64,000 bases of DNA, taken from contig BLSF01000002.1 of assembly GCA_012862575.1 (NCBI GenBank), positions 434,001 through 498,000 of the forward strand, in the 5' to 3' direction. The stretch comes from Parietichytrium sp. I65-24A. Taxonomy: Eukaryota; Sar; Bigyra; Thraustochytrida; Thraustochytriidae. Both the position numbers and the translations under genes were made by a program. The notes below the pieces were generated by a model. The model searched no databases and had not been told where the DNA came from. It saw nothing but the letters and a program-made list of their open reading frames with translations. This document shows positions 1-64,000 of this stretch, piece by piece (within the stretch, counting starts at the first letter, position 1; each line of letters starts with the position of its first letter).

Positions 1-2153
1 ACCTGCTTGAACTCTCGAAGGTGTTCACTCACTCACTCACCCAAACGAAGCGACCTCCACACCGTCAGCGAAGCATCAGAGAAAGAGCAAAATTCAGGAA
101 TGGATTGATTGCATGAGCCACCACGAGAGAGCGAGAGAGAGAGTGCTCGCTGTCGCTACTGTACTGTTCTCCCCAACTGGCCAAAGTGGTCCCAAGATAC
201 ATTTCAATCAATCAATCAACCTATAATTTAAAAGAATGAGGAAGGAAGAAGGAAGAGCTAGCTCTCGATGCTGCGTCCCCTGAGCTCTTGATGAGAGAGA
301 CGCAGTGGTTGCGTTTGCGTTTTTGCGTCTGCAAGGAGGAGGAGGCGCGATTGTTTCGCTTCTTCAGTCTTCAAGCTCCAAGCTTCGTTGTTGTTCCTGG
401 ACGAGCGCGCAAGCACACGCGAGCCGAGCTGGATGAATCCTGAAGCTGTTAGTAGCATGTATCCTTGCACTTGCAGTCTCTCCCGCGGTCTTGATTTTGC
501 ACGACTTTGTTCAACAGTCGACAATCTTCCGTGCAAAACGCGACAAAGTGACGACTCCAGCAATCCGCCATAATCCGCCTCTCCATCTGCGTCCAACTCC
601 TCCCTCTCTCTGTCTCTCTGTGTCTCTCTCGAGGCGGTCCAAGGGCTATCTTACTATAACTGAAGCAAAATATCTTTGTATCTTTCCATCTCTCCAAACT
701 TTGAACACATTTATTTCCACCTCTGTGAACTCTGCACTCTCCAAGTACTTATCTTCTCTCGGAGCGACCATCTTCCTCCACAGCGACAGCGTACTGACTG
801 TGAGTATTGAGCACTCAGTACTGAGTGCCAGGTGCGTGCAGGTTGTGCAGGTTGCGCCGGTGGGGAAAGCCTCACGCACTCCGGGCTGCGCCCCAATCCG
901 CAGTAAAAGGTAAACAGCACCAATAGCAGTGCAAATATGTGCAAATGCGAAAAGACGCTGCAGATACTGCAGCTGTTGGAAATGCTTGGAGCACGGCGCG
1001 AGTGTGCCCAGTAAGGGAGGAAGGAAGCCTGAGCAACTTGATGAATTGTTCTGCTCTGAATGTGAAAATGTAAAATGTAATAAAATGTAATGCTGTCAGA
1101 ATTTCAGTAGATTCTCCTCTCACATTACATAGAGTGATGAGTCGGGTGGATTGATTTTTGACTGTAAAAATTGTTTCAGAACATAATCCAGTCAATTTGA
1201 CAGTGAGATGTGTCTATCGATCTATCAACAATCAGCCGGTCAAAATCAATTTCCAAAACAAGATAATCAAAATTCAACAAAAAGGACAAAGAAAAAAAAA
1301 AAAGGTTGTGCTCGTTCCCTCGCTCACATATCAATTTCATCTGAAGTACTCCTATTACTTGCTACAATTTCTCACAAGTTTTCGTACGAGTTGAGGCTAT
1401 GTCCGTTGTATAAGATAGGTTTTTGTCTGTTCAGAACACAACTAAATTTGGAGGATAAGTTAGAGAGAGCGTTGCGATGAGTGAGGAGTGAGGAGTGAGG
1501 AAGGGAAAGAAAATGGAATTGGGAAGAAAGGAAGGAGAGCCTCTCCATGTGTTTCTATCGTTTTCTATACCTCTCTCTATTAAGAAAACGCCAAGGAAAA
1601 GTCTGGGACCGTTAAAATCACTAAAAGATGCACTAGCACTATGCCTTATTTTTGACAGGCGATTCATTAAGACTCAGGGGGGAGTGAGGGCAACGGCCAA
1701 GACAGTGAATCGGCTAAGTATGCTCATAATCAACAACCATAACCAACAACATGCAAAAAAAGTAGTCTGCCATTTACCTCGATGATTAAATCAGGCCTTA
1801 GGACTTGGGGAGCTGCTTCCTTGTTCGTCGGAGAGAAAGAACAAAACGAACACGTGCGGAATCGGAGCCGACAACTCCTATAAGCGAGGTAGAGTTCGCT
1901 AGTGCGTATGTGAAACTCGAAATTGGATGCTCCGACGATCTCCGACGACCTCAAAAGAAGAAAGATAGATCGATAAGGACAACGCAAAACGAGATAAAAA
2001 AAGGAGTTTGTCGTGAGATCTGTACAGTACTGAGTACTGAGTACCGAGTGCCGTACGTACAAAAGTCCGCAAAAGAGCGAGGCCGCAGAGCAAGCAAAGC
2101 ACAGGAGTGGCGGTCCGTGTGGTGAAGGTAAAATTATTGCGAAGGTAGCAAAG
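1..2153. other. Gene-free 5' region of the window
   Basis: I see no supportable gene here. Open frames are short, lack family motifs and have the composition of chance frames. The stretch holds GA-rich runs near 125-145, CT-rich runs near 600-635, an A-run near 1290, and two blocks of self-complementary ACTGAGTAC-like sequence (about 800-830 and 2027-2062). The second block lies about 100 bp upstream of the aspartoacylase start and may belong to its promoter. Confidence 0.6.
2027..2062. promoter_or_regulatory. Palindromic ACTGAGTAC block upstream of aspartoacylase
   Basis: Overlapping copies of GTACTGAGTAC end in a GTACGTAC palindrome, about 90-125 bp before the aspartoacylase ATG. Related words recur in other intergenic regions (about 800-830, 41140 and 43765). 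A regulatory role is inferred from position and recurrence only. Confidence 0.25.
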
Positions 2154-3185
2154 ATGTCCGCCAGGACGTTGGTGTCGAAGCGGACCAACCCGAACAGCGC
2201 GGTGAAAACTGTTGCGATTGTGGGCGGAACGCACGGGAATGAACGGGCAGGCGTCCACATGGTGCAGTACTTTCAGAAGCATCCGGAGATCGTCAAGCGG
2301 TCCAACTTTGACACCAAGTGCCTGCACTCCAATGAGCAGGCCATCAAGCTGGACCGGCGCTACGTGACCGTGGACTTGAACCGCTGCTTCGACAATGAAT
2401 TCCTCACAAATGCTCGTGATACTCCTGCTGAGGAGCGGCATTACGAGATGAAGCGTTGCCTCGAGGTGGATAGCATCATCGGGCCCAAATTCTCTGAGAG
2501 CCCAGCTGCTGACATGGTTTTCGATCTTCACAACTCCACCGCAAACACAGGCATGCTCCTGTGCTTCCACAAGGACGACCTTTTCGCTCGCGAAATCGCC
2601 GCATACCTCAAGCACACAGTAGACAAGGACCTGTGCACGGTTTTGTGGCCGCAAGACGATCCTCCTTTCCTGCCTTCCATCGGGCGAAGCGGAATGACCG
2701 TCGAGGTCGGACCAGTTGCACACAGCACTGTAAACGCTGCGATCTACGAGCGCACCAAGCGACTTATCAGTAGCGCACTTGATTACATCGAACTTCACAA
2801 CAGCCAGTTCAAAGATGGCGCGAAGATCCAAAAAACCCTTGTGAAAATGCCCGTGGCGGAGCGTGTGGCGCAAATCGACTACCCTCGTGACGCGGATGGA
2901 AACATGGTGGGCTTCATTCACCCAACTGTGCAAGGCATTCCAGAGCTGCTCAAGGGTAGCACCATCAAACACGGAAGCCCCATCTTCAAGACTGTGGCAG
3001 GGGAAACGGTATACCTGGACCTTGACAAATTGCAAACCTACGTGCCTGTGGACAGAAACGAGGCCCTCTACCCAATGTTCGTGAACGAAGCTGCATACTG
3101 CGAAAAAGGCGTCGCTTTCTACCTCACTAGGATCATCGAACGGGATGTCACGATCCTCCTTCCTGCGTCCAAATCCAAACTCTAA
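2154..3185 (+). CDS. ASPA: Aspartoacylase (aminoacylase-2 family)
   Basis: A 343-residue single-exon protein of the zinc-dependent aspartoacylase/succinylglutamate desuccinylase family, which hydrolyses N-acetyl-aspartate or other N-acyl amino acids to acetate and the free amino acid in the cytosol. GGTHGNE near residue 25 carries the first zinc ligands (His and Glu). YVTVDLNRCFD matches the family's DLNR substrate-binding segment, FDLHNSTAN supplies the third zinc ligand (His), and VEVGP holds the catalytic glutamate. The C-terminal GFIHPTVQG segment matches the family's C-terminal domain. Human ASPA has 313 residues, so the length is normal. The start is the first ATG of the frame. The stop overlaps an AATAAA-like signal (ctctaataaaag). 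No signal peptide is seen. Substrate choice between N-acetyl-aspartate and N-acyl aromatic amino acids cannot be told from the sequence. Confidence 0.93.
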   Translation: MSARTLVSKRTNPNSAVKTVAIVGGTHGNERAGVHMVQYFQKHPEIVKRSNFDTKCLHSNEQAIKLDRRYVTVDLNRCFDNEFLTNARDTPAEERHYEMKRCLEVDSIIGPKFSESPAADMVFDLHNSTANTGMLLCFHKDDLFAREIAAYLKHTVDKDLCTVLWPQDDPPFLPSIGRSGMTVEVGPVAHSTVNAAIYERTKRLISSALDYIELHNSQFKDGAKIQKTLVKMPVAERVAQIDYPRDADGNMVGFIHPTVQGIPELLKGSTIKHGSPIFKTVAGETVYLDLDKLQTYVPVDRNEALYPMFVNEAAYCEKGVAFYLTRIIERDVTILLPASKSKL

Positions 3186-3358
3186 TAAAAGTGCAAGAGA
3201 TTTCAGCTTTTGCCGTTTACGAGCTGCGCTCGTTTGCCATGCTGAGATGTTTTACTTTTCCTACTCTATTTACATCGTGAGAATAACGCGATTACTCAAT
3301 TCAAGAAATACGTGACGCACTCTACATCTTTCCAGCAGCCTAGTGCTGCAATTACGGT

Positions 3359-4398
3359 TTAAAATGTCAACTCCAAGTCTTCAACGCTTCCACTACGTTG
3401 ATCCAGGCAGGTCTGGGCGACAAAACACACGCACGGTAGCACCAAAAAGACGATGACCGTGGCAAATATGTACTTGTTGAGAAGCTGCTCATATGGATAA
3501 GAGAGAAACTGAGGTGTTAGCCAGATGGCACATACTATGGTAGGGATAAATGCGGGGCCTTGCCTTAAACTTACACAGTCATTATTCAGGACATCATTGG
3601 ACTTTGGCGTCCAAATAATTGTGAGGCCGTAAATAACATAAGACATAAAACCCAACGTCATCAAGATTGCAAGCCAATGCACCCGCTTTGCGCACGCATG
3701 CTTGCCCTTGTTCACCGTCGAGACGCACGAAACTAGCCAATTTACAAGTCCGTTGATTGCCAATACGATGACGAAGCCACTTTGCGTCGGGAAAACTATG
3801 TCAGCACCGATCGCCATGACGCGCTTTTGACAGCTTGCCTTCACTTCACTTACGCTAAATAGCCTGACTGGCTTGACGAGCATTCACTTGCGTTGGTGGC
3901 ATCCTCCAGTGCAAAGATGACAACAGCAAACCAGGGGGCATAACAGACAAACCAAATGCAAAACCAACCCACCGAGATCCTGGCGCAGTCCCGAAGCTCA
4001 ATCTCGTGTTGCGCAAACGTCGTCTGCAGCGCGTCCAGTCGTACCTGGTCCTCCGCCTTGAAATCTTCCAGCGCAGCAACTGCGCTCAATTCACGGCTCC
4101 GTTAGCCATTCGACCGCTGTTCTATTCACTTCGATTCATCAACAGCCGTAAACTCACCAAAATCTGGCTCTACAGCGTCAGCGCTTCTTCCTGCCAGACG
4201 AGCATCTGCAGCGGAGAGCGCTTTCCTCAACAACGACGCTTCTTCGTCACCCCATTCCGCCCCATCTCTCCTGGCAGCACGAGCGGCGTCCGCCAAGTTT
4301 CGCCTCGCCACTTCGAGGTCTTCGCGCCGGTCCCATCGAGAAAACTCCTCCGCATAAGCTTCCAAGTCTTCGCGTACGTCTCCAGACACATCGAGCAT
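3359..4398 (-). CDS. Multi-pass membrane protein, family unknown (three exons)
   Basis: I do not recognise the family. Three exons read in frame on the minus strand: 4398-4158, 4079-3854 and 3779-3359. The introns are 4157-4080 (78 nt, GTGAGT donor, GCGCAG acceptor) and 3853-3780 (74 nt, GTAAGT donor, CAAAG acceptor). The product from the first in-frame ATG is 295 residues. An acidic helical N-terminal region of about 105 residues precedes about five hydrophobic segments, including one around ISVGWFCIWFVCYAPWFAVV, then GFVIVLAINGLVNWLVSC, HWLAILMTLGFMSYVIYG, AFIPTIVCAIWL and IFATVIVFLVLPCVCFVA. Upstream of the ATG the frame stays open and reads RRSRRLVITLLVCAAGCQG, which looks like a signal peptide without an ATG. 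The true start may therefore lie in an unseen upstream exon. The gene converges on aspartoacylase. Confidence 0.6.
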
Positions 4399-4440
4399 CC
4401 CCTGACACCCCGCAGCACACACCAACAGTGTGATCACCAA

Positions 4441-5306
4441 ACGCCGACTCCGCCGCTGAGCTCCCAGTTCTTTCAGCCAGCCCCAAACAATCGTTCAACA
4501 AGTACAACAACTTTGGCGAAGATCACCGCCAAGAAGTCTTTTTGCACTTTTTGCCTTTTTGCCCAAAGCCCGGCGCTCCACCACCACCACCAAGTCTTCG
4601 AATTATTTCCTTCCTCGAAACACGCTCTATAAATGGTTCAGCACCGTGTCTTGTAAATCACAAGTCTTAGATAGTTGTTATGCATGGTCATACGACTCGG
4701 ATTAGCTTGCTTGTAAAAGACTTTGGTACCGGTACCACCGAACTATTCACGAATTCACGAACAATTCGAGCAACGCGGATGTGCACATCACTCTTAGCCG
4801 TCCGCTAGCCTCTCCTAACGATCCGCTCACTTTGAAACGCCAAGCGAGTCCTAAGCAAGAGCCTAGCACTCCTCCTCCTCCTCCTTCTCCTCCTTGGCTC
4901 CGAGGAGGGCGTACGTACGTACGCGCGCACGGTCCTCGCTGTACCTCACCGTTACAAAACAAAGATCTCTGTGTCTCTTAATTAATTTTACTCTCCGTTG
5001 CCCACTGTGGACGCTGGTGGCAAGCTGTGAAAAAAAGGGGAAAAAGGGGAAATATAGGAGCCAGAGAAGCCGGAGAGAAAGAGAGAAAGAGAGAAAGTTC
5101 TTTCGTATTTTATTTCCTTCTTTGGCGCGCGAGAGAGGAAAGAGACCAAGAAAAGTCCGATTTCGAGCTTTGGAGCTTTGGAGCTTTTGGAGCTTTTGGA
5201 GCTTTTGGAGTGAGTAAAGCGCTGTAACAAATTGCGCAGAAGCGAAGCAGATTGAGCGAACGAAAGGAGCTTGGAGTGAGTGGTTGTGTGTAAAATACAC
5301 ACACAC

Positions 5307-5340
<34 letters not shown>

Positions 5341-5354
5341 AGCGGTCAGTGAGG
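4441..5354. other. Intergenic: divergent promoter region with GGTACC palindromes
   Basis: This stretch separates the divergent membrane-protein and bZIP genes, and no gene is seen in it. It holds a GGTACCGGTACC palindrome near 4727-4738 and a GTACGTACGTACG run near 4910-4923. A string of GGAGCTTTT units lies at about 5168-5210. A GA-rich leader at about 5305-5341 ends just before the bZIP start. Leaders of this type also precede the NSE2, USP14 and HPPD genes. Confidence 0.5.
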
Positions 5355-6229
5355 ATGGAGAGCGGAAAGCGTCGAAAGACAGGACAGGCTCTGGAGGCTC
5401 CTGGAGCAAGAGATACCCGCAAACGCAAGAAGGAGAAGGTCAACGAGCTCGAAGAGAGGGTGAATGCTCTAGAGAGCGAGAATCTACAGCTCCGGCTGCA
5501 GCTTAAAGTGGGAAAGGAGACCGTGCAACGCGATGCGCAAGAAAAACTGGAAATCACGCAGCAGTTGGACTCTATGATCAAAAGGGCTGCTTCCGATGAG
5601 GAGCTTCAGGCAGTGCTGGAGACCTACGTGAAGAAGTTTAGCGACTACGGCGCAGTGCGGACGCAGTCGATCCTGCGGCACATGGAGCAGCTAGAGCGAT
5701 TACTTTTGCCCACCCAGGTGACAAAGATGTGCATGTGGTCGCTCCATCAAGACGATGAGTTTTATGAATCTGCCGGCGATGTTGCCTCAGGGGGGCCTGG
5801 GTCCATCTGGTCTATCGTCATGTCTGAAATCGGTGCCAACGAGGAGCAGAAGGAAAAAATCAAGGAGCACAGGAATGACGCTCGGTAAGTTTGCATGATG
5901 ACGCCGCTTCGCCAGATTTAGCCGTGACTAACTTTGTTTGCATGGATCGTGCACTATTCAGTCTAATGGCCAAGGACTTGCGATTCACTTTGCGCGAATG
6001 CGACGATCTCAAGCGGAGAATGCAGCGGAAAAATCAGGCCCTGGGCGAAGAAATGAAGGAGCTTCAGAAGATCCTCTCTCCCGCGCAGTTGGCGAAATTC
6101 ATTCTCTGGGTGAACAACAACCCCGCAAGCATGGCCATGTTGGACAAGCTCTGGAGCCCTATTGACGAGCTCAGCAAGGACCGAAGCAAGCCTTCAGCAG
6201 CTGCTGCTCACCAGAAAAAGCGCTCCTGA
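5355..6229 (+). CDS. bZIP-type transcription factor (two exons)
   Basis: Exon 1 is 5355-5884 and exon 2 is 5962-6229. The 77-nt intron has a GTAAGT donor and a TTCAG acceptor, and the joined frame gives 265 residues. Residues of about 15-50 hold a lysine/arginine-rich segment (RKRKKEK) running directly into a heptad helix, VNELEERVNALESENLQL, as in bZIP dimerisers. The basic region is short and lacks the usual NxxAAxxSR signature, so DNA binding is less certain than dimerisation. Downstream are two segments of one pattern: LLPTQVTKMCMW in exon 1 and LSPAQLAKFILW in exon 2. They suggest a duplicated helical module in the C-terminal half. The ATG at 5355 follows a GA-rich leader; the frame is open further upstream but only through low-complexity repeat. 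The product is probably nuclear. Confidence 0.7.
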
Positions 6230-6972
6230 GATGCAGGTCCCACACCATGTTTTCTTTTAATTACTTATCCCCCTCCACAGGAGTGTGATCATCCTCCCTG
6301 TCGGCCCCATGAACAAAACGAAACTTTCTCTTCGAACAAGTGCACCCCAGCAACCCATCGACCTCTGTTGAGACAACTACCGCAACCTCCACAGTTCACA
6401 CTCCACAGTCCGCGAAGCGCTCACTGACTGACCGAAACCTCATCACCCATCTCATCTCATCTCCCTCACTCACAGTCAATTGCAACATTTTTCCTTATCA
6501 ACTGTCCTAACCAACCCCAACACCATTGGTTGATGTGCCACATAAACTACATAAACATACATAAACACATAAACAGGTAATCGCCACAGCGTGTGATGCT
6601 CCCTTCCTTACTTCCTTCATTCCTTCAATCAATTCAATCAATTCTTCCTTCGCAATTGTTTTCTGTCTTTCTTGCAAACTGACTGCGAGACCAATTGAGA
6701 CAACGAGACTGCCCAGTGAACGAAAGGAAACGACGACACAAGAGCTTGACTGCAGGCCAACTCTGCAAAATTCAAGCAAAACAACCACAAGACAACCAAA
6801 CACCACCAGGACCGCGCGTGCCAGGACCTCCGAGGCAAGATCCCCAGGACACTCAGCCAGCAAGCCCGCCTCGCCGCTCGGCCGAGCGAGGTGGGAGCCA
6901 GCGAGAAAGACAGGAAAGGGAGAAGGAGAGGCTGAGGACCGCGCGATCATCGATCATCGGTCATCGATCATC
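6230..6972. other. Intergenic, no gene seen
   Basis: About 740 bp between two genes of the same orientation. It holds C/A-rich sequence and simple CTTCC/CAATCAATT runs near 6600-6650. Four overlapping copies of ATCATCG/GATCATCGG occur at about 6945-6972, directly before the next start codon. No RNA gene or open frame is supported. Confidence 0.5.
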
Positions 6973-9900
6973 ATGGAGATAGCCGGGGGCGTGCGGGAAG
7001 GCGGGCTTTCGCTCCTTGGACCTACGAGCGCCTCGGTTGGTGAGAAGACCCTCTCGCGCAGCGGAAAGGGAGGAGTCAGAGGAGCCAGAGGAGCCAACGG
7101 TTCGAAGAAAGAGAAAAAGAAGCGCACAGTCAAACTAACAGACCTGCGCGGCAGCCGGTCCGGGGCCAAAGGCAAGGGCAAGAGGAAGAACGACGGAGAG
7201 AAAGGCGCCAGCGATGACAAGATCAAGAGCAAGAACAAGAAACGAGCCCGAGTGGAGCTGCAAGATCAGGCCAAGAAGGACGGTGGAGATCTCGGCAGCG
7301 GCAGCGAGGAGAGCAGCGGCGGCAGCAGCAGCAGCGGGGCAGAAGATGGGAAAGGCAAAACATCCATGAAAGGGAAGATGAAGAGAGCAGCAAAGCGAAG
7401 CAGCAGCGAGAGCAGGAGCTCGGTTAGCTCCGATGGCGATCGGCCAGTGAAAAAGAAGGTTCGAGCCGGCGAGGATCCATCGTCAGCAGCTGGAGCCAAG
7501 CAAAGCAAAAAAAAAATCAAACGAGCAAGGGTCCTCGACATCGCTCCGTCTCAACGACCACCTGTTTTGAAAGGATTGGTGCCGGACTTGGCACGAAGCG
7601 AGGATCGTCAGCCCGATCTTCCAGAAAACCCAGACAGCGATGCAGCTGCCAAGAGAGATGCAGAAATTAGGCAATACGCGCTCAACGTGGTGCGCAGAAC
7701 TTGGTTGAAACCCAGGTTGAAGGATCAGATGACCCCGTACACACTGTTTGCGGGGAACGCAGCAGTACACTACTCTCGAAACGCGAATTCGTTCAGCGTC
7801 TACTTCGACCTGAAAACAAGATCCATCGGCTCGCAGCGTTGGGTGGTTTGGGAGCTCAAGTCTTACGCAGAAGCCGTCATGGTTGCCATCAACTATTCCA
7901 AGTTTAGACTTCACGGAGTTCGCCTTGCCAACCCCCAGGCAGAGCAGGAAAGACGCGCTTGGATTGAGCTAGGAAAGCCCAAATTTGAAGGGTTTTATGG
8001 CTGCAATTCTCGCATTTACTCGCTTGGATACTTCAATTCGGAAATGGAAGCTGCCGTAGCGTAAGTTGTGAACTCTCTCTTTCTAGAAGCACTTGTCTGT
8101 GCCAACTGACTGTTGTGATTCTATGCGTGAATATCTGATGAAATTCTTTTCGATACAGGCACGACTATGCAACTTTGAAGCGAAGACCGGACACAAAGGC
8201 GGTAAATTTCCTCTTTCTCAGAGATAAGGTTTTCGAATTTGTTCGCAAAAAGGATGACATTAGGTATATCCTGCTCAAGCAGGCAAGATTACCTGGAAAG
8301 GTTACAAAACGTTACGAGGAAACACTTCTACAAGAGAAGCGAGTGAACCCACTCTCCGGGGAGTGTGAGCCTGATCCAACACAGGCAAACGATTCGGCCT
8401 CTGCCGTTGTGAAAGAAGAACATGAAGCTATGAGGGACATCTATGCTGACTTTTACGAAATGAAACAAACCGGTTTGGATACTCTCCAACAAAGGTTGCG
8501 TGACCTGGCGGATATGGCTTTCTTGTTGCTAGAGCAAGAAAGATACAAGGAAGCGGCTAGGATCGGCAGCTGCTTGCTGGATTACTTTGGGATATTGGCG
8601 ATGCATTCCTTAAGACCCGGAATTGAAGTTACGATCGACAGCGTTTATTGCGGGCTGTATAAAAAACACCCTGATGTAGCTGTGAATTTTCTGTTTTCGT
8701 TACTTCCCACACTGCGTAGGTTTCATGAAAGCGTTCTTGGCCGCTTTACGACAGTTAGGCCTGAGTCAACCTCGCAGGAGGAGTATATGCTTCACAATGT
8801 TATCTTGGATCGGTACTCGAATGTCGTCGCGCACGTTAGGTGGGTCAAGACTTTGTCCATGAACGGCAAGGCCTGGAAGCAAATTCGTTCCTATGTGATA
8901 GGGCTGATCGTCAAGCTTCTACTTTTCCAGAAAAAGAATCACAATGTCGAAGAATTTCTCGCGTCTACAATGAGGTTGAAGATTTTTGAAAATTTTGCAC
9001 CCGCAAACTTCATCGCTGGATGCGCGTACGCCCACATCGCCCGAGAGAAAGAGGTAGAGGAAGTGGACAGGCTTGAGCTTTTTAAAGATGCAGAAATGTA
9101 CTTAAAGGTCGCCTACGCGCTTGACCCGCACGAACCTGACTACATTGTTGCTCTGACTGACGTTCACATGGAAGTTATTCTTCGGATCGGCGTGTCAGAT
9201 GACCAGCGCTTGAGCCAGACTCAAACGAATCATTCTATGCGCTCCCAAGGTAAAAGCTCCATGGCCTCGACTCAAGCATGGCTAGACTCGAGTGAAGAGG
9301 AAGATGAAGAGAGCGATAGGGCCACCCAAACTCAGTCGCAAAGCGCCTCGCGGAATAGCAGCCAAGCAACTCTTCTTCGTGAGGATAAACCTGACTTCCG
9401 AATATCAGAGATCAGGAATATGTCTTCCTTTGCCATCGTGCAAGAATTCATTAGAAACCACCCGCACTCGCATATTGCGTACCAACAGCTGGAGCGTCTC
9501 TATCAGATTCAGTTGGATATGACTGATGAGTATGAGGAGCATTTGCACGAAAACACCCATGCTGACATTGTCATGACACGAAAGCAACGGGCTTGTTGTG
9601 ACCCGCACAATTTGAATCTGGTGGACCAATTTATCCCGGACGGCCCGCCATTCGATGTAGCGGAAACATTGATTTCAAACGTGGAATACCTGACTTACAA
9701 CCAATGCCCGGACCTTGCACAGCTTTTTTCTGAGCTTGTCCCGTGGTCCCGAACCGCCGAGATAGAGACGCACCTGGAAAGCGAGGCCAGTGAGGGCGCA
9801 AATGTGGACAGCGAAAGCCCCAAGAAAATAAAGCACCCGTCAAGTAAATCCGTTCGCAGCGAGATGGAGATAAGCGACGCATCCAGTGAGCCTGTCGAAG

Positions 9901-10304
9901 ATATGGAGGAGGAAGACCCGTTCATGTCCTCTGCGACCTTTCGGCCAAAAAAGGATGATTCCACAGTCGAAAAGGCCCCGCAGGCTCATTTTCCAGAAAT
10001 TAGATCGGAAACGTGGAACCCCATACACAAGCTACATGATATGCCTTACAAACTGGCCACTGAGTTATGGCGAAAGCTCGACAAAGTTCCTGCAGAACAT
10101 CTCATGCAGCAGGTTGACGGCCGCGAATGGTGGAAGGAGCGCTTTTTTCGCTCTTCTCACCCTTTGACAAAATCTACGTCCAAAGCTCTGGCCAAGCTTG
10201 GTGAGCGAGGGGCACTTTTACTTCACATGATATCAGTTGGCCACAAAATGAACCTCTTGCAAACCAGCTTTTCAGGAGCCGGTAAGGACACTGTCGATAT
10301 TTGA
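6973..10304 (+). CDS. AP2-like double domain fused to a TAF1A-like helical-repeat region (two exons)
   Basis: Exons 6973-8060 and 8159-10304 flank a 98-nt intron (GTAAGT donor, ATACAG acceptor) and give 1077 residues. Residues 1-200 are basic, Ser/Lys-rich and disordered, with several nuclear-localisation-like clusters. At about 255-375 two repeats resemble AP2/ERF domains. The first ends YAEAVMVAINYSKFRLHG and the second contains LGYFNSEMEAAVAHDYATL followed by KAVNF; the intron cuts the second repeat. The remaining 700 residues are helical. RYKEAARIGSCLLDYF, a segment around HPDVAVNFLFSLLP, and NHPHSHIAYQQLERLY recall the TPR-like RNA polymerase I SL1 subunit TAF1A, as does a late REWWKERFF. 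Acidic serine-rich segments interrupt it. A role in transcription is likely; the TAF1A assignment is tentative. A GTAAGG near 10281 could be a donor for an extra 3' exon. Confidence 0.6.
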
Positions 10305-10532
10305 TCTCTAAATCTACCAATAGCGAGTCGTTGAAATTTTTCAGCGCCACAGTGTAAGACACTCAACTCGCGAACCATTAAAATTTTCTTCCTGTCAATG
10401 CATTTTACGACTTTGTTGTCACAAAAGAAAGGCGCGTGAAAGGTCTGAATTTTGGTAATCTAACCTGACGTGATGTAAGAAAGAAAAAAAATATTGAAGA
10501 AAAGGACAACGCTCAGAGTTTTGCTCTAATTT

Positions 10533-11423
10533 TTAAGCTGCGTCTTCAGCCTCGGAATTTGCACTCTCACGCTGCTCACGAATCTGAGCCACGATTCCCC
10601 CTTTGAATGCATTTGTGACAAGAATAGATTTCTGGACTCTCCTGACGTAGTCCTTGAAACGAAGCATTGTGATGCGCTTGGTGTCAATCTTTTCTACAAA
10701 TTGCCGATGAACCACTTTAATATCCGCAGGTTCATCTTCGTCATCACTACACTCGATTTCATCGTCGATTTCGACCTGATGTGAGTCTTGACCTGTTCCA
10801 AAGTCGACAGTGATTTGCTCTTCGTCTTCGGAGACCGAGACTACGACGCCCTGGAAGGCGAGATTACCTTCCTTAACACGGACGCGGTCGCCCGGCTCCA
10901 GGAAATCCCAACACCTGACCTTCCGGATATCTTGACTGTCCACGCTGACCTCTCGCCACGTGGCCTCGTGTAGATTGTCGTCCAAACCCTCCATCTCTGG
11001 CGCATGGTCTTCATCGCTGAGCTTGACTCGTACAATCTTATCCTTCACATCAAACACCACGCCCTCCACGAACAGCGCGGGCAGCTCATCATCGCGCACT
11101 TGGACAATATCTCCCACTTGATAAACGTGCATGGTTTTCATCAGCCTGTACGTGCGATGCGCCTCGTTCACATTGAGCGCAAGCTTCAAAATGCTTTCCA
11201 GCTCACCAGGGTTTGGAGCGGCCTTGTACGCCGACTGATACTCCTCAAAAACCTTCTTAAGCGACTCGAAAGTGTCAATGACCTCTTGTTCCTTGGCGCT
11301 TGCGACCGCTCCACTCAGGAGGGCTTCCTCATGCTCCACCCTTATCTTGGCAAACTCGCGAGTGATCTCCCGGTTCAACGTTGTGGAAGAGATCTGGTTC
11401 AAGTCGCTGATTCCCGAGCCCAT
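10533..11423 (-). CDS. Tudor/KOW-like protein with a myristoylation-type N terminus
   Basis: A 296-residue single-exon protein of unrecognised family. The start is taken at the ATG giving MGSGISDLNQ, because the frame upstream has only a GTG. Gly2 and Ser6 fit the N-myristoylation pattern, so membrane attachment is possible. Residues of about 15-95 form an amphipathic helical region. Two small beta-barrel-like repeats follow: one begins YQVGDIVQVRDDELPALFVE and the other LEPGDRVRVKEGNLAFQG. Both have the GD-hydrophobic-V pattern of Tudor/KOW/SH3-like folds and are followed by acidic stretches. A basic helical tail precedes an acidic C terminus. Such barrels bind proteins, methylated side chains or RNA in known families; which applies here is not visible. 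The gene is convergent with the AP2/TAF1A-like gene, 228 bp away. Confidence 0.65.
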   Translation of the reverse strand: MGSGISDLNQISSTTLNREITREFAKIRVEHEEALLSGAVASAKEQEVIDTFESLKKVFEEYQSAYKAAPNPGELESILKLALNVNEAHRTYRLMKTMHVYQVGDIVQVRDDELPALFVEGVVFDVKDKIVRVKLSDEDHAPEMEGLDDNLHEATWREVSVDSQDIRKVRCWDFLEPGDRVRVKEGNLAFQGVVVSVSEDEEQITVDFGTGQDSHQVEIDDEIECSDDEDEPADIKVVHRQFVEKIDTKRITMLRFKDYVRRVQKSILVTNAFKGGIVAQIREQRESANSEAEDAA

Positions 11424-13378
11424 CTTTCCCGACCACTCCGTGACACCTTCACTGTGAAACACCCAACTTCAGACCCGACGGCACCTCGGCTCGCTCCGCT
11501 GCCACCTTCCGGTTCGGGGCTCAAACTCTTCTAGAAAGCTGCTCAGCTGCTCGGCAAGACACACCCCTCTTGCTCCCCCTCCCCGTGCCAGACCAGGGTC
11601 ACTCGAAGCTTCGCGCCACACACAAGTACGTCAGAGCACTCGCGTGAGAGGTGTTTTCTCAGGGCTCAGGGCGTACCGGACTCGAAGCAAAGCTTGCTAA
11701 AGTTGGTATGTATAGCCACAGCGCATGTGGCATCTCCTCCAACAAGGCGTTGAAAGAGTGTAGACTTTCTAACTCGCTGTCACAAGGGCGCAGAGGGCTG
11801 TTACAGTGCAGCTAGTCCAGACCCGGAGAAGACCATCACTGTGTCCGTGATGACCGTGATGCGTATATTTACAAATTTACAAATTTACAAACTGAGCTGC
11901 TGAGCTCCCAGTCAGACGCAGCATTGTGCCGGAAGGGCTTGCTTGCTCGCTCTGTGCATGCATATCTTGATGGTGGATGTGATAGATGGTCGGACCGCTC
12001 TGCAAACCGCAGTCAGTCTAGCTCAGTTTGCACTGCTTTTTCGTACATCTATCCACTGCCAATCATTCCAGACAAAGCTGCCAACAGAGATCCAAGCTTC
12101 GAATGCATTCGCGGAATTTCTCATCTCTCATCTCTGATCTCTGATCTATCATCTATCATTTCTGAGTGTCAACCGCTTTGCAAGGCACTTGTTTTCGCGC
12201 CCTCTCTTTCTCAATAATCTCAATCATCTCTCTCACAGCCGAAATTGAGTCTCCGTGGACTCTGTGGAGTTTTCTTTTCACTGGATTCTTTCGCGATTAG
12301 AGCCGTTGAAGTCTTTTGTTCATTTTGTTCCTCATGTACTATGGCCCACGGTAGTAGCTAAGTAGCTAGTATTCTTGCGGTGTTTTATTTGTTTCATGCT
12401 GAAATTCACCCATCATCAGAGACACTGTTCACAATTCATCTCAAAAAAGAACACCGACTAGGAACGCCTCATGCAAAAAGACTTTGTTTGCTCTTCTAGA
12501 GAGCTCGCAGTGACGGCAGCGAAGTGGCACAATGAAAGGAGTAACTCGTTGTATCTTTTAAGCTCAGGTGCTCACGAAGAGCCCATTCTCGACCTTTTTG
12601 CAAGCGTAAGGTCATGTCACGCTGTTTGTCAGGTCTTGCGGCTCTCGATTCGCAGTGGTTTCTGGCTTCATGACGTACAGAACACTCTGAGGCAAGCTGC
12701 TTTTCATGAGTATGACTGCGTCGAAATTAACGTGTTGAAGATTTTTACTGTAAATAAATGCTGAAAGAGAACCCCTTGAGTTTTCGAGTTTTCCTGAACG
12801 GAGAGTCAAGTTCGAAATGCATTCCAACAGTGAATTAATTCTCTTCTTCCAAATTTCTTCTGCTCACTGTTTTGATTTCTGAGTTCTGAATTCTGAATAT
12901 TCTGAACATATTGCAGAGAGACGAAGCTCTCTCTGTTCCTTAATAAACCTTACACGATTGCTATGGGGATATAGACTTCGACTACACAACATACGTGGAG
13001 GCGCGGAGGATGTGCTAGCAGCTAATTACATTATAACCTATCAATGAAGGGTAGAACCACAGAAAGCTGAAACCCTATTACCAGCATCCCACGCAGATTT
13101 CTAAACTCTACCGATTCAGGTATCCACACAAATAAGAGGGCGAAAAAGGTCCGCGGAGATACTATCGGGTACTCGCTCGAGGAAAGGCCAGGCAGGTGTC
13201 TATTCGAAAATATCGGAGAAATCTCCCTTTCCCCGTGGTCACAGTTTGGACGTTGGTACTTTTTTCTGTGCGCAGGATTCGTCATCCCAAGTATTTTCGA
13301 CTGTACGCGAGCGTGGGAGGGACGTCTCCGGAGTGTGCGCAAGTGACAAGTGACAAGTGACAGCAAGTTTAAGAGGAG
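11424..13378. other. Intergenic, nearly 2 kb, no supported gene
   Basis: This region lies between the divergent Tudor/KOW-like and Hook genes. An ATG-started 97-codon frame at 12471-12764 shows no family motif and is not called. Three copies of TTTACAAAT occur near 11870-11890. GA/TC-rich words and a TTCTGAATTCTGAATATTCTGAA run lie near 12880-12905. A triple AGTGACA unit lies at about 13341-13362, just before the Hook start. Confidence 0.5.
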
Positions 13379-15138
13379 ATGGCGTCCAGTGAGGAGACGC
13401 TGGTGCGATGGGTGAGTTTATTGTCGTATCGTTTGTTTGACGAGCTGGGTGATTGTAGCGCCGTGGCCCATTGTGAGCGAGTGCTGACTGAGTTGGGTGT
13501 GAAACAACTGTCGTCGATGCGCAGCTGCAAAGTTTGACAGACGGAGGGCACGGAAATATTGAAACGTTGTCTCAGGTCCTTGACCCGGAGAATGAGGTTT
13601 TTGCTGCAATTGTGCAAGATATTACAGATTTGGGTGGTAGCTCAGGTGGAGCAAAGCCCTCAGAGTTGCTGGAGAAATGGCTGGAGCAAAATGGCAACCT
13701 GTACGTTGTTGACCACACCAACCCCATGTCCATTTGTAAAGCCGCTCTTGGCGCCGCGGTTCACTGCAACGACAAGCAAAAGTATGTGCACAAGATGATG
13801 GAACTTAGTCAGGACTACCAGACCACGTTGATGATGTTGATCGACGACTTCAACACCGATGTCGAGAAGGGCGAAGCAGAGCAGCTTCGAACGATTGTTA
13901 AACGGTTGGAGCGAGAGAACGGAACCCTGAAAGAAATGCATGCCCAAGAATCATCGGAATCAGCATACAGCACGAAACAACGGACGCAATCCATTGATGC
14001 AGATCAACTTCAAGCCAGTCAAGATCGCGCAAAGGACCTTGAGCGAAAACTTAAGGAGGCACAGACCCATATTGATGAAATTGAGCAGGAGCTTGACGAA
14101 ACCAAGGAAAAGCTCACAAAAGCATCCAGAATCGCGGAGGAGAAGGTTCAGCAGTATGAAGAAGAACTCAGTGCACAAGCAGATGAGCTTGATGTCGCTA
14201 GGGAAAAGGCTTCGCAGCTGATCAAAGCCGAGGCCAGAATTGCAAAACTTATGCAAAAGCTAGAGGAGACCAGCGAGTTGCGAAGCCAGCTAAGAGAATT
14301 GCAGGAAGAAAGCCAGGCCGCTTTGGACAAGAAAATCGAGATGGAGGTGGAAATTAAGTCAGTCGGAACTGTGAAACAGCAGCTTGAGACCTACAAAGCG
14401 AGAACATCAGAGCTGGAGACACAAATCGACCAACTACAGTCAGCAATTCGCGATAAGGACAGCGAGTTGGCCCAATTTACTTCCAAGCTCAAAGTGGCTG
14501 CGGACCATGAGAAATTCTTAAACGAACAACTTGACGCAAGCAAAGAGGCGATCACTCATTTAGAGGCGGAGGTGGAAATGGGACAAACCGGCCACGGCGC
14601 AAGCTCAATCTCCTCAGACTTGGCAGCTACTAGCGCGGCCGAGGCTGCTCACCGAGAGACATCTTCGTTCAAGCTAGAGAAACGCGAGCTCGAAGAGAGG
14701 ATTGCAGTTCTTTCGAAAGCGAATGATGAGCTACAATCACAGATGGAGAGTCTTAACGAGCGTTCAAAGGAGGAGGTTCAAGGCGCTGGGCAGGAGGTTG
14801 TCAGCCGCTTAAAGCAGCATTTGAAAGAGAAAGAAGCTGAATGTGTTCAACTCGTGACTGACAAGGAGAAGCTGCAAAATTACGTAAAGCAAACGTTGGT
14901 GATGACTCAGCAAAAGTACAAGATCGCAATGAAGAGCCTGAAAGATGAGCTCGAAAAGAAAAGTGAAATGATCGCCAACTTCAAAGCCATCCGTGAAGAA
15001 GACGAAGCCGCACATCGCCGGGAACAGCAACTCGTTATGTCTGCAATGCATGAGCTTGGGCTTGAGCTTCAGCGTAGAGCTGCTCTCAAGAATCAGAGCT
15101 CTGGCTCCTGGCTGGCAAAGCAGCGCAAGAAGGTTTAA
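13379..15138 (+). CDS. HOOK: Hook-family dynein adaptor (two exons)
   Basis: Hook proteins link dynein and dynactin to cargo vesicles on microtubules. The first exon is only 33 nt (13379-13411, MASSEETLVRW). A 113-nt intron (GTGAGT donor, GCGCAG acceptor) leads to exon 2 at 13525-15138, giving 548 residues. The N-terminal 150 residues match the Hook domain: LVRWLQSL at the start and VLDPENEVF, KWLEQNGNLYVVDH and KYVHKMMELSQDYQ further on. Residues of about 155-510 are almost unbroken coiled coil. The last 40 residues, from EQQLVMSAMHELGLELQRRA to SWLAKQRKKV, match the conserved end of animal Hooks (SAWYNMG then SFLARQRQ). The protein is shorter than human Hook1-3 (about 720), mainly in the coil. 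Without the tiny first exon the Hook domain would lose its first helix, which supports the splice model. Confidence 0.9.
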
Positions 15139-15561
15139 AGAGCTAGAAATTTTCAAGCATAGGCGATTTTGTGCCCTTGGACTCAGTCGCAGCGAGCGCT
15201 AAATTGAAAAGCAAAGTCGTCAACGACGATTGAGAAAGTGGCCGTTTATTATAGCTCCAGCACCGTTAGGGGAGACTCGTTTGAACGCTTCTGTTACACT
15301 TTGGTGCCATCTCGATTTTTCCAAAAGTAAATCCAAAGATATCTCTGCTAGTTGTATCTTGAGCGAGTGCCCTGTGCACTATCGTTTTTTCTTTCGGTAG
15401 CAAAACAGACAATGTTTTTATCGATGAGTACAGAGCTTGCTCACACTTCATGACCCGTCTGAAACCTCAAACAAGACAATGCAAGGTCTTACTCTAACAA
15501 GGAGAGAATTTTCATATCAGGGAAGAAACAACCGTCAAAAATACATTTCGACAAGCATTTA
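15139..15561. other. Short intergenic stretch between converging genes
   Basis: About 420 bp between the 3' ends of the Hook and NSE2 genes. I see no open frame or RNA gene. It presumably carries both polyadenylation regions. Confidence 0.5.
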
Positions 15562-16494
15562 CTACAAGTCTACAGATTGGCTTTGCATAGTGTACTGGGT
15601 ATGCTCCCGGCGTCGTCTATCAGTCTGAATGGCTTCTGCAAGCTTCTCGTCTAACTCATCCGATCGCACGAAATCCTTTTCCTCAAGCTTTTGGGAGCAA
15701 CCTGCTTGAGGGCACTTGATTGTCTTCTTCTTTCCAAACTCATGCCTAATACCTGCTCTGGAAAAGATGTGCTGACACTTTCTACTCTGCACAGGCTCCT
15801 CCATAGGCAACTGCAGAGAAAATTATACAAACAACATTTGAATAAAGTTAGTGAAAACACATGCACGTCGTGGCTCAAACCAAGGACTTACATGTGTAAT
15901 ACTGCACCGAAGCGGAACTTCGTACCCTCTCGCAACCTGAACATCTTCTTCGTCGTCGAACTTTTTCTTCCATGCGATGATTCCTTCGCAAGCTTCAAGT
16001 TCTTCCACAGTCACCACGCTCCCGACTTCCGTCAGAGCGGTCTTCATCAGGTTTTCCACGTTAAGTTCGCGGACATTGCGAGGGTTCTCCATGTAGTCCC
16101 AGTTTTGTATGTCAGATGAAACCTTCTCCAGCGCCTGCAGCCTCTTCTGAATCATTATGAAGCACTCGGCGTGGGTCTTGTGATCACGCTCCAGCTTTCC
16201 ATGGATTCCTTGGAGGCTTCCCAGGAGACGATCTACCTTGTCTGTTTTTTCGCCGGAATCTAGGTACGTGGTCACCTCATGAACGAAACTCTTGGTCTGC
16301 ACCGCCTCCCTCTGCAGTCGACCCATGCTCTCCGACACTGCTCGCTGCTGCATCTCCAGCGATGCCCGCAGTTCGCGTACCTTGTCCTGTAGGCATCGCT
16401 GCTGCTGCTGGTACCTTTCCACAAGCGCGCGCTCCTTCTGCTCCTCTTCGTCGACCAAATCGTCCTCCACCGCTGGGTCATCATCCCGCGCCAT
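15562..16494 (-). CDS. NSE2: SUMO E3 ligase NSE2/MMS21 of the SMC5-SMC6 complex (two exons)
   Basis: NSE2 attaches SUMO to targets during DNA repair as part of SMC5-SMC6 in the nucleus. Exon 1 is 16494-15892 and exon 2 is 15810-15562. The 81-nt intron has a GTAAGT donor and a CTGCAG acceptor. The product has 283 residues. Residues 1-150 are helical and coiled, as expected for docking on the SMC5 arm. The SP-RING is split by the intron: CSITH ends exon 1 and LPMEEPV opens exon 2. Zinc ligands visible are Cys197, Cys213, His215, Cys234 and Cys239, in the NSE2 order C-I-T, C-x-H, C-P-x-x-G-C. The segment EEKDFVRSDELDEKLAEAI after the ring matches the family's C-terminal helix. The start ATG follows a CT-rich leader (GA-rich on the coding strand). 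Confidence 0.9.
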
Positions 16495-17457
16495 GCTGAA
16501 CCGCTTCCTTGTTCTTCTCGCTCTCTCTCGCTCTCTTACTCTCACCTGCTCCTCCTTCCCTCGCCACACTTGTCTTGACTCACTCGTAGCTTTGCCACTC
16601 GCGTCTCTCTCTCTCTCTCTCTCTTTCTAAATTCTAAAATGTGAAGGACTGAAAAATTCGCAACAATTCGAATTTGGGAACTGGTGCTAGAAAGTGCTAA
16701 CAGGGCGTAAGGTAAGGCAGAAGAACCAAAGAACCAAAGAACCAAAGAACCAAAGGGTAAGGAAAGGTCTGGGATACCGGTATTGGTACCGGTACCGGTA
16801 CCGGTAGGAGTTTTCAAATGAAGGAATAGATCATTGCTCTCGAGCACGTGTTGAACGTGAGCTTCTAGTTGTTCCTCTGACCACTAAGGCAGGGAGGGAT
16901 AAAGAACCAAAGAAGGATGAAGCAGTATGGGACGTTTTTTGATCTGGGGGACCAAGTCAATTACTTGGATATCATCAGCTTGGAAATCTCCACCCTCGAT
17001 TTGCAGCTAAAGTCCAATACGAAATGCATGGTTACGATATCGACGGAATTATGCTCCTCCTTATCGCGATCTAGTTTTTTCAATATCATGTGCGCATCGC
17101 CACCCTCCTCAATATATGGATACCGCATTCCGAGTCACGCATCCCACCAACGCCATTGTAGACAAGCCTCAAGTCGCTGCTGCCAGCATGCAATGACCAC
17201 TGCAAATCTGTCCGTTGTGGAGCTGCGATCGCTGACGACAAGAGGAGTACCACAACGCCTGGCAGAGTGTGGTCATCTTGTATACACAAAGGCTGGCAGT
17301 GCTGACTTAAGCCAAGTACACCAAATAAACGCGAACATATAACTAACTCTTTCATCTTGTCTTTACATTTTCAAAGAGACTTTTGTAAAATTGAGTGCAG
17401 CCGGAGCAGAACCAAGACCAAACGCCCCAAATCAATCTGAATCACCCCTCCCGGTAA
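16495..17457. other. Intergenic with short tandem words and GGTACC palindrome
   Basis: No gene is called. An ATG-started frame of 141 codons at 16917-17342 has irregular composition and no motif. A (CT)n run lies at about 16601-16625. Four copies of AAAGAACC lie near 16720-16755 and a GGTACCGGTACCGGTACCGG palindrome near 16785-16806. The palindrome is about 290 bp upstream of the NSE2 start and recalls the one near 4727. Confidence 0.5.
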
Positions 17458-17694
17458 TCACTTTTCCTTACTCATCTTGGCAAGAAATTGCTCTCGCTGT
17501 GTTTGGGGCGCGTCATGCATGTCGCACAGGTTTTCCAACTCGAACTTTCGCCTCATGCGAGCCTGTCTCGACGCCTCAGCAATTCTCTTCCTCCGCTCAT
17601 CACGACTCTCTTCGGTCTCGGGGATACTGCCAGATGTTGACTCCGCATCACGTGACGCTCCTCCCGAGGCGCTCAAGCTGTCCCCGCCTTCCAT
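17458..17694 (-). CDS. Small basic/acidic hypothetical protein, 78 residues
   Basis: I do not recognise this protein. From the ATG giving MEGGDSLSASGG it has an acidic serine-rich N-terminal third and then a strongly helical charged segment: RDERRKRIAEASRQARMRRK, FELENLCDMHD and QTQREQFLAKM. The last part has codon use and residue patterns typical of a real helix, unlike the frames around it. It could instead be the last exon of a longer gene with unseen upstream exons. No neighbour suggests a role. Moderate to low confidence. Confidence 0.4.
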   Translation of the reverse strand: MEGGDSLSASGGASRDAESTSGSIPETEESRDERRKRIAEASRQARMRRKFELENLCDMHDAPQTQREQFLAKMSKEK

Positions 17695-18405
17695 TTCAAC
17701 AGGCGCAAGAGCGTGCAGCTGCGATGGGCTCCAGACAGAAAGCAAGCAGGCCGCGGCGCTGTTTCGGCTCTGCCCACCTCAACGCTCCTACTTGACTGTG
17801 AATTGCATTCTCTTGCGGGCTCTTCCATGCTTATCCGCATCCCACTATGAAATGTCTTACCACTGTACACCACTGGCTTTTCCGCGGGCTCTTCGCCTGG
17901 TAAAGATAGTATGGTGTATGGTGTAGGGTGTAGGGTGTAGGGTGTAGGGTGTGCGCAAGAATGTACAGTCAAAACCTTGGTTGCTTGGGTTGCTTGGGTT
18001 GCTTGGGTGAGGCTCTTCGAAATGTTCTATATTCCCACTTGCAGTTCAACATTTTCTTATTCTTTGTTATTTTCTATTTTTTTCTTTCTTTCTTTCTTTC
18101 GGCTGTCTTCATCGTGCTTGATCTCGTTGCTAATAAACTGTACGGCGAAGGAAAGAAAAATTCTACGGTCCAGATGCAACGAGGAAGCTCGCTGAGGCGC
18201 AACTCTCAAGCACGAAAAAGACCGCCGAAGGTTTGGTTTGTGCAACAAAAAGAGAACGAACAAGGGCAAAAGCAAACGAAAAAGATCAAGTAAAGTATTA
18301 CTTCGGAAGGGAGTGTTTCTTTTCGTCGAATGTTGCAAATGCAGTAGAATTGGGTTGGACGTGTTGCTGGGGATTAGCAAATGTTTGAAATTTTGATTAA
18401 AATTT
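17695..18405. other. Intergenic with GTAGGGT and TTGCTTGGGT tandem repeats
   Basis: Tandem GTGTAGG units lie at about 17918-17952 and three copies of TTGCTTGGGT at about 17979-18008. A TTTC-rich tract lies near 18070-18100. A plus frame from the ATG at 17961 would encode a hydrophobic segment, but that segment is translated from the T-rich tract and is not credible as a gene. Confidence 0.45.
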
Positions 18406-18891
18406 TATCTATAGAGAGACGGATCTATGAGCCCTTTAAACAAGCACAAGTGGCGCAAATGTAGTCTCATTTTTTCAAAGGTAAGAATGCGGACTTGCAT
18501 CAAACAATAGCCAGTGATTTTCGTCTTCATTCACGGGAAATAAAGTCCAAACTCGGATTATTTTATCTGCTTTGCACCGCTCCCAAAGCAGGAGTTAACA
18601 AGCCTCGTTGCGTAAATGTTTCGTTCGGGGATCCGGATTGCAGAGGNAAATATCTATAGAGAGACGGATCTATGAGCCCTTTAAACAAGCACAAGTGGCG
18701 CAAATGTAGTCTCATTTTTTCAAAGGTAAGAATGCGGACTTGCATCAAACAATAGCCAGTGATTTTCGTCTTCATTCACGGGAAATAAAGTCCAAACTCG
18801 GATTATTTTATCTGCTTTGCACCGCTCCCAAAGCAGGAGTTAACAAGCCTCGTTGCGTAAATGTTTCGTTCGGGGATCCGGATTGCAGAGG
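18406..18891. repeat. Perfect 241-bp direct duplication around a single N (assembly join)
   Basis: Positions 18406-18646 and 18651-18891 are identical over 241 bp as far as I can read. They are separated by one ambiguous base at 18647 and three A bases. This is the pattern left when two contigs with overlapping ends are joined without merging. The real locus most likely has one copy. Any gene model crossing this region is unreliable. Confidence 0.8.
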
Positions 18892-20899
18892 GGGCACGAG
18901 GCACCGAAACGAATAAACGAACTCCTTTCGTAAGAACTAACCTTCGCGGTTGGCACTTTGAAGAGGATCGGGACGATGGTTCCAGAGTGTCGCTTCAGCT
19001 CCGGAGTTGACCCTTTCGATGCACCTGTTCGGGGAACGCCTTCCGCTTCCCAGAGCAGCTTCCCTCGCTGGGTGTCTTCCTGCCTCCGCTCGAAGTCTCG
19101 TGTGTCATGAGATCGGATGCAGCGATTCGCGCAATGCTCAGCTCAAGCGCGCAGACCTCGGTCCTTGTGAGCTTTTCTGCGTTAATCGTCAGTTCCATAT
19201 CCTCCATGTCAATGGAATAACAATTTGAGAATTAAAAGCTCAGGCCAGGTGGACAGGCAAATACTTTTCGTTGACTCCATCAGTGGTATCATCAAATGGG
19301 AAGTTCACAACATCCTACATGCAAATTTCACGTGTTGGCGCGTGTTGAGCTTTTTCCGGTCACGCCTCCACTAGCCCCTCGCCTCGAGGAATTAAGATTC
19401 CGACAAAGCTCTTTTTTAAACAAATTCTGCATAGGCGAAACATGATTCAGCCACAGTTTCATTCTGGTCACGAGGTCCCAAATACACCCGGCCCGGCCGG
19501 GGCCTGATGGCTGCGGGCGGCCAACTAGAGTTTTTATATTTCGGAATACCTAAATGACGTGCCCCTGGTAGTCTCTCGGTAGTTTTCCTTAAGATTAGCT
19601 GAATGGGTAGAAAATGCTTAACGAATGTTCTTTAGTTCTTTCCATGCTTGGTTGCTTGTTTTGGGTCTGCTGGACGCCGGTTGCCGCGTCCTGTGGCAGA
19701 TGGGAGAGCTCCGGCCTCATGCAGGGCCCGGAGCGGTCGCCAGATTGTATGGCGACCAGGGTAGGGTTGTGAAACGCCATGGTCGGAGTGATCGGGTCAG
19801 GGTCCAAGGCGAAGTTCGTTTGAGTTCTCGAGCAATGAGCTCTTCTTGGGAGCTCAGGGAAGCCTTCCTTGGTTCTCAGGACCACGAAGGCTTCCTTTGT
19901 TCTTGGGCCATGACCTAAAATAATCGAATTTTATATTTCTCAATATCCCTCTAGACCGATTTTCATCTCCGCGGAGGTGGCAAAGGCGGCAGCTGAAAGG
20001 CGGCGGACTCGTTACGAATAGTACGAGTGCACAGTAGCATCTCAAAACTTCGCGCCGGACATGATAGACCCACAATAAGGTTTTCACACTACTCACACCG
20101 CAGGTGTTAATCATGATGGGGTAGATTCTAACGACTTTAAAAAAATGCGCGTAAGAAACTAGGTCCTATGCTACTGCATATGGTAACAGAACTAGTACCC
20201 TTATGTTTAGAATCATTTCAGAATTGAGAATTGAGAATTCAGACGATGTGACTTGCAAAAGCAAGCACACAACAACAACGATGTGGCCTATCCATCCACC
20301 CAATGCTCAGCAGATAGTGGCATCGTCGGGAAGGAAGCTGACTGTGAACTCACCTGACTCTTCTGCTAAGGAGCGCCGCCAAGGTCTGCGGTGCGAAGTG
20401 TTCTCGCAGTTTATCGTTTAAGCTATGAAGCTAAGCTGCATAGAAAAATAATTGGAGTGTGCACTAATTGCACTGATGGGCCGGCGTGGAGTGTGCAGCT
20501 GGTTAGGGCGGTACTTAGTGACTGCTAGCCGAGGCGATCAGAATTCTTCTGTTCTGAATGCATAGGTGATGGTGGGAAAGCGAGCTGTGGGCGATGGGTT
20601 AAGCGTTCAAGAGGAGAGTCAACACAGAGGTTTGAGAAGAAGGAGTGGGCTATGCAATTAACGCCGCAAGTGCACGACTCGCAATTGGCTTCCGAGCTCG
20701 GCGGAGACGACGCAAACTAGCGCGCAGGCGAAGGCGAAGGCGAGGTGAAGAGGAGGCGAAGCAGCTCAAGGTTTGTGGAAGGTTTGTGGCGACGGACTGC
20801 CAAGTGAGCTAGCTGGCCGGCCGGCCGGGGGGCGCGGGGGTACTGGTTCACAAGTTGGGAAGACTGCAGGCTGCGCAAGAAGCGTGAACACTCTTCAAA
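18892..20899. other. Intergenic, about 2 kb, no supported gene
   Basis: Several ATG-started frames of 60-100 codons occur (for example 18995-19207 minus and 19595-19885 minus), but none has a recognisable motif or convincing length. GC-rich palindromic words lie at about 19490-19505 (CCCGGCCCGGCCGGGGCC-like) and 20815-20830 (GGCCGGCCGGCCGGGG). The second is about 70 bp before the start of the next gene. Proximity to the assembly join at 18647 means an interrupted gene cannot be excluded. Confidence 0.45.
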
Positions 20900-22045
20900 A
20901 TGCGACTCCGCGATAGAAGCGGGTCGGAGGACAGTCTCGCGGACTCGCAGAGCTCCATGCCAGGGCATATGCCGGCTCCGCCGAATACGAAGAAGAACTC
21001 GCGCCAAATGAACTTTCGGTCAAGGGGATTCAGAGAGAGCATCTCAAACTTGCTCGGCTCCGTCTTCCAGGGCGGTCCGCCAAGCAAAGCGTCAAAGTCT
21101 CGCTTTGGGCGAAGAAAAAAGACGAGCACACCAGAGACAAGTGGGTCGCAACAAACGATACACGGTGGGAACAGCGAATACTCTCAGCAACAAAACGCGC
21201 CCAGCTTAGCGCGTGGTTCCAGTCAGGTTTCGGTTGGATCTAGTGCGTCTGCACACTTTCGAACTTCAAAGGAGGAGACCGTCTCAAAGGAGGAGTTGCA
21301 CCATCTCGTCAACATGAAAAGTATTCTTCCCATGGTACCTCCCAGCGAAAGATCAGGAATCCCGATCAAGAAGACCAAATATTTACTGGAAAGCATCGCA
21401 TTCCCGATTGAAAATTCGCTTGCTGTAACAGAAGGAATTGCTGAAGAACCGGAGTCTGGATGCGAGCAAGCAGAAGTTGAAGAAGACGATTTTGGCCTCG
21501 AGCACGCAAGCACCTCTGAGGATGACTTTGGCGGGCTTGGGACGGAGATTGGGCAGCCCATGTTTTCAGACTTCAGGCAAGAGACCAATGCGAGAAATAT
21601 TAACGAGATAATTAGTTCAGAGCGAGCTGAGCGGCGCATCGAGGCGAGGCAATATATGCACAAGCAAAGACAGAGGGCAAAGGAGGCTTTGCAGGTACAA
21701 AAACCAGTCCTTATCACTGCTAGGAGCATAGCGTTGGACAACCTCACCCCACTACAGCACGAAAAGAGGCAAAAGGAGCTTGCTCGCAGAGAGCGCAAAA
21801 AGAGAAGGCAGAACAAGCACCTGCACAGCATCGGATCGAAGGCAAGGACAAATTCCAGAATGTACACAAATGACACAAACGACGGTGGCTCCATGCTCTC
21901 ATTCAGAACAAGAAGGCTTAGTGAGAATCCGGCGAGCGAAGCGAAGTCCGTTTTCACCATGCACGGAGTGTCTTCTCGGGTTTCTCGAGCTGGCACGAAG
22001 AACAGTCTTATGTCCTCTTCCTCACAAACTTCGGAGTTCCGATAA
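20900..22045 (+). CDS. Disordered Ser/Arg-rich hypothetical protein
   Basis: A 381-residue single-exon protein that I cannot assign. The N-terminal 130 residues are Ser/Gly/Gln-rich and basic. At about 137-165 is a more ordered patch, KEELHHLVNMKSILPMV followed by a proline and KKTKYLLESIAFP. An acidic stretch (EEDDFGLEHASTSEDDFGG) follows. A highly charged helix (ERAERRIEARQYMHKQRQRA) and a second basic cluster (RRERKKRRQNKH) could serve as nuclear localisation or RNA-binding sequence. The tail is Ser/Arg-rich. The ATG at 20900 is the first of the frame. No domain, membrane segment or signal peptide is seen. Confidence 0.7.
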   Translation: MRLRDRSGSEDSLADSQSSMPGHMPAPPNTKKNSRQMNFRSRGFRESISNLLGSVFQGGPPSKASKSRFGRRKKTSTPETSGSQQTIHGGNSEYSQQQNAPSLARGSSQVSVGSSASAHFRTSKEETVSKEELHHLVNMKSILPMVPPSERSGIPIKKTKYLLESIAFPIENSLAVTEGIAEEPESGCEQAEVEEDDFGLEHASTSEDDFGGLGTEIGQPMFSDFRQETNARNINEIISSERAERRIEARQYMHKQRQRAKEALQVQKPVLITARSIALDNLTPLQHEKRQKELARRERKKRRQNKHLHSIGSKARTNSRMYTNDTNDGGSMLSFRTRRLSENPASEAKSVFTMHGVSSRVSRAGTKNSLMSSSSQTSEFR

Positions 22046-22487
22046 ATCAAAGGATTAGAGCGGTTTTCATTCTTTGTGCGCTCTTGAAACTTGTTATTGC
22101 TGCAAAGACGCTCTCTTTCTGCAGTGTTTGTCTCTCTGCGGTTGTAGACTTGTGCCGTCTCAACGCTTTGATTGCTATTGTTGGATGTGTCGCTCCCCTG
22201 CTTTTCAAGCGTGAGTCTGTCAACGACTCCAACTGTCTCGCGCGCCTATGCTGGATCATGCTGCTGTGAGGTACTGGAAAATGTGAATCCTGAGCAGCGT
22301 TCGGACACAGGAGGTGCGAGGCGCCGAAAATAAATTGTAGTTTTACTGAATGAATTCTGAACACAAAATAAATCTTGTTATATCTTGCGAGAAAGAGACT
22401 TTTCCAGCTCTGCTTGTTTGCAGTTATCTATTAATTAAAATTGATCAATAGTGAAACACGCCCCAAACTCTAGCACCTCGGCTTGAC
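22046..22487. other. Intergenic between converging genes
   Basis: About 440 bp shared by the 3' ends of the disordered hypothetical gene and VPS13. AATAAA-like words occur on the plus strand near 22328 and 22367. Nothing else is seen. Confidence 0.5.
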
Positions 22488-25400
22488 TCAACCTGAGAAA
22501 GGAAGTCGGTCTTCGATTGCCAATACATACAAGGCGGTGCTATTCGCCGCGTCCTTGTAAAGGAAAGAGAGGCTAAAGCCTTGCTTCGGTGCTACGGATA
22601 TGTCACCGGGGACGCTGACGCGGCAAGTGAAAGCGCTACACGATATCTCTGCGGAGATACTTTCCTTATATTTACTGTGCAATACCCACGCAGAATATCC
22701 GTTTTGATTCCACTCGTTCCCTGAACGCCACGAAGCCAGGCTGCAGCTCCCGTTCCCTGATCCCAACTCGGTGTGTGGGACCAAGTTTCTGCAGTTTGCG
22801 AGCCGACCCTTGCTTTCTGGCTTGGAAATACTAATTTCTGTGCTGCTTCTGTTGACGACTCCAATCACAACTATCTTGCGCGCGTATAAGAACCGGTGTG
22901 TATTCCTCCAGTCAAACACAAAGTTCCGCATCAAGGTAATCCACGAATCCATGTTTGAGCACAAGTTTTGGGGGAGCAATCGATTCCTGTACTCTTCTAT
23001 GAGTGCATCACCACTTTTGAAGGAAACGGTGGGGAACTCCTCAGACTTGACTCGAGCTGAAGTAAGGGACAACTTGTTGCGCAGAGTCGCCGTAATGCCG
23101 AAGTTTGTTGTCCGGAAATTAACAGCACCAAGTACGCTTAGCATTGATTTGCTAAACTCGCTCTGGTAGTGCTTCTTCACGGCTGTCATTAGGGTAGCAA
23201 GCGATCCAATGAAATTGTGCTTGTCAAAGCTATCTAGTCGCAGGCTTGCGTCATCGACACGAATGTTCATCCGACTGAGAAGCCCGCCGCCCAGATTGTA
23301 CAGCGCGGCTGATTTGTCCTTGTCTGAGTGCTGCTGATAGCTCAGCTTGATTGCAATTTCAGACAAGTTCAAGTTGCGGAGACGAACCAAGTCGACTCGC
23401 CTTGAAGCGCTGGATCGGCCTGCGGAGAGGCGCTTTTCTCCATCGTAGCCTTGATTTGAGACCTCCAGCAAGTGAGCTTCTTGTAGAATTGCTGCATTCC
23501 GGCGGCCAGCCCATTTCACCGCGGCTTGGGCCACCACGCTCACGTTGTTGCTCTCCAAAACGCAACGGATCGAGTCAACGGCACTCTCTGTCGCTACAAC
23601 CTGGTCTTCTGTGTGAATAACAAGATTTTTCAACTCAATAAGCTCCAGAAGGAAGCTTTCGTCAATGTGCAGTATAACACGCTGCATGGAAAAGCCAACA
23701 TCCTCAAAGTCCAGCCCACGCTCAACGGAAAATTTCGCAGAGACTCGGAGCCGAAGAAACGGGTTGTTTGTCACGAAATTATCCTCCGCCTTTTGAATTC
23801 GCCCTGGCTTTCGGCGCCGTACGCTACCTTCACCAAGGACCACTTCTGGAAACAGTGGATCCGGCCGCCCGTCCTCTACTTGAAACGATCCGCACCCGAT
23901 TGTACACTCCAATCCAACCATGTTAGACTTCAAGACGAAGGAAAGAAGACCGAGCTCTAAGGATCCCACACGACGAGGTCGGCGCCCCACGTTGTGGCTT
24001 TCAGCTGGGGCTGTTGTGACCTTGAGGCTGCTGAAGTTTGCGCTACTGGCATTACTTGCCCCGCTTGACATTCTCGATAGAGTGCTTTGGCTCGTACGGG
24101 TCCTCTCCGTTGCGTAAGAATCGGCAGACAAAGTGCTTGTGCGTGAAGAGTGCCGGAGCTTTTCCCCTCTTGCTGCGATGACTCGGCGATGCCGTTCTGA
24201 GCGGGCCTTCGCGAAGCCGCGGTAGAAGACTGTAATATCGGAATGGTCCCGAAGAAAGATGAGCTGAATAGTGTTGACCCTCGCATCAAAGCCTACTTTT
24301 GGGAATTTGGACCAAAATCCCTTCACGGCCGGAGAATCCGGGGGCTCATCAGTGGCGCTCTCCTCTTGTTGGCCAACAACGGACTCGCTGTTCAAAAAAT
24401 GACCAGCGCGGAGCTCGCCAAGACCTGGCTCAGATAGCTCAACAACAATGGAACCAGCTGTATCGCCAACTTGAACCTCAAGAATGAAGTATTCCAATGT
24501 CATCCCGCGTCTTAGTCTACACGTTACTGCGCTACGACGCTTGAGAAACTCGCAAGGGTCAAAGGGGACAGACCACTCTGTTGGCTGCGGTCGCACGGTC
24601 GAGCTGCTTGACTCTTCGTCCAGGTGACGTTTTCCGAAGCGCACCTGGAAGTGCGGCTCTTTTGTTGTCACAACACCTGGAGGACACCAGAACGGAGCAC
24701 TAGAGCCCACGCCGACCCATACTTGCTGGTCAGTCTGATTTTTGGTGTTTACGACAGGTTGAAAGCAAAGGTCGCAACTCGTGTAATTTACGAACGTGTA
24801 TCTCGGAACGATGTTCACAAGGTTGGTGCGATATAGCATTCCTGGAGCGAGATCTACCGACACCCCGAGATGAAGCGAGTTACTCCGGCGGTCTTTGCTT
24901 GGAATAAATACCGCTTCACTCATTCCAGGCGTGCTAACCTCAAGAGGTGCTGGCGCTGATGAGCGGTCAAACCCCACGACTAACTTTCCGTCGTCTGGGG
25001 TATACATTATCAAATTCTGATTACCTTTTCCCATGTTCAACGGCGTGGGGTATATCCACGAGTCAGGGCCAGACTCGGCAAGAGCTGCTTCGGAGGAGAA
25101 TCTCAGTGCCAGCCACGTGCTATTGACGATCAAGTACTCGGAATAAAGCGTTATCATCAAGCCACCGCCCTCGGCCTCTTCCATGAGCACACAGACGTCG
25201 CAGCTGACTGTAGAGTTATCCTGAAACCTGATTTTGGGTTTACTGCTCGGTGCATCGCTTGGAGATGGGGACTCTGCAGAGGAGTCGCTAGCAGAGTTCA
25301 TTCGCATGTGCTTTCCATTTTGCGAGGCCATGTAGGTATCCTCTTCAAGCTCCTCGAATTCAGAGTCATAGTCAAGAGTGCCCTCGCTCCATGTGTCAAA

Positions 25401-28400
25401 CTCATCGTGCTCGCTTTTAAGAATCGCCCCGTCTGCTGTAGATAGTAGCGGCGGCCAGACTGGTGAGTTAGACTCCTCCTCTTCGGTGTCCGTTAAGCTC
25501 GAACTCACGTCGCCATCCACGGTCCGGTCTGACGGCATGCGGTCTAACTTGACTACTCTTTGCTTGCGTTGCTTGAGTGCTCGCTGCATAGTTGAGCTAC
25601 TCAGGTGTTTGACCGCTTTGGTCGTTCCCGTCAGAAAGAAAATGTTTCGATAACGATTGCGCCGCTTGGACACCACTTTGCCTGGTTTGCGCTTTATTTG
25701 CAACGGCAGACGCGAACTGAAGTTGGAGTGCTCCAGTTTGAAAGACAAACTGGCGACTCTAACACTATCTCTGGAGTGTGAACTTGACGGAACAGAGTGC
25801 AATTGCTGCTCCGCCCCGGCAGAGATATATCCAACGTTGATGGGCATATCGTTGATGATTGATGGGACATACTCTTCGAACCAAACATCCTGCGGTAGCA
25901 AATTGCGTAGGCGCACCTGTGGGTAAATGGTGAATATCGTAGTTACCCCATCCTCGTCCGGAGAAACGCTGGCACAAAGAAACCTTGTTTTCCCGTTTGC
26001 TAAGGAACACTCCAACTCTGTGTGCGTAATTGAGCCCCCAGTAGCTAATGACAAATGTATTGGACCGCTCCAGTCGTATGCTAAGCTAGCGCTCTCCTCC
26101 AGATGGGTGGGTAGCATAGGTTGCACCCTGATCTCAGCAGCATCTCCAAACAACACGGGAAGGTCCCGCGACTCTCCTGGCTGGAGACTCCAGTCCAGCA
26201 CTTTGGCGCTCGACCAGGTCGGAGCGTTTGCTAAGACTCGAATGCTGTAGTCCATCTGGTTTGAGACGCGTAAAAGTGACGACAAGACCAATTTTAGCTT
26301 GCGTGTTGTGTCATCTATCATCACATTCCAGCGAATTCGTAGGCCCCAGGGAGTCAAGTCTCTGTAGCTCGACCTCGCAATGAGTCTGGCAACGCCACCG
26401 CCGATTCGGTTCACAATCAAGCCTTCAAGAGTTTCCCACACGCGCGAGTAGCGCCCTGTCTCTGGGTCAGGAAAGAGGAAGCAAACGTTAATTGGCCGAT
26501 ATTGACAAAAGCCGCGGATGACACCACGTCCGGAACCGGTGTGGTGCTCAAACCCAAAGCAGCTATCTTCCGGATCAGCGCTCAGCAGAGTTGCAGAGGA
26601 AGGATCCTCGCCATCTTTCCAGTACAAAATCGGGAGCCCGGACTCATTGCGGATCATGAAAGCGCTGTTCGTCGAGTAATCCTCTAAGTTCCCGCCACCG
26701 CTACTGGCGGCTGCGCTCCTTAGCTTTCCTTTGATCGCAGTCAGCGACTCGTATTTGGTGAAGGTATTCCGCATCAACCGCAAAAACGTGTCGGAGAGGT
26801 TGCAAGTCATAGGATTTGGAAGATCAAGCGTAATGTCTAGTTCGCCATCGTTGTAGTACGTGCACGACGCATTGATGTGGCTCGGCTCGAGCAGCACCCC
26901 CCAGGCCCCAGCACGGAGATCATGGTAATACGCTCCTGTCAAGTCAACCTGAGCGCCACACACGTAGTTGCCATCGTTCGAACCGTTCAAAAAGGCATCC
27001 ATCTTTGCAACGACAAGATTTGCGAGAGGCATATTGCCACCTTCCAGATCATCTATGAGGTTTATGATGACCTTTTGAGTGCCAGCGTTGATCGAATCTT
27101 GCAATATGACAGGGTTATCGCTCTGAGAACGCAAAAACCGAAGCAGCACTGGGCCGGCTTGAGTTCTTAGCCTTTCCTGAATGAGAATAGGGTTTTCATT
27201 CGAAACAAAACACGAATTGATTTCCAGTAGGTAATCGCCCGCCTTGACTCCGAACTCCTCGCAAATACTGGACCCGACGCGCCCTTGTAAGCGCTTGGTT
27301 TGATGCAGCTCTTTGACGCGCAAAAAGCCGTGGTCCTGCTCAAGAACAACGCCAACATCTCTTATACCATTTGGCACGAGAAAGCAGATGTAATTTTCAT
27401 CAATATAGCCATCGTGCTCGGTGTGTGTCGCGCTGTTTCTCGAGGCTGCAGAGTTGGGCTCCACCAGGACTTCATCCTCGCTGGTGCTATCGTCATCGCC
27501 ATCATCTGACGTTATCGTGCGAGTCGAACTTTGGTACGACGACAACACGCGATTTAGAACCTTGCGGAAATTGTCTCGAGATTTCTGCTCGCGAATTTCT
27601 TTCAAGGACTGTTCACGCTCATGACCTCGAAGTTGCCCAGCAATCTGTTGCACCAAGCCTAAGTCTGCGGCGGAAATATATAGCTCCAGCTGCTTGAACA
27701 TGAGCTTTACTCGACGGGTGTGCACTTTAGATTTGAAACTGACCTCCTCATACTCATGAGAGAACACCAGCTCCGTGGGTTCTAGGAGCTGCTGAAACAC
27801 ATTTTCCTTGAAGAAGCGCGCCTCCGGCCCTGCGCCATCTGTTTGAGTCTCGGCAGTCGCCACGTAGGCTTGTATGTTCTCTAATTTCCCGGCCCAGTTT
27901 GAAAACTGCTTCGCGTCAGGGTCCCCGCTTTTGTCCCAGGTGAAATTGATGTCCGTGCGGACAGTGATCATCTTGGCGCTTGGCTTTTTAAAATCCTCAA
28001 TAAAATACAGGCAAGAGTCGCGAATATTGAACTCTCCTTTCCAATCATGCCTGTCGATGCCGTCTGTGTTTAAAGGAAGGGCCGAAGTGGTGGCACTAGC
28101 CTTGCGACGATCCGACTCTCCGAGCAATTCGCTCAGATCGCTTTGATGGGTAGCGTCTTTGGAAGGATCGGAGCTCACCCAGAACCGGATGACATCTGAG
28201 AGTAAATCCCACATAAAATAGCTCCGGAAGCTGTTCAGATCAAGCTGAACGGTCCGCTGACTGTGTACATAGCGAAAGTAAAACGCCATCAATCGCGTAG
28301 GTTCGCTAGTTTGCACTGTCTCAGCAGTTTGCCTCGGATTGGAGAGAATGAGAGAGCGGAACCAATTGGTGGAGGTATCAGAGCGCTCGTCAATAAGATC

Positions 28401-31400
28401 AAGAGAGTTGACGGAGATCTCCACAGCAGTGGAAGCAACTGGTGTTTCGCGAGAGATGTGTGCTCGAAACACGTCCATGGAGAAACACGCGATTCGGGAT
28501 TTCTCCTCCGCGACCGCCCCTTCTGCGACAAGCAGAGAGGCTCGCTCCAAGACAAGATCAATCACAAACACGAGGCCCTGAGAATCGTCTTGAACATCGT
28601 ACCCGTATTCCACAAAGACAGTTTGCTGTGCAGACGATTCGCCTTCGTCAAAGGAATTGTCAACCACCAGCCCCGATTCAACGATCGTGTCTGGTTCTAG
28701 TATCCCATCAATGCCGAGAGCGCTGTTTGGCGGGGGATCAGCCAGCAAATTTTCGCCCAGCACCCTTTGAATCAGCCAATACTGCTCCACAGCCAATGTG
28801 ATTGCAATCTTCGTAATTGACCCATCAACAGTTAGCTTGCCGGGCTCTCCTGTCACGATGTCAAGGTCGAATCGCACCGGCTCCTCGAGCAGAGGGGCAA
28901 CGTCCGTCAGCATCTTGAAACCACCCAGAGTTACTTTGGTTGTGTGGAGCTTCGAGTTCTTCTTCGAGGAGTCCACGTTAAAGGCTCTAAGATTTTCGCA
29001 AGTTGCGCTCAGGAAATGTGTCTCGTCGACATCCATGCTCGCAGGGACCACAATCTCGAAACGCTCCATTTTAATCTCGTACGTTGTGGTTGTCACCGAT
29101 TGCTGCTTCATAGCTGATTTGAGCACATCGCCTGCGTTGTAATCCTCCAGCAAGCTTTGACCCATCAGGGCGGTCCAAACCCCTTCACGTAGGTAGTCCA
29201 GCAGTTCTAAATAAATCTGGTTCAGGTGTAGATACTTGCTTGCCCCAATGCGCACGTCCACTACACTCAGCCTCTGTTTTTGAAACAATTTCACGGCGAA
29301 CTTTACCAATGAATCAGACTCTGATATTACACTGTACAACTTTCGTTCACGAGCTTCCACCCTAAAATTGCCGAGCCTGCCCTTCACTGACATGACATCA
29401 GTAACTTGTGCTAGTTTTACTTGAGCGTCAGTCATGCTCAGCTGAGCAAGAACAGCACGGTGTTTTCGAAGTGTGAGCGAAAGGGCCTTCATCGAGATCG
29501 AAAGTACAAATCGCATGTCCTCCTCTGCAACCTCTTCCGGCTCCTGAGCCAGATAACTTCCGTCGCCGGTGGAAGACGAGTCTGTCGATGACACTCTACG
29601 TAGCGATGAACTGAATTGGCTGCCACGATTGCTCACGGCGGTCGGACCGAATCTTGGAGACGGTGGCCCGGCCTTTACAGCAAAAAACTCCGGAAATTTT
29701 CTTTCGTAGTTTGCACGTAGTGCAACGATAGTGTCCGGATTCCAGTTGATCCAGAGCTTGTTGAAACTGGCAACAGCGAAGAGGGTACTCTTCGTTCTCT
29801 GGGGCTCAAGACGAACTAGTCTCCTTCTCTTTCCTCTAGCTGTCGATTCGGGACTAACTAGCATTCGCCTCCACCTAGCATTTATGGAAATGAGGTCCTC
29901 CTGACTGGCGTCACTTACGGCGTGCGGTTCCCGACTAGACACAAAGTATACGGAATGGTCAGGATTTGCAAACACGTCCACCACCTCGAAACTTGCAAGG
30001 CCCACGTGTGCGTAGGCAGTCCTCGCACGCTGAATAAATTCCAGTTCAAGACCTTTCAACGACCCTTGAAGGTACGGAACGTTTTGCCGACTGGACTTGG
30101 AATCGGTACATATGTTCACCTGTAAATTCTTCAACTTCACTTTGTAGTGAGTTGAGAACGCGATGGGCGCTTGTTGCTGTTGTTCCGCCACCGCAACAGT
30201 CATCTTCCAGGAGCTTTTCTCATCGGATTGGAAGGCTTTCAGGGCTGGGGAGTGCTGCGAGCTGTGCGAGCTCGTGCTATTGCTGCGCGCCCTGCCATCT
30301 TTACTTTCGCTAAGCGAATCGGGAAACTTGTCCTCGTCGATGAGGCTCGCATCAGGAATAATCAGCCACCACCAAGGTTCGGTGATCCACTGCTGACGCA
30401 GATCCCAGAGGAAGCGAATGTATGCTGGAACGACGGTCACATTTATCAAATCCAGGACCACCCGAACTTCTTGATTCATGCGGGTACTCAGAACGTGGCT
30501 CACAGATGCGTGAACGTCGAAATCGTCAACCACCCTGTACACAGAGCTTTCCTGGTCATGCATTGCGTGCTTTTCCAGCAGATCGAGGGATTGATAAAGG
30601 GCTTCCCAGGTCGCATTCGGAGGGACGGTCAGAATAACGCATTTGATGCGATGCACCGATACTTTCCATGTTCCAGAAACGTCATTCACGCTTGAATCGC
30701 TGTTCCCAGCATAGTCGTGATCGTTCTCAGACCAACCAGCACCAGCAAAGTCATTGCCTTCTTTGATGCTGTTCGAGCCATCGTCCGAGTCTTCTTGCTC
30801 AAGCTCATTCTCGAGTGCGTCAAAAAATGACTCATCTTCGGACTCGTTTGATTCGCCGCCGAAACTCCTTGATTGGTCATTTGAAAGGCTACTTCGTCTC
30901 AGTGCACCGCTATCACTATTTGTGGGACCGGCCGCTGGCCCTGGCGAAGGAGGCTCCTTATGAGTTGTCAAGTCATTTCTTTCGATTCGAAAATTACCAA
31001 GATCCAACAGAAGCAGTCTATCACCATTCGCAGAGCGCATGCCAGGATCTCGACTTAATAAAGGCACCAACAGAATAGGTGCAGCGACTGTGACGCGAAT
31101 ATCCATATCTGGGCGAGCGTTATTCCAAAGCGGAGAGGAATTCTGCTCAATTTGCTTTGTAAGCTGGTTGGTTTGCTCGATGTACGCTGCGAGCCAATTT
31201 GCGTCTGTAAAGAAGCTGTCTTGATCATCTTGCCCAGCAGCTGCGAGACCTTGGCCGGCTTTCGTCTGGAAAGGCAGAGATGTGTCTTTAAGAGCATAAA
31301 ACTGCTGCTGCTCAAACTCAGTCTTGAAACCCTCTTTGGACAGCAAGAAATACGAGAGCCCATTGACCCACCGAGGCCGTAAGATGATCTTGAACGGTAC

Positions 31401-33569
31401 CGCAGCTACCCGGCCATAGAGGAGTGGTTTTTTACCAGGGGTCATGTCGTCTTTCACATATGCAGGTGGGCTGTATTCAACTTGGATAGTGATCACATTT
31501 GATGAGTCCTGTTGCTTTGGAGCGAGAAATTTTTCCCGATGGAGTTTCGACTCTGAGGAGTCTTCCAGGGAAAAGGACTGGAGAACCAGGTTATGTTTCC
31601 AGACTCCTCCAAACCTGGCCTCGTACACATGAAATCCGCCAATTCGTGCACGGAACAAAAGCTTATTGTAATCGCTGTCAACCAGACATACCGTGCCGCT
31701 TCTCAGCCGAGACTTGAGATGTAAATGCACAGTGCCGTCAGGAATAGTATGATCCCGGATGGAATCGAAAAAGTTGACTGCTTCCACTAACTCGGCCTTC
31801 TCCTCTGCAGTGAGACGGTAGTCGTCAGGTTGGGGCGACGCATCGCTGTGAACAGCCCCGTTAGCCGAAGTGTTACTCTGCGAAGCGAACCAGCTGCCTA
31901 GCCAATTGCGGGCTCCAGATGCAGCCGCCGAGTCCCCCCCGGCGTTCTTAGAAGCGTTCTGCAGCTTCTTTTGTTCCGCTATGGTTTCTGCAGCTGCCAC
32001 CGCGCGATAAGCCAGCGTGTTTTCCACCTCGAGCTCGTCCTCGAGAGGCTGCAGCTTTTTCTGCAACTCTAAAATCTCGTGATTTGGCTCGTGTTCTGTT
32101 CCGCTTTTCTTAAATGTGTTCAGCTTGGAGCTGAACTCTTTGTACAAGGTGATGTATTGGTCACGAAGACGGACCTGACGTACTAGCTCTAGCCAGTCAA
32201 CGCCTCGATTCTTTGCTGTCAGCTCGAGGAGCTTCTCGTCCTGCTTCTCCAGGTCATTCTCATCGTTTGCATCGCTGGCCCTCCGAGCCGCCTCTCGGGA
32301 AAGTTTGGAGGCAGTGTTGTGGATCCGAACGCATGTATAAGCATACCTCCACCAGCCTCTTGGATCCTCTACGGGCGAGTCCATCGGACGATGCTCTTTG
32401 TAGATGGAAAACGCTGAGGCTTGCGTCACAGAACGCTGAATGGCAGATATGCATGCGTATTGAGTCTGCGAAACTGTAATCTCAACCTGGTCAAAGTCAG
32501 CTTCGAGCATGTATCGCGGCTTTGTGAAATCGGAGGATTCATTTTTGGCTATCAAAGCGTGTGGGGACGACGGCTGGAGAACAAAGTGGTGCAACTTTCG
32601 GTATCGAATGGCGCCGTCTAACGGTTGTCCCGTCTCCAAATATTGCTCCTTAAACTCGTTTCTCCAAATGCCTTTCGACAGGAGGTAGACAAAGTCTAGC
32701 TCAGAGCGTTTCGTTGCAGAGTCGTGATGGTTGCACATGAGCGGCTTCTCCAGGTCCAAGTAAACGGCGAGAGACTTGAACTCGACATTTTTGTACAAGG
32801 TTTGTTTGGCCTCGTCGGTGTCCTTGTCGCGCTCTTTAAAGCGCGGTTGGCCATTTTCATCGCAGGTGAACGTGCAGAACTCTTCAAATGTGAGACCATA
32901 GGAGAATTTGCTTCCGGATATGCTTAGGTAGTCCTCAAACCGCACGTGAACGTTCGTTACAGTGATTTGCAGATTGTCTAAAATCTTTGCGCCTAGTCTG
33001 CTCCAAAAGGTCTCGTTAGTCTGATTCGGGCGGTGTCCCTCCTCGTCCTCATCTTGCTGCCCAGCCGCGAGTAAGCTTGCCCATCTCAGCCTAATTCGCT
33101 TTTCCACAATACGCTGAGGCACTTTCTTTTTTCTCCGTTTCCGTACATTTTTCACAACTACGCCATCGGATTCCGCCTCCCCATCGGAGCCGCCACTTGC
33201 CTCGCCGCCATCTCCACCGTTCGAGCTTGCCAAATCATTACCTCCGTCGACGTCTTCATCGCCATCTTCTTCCTCTTCAAACTCCCCTTCGGATGATAAC
33301 TTTGCCAGCAAATAAACCCCGTCAATAGACACTTTGACTGGCTCCGAGCCCAGCTTGGTCCACGGGACCAACACCTGGAACTTTTGAATGTGACCGCATT
33401 GGACCTGTAAAGGCAATCGCAGCGAGTCGAGCGCCTCCTGCTTCAGTTTGAGCCCTTCTAGGTCGATTTTACCTGCCCATACGGCCACCTTGAGGTTCTC
33501 CGAGTTGATCCCGTCTATGTAGCGTCCAAAGTAGTCCTGCAGCGCATTCAAAAGAATGCGCTTGGCCAT
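22488..33569 (-). CDS. VPS13: VPS13-family bridge-like lipid transfer protein with an embedded PDZ-like domain
   Basis: VPS13 proteins form long hydrophobic grooves that move phospholipids between organelles at contact sites. This one has 3693 residues in a single exon, a typical length for the family. The start is the ATG giving MAKRILLNALQDYFGRYIDG; the upstream GTG in the same frame is ignored. The N-terminal chorein segment is clear (NLKVAVWAGKIDLEGLKLK, then LRLPLQVQCG). Between about 2060 and 2150 lies a segment with PDZ features: GIRDVGVVLEQDHGFLRV, EEFGVKAGDYLLEINSCFV and PVLLRFLRS. From about 2200 to 3000 come VAB/SHR-BD-like repeats (FMIRNESGLPILYW, VRLRNLLPQDVWFEEYV, EYLIVNSTWLALRF, RYTFVNYTSCDLCF). 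The last 130 residues (from IVVIGVVNRSSTEISI) form a separate beta-rich module I cannot name. The usual ATG2-C/PH end is not recognisable by eye. Acidic, disordered insertions are frequent. Confidence 0.9.
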   Translation of the reverse strand: MAKRILLNALQDYFGRYIDGINSENLKVAVWAGKIDLEGLKLKQEALDSLRLPLQVQCGHIQKFQVLVPWTKLGSEPVKVSIDGVYLLAKLSSEGEFEEEEDGDEDVDGGNDLASSNGGDGGEASGGSDGEAESDGVVVKNVRKRRKKKVPQRIVEKRIRLRWASLLAAGQQDEDEEGHRPNQTNETFWSRLGAKILDNLQITVTNVHVRFEDYLSISGSKFSYGLTFEEFCTFTCDENGQPRFKERDKDTDEAKQTLYKNVEFKSLAVYLDLEKPLMCNHHDSATKRSELDFVYLLSKGIWRNEFKEQYLETGQPLDGAIRYRKLHHFVLQPSSPHALIAKNESSDFTKPRYMLEADFDQVEITVSQTQYACISAIQRSVTQASAFSIYKEHRPMDSPVEDPRGWWRYAYTCVRIHNTASKLSREAARRASDANDENDLEKQDEKLLELTAKNRGVDWLELVRQVRLRDQYITLYKEFSSKLNTFKKSGTEHEPNHEILELQKKLQPLEDELEVENTLAYRAVAAAETIAEQKKLQNASKNAGGDSAAASGARNWLGSWFASQSNTSANGAVHSDASPQPDDYRLTAEEKAELVEAVNFFDSIRDHTIPDGTVHLHLKSRLRSGTVCLVDSDYNKLLFRARIGGFHVYEARFGGVWKHNLVLQSFSLEDSSESKLHREKFLAPKQQDSSNVITIQVEYSPPAYVKDDMTPGKKPLLYGRVAAVPFKIILRPRWVNGLSYFLLSKEGFKTEFEQQQFYALKDTSLPFQTKAGQGLAAAGQDDQDSFFTDANWLAAYIEQTNQLTKQIEQNSSPLWNNARPDMDIRVTVAAPILLVPLLSRDPGMRSANGDRLLLLDLGNFRIERNDLTTHKEPPSPGPAAGPTNSDSGALRRSSLSNDQSRSFGGESNESEDESFFDALENELEQEDSDDGSNSIKEGNDFAGAGWSENDHDYAGNSDSSVNDVSGTWKVSVHRIKCVILTVPPNATWEALYQSLDLLEKHAMHDQESSVYRVVDDFDVHASVSHVLSTRMNQEVRVVLDLINVTVVPAYIRFLWDLRQQWITEPWWWLIIPDASLIDEDKFPDSLSESKDGRARSNSTSSHSSQHSPALKAFQSDEKSSWKMTVAVAEQQQQAPIAFSTHYKVKLKNLQVNICTDSKSSRQNVPYLQGSLKGLELEFIQRARTAYAHVGLASFEVVDVFANPDHSVYFVSSREPHAVSDASQEDLISINARWRRMLVSPESTARGKRRRLVRLEPQRTKSTLFAVASFNKLWINWNPDTIVALRANYERKFPEFFAVKAGPPSPRFGPTAVSNRGSQFSSSLRRVSSTDSSSTGDGSYLAQEPEEVAEEDMRFVLSISMKALSLTLRKHRAVLAQLSMTDAQVKLAQVTDVMSVKGRLGNFRVEARERKLYSVISESDSLVKFAVKLFQKQRLSVVDVRIGASKYLHLNQIYLELLDYLREGVWTALMGQSLLEDYNAGDVLKSAMKQQSVTTTTYEIKMERFEIVVPASMDVDETHFLSATCENLRAFNVDSSKKNSKLHTTKVTLGGFKMLTDVAPLLEEPVRFDLDIVTGEPGKLTVDGSITKIAITLAVEQYWLIQRVLGENLLADPPPNSALGIDGILEPDTIVESGLVVDNSFDEGESSAQQTVFVEYGYDVQDDSQGLVFVIDLVLERASLLVAEGAVAEEKSRIACFSMDVFRAHISRETPVASTAVEISVNSLDLIDERSDTSTNWFRSLILSNPRQTAETVQTSEPTRLMAFYFRYVHSQRTVQLDLNSFRSYFMWDLLSDVIRFWVSSDPSKDATHQSDLSELLGESDRRKASATTSALPLNTDGIDRHDWKGEFNIRDSCLYFIEDFKKPSAKMITVRTDINFTWDKSGDPDAKQFSNWAGKLENIQAYVATAETQTDGAGPEARFFKENVFQQLLEPTELVFSHEYEEVSFKSKVHTRRVKLMFKQLELYISAADLGLVQQIAGQLRGHEREQSLKEIREQKSRDNFRKVLNRVLSSYQSSTRTITSDDGDDDSTSEDEVLVEPNSAASRNSATHTEHDGYIDENYICFLVPNGIRDVGVVLEQDHGFLRVKELHQTKRLQGRVGSSICEEFGVKAGDYLLEINSCFVSNENPILIQERLRTQAGPVLLRFLRSQSDNPVILQDSINAGTQKVIINLIDDLEGGNMPLANLVVAKMDAFLNGSNDGNYVCGAQVDLTGAYYHDLRAGAWGVLLEPSHINASCTYYNDGELDITLDLPNPMTCNLSDTFLRLMRNTFTKYESLTAIKGKLRSAAASSGGGNLEDYSTNSAFMIRNESGLPILYWKDGEDPSSATLLSADPEDSCFGFEHHTGSGRGVIRGFCQYRPINVCFLFPDPETGRYSRVWETLEGLIVNRIGGGVARLIARSSYRDLTPWGLRIRWNVMIDDTTRKLKLVLSSLLRVSNQMDYSIRVLANAPTWSSAKVLDWSLQPGESRDLPVLFGDAAEIRVQPMLPTHLEESASLAYDWSGPIHLSLATGGSITHTELECSLANGKTRFLCASVSPDEDGVTTIFTIYPQVRLRNLLPQDVWFEEYVPSIINDMPINVGYISAGAEQQLHSVPSSSHSRDSVRVASLSFKLEHSNFSSRLPLQIKRKPGKVVSKRRNRYRNIFFLTGTTKAVKHLSSSTMQRALKQRKQRVVKLDRMPSDRTVDGDVSSSLTDTEEEESNSPVWPPLLSTADGAILKSEHDEFDTWSEGTLDYDSEFEELEEDTYMASQNGKHMRMNSASDSSAESPSPSDAPSSKPKIRFQDNSTVSCDVCVLMEEAEGGGLMITLYSEYLIVNSTWLALRFSSEAALAESGPDSWIYPTPLNMGKGNQNLIMYTPDDGKLVVGFDRSSAPAPLEVSTPGMSEAVFIPSKDRRSNSLHLGVSVDLAPGMLYRTNLVNIVPRYTFVNYTSCDLCFQPVVNTKNQTDQQVWVGVGSSAPFWCPPGVVTTKEPHFQVRFGKRHLDEESSSSTVRPQPTEWSVPFDPCEFLKRRSAVTCRLRRGMTLEYFILEVQVGDTAGSIVVELSEPGLGELRAGHFLNSESVVGQQEESATDEPPDSPAVKGFWSKFPKVGFDARVNTIQLIFLRDHSDITVFYRGFAKARSERHRRVIAARGEKLRHSSRTSTLSADSYATERTRTSQSTLSRMSSGASNASSANFSSLKVTTAPAESHNVGRRPRRVGSLELGLLSFVLKSNMVGLECTIGCGSFQVEDGRPDPLFPEVVLGEGSVRRRKPGRIQKAEDNFVTNNPFLRLRVSAKFSVERGLDFEDVGFSMQRVILHIDESFLLELIELKNLVIHTEDQVVATESAVDSIRCVLESNNVSVVAQAAVKWAGRRNAAILQEAHLLEVSNQGYDGEKRLSAGRSSASRRVDLVRLRNLNLSEIAIKLSYQQHSDKDKSAALYNLGGGLLSRMNIRVDDASLRLDSFDKHNFIGSLATLMTAVKKHYQSEFSKSMLSVLGAVNFRTTNFGITATLRNKLSLTSARVKSEEFPTVSFKSGDALIEEYRNRLLPQNLCSNMDSWITLMRNFVFDWRNTHRFLYARKIVVIGVVNRSSTEISISKPESKGRLANCRNLVPHTELGSGNGSCSLASWRSGNEWNQNGYSAWVLHSKYKESISAEISCSAFTCRVSVPGDISVAPKQGFSLSFLYKDAANSTALYVLAIEDRLPFSG

Positions 33570-34870
33570 TTTCACGTGCTACCTTCGCCGTTCACTACTT
33601 TTCCTCCCTTCTCTGCGCAACGCAGAGTCCCAGCGTGCAGATGTGGGAAGCAGGGCAACGACCAAAGAGCGCAGACGCCGCTGCTCCTACGGCGCCTTCT
33701 TTGCACTACCAGAGACGCCTTTTTCTCAGACTCATCAACGTTGCGCCTTTGCCCTCCCTCTCTTTCCGCTTCGCTTGCTTGCTTGCTTGCTTGCTTGCTT
33801 GTTTGCTCCTATTCTACTCCCTCTTCTTCCTTCAGATTTTCCCAAGCCCCGTTCTTTGATCCTTGTTTCTTTTCCCTGTTTCCTCTCTCTCGGTCGTCAG
33901 GAGCCTTTTGGTCAAAGGCGAACTGGAGTCTGCTTCTCCTGCCCGCACTGTTTCACCAATTTCACCAGTATCACCCTCAAGACGTTTCTGTTGTGCGAAT
34001 GAAAAGAAAAATGAAAATGAAAAATGATACGAGTTGACGAGTCCAGCGACCGAGGAGCGCGTTCTTTGTTCATCGTATCGTTGGGATGGTTCCCGTGAAG
34101 GAGGGTTTGGAGGGTTGTTGATTTGAGCAAGGCAAGTAGTCAGCGCTGGACGAACGCTCCCCTAGCGCCTTCTTCTGTGCTGTGAATGAGAGAAAGTTCA
34201 AGTTCGGCTTCACGATTGATTTTGAACACAGATCTCGGTTCGGTTTTCCTTTTTCTCTTCCTTCTACTCTATTCTTCCTTTGTACACAAAATTGAAGTTC
34301 CCTGCGGTTCTCTTGTTCCCCGACTTTCTGCAATTGGCGGTTTCAACTAAGAGTCCACCCAGGGCTTTTCCTACACCGCTATTTATCCCTGCGGCTATGG
34401 AAGTAGTTGTGCACTCTTCGGGTTACTACTTACTGTACCGGTACTATAACTCACATGTCAGTACTACTGATTGACTGAGAACTGTGAGAGTGGGAATAGT
34501 GGGAAACTTTTTTCCCCTCACACGCCTTCCCTCACATCCGTCAAATTACGCTCCAGTCGCTGGGCGAGGACCCAGCCTGTCCTCGCAAGAGGAGCCTCCC
34601 TGAACCACTGACGTTGCGGTCCCTCACAGGAACCCGAAGAACCGAAGAACCGAAGAACCGGAGAACCGGGGGTTCTGCTCTCCGCGGATCGCTCCAGAGA
34701 AACCAACATATCGTCCAATCGTAATCTGTAATCTTGTCCACCTTGTCCACCTTGTCCCGCCAGGTGCAACGTCGGCGAAAGATAACTTTGAATTGGAGAG
34801 AGGTAAAGAGAAAGAGAGGAAGGAACAACGGGAAGGAGGGAAAGAGAGGGAAAGAGAGGGAGCGGCGCAG
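33570..34870. other. Divergent intergenic region between VPS13 and the DOCK-like gene
   Basis: About 1.3 kb with no gene. It contains seven to eight copies of GCTT at about 33776-33805, an AAATGAAAATGAAAAATG run near 34006-34026, and a TACTGTACCGGTACTAT word near 34431-34447. Four near-copies of GAAGAACCG lie at about 34634-34665, with three copies of CTTGTCCAC just before 34760. A GAAAGAGAGG-rich leader at 34800-34862 runs up to the next start. That leader is open in the DOCK-like frame but starts there only from TTG. Confidence 0.5.
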
Positions 34871-37800
34871 ATGCAAGAGGCGCGGGAGAGGGGTAACTTT
34901 GTGCCACTCGCACCAGAGCGGCTGCTGTGCGTGCGTGTTGTGTGCGGGACGAAAGGCGCAAACGCTTCCAAGGATTCCAAGGACGGAAAGGATCCTCCCA
35001 AAGCCTCGTCGCAAAATGCCGTGGTGCGCTTGGCATGCTGGCAAGGTGGCATTCGGGGAAGCTCGCATGGCGAGAATGCTGACGTTGACGGAGCAGCAGT
35101 GCCGGCCGGGAAGACACGAAAGTTCAAGCTGCACGTGGCGTCGCGAGCGGAGTTGAGGGACGCAAACGAGATACCATACGTTTGCTTGTCGCTGACGCTA
35201 GAAAGCGATACGGCCACGCTGCCCACGGACGAAGTGGTCCTGGTTATTGGATTCGTGGACGCACAGGACGAAAGGAGAGAGTGGCCTGCAATTATGCCAC
35301 CTGCCATCGCGGGGAAGGTGGGCAGGCTCGCGCGCCATCGCACGGTATTTATGAAGGTGACTATGCATCATACTCTGTTTCCACCACGAGTGGCATACAG
35401 GGATGATTTCACATTAGGTGGAATCAATGTGGAAGTGAACATGCACTGGAGACTTACCAGGCTCAGGCTGAACAATATTTTGCGGACCATTGAGTTCAAG
35501 ATCGACAGTGACTCGGAGTCCACTCTGCGCGAGGTGAGACAATTGGTGGAGCAAATCATTTTCCAGAAGCAGCAATCTTTGTTAGGCTTCATGGATCAGC
35601 TCGCTTTAGTAGATGACAACGAAACCGCAAACGCTCAATGGAGAGCAGTGCATTTGCTTTCGTTTCTCGACCCTAAGCGCTCCGCAGCTCTCGCGCCCGA
35701 GATAATGCGGATGCTGTCCATGTACGTGGACCACTCAGATGAAGAAGTAATGCCTGCTCTAGAGGCAAGATCGGAAATGTACGTCCTGTTGATCGTGATA
35801 CTGGGCAAGGTTTGTGACGATGCTCTGTTCGAAGACACCTTGGCTTTGGGTCAGATACTGCAAGATTTTGCATCAGGGACATCCGCAAAGATGCTGTATT
35901 GCCTCATCCAGATTCTCCTCAAGGTGTTGCGCCGTACGGAACAGATGCTTCCACGCACGCCGCGCAGCGCGCTCGTTTCTGCGGACCAGTACTCAGTGGG
36001 TTCCTTTGAAGGTGCTCGGCCAGGTTTCCATGCCCGAGACGCAGTCCACTACATGGACCCCGTTCATAGAGACGAGCGCATCAAGCCGATCGTCCTCGCT
36101 CTTTGTACACTCACTCTCTCAGCGATTAGCGCGCACAAGGAACGGCCCACTGATGAATATCATTCCGGATGGCGATCCTTGGTGGAACAGGTGTTTGAGA
36201 TGTTTTGCCAAATGGAGAGCGTGGTGCTTGGCTGGGTAGGGATTACCCGCTTATATCCTGCTTGCTTGGTTGTTTGCGAACCAACTCGTGTCGCTCGAGA
36301 CATGCGAATGCTTCTTGGGAAAACCTTGCAGACGGTCGACGACTGGGCCAAGTACTTACCGGATGGCGAAGGCATCATCGTGGACTGCTTGTCCCATCTA
36401 TTCCAAGATTGCGGCGCTGACTCGTACTGGAAGGATGAGATTCTGCCCTCTACAGAGGATTGGATTCGGTTGCACCTATTGAAGCAAGCTATTACGTTTG
36501 TTCGAACAGTAATCAGCAAGCATGCAAAGGTTCCAAATGCGCGCTCATTCCATGCGGCAACGGATGGCCTTGACGCCTTTTTCGATTCCCTTGCGCGCCT
36601 GCTAGTAAGGGTTCAATTTTCACAAGTTCCGCGTAAGATGGACGCGGCAATGATGACCACGGGCTGGGTTTATCGCACTGTTTGGCCTCTCGTGGCGGAC
36701 GTGCTCTCCTTGACTTGCAAGAGAGGGGAGTACGTTTCCGAGTATTGCATCGAGTTGCTCGGGGCAATGGCCAGTATCGAAGACGTGGGTCCCTACGGAA
36801 ACACAAAGCCGCCGAGTCCTGGGTTTCGCCATCCACAGAGCCGGCTTTCGTTTTTGCAAAAGATTCTGTTCGAGATGGATTCGCCTGCTAGAAAAGAGAC
36901 TCTGTCTCTTTTGTTCAAAACGTTGATGATATTCACCTCCAGCAGATTTTCCAACCAAGAGATCGAGATTGTGGGGGTGGCATCCCAAGCGCTTCGAGTC
37001 GTTTTCGATACCTGTCCAGCGTTAGAGCGCTTTGCAGATCATCGGACCATGACGATGTGGGAGGCCATCCTTGATTTGTTGAACTTTGGGTCGTGTCATT
37101 GGAAAGATCCCGGGCTGGCCTTATGGGCAATCGAATCCCTTCGCGACTTGCTGGTCCAGTTCTACGAAAACAGCGTCAAAGCGAACAATACAGAGAATGC
37201 ACATGACTCTCAATTCATACCCGGAGGCGAATTTCTCGCCTTGCGGTGCAGAGATGCACCATGGTTTGCAGAACGGGTGGTGCAGGGCCTCATTGAAGTG
37301 GGGACCGGTGTGAACGTTGCCAGCGAAGTGGTTGATTCGTCGATCACTTGCCTCAATTTGTTGATGCATGAGAAGAGTACTCGGTTTATCGTACATGCCA
37401 AGGTAAAGCTCTCAATATATCGACTCTCTCGAGTTCGAGAGACTCCTCACTCAGAGGCTAAAGAATCCGCCAAACGTCGTAATAATATTGACTCTTGGGT
37501 AGTTCACATGGAAGATCTACTGGCTGATGAGCACTTGCGGAGCTGCACTTTTGCGTTGCGCACCTTGAGTGCTGCAATTCTCTCTGCAAATGCGCCAATA
37601 CACTTTTACTTTTTGATCTTGGAAGCGTTTCTTGGGCCGTACGCGACCATCAGAACCCCATATCTCGCCCCTGGCGCAGGTTTGCTTGAGCAACGTGTCC
37701 CTGCACACAATTCCAACAAACTCTCCAGAGGCAATCTTCAAACAGCGACGACTGAGATTGAGATGCTAACAGTGTGTCTGAACATCATGCGCGAAGCATT

Positions 37801-39001
37801 TGATGAGATCGAGCAGAGGGGAATTCAGATGAGCCCGGAGCAATCGGCTTATGCTCGTTTGGTAGCTACTCAGATCAGAGTCCAGCTTTTGCTCTGTGAT
37901 GCGCTTGACGAAGTTGACAAGGACCTTGCGACTCAAGAGCTCGAGGATCTTCAGCGGAGTTTGCTTGTTCTTGCTTCGGGAAGCAAGTCAAACTTATCCA
38001 AAGAGTTGTACTATAGGCTGTCGGCCATGTCCATAGCTCTTTTTGAAGATGCACTTCGCTCGAGCTTGCGTTCCTTATGGTCCTCGTTTGTGTTTGATGT
38101 GGATGTAAAGTGGTTGGGAGTGGAATACCCGAACTTATTAAAGCAGCAGGGTATCACAATGCGGAGATTCGTTCTGTTTGACACGGAGCTCAGGAACTGG
38201 ACCATTTCGGCTCCGACATGTTACCCGCCGGTCGCGGACACTTTTGAAGAGCTGCAAGAGTCCGGCGTTCAGTTTGCGTTGGATGGAAGAAAGACAGACA
38301 TGGGAATCGTGGGGCCGAGCGAAGGTCTTGAGCTTGACCACGACGAAGGCAATTCATCTGGTGTCAGTCAGCTTGAATCGGGGACGCCCAGAGCCGCCCA
38401 ACATCGATTACACCTCTTACCTGCTCACATTTTTGCTGACGGAGTGGCGCTATTCGCTCGTGGTAGAAGCTCTCAGGCGTATCGTATAGAGCTCTCGTTG
38501 CGCAGTGCAAATAGTGCACAGCGCAAGTACCGCGAGGAGAGGACAAAGTACGCCACCTTCCTTTTGCCGGAAAATGCGTATGCTGTGTATGTCACAGAAA
38601 TCCCGATCCTGGAGGCGTTGAAGCAGAAGGTTATAATGACCATTACCGCAATCAAGATGTGGCTTGAAAATGAGGTATGGCTGACAACCTTTGACGAGGA
38701 CGAGGAGGCGCGGGAGCTTCGTACCGCCCTGTACTTGCTCATCGGAAGCGAGATCATTGACTGTTTGTCACCCTCAGTGTCGGGAGGAGCATGTATCGGC
38801 TTTTTGGCGTGCGTGCAAGGCTCTCATGCCACAGACAGCGAACTCGGTTCATTGTGTGACTCGCTGTTCCGGCTCATTACTGTCGCGATGGAATCACTGA
38901 GCTCAAGCAAAGAGGAGATAGATATCGCTTCCATGCTGTTGGAGCGCATCGAAGACCTGATCGACGAGAATAAATTGCAAGCAAGGTTTGAAAGGATATA
39001 G
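34871..39001 (+). CDS. Divergent DOCK-family guanine nucleotide exchange factor (tentative)
   Basis: A 1376-residue single-exon protein, starting at the first in-frame ATG (MQEARERGNFVPL). The order of features follows DOCK proteins, which activate Rac/Cdc42-type GTPases. A beta-rich N-terminal segment (around PYVCLSLTLES to DEVVLVIGFVDAQD) could be a DHR-1/C2 domain. About 900 residues of helical repeats follow; MYVLLIVILGKVCDDALFED and KMLYCLIQILLKVLRR resemble the repeat block after DHR-1. Near the end ERTKYATFLLPENAYAVYVT and EIPILEALKQKV recall the DHR-2 segment ERTIYTTAYKLP...VEISPLENAI. SGGACIGFLACVQGS sits where DOCKs have the GGFANYEKAF nucleotide-sensor loop. Similarity is weak and no invariant catalytic residue can be confirmed, so a DOCK-derived protein without exchange activity is possible. 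Confidence 0.5.
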   Translation: MQEARERGNFVPLAPERLLCVRVVCGTKGANASKDSKDGKDPPKASSQNAVVRLACWQGGIRGSSHGENADVDGAAVPAGKTRKFKLHVASRAELRDANEIPYVCLSLTLESDTATLPTDEVVLVIGFVDAQDERREWPAIMPPAIAGKVGRLARHRTVFMKVTMHHTLFPPRVAYRDDFTLGGINVEVNMHWRLTRLRLNNILRTIEFKIDSDSESTLREVRQLVEQIIFQKQQSLLGFMDQLALVDDNETANAQWRAVHLLSFLDPKRSAALAPEIMRMLSMYVDHSDEEVMPALEARSEMYVLLIVILGKVCDDALFEDTLALGQILQDFASGTSAKMLYCLIQILLKVLRRTEQMLPRTPRSALVSADQYSVGSFEGARPGFHARDAVHYMDPVHRDERIKPIVLALCTLTLSAISAHKERPTDEYHSGWRSLVEQVFEMFCQMESVVLGWVGITRLYPACLVVCEPTRVARDMRMLLGKTLQTVDDWAKYLPDGEGIIVDCLSHLFQDCGADSYWKDEILPSTEDWIRLHLLKQAITFVRTVISKHAKVPNARSFHAATDGLDAFFDSLARLLVRVQFSQVPRKMDAAMMTTGWVYRTVWPLVADVLSLTCKRGEYVSEYCIELLGAMASIEDVGPYGNTKPPSPGFRHPQSRLSFLQKILFEMDSPARKETLSLLFKTLMIFTSSRFSNQEIEIVGVASQALRVVFDTCPALERFADHRTMTMWEAILDLLNFGSCHWKDPGLALWAIESLRDLLVQFYENSVKANNTENAHDSQFIPGGEFLALRCRDAPWFAERVVQGLIEVGTGVNVASEVVDSSITCLNLLMHEKSTRFIVHAKVKLSIYRLSRVRETPHSEAKESAKRRNNIDSWVVHMEDLLADEHLRSCTFALRTLSAAILSANAPIHFYFLILEAFLGPYATIRTPYLAPGAGLLEQRVPAHNSNKLSRGNLQTATTEIEMLTVCLNIMREAFDEIEQRGIQMSPEQSAYARLVATQIRVQLLLCDALDEVDKDLATQELEDLQRSLLVLASGSKSNLSKELYYRLSAMSIALFEDALRSSLRSLWSSFVFDVDVKWLGVEYPNLLKQQGITMRRFVLFDTELRNWTISAPTCYPPVADTFEELQESGVQFALDGRKTDMGIVGPSEGLELDHDEGNSSGVSQLESGTPRAAQHRLHLLPAHIFADGVALFARGRSSQAYRIELSLRSANSAQRKYREERTKYATFLLPENAYAVYVTEIPILEALKQKVIMTITAIKMWLENEVWLTTFDEDEEARELRTALYLLIGSEIIDCLSPSVSGGACIGFLACVQGSHATDSELGSLCDSLFRLITVAMESLSSSKEEIDIASMLLERIEDLIDENKLQARFERI

Positions 39002-39136
39002 AGCTAGTGGGTGCCTCTTTTTATTTTGTATCTGCGCGCCATGCGGAAATCGACGATTGCCTTAGCACCTGGAGAGACATGCTGTCAGAAGAGGAAATCA
39101 TGTTCATGAAAATTATCAAAGAAAAAGTTAACGTCT

Positions 39137-40600
39137 TTACTCGTAAGCTCTGTAGAATAGGATGAAGGCCATGTCGAAATCGCCTCCTCCATGAAGCTGG
39201 CCAATATCTTCTTCTTTACAGTTGGAGGCGGTCTCATCATCGAACACAACCCAATTGTCTCCGCTTTGTTTGACCCACGCCATGTAGTGGCCAGAATCTG
39301 AGGCCCTTCCTTTGTGAGTCGTCACTGCAAAGAGCTCGTAGGTGCCGCGGAAATCAGATGGGATCCCCACTCCGGCTGTTCTTCCGCTCTCTTGCATAGA
39401 CATCCGCATGGCCTCACGGAGCTCAGGATCATCGTTATCTTCCTCCATGGGATCCTCCTTTGCAGCGCCCTCGCCATTTTTGGCCATTTTATCACGGAGA
39501 TGCTTATCACGCGGGCCTTTGAGGATGCCTTGCAGTTCCTTGTCGCAAAAGTCAAAGACGTCCAGCTTGTGCGCGAACTTGACCGGCTTGAGAATCTTAC
39601 AGTTGACACCTTGATGATCTCTGCTATCTGGTGTGCGCTTCCAGAAGAACCGATTCAATTGAACGGTAAGGTACTGAGGGAGACGATTGATACGACGGGT
39701 TTGCTTAAAAAGGGCGTTGCGGCCCAGTACATCAGAGTTCTTTTCAATTTCTGACTCGAGCCCGAGCTTCAGACCTTGCTCCAGGGTGGCAACATCTGAG
39801 GTGATGGTGCACACCAGCCTGCGCTGCACATCAGTTCCGTCTTTGACTGGCTCATCCTCACTTTCCATGCACTTCATCTCAGTGGAGAAGTCTATGCCGA
39901 ACAGTGCCTCAATTGCATTTTTCGTGCTGCCGAGGCTCATGTTCTTTGGTGCGACCGTAAGTCTGCTGCTGAGCGCGCTGAGCAACTCGTTAAAGAATTC
40001 GTCCGCGTCCTGCTGAGCGTATCCACCGCGAGGGGTTTGTTCAGCAAAGCGCGGAAATACTGCTCTGATGACCGAGACAAACTGGTGAGGAGTGACGTAA
40101 GTGTCTGACTTGTCCATGTCGTTGTAAAGGTTCTTCAAAGACACCACCACCTGCTCCGACATATCTCCGCGGCTTCCGCCAGGCGCAGCCTCGAGCGACT
40201 CTCTGAGCTCCGGGATAGCCCTGAGGCACTGAACCACGGAGTTGAGGTAGCAAGTGTTGCCCAAATTTGACAAACCGGGGGGGTCCACTGCCGCCACCTT
40301 TTGTTTGTCCTGGGTGGTCATGTCTTCCACAAAGATAGTTTTCTCCTCTGGAGGTTTTGGGATCCCGGTGGAGGTGCCCATCATCGCGACGAGCACATTG
40401 TCCTTCCACGGCAGCCTGGCCAGGTCCTGGTCGTCCTTCAGTGTCCCTTTCCACAGGTCCTTGGCCATCACCTTCTGTCGCTCCACTGGCACCCCGGTCA
40501 GGCCGTAGATCACCTCCTTTAGCGCGACGGCACCCTTTTTCGGGTCTACCTCGACATCGTCGAAAACCTGCTTGTTCCACTTGAGCTTGATCGTGCACAT
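39137..40600 (-). CDS. USP14: Ubiquitin carboxyl-terminal hydrolase USP14/Ubp6
   Basis: A 487-residue proteasome-associated deubiquitinase that trims ubiquitin chains from substrates docked on the 19S cap. Residues 1-75 form a ubiquitin-like domain (MCTIKLKWNKQVFDDVEV at the start), which in the family binds the proteasome. The USP catalytic domain begins at about 108. The Cys box GLSNLGNTCYLNSVVQCL has the nucleophile at Cys117, and QQDADEFFNELL is the QQDAxEF segment. The His box SGHYMAWVK has the general base near His438, followed by NWVVFDDE with the third catalytic residue. The length matches human USP14 (494) and yeast Ubp6 (499). Start ATG at 40600. The gene is tail-to-tail with the DOCK-like gene (135 bp apart). 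Confidence 0.95.
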   Translation of the reverse strand: MCTIKLKWNKQVFDDVEVDPKKGAVALKEVIYGLTGVPVERQKVMAKDLWKGTLKDDQDLARLPWKDNVLVAMMGTSTGIPKPPEEKTIFVEDMTTQDKQKVAAVDPPGLSNLGNTCYLNSVVQCLRAIPELRESLEAAPGGSRGDMSEQVVVSLKNLYNDMDKSDTYVTPHQFVSVIRAVFPRFAEQTPRGGYAQQDADEFFNELLSALSSRLTVAPKNMSLGSTKNAIEALFGIDFSTEMKCMESEDEPVKDGTDVQRRLVCTITSDVATLEQGLKLGLESEIEKNSDVLGRNALFKQTRRINRLPQYLTVQLNRFFWKRTPDSRDHQGVNCKILKPVKFAHKLDVFDFCDKELQGILKGPRDKHLRDKMAKNGEGAAKEDPMEEDNDDPELREAMRMSMQESGRTAGVGIPSDFRGTYELFAVTTHKGRASDSGHYMAWVKQSGDNWVVFDDETASNCKEEDIGQLHGGGDFDMAFILFYRAYE

Positions 40601-42015
40601 CTTTGCTGTCCTCTTTGTAGCCTACTACTCCTTCACTCTCTGGTCTCTGGTCTCGGCGGCGGTTGAGCTCCGATCCTCTGCCGCAGCTACCTTGTCCCGT
40701 GCGCGAATCACACTTTTCACAACACCACAGCGCACTCGCCCCTCTCTCTGCTCTCTTTGCGCCCTCTCTCTCTCTCTATCTATCTATCTCTCTCTCGCCA
40801 CTGTTCCGCGACTTGGCGCCGTGGGTGAGTCAAGGCTGAGGGAGAGTGATGTTATTGAAAACAACAACTTGGTCTGCTGCGAATTCGCAGCGATTCTCTG
40901 AGAGTATCTATCCATAACTATATCTATCCGCTCGATGGTTGCATGTCATGTCATGTCATATGCAGAATGATAGCAATGATCATTCGAAGGTTAGTTCATG
41001 ATCATGCCTTACCAGCCGAGATAGACTAGCCAATAGGAAGGAGCTCTTAGTGTATCTACAGGTATCTAGCTTCCTTCTTGTTCGCCAAGGTGGACAAGGT
41101 GGGTTCAAGTATGTTCAAGTGCATTACAGTAACTACATTAGAGAACTGAGTACCGCATGGTACGTAGAGCTTAGTAACCGTGAAAAAATTCTATGCCCTC
41201 TTGATCCCTTTGCACCTCTTCCACGGGGACAAGATGTGGTGGTACAAGGACACACAAGTCAAGCCCAGTACACCCACGATGGACTGCGGCGCACAGAACG
41301 TTCGCACCAGAAGGCTGTCGTTGAAATGTCCTTTGTACTTCCTCTTTCAGTATTCTGCTAATACCTGGAACCAGTAAGTATGACAGCATTGGCAAGTCCA
41401 TGTCACGCCCATTCCACGGTATGGGGTCTGTGCTGGAGGGCTTTGCAGGAGAATGTTTTCTGGCGCAGCTCCGTTAGAAGGGTGCTGTCCTTCTTTGAAA
41501 ATCTGTAGACCTGTTTATCTTCAACCTGCTCTAAACCATGTGTCAGAGATAAAGTTTCGTTACAAAAACTTACACTCATCGAAAGAGCGTGCGAGAGGTC
41601 AAGAACAGGCAGTTCCCGTGATTGAAGACTTTCCACTTCATCTTTGCGCGTGGTCACCACGTTACTTGGCAAGCTCAGTGGACTTTTACGGGAGCCAGTT
41701 TTGTAATGATTTGGCAAAAAGTATCCACCATGCCACTAGTAGAAGTCCTCTTTCTGTCTTCTTTTAAGGTGTATTTTATCACTCTTTCATCTTCACCTCC
41801 GATCTTTAATCATCTTTCTCATCCCAGTAGCCATCGCCCTGCTTCCTGTTTGGTCATGCTCACAAAGTGTGCTAATATTCGTACCCTTTTCACTCTAGCG
41901 AGTCGAGCCTCGCATCCGGCACCAATTCTGCCGAAGTCGACGCAGGGTTGTCTGTTGCCAAGGGTGTTGCAAGCTCACTTGAAAGCAACAAGTTTCGGTA
42001 CCTGGTCACACGTGT
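40601..42015. other. Gene-poor region upstream of USP14
   Basis: A (CT)n/(CTAT)n leader lies at about 40755-40800, GA-rich on the USP14 coding strand. No supported gene follows. Minus-strand frames at about 41171-41401 and 41403-41717 have residual protein-like composition but no motif I can name. They could be remains of a decayed gene or transposon. An ACTGAGTACC word lies near 41145. Confidence 0.4.
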
Positions 42016-42611
42016 CATCAAATCAAATCAAATCAAATCAAAGCAAAGCAAATCAAAGCAAATCAAATCAAATCAAAGCAAATCAAAGCAAAGCGAGGTT
42101 TACAAAACAAAGCAAAGCAAAGCAAAGCAAAGCAAAGCAAAGCAAAGCAAAGCAAAGCAAAGCAAAGCAAAGCAAAGCAAAGCAAAGCAAAGCAAAGCAA
42201 AGCAAAGCAAAGCAAAGCAAAGCAAAGCAAAGCAAAGCAAAGCAAAGCAAAGCAAAGCAAAGCAAAGCAAAGCAAAGCAAAGCAAAGCAAAGCAAAGCAA
42301 AGCAAAGCAAAGCAAAGCAAAGCAAAGCAAAGCAAAGCAAAGCAAAGCAAAGCAAAGCAAAGCAAAGCAAAGCAAAGCAAAGCAAAGCAAAGCAAAGCAA
42401 AGCAAAGCAAAGCAAAGCAAAGCAAAGCAAAGCAAAGCAAAGCAAAGCAAAGCAAAGCAAAGCAAAGCAAAGCAAAGCAAAGCAAAGCAAAGCAAAGCAA
42501 AGCAAAGCAAAGCAAAGCAAAGCAAAGCAAAGCAAAGCAAAGCAAAGCAAAGCAAAGCAAAGCAAAGCAAAGCAAAGCAAAGCAAAGCAAAGCAAAGCGA
42601 GGTTTACAAAG
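42016..42611. repeat. (AAAGC)n satellite array, about 98 uniform units, with a degenerate left edge
   Basis: Positions of about 42108-42598 are an essentially perfect pentanucleotide AAAGC array (about 490 bp). A mixed AAATC/AAAGC array at 42018-42095 lies to its left. The two blocks are separated by AAGCGAGGTTTACAAA, and the same word follows the right end (about 42594-42610). Because 5 x 3 = 15, every frame is open: the plus strand reads KQSKA repeats and the minus strand LLCFA repeats. These long frames are a by-product of the repeat and are not called as genes. Confidence 0.95.
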
Positions 42612-42731
42612 CCAAGATGTATTGCTGCGCACTGCCTACGGTTTGTCATCGCGTCAACATGAATTTTCATAGCCTCGCCCGGTTCATCCCGGTTCTCCTC
42701 GAACGTGTTTTGTTTAGCAAAATTAGTAGAA

Positions 42732-42831
42732 TGCTTGGCTGGGTCCAAAGAATAGCTCACTGATCACGTACAAGAGAATTTTGCTTGGCTGGGTCCAAAG
42801 AATAGCTCACTGATCACGTACAAGAGAATTT
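42732..42831. repeat. 50-bp perfect tandem duplication
   Basis: Two adjacent identical 50-bp units begin at TGCTTGGCTGGG (42732 and 42782). No third copy is present. It lies 130 bp right of the AAAGC array, so the region seems prone to replication slippage. Confidence 0.9.
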
Positions 42832-44284
42832 TGCGGAGGTCGGGACCCTTGTTTTGTGGTACCGGTTAGGAAGTATGCGGAAGTCGCAAAGTTGCCAAGG
42901 TTTTGGAACAAAGACTGTTGGCTATGCAGGACCGCGAGTACGTGATGTTCTTCTGCACGCTAAGAAATTTCGCAACGCGCATTCGGCAGCTCAGAAACAC
43001 AATGGCAGAGGAGGAAAAAAGTGTCCGAGCAGGCAGTACAACGCAAACGAGTTACTGGCGCCGATCTCCTGAAGCCGCCCACGCGGAAGACGGTTGCAGA
43101 AACCAACGCCTCGGACTTGACAACTTGAACTTGGCAGTGAGGACTCGGCACAGCTCGGCCTATTTCCGCACGGACATGCAGGGTCCGCCTGGCGCGTTGA
43201 GGTAGAACCTCACCCTAGGTTCGAGAACATTATGCGCATGCACTGCTCGTCAACAGCAAGGATTTGTGCTTTCTCAGCACCTCCTACTTTCGGTCACAGC
43301 CAAGAGTACATTTGGGACCGAGTTGACAGACAGAGTTGACATCATTGCCAATGCGAAACAGCGGGGCTGACGATGATCATGATCGAACGGCGCATTGAGG
43401 TCTCGCGCCCTCTCACGCTCTCGCCATCCCGCCCGCCTCATATCGCCTCATTGCCTCATCGCTCAGCGCTGCGTGGCTGTGGGCAAAAGAAAGTCCATCC
43501 CTACTTGCTCGAGTTTCTCACCGTCCACCATTTGCATCAATTTGCATCAATTTGCATCAAAACAAAGTAGGAAAACTCCAGCAGCACCAGCACAGACGCT
43601 GGCGAAATCGACGAAATTGAATGCAGCAACTATAACTTTTAATGGAGTTGATTGATTGTTTTAAAGCTTGAAATTTGCGAGGAGAAAGAGAGAGAGAGAA
43701 AGAGCACACAAGTGCGAGCACCGGCAAGTGCTTCCGGCATCTTCCGGCTCAAGAAGCCCTTCACTAGTACTGAGTACTATGCACATCCCAGTCTTCCCAG
43801 TCACAGTCAGTATTAGTGCCGGTATGATACAAGCACCGGCACCCTGTCACCACTAGTCTCGAAACAAACTATTCTGTAAATTCTCCTATTACTTCTCTTG
43901 GAAACGAAGAAGGATGGCCGTGACAAAGGAAAACACAACAAAAAACTAACACTGTTAAAAAAAATGGAAAGAAACTAAGAAAACAGAGCTTCTCTGTCCA
44001 TGCCATCTTCGTCTCTCCCGTGTGGCACCGAGGTCCTATCTAACTCACTGTACCGTTACTGTTCTCCACATGATGCTAGCTAGCAGCAAACGCGGCAAAG
44101 TCCAGGACCCTACGACCTTACGCGGCATCCAGCCTCTACCATACGAGCGACTACAACCTCGTACTGCTCGGCCCACGCATCCGCCAGGCGAAGTAGGTGC
44201 TTCGCGAAGTCGACCATCTACCACGCTCGGTAGCGGACCGAGTAGCCCGGGCGGCCTCCTCACATCTCTCTCATGCTATCTCAT

Positions 44285-44317
<33 letters not shown>

Positions 44318-44607
44318 ACTCTAGAGTCAATAGTAGAGCAAGTCCCTCGCGCAGAGGGAAGGAGGGTAACAGTAGGGGATATGCGAGGCGACGGTAGAGA
44401 GAGAGTAGAGAGAGATTGCTTGATCAAGATTGATTTCACAGTTAATCAAGAGAGATTTGACACCCAAGTCTTTGCAAGAGGAAGAGAATCTCTCAATCAC
44501 TCATCACCATCCGGAACTTCGTCGGCAGACTCCAAACCGGACAGAGCGAGCACGGAGCGCAGCGTGGCATCGAGAGAAGGAAGTAAAAGACAAGGGTAGA
44601 GAAGAAG
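42832..44607. other. Gene-poor region upstream of the HPPD-like gene
   Basis: No gene is supported; frames near 42903-43205 start from TTG and show no motif. Landmarks are three copies of TTTGCATCAA (about 43531-43562), an AGTACTGAGTACT palindrome near 43766-43778, and a (CT)n run at about 44285-44316. GTGCCGGTA and CACCGGCAC words occur near 43816-43842. The last 200 bp before 44608 are GA-rich. Confidence 0.45.
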
Positions 44608-46695
44608 ATGAACGTCGAACTGGACGGTCGCGACCATGGGTGCGAGTTCCACCACGTGCAGCTGTACACCGACAGCTTGCAACCGATGGAATTCTACAAG
44701 GAGCTGGAAAGCAAGCTCAACTCCCTGGCAGGGAAGGGCAGCTTCGACCCTTTCACAGGAGGCATGAAGTTTTTGCAGCCAAACGCACTCCACACTCGCG
44801 TGCTAGAGGGAAGGAAGGTCTGGGACAACCTCTGCAAAGAGTCCGGTGTTCCTACCGTGGCCCCAGAATCTTTCAGCCCTGCTGGTCAAGACATTGTGGA
44901 ACAAATGATTGTCGGACTTGGCTGGCGAGTGTGCGCAGAGTACGTCGGCGCCAAGACTCGCTCAGTGCTCGTCACTTCACAAGACGCAAAAGGTGTCAAG
45001 ATGGTGGTCACCGCTGCAATCGAGCCAAAGGGCGATGCGGAAGAGATCTACGATCACTTCGACATCAAGCACTGGCAGAGATACCGAGACTGCCACAATG
45101 GCGTTCAGGGAATCGGCGTGTTGGGTTTCGAGCTGCCGTCGGAGAAGGCAATGCAGGGGGTGCTCGAGCGCTACCAGAAACTCCATCCAAAAATGCTTCA
45201 GGGAGTCAAAAAGTACGAAGATACTCGCGAGGTCGCTGACCCTCTGACTGGCGAGAAGAGCACCATTGTGTTGGGCCAGATCACTGTTCTCGAGGCATTT
45301 GCTTATTACAAGAAGGACAAGGAGGATGGAGAGGTAGACCAGGGTACTTTGCTTCGCTTCGTATTCAGGTCCGGTTCATACGGATCCCGTGAAGGCTTTG
45401 GAAATCCGCAGGGAGTCTTGCCAGGCTTGGAAGACGTATTTGCTGATTTTGACGGAACTTCCATCCCAGCCTACGCTGACCACTGGGTTTCAAATGTGGT
45501 TAGCCGCACCTCTTTCCTCGACACTCTGGAAGATGTGCTCGGGTTCACCACGAAGGTTGACTTCAACGCCGGGGTTGTAGCCGCCGGTCAGGCTAGAATC
45601 GAGTCCACAGTCACTGGAAACAATTCTTCAAACATGAAGAAACTTTGCGGCTCCGACGAGGTACTCCGCGACCAATCGCAGATCTACTTGCCGATCAACA
45701 ACGCTCTTTCCGAGGTCGGTCACGTGCATTTGTTCCTTAAGGAGATTGGACAGGGAGTTCAGCATCTTGCTAGCCGTGTGAAGGACCTCGTCGGCTTTAT
45801 TGAGCGCGTCAACAACTACCGTTTGATGACTGGCCGCGGATTCTCTTTCTTGCGCATCCCTCGCTCGTACTACGGTCGCCTGGCTCCGGCTGATCTTGAA
45901 AAAATTGGGGTTTCGTCCGAGCATGCCGTCAAGCTCGTGGACGAGCTTGTGTCTGCTAATCTCTGCACTCTTACTGGGATTATCGATCTCGATATTGGCG
46001 ACGAAGCCATCGAAAAAGCTGTTTCCGCAGCTGGTGTGGAAGGCGACCTCGCCGAGATCACCAAAATTGTGCGTCGCGCTCGCTACAGCAACTTGTACTC
46101 CCTCCTTCGCGACCACTTTGACGAGGAGACCTACCTACAGGTCGTTCGCAACCAAGTCCTTGTAGATATCCAGGCGAATGACATCCTCTTCCAGATCTTT
46201 ACCTGCAATATTATGCAGCGCAAGCTCGGAGTCGAAGCGCCGTTTCTTGAGTTTATTCAGCGCGTGTGCAGCCAAAAGACTCTCCCTGATGGATCGTGCG
46301 CCCCAATCAAACCGGGTTGTGGTGGATTCGGAATTCGCAACTTCCTCACGTTGTTTCTCTCTATTGAGGTTACCAAAGCCATGGACGACGTTGAGAGGGC
46401 AATTCAGGCCGGTGACGCCGATGGCGAGCGCAAGGCCCGTGCGCGCGTGGACCTCTTCACGAGACAGCTCGAGGAGTCCAACCCAATTCTCACCGATATC
46501 GCGGATGCCATGACCGCAGAAGGCGACGCGCTGGATGAGATCACTGCCCACAAGAAGCGAGCAGCCCAGGACCTCGTCAAGATTGCGGAGCTCGAAGCTC
46601 TCGCAGCCAAGAGCGCTACCCTCAAGCTCGAAGGCAACAAGAAGCTGCAAGCTCTTTCTGAGCGCTACTCCCAACTCATGGAGGAGTTCAAGTGA
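44608..46695 (+). CDS. Enlarged 4-hydroxyphenylpyruvate dioxygenase-like protein
   Basis: HPPD converts 4-hydroxyphenylpyruvate to homogentisate in tyrosine catabolism, using Fe(II). This single-exon protein has 695 residues against about 390-440 in the family. The three iron ligands are all present in family context: His292 in ADHWVSN, His386 in GVQHLASRV and Glu548 in FLEFIQR. Other matches are FSFLRIPRSYYGRL (family FLSVPSTYY), ILFQIFT (LLQIFT) and the helix GGFGIRNFLTLF (GFGAGNFNSLF). The N-terminal VOC half (HHVQLYTD at about 15) is longer than usual. About 60-70 extra residues lie between SYYGRL and ILFQIFT, and a helical, coiled tail of about 115 residues follows the C-terminal helix. 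The usual active-site words PINEPA and QEYxxYxxGxG are altered (PINNALSEV, HLFLKEIGQG), so the substrate may differ. The third-base C preference suggests high expression. Confidence 0.75.
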   Translation: MNVELDGRDHGCEFHHVQLYTDSLQPMEFYKELESKLNSLAGKGSFDPFTGGMKFLQPNALHTRVLEGRKVWDNLCKESGVPTVAPESFSPAGQDIVEQMIVGLGWRVCAEYVGAKTRSVLVTSQDAKGVKMVVTAAIEPKGDAEEIYDHFDIKHWQRYRDCHNGVQGIGVLGFELPSEKAMQGVLERYQKLHPKMLQGVKKYEDTREVADPLTGEKSTIVLGQITVLEAFAYYKKDKEDGEVDQGTLLRFVFRSGSYGSREGFGNPQGVLPGLEDVFADFDGTSIPAYADHWVSNVVSRTSFLDTLEDVLGFTTKVDFNAGVVAAGQARIESTVTGNNSSNMKKLCGSDEVLRDQSQIYLPINNALSEVGHVHLFLKEIGQGVQHLASRVKDLVGFIERVNNYRLMTGRGFSFLRIPRSYYGRLAPADLEKIGVSSEHAVKLVDELVSANLCTLTGIIDLDIGDEAIEKAVSAAGVEGDLAEITKIVRRARYSNLYSLLRDHFDEETYLQVVRNQVLVDIQANDILFQIFTCNIMQRKLGVEAPFLEFIQRVCSQKTLPDGSCAPIKPGCGGFGIRNFLTLFLSIEVTKAMDDVERAIQAGDADGERKARARVDLFTRQLEESNPILTDIADAMTAEGDALDEITAHKKRAAQDLVKIAELEALAAKSATLKLEGNKKLQALSERYSQLMEEFK

Positions 46696-47139
46696 ACAAA
46701 CATCGGCGCTGAGAACCAACCTCGTCTGTTGACCCCCCTTGTGAATGAACCGCTGCAAATTATCTGAACTGACGGCTGACTTATCGAATCAGTTCTTAAT
46801 TTATCTAAATTCTAATCATCATCTTTTCTGTCACTGGTCAACCAGCCCTCGTTGAGACTCCTTTTTCTTCTTCAAACTTTCTTGATGCGCCAATCTTGTT
46901 TCTCGCGGAGTCGAGTCCCGGTTCTACCAGTCTGCTACTATATCGGTTAGGACTGGAGACCTATCTTCAAAAAACAAGTGAGACAGTCAGGGGCGCTGTT
47001 TCAGGGAGAGTTGTGAACGCGGCGAGAGAGGTGAGAGGCTGCGATGTGCAGTAACTGAGAACTGAGAACTGAGAACTGAGAACTGAGAACTGGGAGCGAG
47101 AGCATCAGAAACGCCAGCGGAGCGATACATGGGCGGAGG
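46696..47139. other. Intergenic with ACTGAGAA tandem repeat before the Fused kinase
   Basis: About 440 bp without a gene. About five and a half copies of ACTGAGAA run from 47049 to 47093, ending 46 bp before the kinase ATG. The unit is close to the ACTGAGTAC word seen in other upstream regions. Confidence 0.6.
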
Positions 47140-50100
47140 ATGAAGCGCGAGAAGAGCCTCGGAGACTATGTGGTGCTGAATCTAATTGGGGAGGGGTCAT
47201 TTGGCAAAGTGTACCGCGGAAGGAGGCGGTTCACCGGGCACGTGCTCGCCCTCAAGCTCATCTCCAAGCACGGCAAGTCTGAGCGGGAGCTGCGCAAACT
47301 ACGGATCGAGATCGAGATTCTGCACACCCTGGACCACCCGAATATTGTACTGCTGCTCGATGCCTTTGAAACAAGTAAGTAGAGCGTTGAGGTTTTTTGG
47401 ATTGCGACACCAGGGCGATTACTAACAAGGGCGCGGTGTGGTCATCGTTTTATGGCGCTCATAGAAAACGAGTTCTGCGTCGTGACGGAGTTCGCTCAAG
47501 GGGATCTGTTTCAACTTCTGGACGACGACAAGAAAATTCCCGAGCCCCAAGTGCAAAACATTGCAAAGCAACTTGTCCATGCCTTATATTACCTACATTC
47601 GCATCGTATCATACACCGAGACATGAAACCTCAAAATAGTAAGTCCTTTCAAAACGACAAGACGGTGCTTTCGCGAGTTGGCTAATTTTTCCTCTCACAG
47701 TCTTGATTTGTGCGGAAGGGAAGGTGAAATTATGTGATTTCGGATTCGCTCGAGCACTCTCCGCTAAAACAGTCATGGTAACCTCCATCAAGGGCACCCC
47801 GTTGTACATGGCGCCTGAGCTCGTTAGAGAGCAGCCTTATAATCACACTGCAGATCTGTGGTCCTTGGGTAAGTTTCGAGTGTTTGGCTGCGGTACATTC
47901 GTCGACCATGTATTCACTCACTAAGGGTTTCCTTCGCCAGGAGTCATTTTATTCGAGCTTTATGTCGGGCAACCGCCATTCTACACAAACAATATATACA
48001 CGTAAGTTGCTATTGGGAGAAATTTCATTGTGAAATCTCATGTCGGCGCGAATGCTAACCTTCCTCCCATCGCGACAATCAGATTGATTAATCTGATTGT
48101 AAAGAACGAGGTGAGGTACCCCTCGGACTGCTCCCAAGTATTTCGCAGCTTTCTGCAGGGTCTCTTGACGAAGGACAACCGTGCTCGGCTTCAGTGGCCA
48201 AAGCTTCTGGACCATCCCTTTGTACGCGAGACAGACGCGGAACGAGTTGCCCGTCTTTCCCAAGAGAGCAAATCCCAATACAACCCCCGGTTCCGACTGA
48301 AGGCATTCTTATCAAAACCGGACGCACTGTCCGAAAAAAGCAAGCAAGAGAATCATGTTCCAAAGGGCGCCAATAGCGCAGATTCTGCTTCAAAGAGCGA
48401 GAATCACCCAAACGATTCACACCACAGAGGTCGACGGAGTGCCCCTTTGAGTCCGCGAAAGTTTTCGGGCAGCATTCATGATGGAGGTGCTGCCGACTAC
48501 GATCCGGACGAAGAAGAAGGCGGAGTAAAGCCAATCCGGAGAAACACAATAGGCGACCTTGATTCGAACACCACTCCGAAGCACGCGCCTGTTGAGGAGC
48601 AGTCCTACGATAAAATAGAGGGGATAACCGTCTCGCCTCGGTCAAAGTCATCGGCCCGAAACGGGGAAAAGGATGACGATGCTCAAAATTCGCATCGAGT
48701 CAAGACTGCAGAGTGGGCAAAACTAGAATCTGCAGCCCTTGGGCCTGACGCCGATGCCATGCGAGGAGATGTGCGGATTCTGCAAGAAGTACTGCAGGCG
48801 ATAAATGACCTCGTGTCGTCGCAAAACAACGCGGTTGCGCCAACTTCTGAGCAGCAAGCAGTTCTTGTGACTTGTTCCAGGCATGCATTGCGCACGATTG
48901 TTGCGCTCGCGTCAACTTCCAGAGACTTTGCCGACCTCGGAAAAAAGGACGACATCATGCTGGAACCAGAAATTTTGACAGCTCTTTTTCATCTCTTGGA
49001 TGTGATGGTTATCAAAAACCGGGCAACAATTCCATTCCACTCGAACGAGTGGCGTGAGGAATGCCTTCACGCAACACGCTGTGTTCTACGTGAGCGGATG
49101 AGGGTCTATTCTCCGGAGAGCCCGAATCCACAGTTACTGGAACAGTGCCTCCGAGCATTCCAGTACTCCACTATACTTCTGGATGACTTGATCCAGCAGT
49201 TGAACCAAGCTTCCACAAGAGCCACAAAATTGGAGGAAAACCCTGCTCTGGTTCTCATTTCAAGCGCGCTCAAGTGCTGTATGTTGATCGTCACTTTTTG
49301 TATCGGTTTCACACCAAAACTGTGGGCCAAGGTGATTCCTCTTTCACTTGGGCGAAACGCAACCAGCCTACCGGAGCTCCTGGCGCTTTTGCTGGACAAA
49401 CTGGGCAAGGCTCTGCGAGAAGATAGCGGAGGCGACCACAAGTTGGTTCATGATGACGAAGAGGCCGCGGCCAGGGATGGTGCCTCCAACAGGAGGCGGG
49501 GCCAAGCTCAGGCGCGTGGGTCGAAAAGGAGTCCATGGGAGCCTCCAAGCCGTCTTGCAAAGTTGACAATACGCCTCATAGCTATGCTCGTTCATCCTGT
49601 GAACGTAGGGGACGCAATAGCAAACTTGGAGACTTTTCCACTCATGTCGCCACGACAAAGCTCGGCGAGCGAGAGTCGAGAGGATGGGTCGGAGTGGGAC
49701 AGAACCAGACTCGATCCAGACTGCTTTCACGCTCTCACAGAGAAGGCAAAGCACGCCGAGTACGCTCTCAGCTTGGGCAACTCACTTCGTCAAGTGGTGG
49801 CCGAAGTACTCTACAGCAAGGTACCATCCGCTTTGAACCTGATGCTGGACCGAATCCTCCTGGACGGGGACGGAGATGACTCTTTAGCTCTGGAAAGCTT
49901 GAGAACTTTGAGCTTGAAAGACATTCTTCGCATATTGGCTCACGTCTGCACTATCTCAGTTGACATCTCTTTTCGAATAGCTGGGTCGCAGCCTCTCCTC
50001 GATACACTGTTGCGAATAAGCGGACAGAAGAAGGAAGATGGGTCACTTGCAATGGTGGTACTCTCCATCCTGTGTCGACGAAGACTGCTGAATGTTTCAA

Positions 50101-52061
50101 TGTGTGTTGCAAGCGCCGAGCTCTGCTTGAAGTTGCTGCACAACACCGAGTCATCTGCACCGTGCGCTACGGCGTCCATGCTTATTTCAACGCTAAACAG
50201 ATTCTCCTTGGAGTACAAAACTCTCATCGCAGAGCCAAATCGGATGGGGTTTGGTGAGATACAGAAACTGAATGCTGTAACGGAAAGCATCATTGCTGCT
50301 CTTCATGACGAAAATACCCTTCTTGGGGTGAAGGGACTGATTGCTTCTTGCTACGAAAAAGACGGCGACGGGGTGGAAGAGGACAAGAATCCGCTCCGAC
50401 TCAAGCATCACCATCCCATGGACAGGGTGGGGTACATGCTTTTGGAGTTTGTCCGCCATGATTTGCCTGCGACAATGTTGTTCAGCTTCCTGCGTCTCGC
50501 GAGACACTTTGGTGGCGACGAAAGCAGGCAGACGGTCGCCTCTGCGTGCTCAAAGGCTGGTTTGATTGATGCAGCTATCAACAAGTTTGACGCTGCCGTC
50601 AACACTCCAAACGTCGAGAGTAAATCCGGAGCAGGAGGCGGTATAATCGATGGAGAGAACATCCGAGGAGAAGCCTCTCTTGGGAATCTAAAGGGAAAAA
50701 TACCACCACTGTCACCGCCAGGGTGTATAGGAGTTTTGCAAATGATTTATGAGCTGGCAATGGCCAGTAGCTGGTACTTGCAAGAGACTCTTGTCAACGA
50801 AACTGTGCTATCTTGGGCCGTGGACCTCCTGCACCCCGCTAATTTAGAGCAGCTCGTAGTTCTTCCGCCGCCACTTGGAGGCGGAAAAGCTGGTCTCGCG
50901 CTTCTCATTCAACAGCTCTTTGAGACTCTTTCACTTTTCTTCACATGTGAGCTGGGAGAAGCACAGCAAAAGCAGGTACAACAAGTCTTGTATGCGAAGC
51001 AGTTCGTGCAAAAGAGCATTCGTGCATTTGCGTTTTTACGAGCTGCCCAATTGCCCGAGCCTGAGGTTGTCTTCGAGGCTCCGTTGAAGTTTCAGGCCAT
51101 TCTCATCACCGAGTCCCATCACTTTGCTTCTCAATTTGTCAACAGCGGCGGTCTGGAAGAGATCAAGGAGATGGGATTTCTCGGCTCAGGATCTGTGGAA
51201 GATTTTGAGACAGCAGACACCTCGATTTCTGGCGGGCGGCCAAAGTTGACCATCGAAACTGCTTCGCAAGGAGTGCAGCAGGCACGGAGAGATCTGATCA
51301 TAAGCTCGCTGCACATATTGAATCAGTTGGCTGGTGGCCCGGATGCCTTCCAGCAACGTCTTGTGGACACCGGATTCGCGCTTGAACTTCGCGGCCTTCT
51401 CAATCATCCCGTCAATAAGATTCGCTCTGAGACCTGTCGGCTGTTGGGAAAGCTGTGCAAAGCTTCAGGGAGTTTCTGCAACGTTCTGGTGCAACCGCTT
51501 CCTCCTGTTGCTAGACTCCGCCAATCGTTGGCTGAATCTCGCCTTCCACCCTCCACCAAAAACAGACACGATCTGCTTTTGCACCTCATCGCGCGTTGCG
51601 AGGACGATGACGGGGAGGCTAGAAAGCTGGCTTGCTTTGCAATTGGAAATGCGGCCTACCATTCTGATCTCTTGTATGCAGAGCTCAGTGTTGCAGTCCC
51701 GCTAGTGGTTACTCTCCTTGGCGACGAAGAGAAGAAAACGAGGGCTAATGCAGCAGGTGCAATTGGAAACTTTGTGCGTAATTCTGGTCTCCTATGCAAA
51801 GACTTGATCGAGGCTGCCGCACATGAAAAGCTTCTCCGAATCGCGGAAAGCGATGATAGCGTCCAAGTTCGGCGCATGGCGCTCTTCTCCGTTGGTAATT
51901 TGGTGGTCTATAAGCTGTCCCGCGATGCAATTACAAGATATATCCGTCCCTCTTTCCAGGCTTGGGTGGATAGAATTGGCGCGCAGGCCTCTGATGCTAT
52001 GATGAAGACGTACGCCAACAGGGTGTCCTCTAAGCTCGCTCTCCCTCCGCTTCGCATGTAG
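47140..52061 (+). CDS. STK36: Fused/STK36/TIO-type Ser/Thr kinase with long armadillo-like C-terminal region (five exons)
   Basis: Exons are 47140-47374, 47465-47638, 47701-47868, 47941-48001 and 48083-52061. The introns are 90, 62, 72 and 81 nt, all with GTAAG donors. Joined, they give 1538 residues in frame. The kinase domain (about 1-258) has the glycine loop [15 protein letters not shown] with the ATP lysine, [14 protein letters not shown] and [26 protein letters not shown] and the [16 protein letters not shown] segment are typical of Fused/STK36. An acidic disordered linker (about 290-420) follows, and then about 1100 residues of helical repeats. The end is clearly armadillo/HEAT ([55 protein letters not shown]). 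Fused acts in central-pair assembly of motile cilia and Hedgehog signalling in animals, and in cytokinesis in plants (TIO). The role here is probably ciliary or microtubule-linked. All introns lie in the kinase part. Confidence 0.92.
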
Positions 52062-52874
52062 GCCTAATTTTCAATTCAAAACTCTTTGCGTTGATGAGAT
52101 CTGTAATGTTGACACGTGCGCCCAAAGCAGCTTTCGCGCAGTCCTGCCTTTCCCCGGCCGCAAAACTTCTCTTCATCCACCCTAGAATGCAACACGGCAA
52201 TTTCAAAGCACGCTACTCATTACAGTTAGAAAAACGAGGCTCTCATGTCGCGGTATTCCTCGCTGCTCGTTCCTTCCCAAACAAAAAGATCAAGATTAAA
52301 AAGGTGTGTACTATGGCTGATATCTAATGACGCTATACCTCAATGCATGATCGCTGAAAGGGAAATTTCCTACAGACGTGAGTAGAGCCTAGTCGGAGCT
52401 TATCAAGTCGTACCATTTAGATCCGTTCTGATTTGGTTTGACTGACCAAGGAAAATACGACATTGGGCACATTGGGCTCGTGCTATCGCTGGCAAATGGC
52501 TCGCGCACGGCAAGGAGTGGGACATGTAGGAAGAGACCCTTTATTATGGCTATCTATAAGCGAGCAAGAAAGCCTCGGAGCACACAGAGTCGAGAAAATC
52601 TCGAGGTCCTAGCTCACCTACGTGGCTGGCTGGCTGCACATCGCGCATATGTACAGGGCCCTGAGATGGATTGCATGCAATCCATAGAGGTGAGCGAGCT
52701 GATGTGCGCGCTCTCTGCGACGGGAGGACTAAACTGTGGTCGATTCTTGACGATATTGCCGCTTTCGAGAGCGTGGCATTGACATTTTGCAGTTGCTGGG
52801 GATGCGCGTGTGAAGGCAAGCAACCAGAAGAGCTGGAAACTCCGCTGGCTGCGCTGGCAGGTCATTCGAGTCCA
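52062..52874. other. Intergenic, no gene seen
   Basis: About 810 bp between the Fused-like kinase and the ankyrin gene. The ankyrin frame is open leftwards to about 52671 but only from a TTG, and its composition there is unlike the protein. A 5' untranslated region is the simplest reading. No RNA gene is recognised. Confidence 0.5.
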
Positions 52875-54053
52875 ATGAGAAGACCCTTCGGCGGGCGCAC
52901 TGACCCGACGTTGCAGGACGGATGGAATGCGGCGTTGAACGGAAACCACAGGCGGGTGGCAGAGCTTGTCGAGGGGGATGGGCATCACCTTGATGCGAAA
53001 CACCGCGTGTCTGGCCAAACAGCTCTGCACTTGGCGAGTATGCAAGGGCATGAAAAAGTAGTGGGGTATCTGCTCCGGAAAGGAGCTGAAGTCGACGTGA
53101 AAGACACGCTTCTTCAGGAGACGCCTTTGCACAAGGCGATTTGTGGCGGCCATGCACGCATCGTGCAAATGCTGCTGACAGTAAGTTCTTTCTTCCAAAT
53201 AAGGGTGGAGTGTTTTGGTTGTCGCTAAACATTCTCCTCTTCTTCTCGCAAGGTTGGTGCAAACCGACATGTTTCAAATCGCTACGGGGCTAGGCCCAGA
53301 GACGTGGCTATCAAAAGAGGCAGACAGGATATTGTGGCTCTGCTGGGGGAGTCCATGGCTGCGATGGCCCTTGAGCGAGGGAATACGGAGGTGTCAGAGC
53401 TCCTGTTCTCCGAGGAGGCGGAGGAAGACGAGTTGATGCAGCTGGGCCGAGCGAACTTGTCCCACTTGGACCAAGTCCGTAGATTGGAAAAACAGAATCA
53501 GATTATGAAGATGTCTTTGAAAAGAGAAAGGAAAAAGTCGATGATTCAGCAAGAAACATTCGAGGACGCTGTTGGAGTCCTTACCACGCGCGAGGTTCAA
53601 ATGGAGAAATTGCATGCTCAGATTGAGAGCCTTACACGTAAGCTGGAGGAAGAGCAAAGTCTTCGCTCTAGGCTGGAATCTCACATAGTTTCGCTGGAGC
53701 GCCAGAGTGGACAGAAGAGCCGTCTTGACAGGGACCTCCATGCTATGGAGCAAAAGCTGCGCGACGAGAAGACGAGATTTCATCGCATGGAAGCGGAACT
53801 GGAAAGGGAGCGCAACACAATGCGAAACAGAGAACGGACCGCCCAAGACCGAATCGCTCGTCTTGAGCACAAAATTTCTGACGAATCTTTCGGACAGGAG
53901 GAGAAATTGCGCCACTTGGAAGAGAAACTGCAAGAAGAAAAAAACCGGTCCGTCGACCTCAAACTTCAAGTCAGCAATCTTGCTACGGCTCTGGACCTCC
54001 ACAACGCAGTTGCCACAAGCCGACTTCAATCTTTGAACATCACCCCACGATGA
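52875..54053 (+). CDS. Ankyrin-repeat/coiled-coil protein (two exons)
   Basis: Exons 52875-53180 and 53253-54053 flank a 72-nt intron (GTAAGT donor, CGCAAG acceptor) and give 368 residues. The start is the ATG giving MRRPFGG. Ankyrin repeats occupy about 15-150. The clearest are SGQTALHLASMQGHEKVVGY followed by LLRKGAEVD, and LQETPLHKAICGGHARIVQM continuing across the intron into LLTVGANRHVSNRYGARPRD. The final repeat is less regular. From about 175 to 355 the protein is a long, highly charged coiled coil (RLEKQNQIMKMSLKRERKKS; KLEEEQSLRSRLESHIVSLE). The combination suggests a scaffold; the partner is not visible. No catalytic domain, membrane segment or signal is seen. Confidence 0.8.
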
Positions 54054-54566
54054 TAGCAATACTTTTTGTTGGAATCTTCGCTTTTCTCAGACAGAATTTG
54101 TACATGCTTTTGTGAGGTACCGGTATTGGGTGTGCAAAACGTAGTAGTCTTTGGATTGTAGGGCACCATAACTTTTAGTGAGGTTGACTCACCGAAACTC
54201 GATTGCATACCTGAAGAGGACGTTCGTGACACCTCCGTCGAGCGAATGTCGCGCCTAGCGCACCCTTCACAGAAGGGTTGACAGAAGTTTACAGATGGAT
54301 GCACGGATCTGCGCGTTCGAAGTGCATGCACGAGTTGGGGTCCGGCAGCTGCGGTGCAGAGGCGTGGAGTCCCGATCCTTGTGCTCGCCCCCACGAGGAT
54401 TCTATCCGAAGCCGATATCCCTCACCAGCCTCACCAGCCTCACCAGCTGGAAGTCGATCTCGTAGCGTGGCGAAGTCCCAGCTCAAAATCAAGTGGAAAT
54501 TTGCCAAATTTACAAAGGGACTAACATAAATTTGTTTCACGCGAATTGTGTACCTAGCTATGCGTT
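54054..54566. other. Intergenic between converging genes
   Basis: About 510 bp with no gene. A GGTACCGGTATTGGG word lies near 54116-54130 and three copies of CTCACCAGC at about 54421-54447. It contains the 3' ends of the ankyrin and UXS genes. Confidence 0.5.
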
Positions 54567-55985
54567 TCACCCGCTTTTCTTTTCGAGCTCTTGGGGCTTA
54601 ATAGGAGTGAAAGAGCCAGTCTTAAGAAGCTGCTCTTTAAAATATGTAACAGTTTTTTTGAGACCGTCTTGTACATGAACCTTCGGCTCCCATTGAAGGT
54701 GCTCTCTTGCAATAGTGATGTCTGGCTTGCGTCTGGAGGGATCGTCTTTGGTGCCCGACATGTACGAAATCTTGGTGTTTGGGTTGACTTCAGCTTGGAT
54801 CATCTCGGCAAACTCCTTAATAGTGTATTCCTCGGGGTTGCCAATATTAACCGGCAAGCTATAATCGCTGTTCATGAGGCTGATAAGACCACGAACCAGA
54901 TCGTCGACGTATTGAAAGGACCTTGTCTGGCTGCCGTCCCCATACACCGTGATGGGTTTTCCTTGTAATGCCTGAATGATGAAATTGGAGACCACACGGC
55001 CATCATTCGGGTGCATGCGAGGACCAAAGGTGTTGAAAATGCGAGCCACACGAACCTGAACATTCTCCTGCGTTTGGTACGCGTACATCATTGTTTCTGC
55101 AACTCGTTTGCCTTCATCGTAACAAGCACGAGGCCCGATGGGATTTACCTGCGCAATTCCGGTTTGTTTTCAAAAAGTCAATATATCAAATGTTAAAACA
55201 ACTTGACTCGAGTAGAGATGAAACTCACATTCCCATGATAACTCTCTTTCTGAGGGTGTTGTTCCGGGTCACCGTAAACTTCGCTTGTGGAGGTTAAGAG
55301 AATCCTGGCTCGGACACGCTTTGCAAGGCCAAGCATGTTGAGTCTGCTCGCGTCATGAAAAAAAACTGCTGGGTCAGGTCAAAGCGCGTCCGTCAAAGCA
55401 CTTGCAGTCAATCTTCACTTACGTTCCTTCTACCGAAGTTTTGATGGTTTTGATCGGATTATACTGATAGTGTGGAGGCGAGGCCGGGCAAGCCAGGTGA
55501 TAAATTTGGTCTACCTCCAGCATGTATGGCTCGACCACATCGTGGTGTATCAGTTCAAAGTTTTCGTGCCCAATCCAGTGTTGGATGTTTTCCTTTCGCC
55601 CGGTGAAATAGTTGTCCATGACATAAACGACATGCCCTTGGCTCATTAGCGCGTCCACAAGATGCGACCCGACGAAGCCTGCGCCTCCGGTGATGAGAAT
55701 CCTCTTTTGCTGGGTTGCCAAGAGAGTTTGTATTGGGGGAAAGACTTTTGCTACATTCCCCGACGAGGATATTTGTGCGTTGATGAGGCCTACTTGCTTC
55801 TGGACCTCATCTTGCACTTGTTGGTGCCAGACCACGTCCCCAGGAACGGATGGACCCACGGTCTGTTTTAAACCAGCAATGCCAAGACGGCTTGGCCCTT
55901 CACTCTGCGACCACTCCACGACCATTACCAGTGCGAATATGATCAGCAGCCCGCCAGCAAGCTTGTGCACCATTTCTTCCCTCAT
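54567..55985 (-). CDS. UXS: UDP-glucuronic acid decarboxylase, Golgi type II (three exons)
   Basis: UXS converts UDP-glucuronate to UDP-xylose using bound NAD, usually in the Golgi lumen, for glycan synthesis. Exons are 55985-55423, 55343-55229 and 55148-54567; the introns are 79 and 80 nt. The product has 419 residues. Residues 1-7 are cytosolic, 8-24 ([16 protein letters not shown]) form a signal anchor, and a stem follows to about 92. The extended SDR fold begins with [19 protein letters not shown] (NAD-binding GxxGxxG). It continues with [14 protein letters not shown], the segment [32 protein letters not shown] (catalytic Ser/Thr) and ACYDEGKR (YxxxK catalytic pair). [11 protein letters not shown] and [15 protein letters not shown] are UXS hallmarks. 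The length equals human UXS1 (420). Soluble and membrane forms exist in plants; this is the membrane form. Confidence 0.96.
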
Positions 55986-58900
55986 CTTCCCTGCAACCGG
56001 TCTTCCTCCTCTCGCCTAGCGCAGTCGCAACTTTTCTGTGCTTTCTTTTAGACTCGTGTCCCTGCAGACCGTGGCTTCACCGCTACGCCAGGCGATTGAG
56101 CGTTTCGCGGAGCCTTCCTGCACCTTTCAGAAGTGCAGTACGCTTCACTGTCGTAGGACACCTGAGTCGAAGGTCAAGAAAATATCATGTAGCGGTGTTT
56201 ACGCCAAAAGTATGCCTGAGTTGTCAGCGCTATGTTCGTTTCTCCACATATTGACTGAGCCACTGTACCGCTTTAGGCTAGCTAGAGAAGTGCTTGTGGA
56301 TGCTTGTGGACGATGATGCGTCCATGGCGAACGACCACTGGGATACATGGGCGTTAACGGTGCCTGCCATCAGTGCCATCGCCCCGTCGGAGCTCGTTGG
56401 CCCATCTCACTCCGAGTCTTCGTATCATTTCGAAACAGCTGCGAGCACTGGCGGTGAGTAAGCACGTCATGAGTCTCAACTGCTTCAAAGATGTCGAGGA
56501 ATGAAGCTTGGAGGAAGTGACTTTGCCTGCAGGTGAATCCGATGTTGCGTCCGCTTGAGTGGTACTAGTACCGAGCACGCCCACACGCTCCGCAGACCTC
56601 CGAGATGATACGAGCGCAGTGCTACAGCAGCTACAGCAGAGTATTCATTTCATTCTTTTTCGTCTTTTTCAGGCTCTTTTCGCAGTCTAGACCAGGTGGT
56701 CCACATCCACTTTCATTGAACAGAAACCTTTCACAAAATGTTCAACTTCAGCGTCGTCTTTAAGTACTAATGCTGGATACTGTAGTAAGTAGTATGTGGT
56801 GGATATTTGGCGGGAAAGCAGAAGAGGAAAGCACGCATCGTCGAACTTGCGTTGGCTGTAGATTTCAGTGGATCTTTTCTTTGAATGATTGATTGATTGA
56901 ATTGCTGTAAAATCAGTCTTTGATTGAACCAAGTACGAAAATTTAAATCTTCACTTCAGCAAATCAACTGAAAGAGAGTTTCATTTTGAACAATGGTCAA
57001 GAATCGACAACTAAACACATACCCCGAAGTTAGCTTATCAAGTAAGTGTAGCATGGGACGAATTGGGCGTCGCGAGCCTATACATGATTATGATAAACAC
57101 ATAATCTTTGCTTATTCAAGTGAAGTGCCAGCTCTGGCTCAGCTCTCTATGGGAAGAATAGTACCTTGCATAGGAGTTACAAGAGAACAGAGAGAACAAT
57201 CTGGAACCCAAAAAAAAGGCATTCGCTCAATCCGTCATACTTTTGCCTCGCACTGGTTCTCCTCTTGCGTTTATGGCCGCACGCGTTTGTGAACGGTGAG
57301 CACTGTATCAAATGAAGGCAAAGACGCTGTATCATGCTTATTTTGCTTGACCTCCCCATCGCACACCCAAGAGTCCCGGAGGGGAAGACATTCCTTTACG
57401 TTGGAAGTCAACGCCACTCCCGACCTCAGTGATCGCCCGGTCGGTTCTGATTGGGATCCTGCTGCCAGGGTCGCTCGACCTGAGTCCGGGATCGTCCTTT
57501 TGTTCCGATGAAGAGACTATACTGTTCCACGAAGAACACTTCAGAGCGGTACTTGTCCATTTGAGTTCATTGTCTGCAAGGCGACTTTCAAGAGCCTATG
57601 AGATTCACGTAAAGCTACGATGTTCGATTTCTCAACCGAAACCGGAGCTAGCTTTACTAGAGAATCAGATTCAGAATCGAAATCAAATCCAGAACCAGGG
57701 CCAGAACCGAAACTAAGTTATAGTTGTTTTGAAAGAAAAGGTGGCGAGGAGCCTGGTAGCTAGTTCCGATTGTTAGGCTTTTGTGTTTATGTAACCAATT
57801 AGTGTCAATAATAATTTGTGCTGGCTAAGTTGGCTAAGATAGCTAGTAGCTACTTTTCAAAATTGATACTCTAAGTCCAAGTAAGACTGCGAGTGTGGAA
57901 CAAACCGAGAACGGTCCTCCTTGCTCAGATATGCTCAGATCCTAGAACATTACAGGAAAACTCCCAAAACTTGCTTCGAAGCTATTCCAATACGATAACA
58001 ACTCCGCGCGAGTACACTCGTGGTGCACCGCACACTGCCATACCAACAAACAAAACTCAACAAACAACAGCTGTCATCGGGATCATCGGGATCATCGGGA
58101 TCATCGGGACATCTGGACGATCCCTCCCTCGTTCCCAATTGCCCAAGAAAAGCATCAAAATAAAGAAACTGTGAAACCTGTGAAATGATCCCCCAACCCT
58201 AGGCCGTCCTTTCGCTGTGTCTCGCAGGATGCTGGCTAGTTAGTTCTCGTATCGTCTCATGCGCTCGCTCTTCTTGCGACCATAACTGGCATGGACATGC
58301 ATGGACTGCGAGTGATTCTGAATTCTGACAATTTTGACAGTCAATCCTGTTCTGACAGATTTGACATGATAAATTGACACGTGAATAGACCCTTGTAATC
58401 TGATCAGCCAATGGATGGTGTGATACAATACGTATTGTATTGTCTTGTATTGGCGGTGAGCCTGGTGAGCCAACATAAGCCAACCAACCAGCGAGACTTT
58501 CGTCGTCCGAACAGAAGAGCAAGGCGGGGAATGGAGGCAGCACTGGCAGCCTGGCTCGGGCAGACCCAGATGAGATTCTTGTTGTCGTCTGCCTCGAATT
58601 GGAGTAGTAATCTGGTCGGTCGGTCTCTTTCAATCAAATAGATCAAATTGAAAACTTGAATCACATTCACCATCACAAATCGAATGAATGATTGATTACA
58701 TGTCTGTGGTGCACTGACTGACTGACAGTGAATGAATGCAAACTCTACCCTGCCTCCAAGGTCTTACAGATTCGGCTAAATTCCTTAGGCGGCGATTTCC
58801 GCGTTCTCGTTTGGTTCTGATCGAGTTCCCAGACTGACTTTGAAGAAAAAGTCCCCACTATTACTAAGAGGGGGCTATTCACCACCTTAAGTTCTCTACA

Positions 58901-59704
58901 CGCCTTCGCTAACCCGCGCATACTGCCTCGGCGGTAGGAACCACCTATCCTCAAATACCACCAGTGCTGAGGTGTTAGCAACCACTACCGATCGGGGTAG
59001 CAGAAGCGCACCCCTATTCCGCCAACCTCATACTCCTCACACTCCTCACACCTGGAGCAGTACTAAGGGGCGTTAGAGTAGCTGGGTAGGCTCGAGGACA
59101 GTCCCCTCTCCCCCGTCCCCGTTCTTTCTGCGACGCGCGCTGCCGGGTCCGGTATCATCCGCGACCTAGTCTCTTCTGGCAGAGAGGCCCTGCGCAGGCG
59201 GTGCCGATATTTCGGAACCGAGGGGTGGTCGCGTCCGCGGGCACACCTCTCTCTCGCGTCTCGCGTGGAAAAAAGAAAAAAAGAAACGCCTCGTCGTAGG
59301 GCGGGGAGTTAGCGTTTTACTAGAACTCGCGGCGTGCGCAGGTGCGCAGGTGCGCGTGGGGGAAAGACAAGATTGTCGGGACCAGGGTGTCAAAATCGTC
59401 TCCGGAAGTTATCCAGGGCCAATTATTAATAATAATTGGGCCGGTCCCACAGCTGGCGGCTAGGCTGCCTATGGTCGAGGAGACTGCCGCGATCTGCGGG
59501 CACGTCGAGGAGTCGACTGGTATCGAGCAAGCATATATTTGCTAAATACATTGGCGGTGGTCAGGTTTGGTTCGTTCCTTCGTTCTCGGTGCGCTAGTGA
59601 CTTTGTTTCAAAATTCTACTGACCTCCATCCATCCATCCCTCCCTCCCTCCCGTTGTCGAATCATTGGCTGCTTCTTGTTGGCTGGGCGCTGGGCGAAGA
59701 AGGG
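55986..59704. other. Gene-poor region, 3.7 kb, upstream of the CHAT-STAND-SH2 gene
   Basis: No supported gene. Frames are short, and those above 90 codons lack motifs. Four copies of ATCATCGGG lie at about 58075-58108. From about 58780 to 59540 the sequence becomes more GC-rich and differs in texture from other intergenic DNA here. Part of it could be an old insertion or a long leader, but I cannot name a family. A near-perfect inverted repeat lies at 59409-59435. The frame of the next gene is open from 59567 but only from TTG. Confidence 0.45.
59409..59435. promoter_or_regulatory. A/T-rich inverted repeat upstream of the CHAT-STAND-SH2 gene
   Basis: GGCCAATTATT, a short centre and ATAATTGGGCC form an inverted repeat with about one mismatch, 270-300 bp before the ATG. 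It contains CCAAT and ATTGG boxes facing each other, which could bind a CCAAT factor or form a hairpin in the leader. The regulatory role is inferred. Confidence 0.3.
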
Positions 59705-62248
59705 ATGAGTGCGACGCCTTTGTTCGCTTATTTGTATGCGTCGCCGTTAACGCAAAAAGGTGGCGATGGACGTGTGGTAGAGAGCACTGAGGAGCTCGAG
59801 CCGCTCAACATTCGGCGCGAAGGGGAGGAGTTCGTGAGCATGTTTGAGGATAATGGCATGCAGGTCCGGCTTAGGAGATGTGTGGCGTGCAGAGCAGAGC
59901 TACAAGGTCTCTTGTCAGAGCCGGCGCGCGGAGCAGAGAGCGTGTCCGAAGGCAGCTTCACTGGCCCGGACGTGATACACTTCACAGGCCACGGTTTCCC
60001 GGATGGGTTTCTGGCTCTTGAAGATACGTCAGGGAATTTGGACAGGCTGAGTACGAATGACCTTCAGCTCATGCTGAAAAACGCAAACTGTCGCATCCAG
60101 CTCGTATTTGTTTCGGCGTGCTTTTCGGAAGACACAGGAAACGTCTTTGTACAGGCAGGAGTTCCGCACGTCGTTGCGGTAAGAAGAGATCTGCAGGTCG
60201 CGGACAAAGTGTCCAGCGAATTTGCTCTGAAATTTTATTCGGCTCTTTTATCCGGTGCGACCGTCAGCGCTGCTTTCTCGCACGCGCAGAATTGCATCCA
60301 TCTAACACCTGGACGCGACGATGCGTGGCGCGAGCGGCAGCGACAGAAATTTCTCTTACTTCCAAACGACCAATCCGTTGATCACAACGTGACTATTTTC
60401 GATCAAGTTCCCGTTGGAAGATATGTTGACGAGTCACCCCCCTCTCCGCTAAATTCCTGTATTGGGGTAACGTCCAAGTTTGTAGGTCGAAGAGTACTGA
60501 TGCAATCCGTTGTGGAAACTCTTGTGGATCCGGACTCAATTGGAAGCTGTGTAACAATGTATGGCCAGCATGGGGTCGGCAAGTCGTCTTGCGCGGTGTA
60601 CATCTGCGAATTTTTGTGCGAGAGGAGGCAATGCAAAGGGGCATACTTTGTTCCGTTCCAGAGGAGGAGAGTGTCCTCGCGGTCCTCTTCAGAGGAGCTG
60701 CAAACTGATCTGATTAGGTGTATTCGCTCGCAAGCCCCAGGTGGAAGCGGAATCAGCACCGTTGAGACTCTTGATGAGCTTGTCGAAGCTATCAACCGCT
60801 ATACACGGCAGCTGCGAACAAGCGGCAAGCTCATCCTGTTGCTGGATGGTTGTGACGAGTGGATTGGGCAGCAAAGTATGACCTCGCCACATTCAGCAAG
60901 CGCACTACATGTGTTTCGCAGCGTAGCAAATGCCATTATGCAGAAATGTAGCCAAGTCATGATCTTGTGCACGAGCAGGTACCCTTTGCTGAGGGGCGAA
61001 GTATACGGTGAGACAACTTCCGTGAGCTCGAGATTTACCGAGCTCAAGTTTGAAGTAGGTCCTCTAGCCGACACGCATGCGGCTCAGTTGCTGGTGAAGC
61101 TGAGCAGGCGGCAACTGTCAGAAAACGAGCTGTCTGGAAACAGTAGCTCGGCTTTGGTAAGTCTGATGTCCACAGAGCAGAAACTTCACCTTTTGGCGAA
61201 GCATCCAGTCTTGCGGGCGTGCAAAGGTCATCCTTTAATTATAGGTCTGATCGCAGAGAAACTGAGCAGTTCAAGCCTCAACAATCTTTCAAGCGACGCA
61301 ACGACTGCCTGGAAACAGCTCGAAGATGATATTCCGTCCCCTCCGCTTGCCCCTGCGACCATCAACGTACAGTACACCACGTCCCACAAAGCAATGCCGC
61401 CGAGCTCATCAGATATGATCCATCTTGAAAACAGCCCCTTCTCACACAGTAGTAGTGGTGATCTGGGCCGGAGTTTGGAGAAATTGAGCATCTCCAAAAT
61501 CCCATCTTTCGACCTTCCCGAGCCCTCACAACCATCCATCAAGACCCCTTGTCATCGGGCGAGTATCCCAGACTCAGTGCAGTGGTACCGAGCTGAGCTT
61601 GAGGAGCTCGACAACCTACTGTCAACAATCGGGCAAGGCGGGATGGACGGAGTGGACTTGTGGCCGTTGGTGTACCCGGTATTAAGCAAGGTGATTGAGC
61701 GTGACTTTGTTTGCAAAAGAGACAAAGTCAATCGTCGTTTCTCAGACTCAGACTTTGATCGTATGCGCCACATCCTCCTCCGAAACGGTCGACCAAAAAC
61801 CGTGGAGCTGGCCAGTGCTGCTTTGATAGCCTTCTGGAAGTGGCTTGAAGGCACCATGCGCACGCTAGAGGCTTTTTCGCAGTATTGGAACAGCTCTGTT
61901 ATATTTGGACTCGTGTCCAAAGAATCCGTCAACGAGAGCCTCCGCAAGAGTGGGCCGGGGTCGTTCATGATCCGCATCAGTGAGAGTTGTGCCGGGCAAC
62001 TGGCCCTTGCCGTTTCACTTCCCAATGGACAGGTAATTCACTCACTCATTACCCCAGTCCCGGGAGGGAGTGGCAGTCACCAGAAAATGGTGCCTACGTC
62101 CGCTCCGATGGTCCAGGTCGCTACAAGTACCGGGCTCAAGGTTTATGGGTCGTTGAAAGATTTCATTTTGAGTTGTGCCCCATTGAAGGATCTTTGGCCA
62201 AACATCGATAAGTCAGCTGCATTGCAACCTATCGATGCTTTCATGTGA
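59705..62248 (+). CDS. CHAT protease - STAND NTPase - STAT-type linker/SH2 fusion protein
   Basis: An 847-residue single-exon protein. The start is the ATG giving MSATPLFAYLYASPL, which begins the first beta strand of the CHAT fold. CHAT (1-230) is a caspase-like protease domain with His96 in HFTGHG and Cys139 in VSACFSED as the catalytic pair, followed by VPHVVAVRRDLQVAD and GATVSAAFSHAQ. The STAND-type P-loop NTPase (about 260-560) has FVGR at its start and Walker A GQHGVGKSS (Lys293). LILLLDGCDEW is the Walker B (Asp381-Glu385) and ILCTSRYPLL the sensor strand. A serine-rich linker (about 565-640) follows. Residues of about 650-740 resemble the STAT linker domain, with FWKWLEGTMRTLEAFSQYWN at about 710-729. 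The SH2 domain (about 730-835) has GPGSFMIRISES with the phosphotyrosine-binding Arg757 and ends LKDLWPNIDKSAAL, as STATs do (LKYLYPDIPKDKAF). No tyrosine follows it. Likely role: tyrosine-phosphorylation-sensing, NLR-like protease. Confidence 0.85.
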   Translation: MSATPLFAYLYASPLTQKGGDGRVVESTEELEPLNIRREGEEFVSMFEDNGMQVRLRRCVACRAELQGLLSEPARGAESVSEGSFTGPDVIHFTGHGFPDGFLALEDTSGNLDRLSTNDLQLMLKNANCRIQLVFVSACFSEDTGNVFVQAGVPHVVAVRRDLQVADKVSSEFALKFYSALLSGATVSAAFSHAQNCIHLTPGRDDAWRERQRQKFLLLPNDQSVDHNVTIFDQVPVGRYVDESPPSPLNSCIGVTSKFVGRRVLMQSVVETLVDPDSIGSCVTMYGQHGVGKSSCAVYICEFLCERRQCKGAYFVPFQRRRVSSRSSSEELQTDLIRCIRSQAPGGSGISTVETLDELVEAINRYTRQLRTSGKLILLLDGCDEWIGQQSMTSPHSASALHVFRSVANAIMQKCSQVMILCTSRYPLLRGEVYGETTSVSSRFTELKFEVGPLADTHAAQLLVKLSRRQLSENELSGNSSSALVSLMSTEQKLHLLAKHPVLRACKGHPLIIGLIAEKLSSSSLNNLSSDATTAWKQLEDDIPSPPLAPATINVQYTTSHKAMPPSSSDMIHLENSPFSHSSSGDLGRSLEKLSISKIPSFDLPEPSQPSIKTPCHRASIPDSVQWYRAELEELDNLLSTIGQGGMDGVDLWPLVYPVLSKVIERDFVCKRDKVNRRFSDSDFDRMRHILLRNGRPKTVELASAALIAFWKWLEGTMRTLEAFSQYWNSSVIFGLVSKESVNESLRKSGPGSFMIRISESCAGQLALAVSLPNGQVIHSLITPVPGGSGSHQKMVPTSAPMVQVATSTGLKVYGSLKDFILSCAPLKDLWPNIDKSAALQPIDAFM

Positions 62249-62736
62249 AGATCTTCCCAAAGCGAGAATTCATCTCTCAAGCTGGGGGTGGCATGTCGTC
62301 AGCGCAAGGCTCTGATCATGATCGGCGGCTGGAGATTGATATGTACTACCCATTACTCGACTCCAACCCACTTGACAGTCTGCTATCAGAAAAGCAAACA
62401 ACCCAGAAATCTTATTCCATTGTCCATGGTCGCTTTCTTGGCAATAGTGTACCCCCTCTCTCTGTTCACAGTCAGAATATATTTTTGTGTGTCTCATTCT
62501 GTTTTATTCTCAGCTTGTGATTGACTGTGAAAACAAGTTGATCTACATTGCCATCCAACTTACAGAGAACGAAGGGTTCACAAAAAGGCAGGAAATAAGC
62601 AGCAGGTGCTCTTGATAAATATAGTCGATGATGTGCATGCGTTTCATGTATTTATTTACTTCGGTTTCTTTCAATTGGTTGATTGATGAATGTTACTTGG
62701 TGGCGAAGCCTAAAGGGTGTTTGATTTGCTTGCTTT
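62249..62736. other. Intergenic between converging genes
   Basis: About 490 bp between the stop codons of the CHAT-STAND-SH2 gene and the acidic protein. I see no gene, RNA or repeat. Confidence 0.5.
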
Positions 62737-63987
62737 TCAGTACTTGCGACGTTTCACTGCAGATACTGGCTGAGAGTCAGTTTTTACAAATTTGCTCATC
62801 AAAGGTTGAGCTTTGGATGCAATCTTCTCCCGCACACTCTGCGAGCTCACTGCGAACGGATTATTACGCGAAGGTGTTGGCTTTGAGCCCCCGACTGTCT
62901 TCTTAAAGCCATTCACTTTTGCCCCTGCTGGACCTGTCAGCCGGCCACGAAGCGACGGAGATACGCTGGCCCCATCGTTGTCGCTTTCACTTTCGTTTTC
63001 TGACATTCTTGCGGACGCGAGCATCTTTTTCCTCTTCCCTGTGACCTTGTCGGACGGGTTGGCTGCAGATACGGATTCGTCGTCGGATGAATTTCGCATA
63101 GTGGCGGCTTCGACTTTCCGTAACAAGCCATCAGTGCCAGCAGAGAATCGCTTTCGGGACCCGTTCGCGACGCTTGATCCAGTGGTGATCGGTGAAGTTG
63201 CAAGTGCGTGCCGAGGCAAGCTTTCAACGCTCCCAGTGGCGTTTCCCAACGTTGGTGGAGCGACAACACGTTTGTGTGGCTGTTTGATTAGCCGTGGTTG
63301 AGGCAGATTTGGCTCGTTTTCATCCTCGCCCTCGCCCTCACTCTCGCTTTCACTCTCGCTTTCGCTACTCTCGCTTTCTTCCTCTTGCGCGGCCTCCTCA
63401 TCTTCGCGTTCTCTGAGTTTGTGAATCCGCTCCATTTTCTCAAGAAGAGTTGCGTCTGCGTTTGCTCGCTGCGCTTGTATGACAGCAATTTGAACGGACT
63501 TGGTCAAGCGCAATCGGCGTACCAGCCCCAGAGCGCGGTTAGATTTTTGGAGCTTGACCGCAAGGATAATGTGTTTAAGGTGTTTTGCATCGAGCATGGC
63601 CTCCTCTTCGCGAATCTTTTGGTCTTCAATTTCCAAGGAAAGGTTCTTTGAGCCCCACTTTATTTGCTCCAGGACAAGGTTAGACTTTATTGCCGCTTCC
63701 TCCAGCTGGTGCTTTAAAGCTCCAGTGCTGTCGGACATGCCGAGCAAGGGCACAAGTAAGTCGTGACTTGCCAAAACGGGACGCGGAAAGGTCTCCGGGC
63801 TCCTCTGGCCGCGTTTCAAGGACACCGCCATGATTTTTTTCATCTGAACGCTCACAGGCCACACTGACACACCTGTGCGACGCTGAAGTGCTGCCAAATC
63901 CAGAAGTGGCACCCATTCCCAATTCATGGCGACACTCAATCCAAGCAGCATCCCTTTGCTATCTACGAAGACAGGCATGTGCCCCAT
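62737..63987 (-). CDS. Acidic/basic low-complexity protein, possibly 5'-incomplete
   Basis: I do not recognise this protein. The frame encodes 416 residues from an ATG 13 bases inside the right edge. It remains open to the edge, so more N-terminal sequence or an upstream exon may exist. The first 75 residues are hydrophobic and ordered (MPVFVDSKGMLLGLSVAMNW, then EWVPLLDLAALQRR). Residues 90-200 are a charged helix or coil (HQLEEAAIKSNLVLEQIKW; KMERIHKLREREDEEAAQE). A Glu/Ser run (SESESESESEGEGEDENE) follows at about 205-230. The remaining 185 residues are disordered with basic clusters (GSRKRF, GKRKKM, AVKRRKY) that fit nuclear localisation. Acid/serine stretches of this kind are common casein-kinase-2 targets in chromatin and RNA-processing proteins. 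Confidence 0.65.
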   Translation of the reverse strand: MGHMPVFVDSKGMLLGLSVAMNWEWVPLLDLAALQRRTGVSVWPVSVQMKKIMAVSLKRGQRSPETFPRPVLASHDLLVPLLGMSDSTGALKHQLEEAAIKSNLVLEQIKWGSKNLSLEIEDQKIREEEAMLDAKHLKHIILAVKLQKSNRALGLVRRLRLTKSVQIAVIQAQRANADATLLEKMERIHKLREREDEEAAQEEESESSESESESESEGEGEDENEPNLPQPRLIKQPHKRVVAPPTLGNATGSVESLPRHALATSPITTGSSVANGSRKRFSAGTDGLLRKVEAATMRNSSDDESVSAANPSDKVTGKRKKMLASARMSENESESDNDGASVSPSLRGRLTGPAGAKVNGFKKTVGGSKPTPSRNNPFAVSSQSVREKIASKAQPLMSKFVKTDSQPVSAVKRRKY

Positions 63988-64000
63988 ACTCTTTTCTGCG

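Follow-up and report, generated by a model that had tools for sequence, protein, structure and literature searches.

Csx29, the TPR-CHAT protease of the type III-E CRISPR Craspase, carries to our knowledge neither an NTPase nor an SH2 domain. According to the available text of PMC10028731, an allosteric signal repositions the catalytic His and Cys of this CHAT protease, its sensor is made up of TPRs, Cas7-11 and target RNA, and it cuts Csx30, the holder of a transcription factor, once. In fungi, cell death is where CHAT proteases are known to act, and a TPR-CHAT protease of Podospora activates a gasdermin; the sensors listed for these NLR- or repeat-fused, gasdermin-controlling proteases are WD40, TPR, ANK or kinase-like, and SH2 is absent from the accessible text (PMC12881547). 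Some Death-like/TRADD-N proteins of the sponge Amphimedon are listed with SH2 as one of their C-terminal domains and so set a precedent for SH2 in proteins of the death or immunity type, although these carry Death-like and TRADD-N domains in front, their SH2 type is unstated, and CHAT does not appear as a whole word in the available part of the source (PMC8195603).

The protein described here, P0001, shares a CHAT His/Cys protease with Csx29, and with the fungal proteins the joining of a eukaryotic CHAT to an NLR/sensor layout, but differs from both in its sensor. It is collinear with prokaryotic CHAT-NACHT/NB-ARC-TPR proteins (L055 from Anaerolineae and L057 from Theionarchaea; 26-27% identity), in which CHAT is likewise followed by a STAND-type NTPase; these continue, however, with a segment past the GxP motif that was not found in the SH2 members, then with TPRs, and have no SH2. 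With Dictyostelium STATa and animal STATs it shares a linker and an SH2 (E 3.8e-25 by profile), whereas it lacks their DNA-binding domain and post-SH2 tyrosine and has a protease and an NTPase in front. In the literature searched, as far as its text was available, no description was met of CHAT joined to a STAT-type linker-SH2, nor of any protein joining CHAT, STAND and SH2, as the original prediction had supposed.

Gene structure and CHAT domain

P0001 is the 847-aa product of a single unbroken frame, from ATG to TGA, at positions 59705-62248 of the window, the whole 64,000-nt stretch of DNA analyzed, in which Rfam and ARAGORN gave no matches (all coordinates given here are on the + strand). 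Its parts follow the order CHAT, P-loop NTPase, low-complexity spacer, STAT-type linker and SH2, based on the open frame and on relatives with the same order; in 200 mononucleotide shuffles of its sequence, no frame was longer than 319 codons. A TTG at 59567 marks no more than where the frame mechanically starts, and the ATG at 59705 agrees with the N-termini of relatives (P0003 starts MGAATFSYFFASPLT vs. MSATPLFAYLYASPLT). The motifs quoted in the original prediction (HFTGHG, VSACFSED, Walker A/B, FWKWLEG...YWN...FGLVSKE and GSFMIRISES) were found where it had placed them, and the co-occurrence in one frame of a CHAT His/Cys pair, Walker A/B and a STAT-type linker with SH2 was confirmed by the open frame together with Pfam and PDB matches.

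The CHAT caspase-like protease domain (residues 66-198; 59900..60298) was recognized by Pfam PF12770 (E 8.9e-14, 52 bits vs. a cut-off of 24), by a single-sequence search of the PDB (8tl0, named CHAT domain-containing protein, E 1.5e-4) and by the PADLOC model SAVED_CHAT (E 6.1e-5). The predicted catalytic histidine, H96 (59990..59992), within HFTGHG (92-97), and the predicted catalytic cysteine, C139 (60119..60121), within SACFS (VSACFSED, 136-143), were present in 12/12 family rows; in a paralogue from the same genome (C21) the histidine is replaced by S and the cysteine is lost. By profile score and by its His/Cys pair this part is a CHAT (caspase clan CD) peptidase domain, for which proteolysis is predicted.

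The NTPase core

A NACHT-like P-loop NTPase core spans about residues 258-530 (60476..61294). Matches were obtained with the Pfam families AAA_16 (E 3.7e-7) and NPHP3_N (E 2.8e-6), both over the P-loop, and with NACHT and NB-ARC; of these four, NPHP3_N alone exceeded its cut-off, the other three falling below theirs, and NCBIfam gave a single weak match within the NTPase, to an orc1/cdc6 model. The lysine K293 of Walker A (GQHGVGKS, 287-294; 60563..60586) was found in 13/13 rows of profile A2, and the aspartate D381 of Walker B (LILLLDGCDE, 376-385; 60830..60859) in 12/13, with E in the remaining one. Further on, CTSR (422-425; 60968..60979), read from the sequence, is presumably a sensor-1-like arginine motif, and GHPL (508-511; 61226..61237), present in P0001 and relatives, is of the GxP type, and we take it to be the motif of this kind that belongs to the helical part of STAND proteins. 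Walker A, Walker B and the GxP motif, by which STAND proteins are recognized, are all present in P0001 (GHPL at 508).

On the other hand, a segment known from some relatives C-terminal to the GxP motif was not found in the SH2 members among the 44 proteins searched. When the segment of P0015 was used as query, L055 (8e-27), P0017 (9e-19), L057 (9e-8) and L059 (6e-5) were recovered, the best SH2 member was P0004 at E 0.28, and the TPR-type P0021 was likewise without a match. By position, this segment appears to sit where the STAND winged helix (ARC2) would; "winged helix" is our own label, unnamed by Pfam, since no Pfam winged-helix family matched it with an E value of 1 or less (for L055, among the best 25 of 29 families). 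Because the segment cannot be found in the SH2 members, their STAND switch is possibly incomplete. The predicted STAND NTPase was upheld in its Walker and GxP motifs, and is less certain as regards the completeness of the switch.

Spacer, linker and SH2 domain

Residues 537-622 (61313..61570) form a low-complexity, probably disordered spacer (47% S/P/T/Q/N/G/H in residues 537-636), and the length of this stretch between NTPase and linker-SH2 varies greatly across the family. A STAT-type linker domain is placed at about 645-732 (61637..61900). The sole PDB match of a linker-only profile (A4) was Dictyostelium STATa (E 0.0069), and the relatives P0011 and P0008 matched Pfam STAT_linker at E 0.0078 and 0.016, both under the family cut-off; P0001 itself gave no match to this family at E up to 1, and the linker assignment in it, drawn from profiles and from these two sub-cut-off relatives, is on the weak side.

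The STAT-type SH2 domain (about 733-835; 61901..62209) exceeded the Pfam SH2 cut-off (E 1.3e-4, 22.4 bits vs. 21). In the single-sequence search of the PDB, Dictyostelium STATa ranked first among the STATs (E 1.6e-7), followed by STAT5, 6 and 1, and the top 21 of the 256 sequences matched by profile A2 were all STATs (best E 3.8e-25). With P0001 left out of its construction, an HMM of the C-terminal part still recovered this protein at E 2.5e-47, the best of 200 shuffles reaching E 1.9. The predicted phosphotyrosine-binding arginine, R757 (61973..61975), lies in FMIRISES (GSFMIRISES, 752-761) and was found with S759 and E760 in 13/13 A2 rows, its pocket neighbours being K or R at 739 (13/13 rows) and S761 (11/13); this conservation speaks for the proposed SH2 reader of phosphotyrosine. 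Taken together, linker and SH2 of P0001 appear to be specifically akin to those of STATs.

The last tyrosine of P0001, Y814, is inside the SH2, 57 residues past R757, and none is found C-terminal to the domain; among the 13 motif-bearing family proteins, only in P0014 from Scytosiphon does a tyrosine follow the SH2 arginine at a distance of over 90 residues. Lacking a tyrosine after its SH2, P0001 is therefore no STAT, and it would be expected to read phosphotyrosine in trans. Searches of its own genome with the STAT_linker and STAT_bind families gave zero matches, controls included, and are thus not evidence of absence; a protein search with residues 635-847 (1850 candidates, no match) also missed known relatives and is uninformative in the same respect.

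Relatives and other uses of the chassis

The SH2 core motif was present in 13/37 collected proteins, 12 of which exceeded the Pfam cut-offs for both CHAT and SH2, and in all 12 the catalytic His and Cys, the Walker lysine and the SH2 arginine were retained. The joining of CHAT, NTPase and STAT-type linker-SH2 in one gene was in this way borne out as a feature kept across the family, which includes members from Hondaea (a thraustochytrid) and Scytosiphon (a brown alga), in agreement with an earlier guess of a stramenopile, and three transcriptome proteins labelled complete. The domain order of P0001 was also that of P0002 (40% identical across 100% of the query) and P0003 (32% identical across 97%). 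A single origin of the fusion would be compatible with the trees. P0007 from Hondaea fermentalgiana (44% identical across 42% of the query) combines CHAT and SH2 like P0001, but its database model of 634 aa aligned without the later NTPase half and the spacer, and its name, "Signal transducer and activator of transcription A", conceals the protease. The C21 paralogue has kept the Walker lysine and the SH2 core without the catalytic pair, and therefore the CHAT-NTPase-SH2 architecture can outlast proteolysis.

The CHAT-NTPase chassis was also found with TPRs behind (L055, L057, P0015 and P0021), with LRRs in front (P0018, P0024 and C48 from the same genome as P0001), with SAM in front (P0025), and, in C23 from that genome, with EGF and a membrane span, recognized by eye, in front. 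A viral origin was considered and rejected, the 10 matching stretches from a conserved-pattern scan of viral contigs (one pattern, one scan) including no relative.

Candidate tyrosine signalling proteins in the genome

The genome encodes a kinase with the tyrosine-kinase-type motifs HRDIAARN and VRWAAPE, the corresponding loop being found in 1/30 kinase loci examined (143 matches scored; 7/30 were without a loop by the pattern used), and searching it for HRDLAARN with an exact DNA pattern gave nothing. In a comparison with the PDB, 57 of the best 60 of 265 rows were tyrosine kinases by name, and on account of the three exceptions (CTR1 twice, B-raf once) the class of this kinase is likely, not certain. 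A PTP with VHCSAGVGRT (signature in 1/4 loci scanned) and further SH2 proteins besides P0001 were also detected. The C58 protein, which has two SH2 domains and a tail rich in tyrosine, is a first candidate for the partner bound by the SH2 of P0001. For gasdermin (PF04598), which might be a type of substrate, the genome gave no match, a weak negative.

Discussion

The comparisons demonstrate that the parts of P0001 share one polypeptide in a conserved order, with active-site and phosphotyrosine-pocket residues retained, and the order effector, NTPase, sensor is that of the NLR-like layout with a C-terminal SH2 that had been predicted. On balance, we lean towards regarding P0001 as a CHAT cysteine protease on an NLR-like NTPase chassis, with a STAT-type linker-SH2 as sensor and gating via phosphotyrosine. 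A tyrosine kinase would phosphorylate a partner protein, to which the SH2 would bind, in trans because P0001 has no tyrosine after it; docking would cluster several copies or free the NTPase, and ATP-driven assembly would unite CHAT domains, which would then cleave a substrate. Judging from other CHAT and NLR proteins, the likeliest outcome would be regulated cell death or a defence response, a non-lethal signalling cut being possible. This reading is favoured by the kinase, the PTP and the further SH2 proteins of the genome, by the other partners with which the chassis occurs, and by Csx29 and the Podospora protease as precedents; against it weigh the post-GxP segment not found in the SH2 members, the C21 paralogue that keeps the architecture without its catalytic pair, the lack of a PF04598 match, and the finding of a tyrosine-kinase loop and of a PTP signature in only one of the loci examined for each. 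More tentatively, and with doubt slightly outweighing confidence, we propose that thraustochytrids and brown algae have a phosphotyrosine-gated caspase-like protease in one polypeptide, in which the STAT linker-SH2 replaced the winged helix and TPR sensor on a CHAT-STAND chassis of prokaryotic type, and in which docking on phosphotyrosine would by itself cluster and activate the protease.

The SH2 might instead be a targeting module that brings the CHAT-NTPase protease to a phosphorylated receptor or kinase complex, with activation by nucleotide state or another partner. The spacer of highly variable length and the post-GxP segment not found in the SH2 members make a rigid allosteric coupling less obvious and so lend this explanation some weight; the linker domain, unneeded for mere targeting, is nevertheless retained with the SH2 across the family, and we regard it as unlikely. 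Improbable too, in our view, is that phosphotyrosine would control a regulated, non-lethal cleavage of a signalling or developmental substrate: the single cut made by Csx29 in Csx30, with its transcription factor (PMC10028731, available text), would be the analogy, and the lack of a PF04598 match in the genome is consistent with it, but the accessible text of PMC12881547 ties fungal CHAT proteases to cell death. The name of P0007 implies a STAT-like transcription factor, which would here be a divergent one, and there is very little to recommend this reading; the STAT-type linker and SH2 would suit it, but no STAT DNA-binding or coiled-coil family matched P0001 with an E value of 1 or less, SH2 being its only STAT-related Pfam family at that level, and on these absences, with that of the tail tyrosine, a STAT factor was rejected, the front of the protein being moreover a CHAT-NTPase with catalytic residues retained. 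That two adjacent genes were merged by misassembly or annotation is scarcely credible, since the frame is open in the DNA and a fusion artefact is refuted by the same order in the 12 proteins over both cut-offs, which come from several sources and include the three complete-labelled transcriptome proteins.

If gating by phosphotyrosine is true, the STAT linker-SH2 unit would be used outside transcription, tyrosine signalling would be joined to proteolysis without an adaptor chain, and the protease in this genome would be tuned by a catalytically dead paralogue. The layout of the family suggests a direct route from tyrosine phosphorylation to proteolysis, with a phosphotyrosine reader that would sit directly on a caspase-like protease in a single chain. 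A STAT-type linker-SH2 occurs in stramenopiles without the body of a STAT transcription factor, and a public name labels one such CHAT-SH2 protein, that of Hondaea, as a STAT. In this NLR-like layout the sensor would respond to phosphorylation by the cell itself, as opposed to binding a ligand through repeats, and the coupling of phosphotyrosine signalling with regulated death or defence in thraustochytrids and brown algae becomes testable.

Domain architecture of P0001

The original prediction placed a CHAT protease, a STAND switch and a STAT-type linker and SH2 domain in a single protein (P0001). Reading of the sequence showed a stop-free frame of 847 residues at 59705-62248 of the window (+ strand), and Pfam searches assigned to it a CHAT domain (residues 66-198, E 8.9e-14), a P-loop NTPase (residues 258-464; AAA_16, NPHP3_N, NACHT and NB-ARC, of which only NPHP3_N scored above its cut-off) and an SH2 domain (residues 734-784; 22.4 bits vs. 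a cut-off of 21). The unbroken multidomain frame was thus borne out, and all motif positions quoted for it were confirmed in the sequence. The front of the protein matched the CHAT domain-containing protein 8tl0 in the PDB (E 1.5e-4, single-sequence search). Other frames in the window, HOOK-like (13534-15138, + strand), VPS13-like (22488-33575, - strand), ubiquitin hydrolase (39137-40600, - strand) and Ctf4/Mcl1-like (62737-63987, - strand), corresponded to ordinary eukaryotic genes.

The top PDB match of P0001 in a single-sequence search was Dictyostelium STATa (E 1.6e-7, residues 708-784). A family profile of 13 sequences matched 256 PDB sequences at E up to 0.01, and the best 21 among the 60 listed were all STATs; the match to STATa (E 3.8e-25) spanned both linker and SH2. 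A profile of the linker alone, built from 8 of those 13 rows without the SH2 domain, gave one match at E up to 0.1, to STATa at its own linker (full-sequence E 0.0069; E 0.015 over the matched stretch). The Pfam STAT_linker family gave weak matches, below cut-off, in two relatives of P0001, and was not found in P0001 itself at E up to 1. Leave-one-out profiles of the C-terminus recovered P0001 at E 2.5e-47 and a paralogue on contig C21 at 2.9e-17, the best of 200 shuffles of each reaching 1.9 and 3, respectively. The two sets of profile matches corroborate the predicted STAT-type linker and SH2.

The STAND switch was upheld in part: the P-loop NTPase was detected by Pfam and its lysine K293 is kept, but the switch may be incomplete beyond the GxP motif, where a STAND winged helix would lie. 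At this place SH2 members carry a low-complexity spacer and then the STAT linker. The frame of relative P0015 runs past the motif into a further segment, which matched loci L055 (Anaerolineae, 8e-27), L057 (Theionarchaea, 9e-8) and L059 (prokaryote, 6e-5) and protein P0017 (9e-19); among the 44 proteins searched, it matched no SH2 member below E 0.28 and failed to find TPR-type P0021 too, and no Pfam winged-helix family matched it. The linker-SH2 may thus have replaced winged helix and sensor, or that part may have diverged past sequence recognition.

Family membership and phylogeny

One protein search listed 5 proteins, 4 of them with SH2, and a profile search listed 34; the C-terminus alone as query found none, known relatives being missed too. 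The SH2 core motif G-x-F-x-x-R-x-S-E was present in 13 of 37 proteins (P0001-P0037), 12 of which passed both the CHAT and SH2 Pfam cut-offs. The exception was P0019, whose model starts within the CHAT domain and whose Pfam matches up to E 0.001 did not include SH2. In an alignment of those 12 proteins and the C21 paralogue (13 rows), the predicted catalytic pair H96 and C139 was kept in 12 rows, and K293, R757, S759 and E760 in all. The named SH2 members, Hondaea fermentalgiana (Labyrinthulomycetes) and Scytosiphon promiscuus (Phaeophyceae), are both Stramenopiles; the partial Discosporangium model (P0016) stops without SH2, and three transcriptome sequences (P0003, P0004, P0012) carry 'type:complete' in their names. 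The Hondaea CHAT-SH2 protein (P0007) is publicly named 'Signal transducer and activator of transcription A', which is likely a misannotation.

The C21 paralogue (L015:4067-6550) is a second CHAT-like/NTPase/SH2 gene with an open frame of 828 residues, in which the NTPase lysine and the SH2 core (GVFTLRFSES) are kept. Its CHAT-like front has S at the catalytic H and no C, and scored 15.5 vs. a Pfam cut-off of 24. Pfam did not find its SH2 at E up to 0.05, nor were STATs among its PDB matches in a single-sequence search; the SH2 call is based on the family profile (E 2.9e-17). The paralogue is a possible pseudo-protease regulator and, by analogy, could damp or scaffold P0001, the predicted active form.

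The same CHAT-NTPase was found with other partners: TPR behind it (P0015, P0021), LRR (P0018, P0024) or SAM (P0025) ahead of it. In the Parietichytrium genome, one frame on contig C23 (L013:3183-5942) places CHAT and NTPase behind an EGF-like domain and what by eye is a membrane span; it looks like a cell-surface receptor with the CHAT-NTPase inside. On C48 (L014:1-6454), a frame with armadillo and LRR repeats adjoins a CHAT-NTPase frame (CHAT just below cut-off), the two being perhaps one gene with an intron. Prokaryote genomes scanned with one conserved pattern yielded 7 loci, 4 of which were examined: L055 and L057 encode CHAT-NACHT/NB-ARC-TPR, and L056 and L059 CHAT and NB-ARC, with no TPR within the scanned frame.

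In a 40-row tree, P0001 and its closest relatives, Hondaea included, formed a six-row group (100/100), a placement that would fit a thraustochytrid-like host. A 15-row group (94/89) comprised the 13 SH2 rows and two without SH2 (P0013 and P0016, the latter a partial model). The C21 paralogue fell outside this group on a long branch; as labelled, the tree required 4 changes, and well-supported branches impose no fewer than 3 of these. In a reduced tree, omitting 13 of the 40 rows (the C21, C23 and C48 genes, P0006, P0013, P0016, P0030-P0032 and P0034-P0037), a single branch had all 13 SH2 rows to one side of it, but its support was just 75/73. The SH2 joining may thus have had one origin or more than one.

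Phosphotyrosine signaling and proposed mechanism

STATs dimerise by exchange of tails via a tyrosine after SH2. Phosphorylation near the C-terminus and the dimer are described for STATs (PMC4206453). In contrast to STATs, P0001 has no tyrosine after SH2: the protein ends 90 residues past R757, and its last tyrosine lies 57 past it, within the SH2 domain. Only one protein among the 13 with the motif, that of Scytosiphon, carried a tyrosine over 90 residues beyond the SH2 arginine. Because P0001 lacks a tyrosine after SH2, STAT-style tail dimerisation should be impossible for it, and docking on another protein would be expected.

Phosphotyrosine systems are described as a writer-eraser-reader triad (PMC4053784). 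Further components of such a system were found in the Parietichytrium genome. Of 143 kinase matches scored there, 30 loci were examined; one of these, on C4 (L028:1-2358), encodes a kinase whose HRDIAARN and VRWAAPE are tyrosine-kinase signatures, and 57 of its 60 listed PDB matches were tyrosine kinases. The genome also encodes a PTP with VHCSAGVGRT (one of 4 loci scanned). SH2 matches occurred at five places in four genes: that of P0001 and those on C58, C7 and C78. The C58 protein (L016:3383-5104, minus strand), with two SH2 domains, a tyrosine-rich C-terminal tail and weak Cbl-type matches, is a candidate phosphotyrosine partner. The C7 frame (L017:3022-5385) carries SH2 followed by TPR repeats, the SH2 being above cut-off in one search and just below in another; the long C78 protein with an SH2 match we take to be SPT6.

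Open-licence papers gave none for a CHAT domain with SH2, an SH2 domain with STAND, or an SH2 domain with NACHT and Ectocarpus; earlier description elsewhere is possible. Some sponge Death-like/TRADD-N proteins resemble P0001 in having SH2 among their C-terminal domains, but CHAT is absent as a whole word from that paper (PMC8195603). A CHAT protease under allosteric control (PMC10028731) and CHAT-gasdermin pairs (PMC12881547) have been described in other systems. For P0001, we consider it most likely that the SH2 domain reads a phosphorylated partner protein, to which it would bind, and that this docking, together with ATP, would bring the CHAT domains into action.
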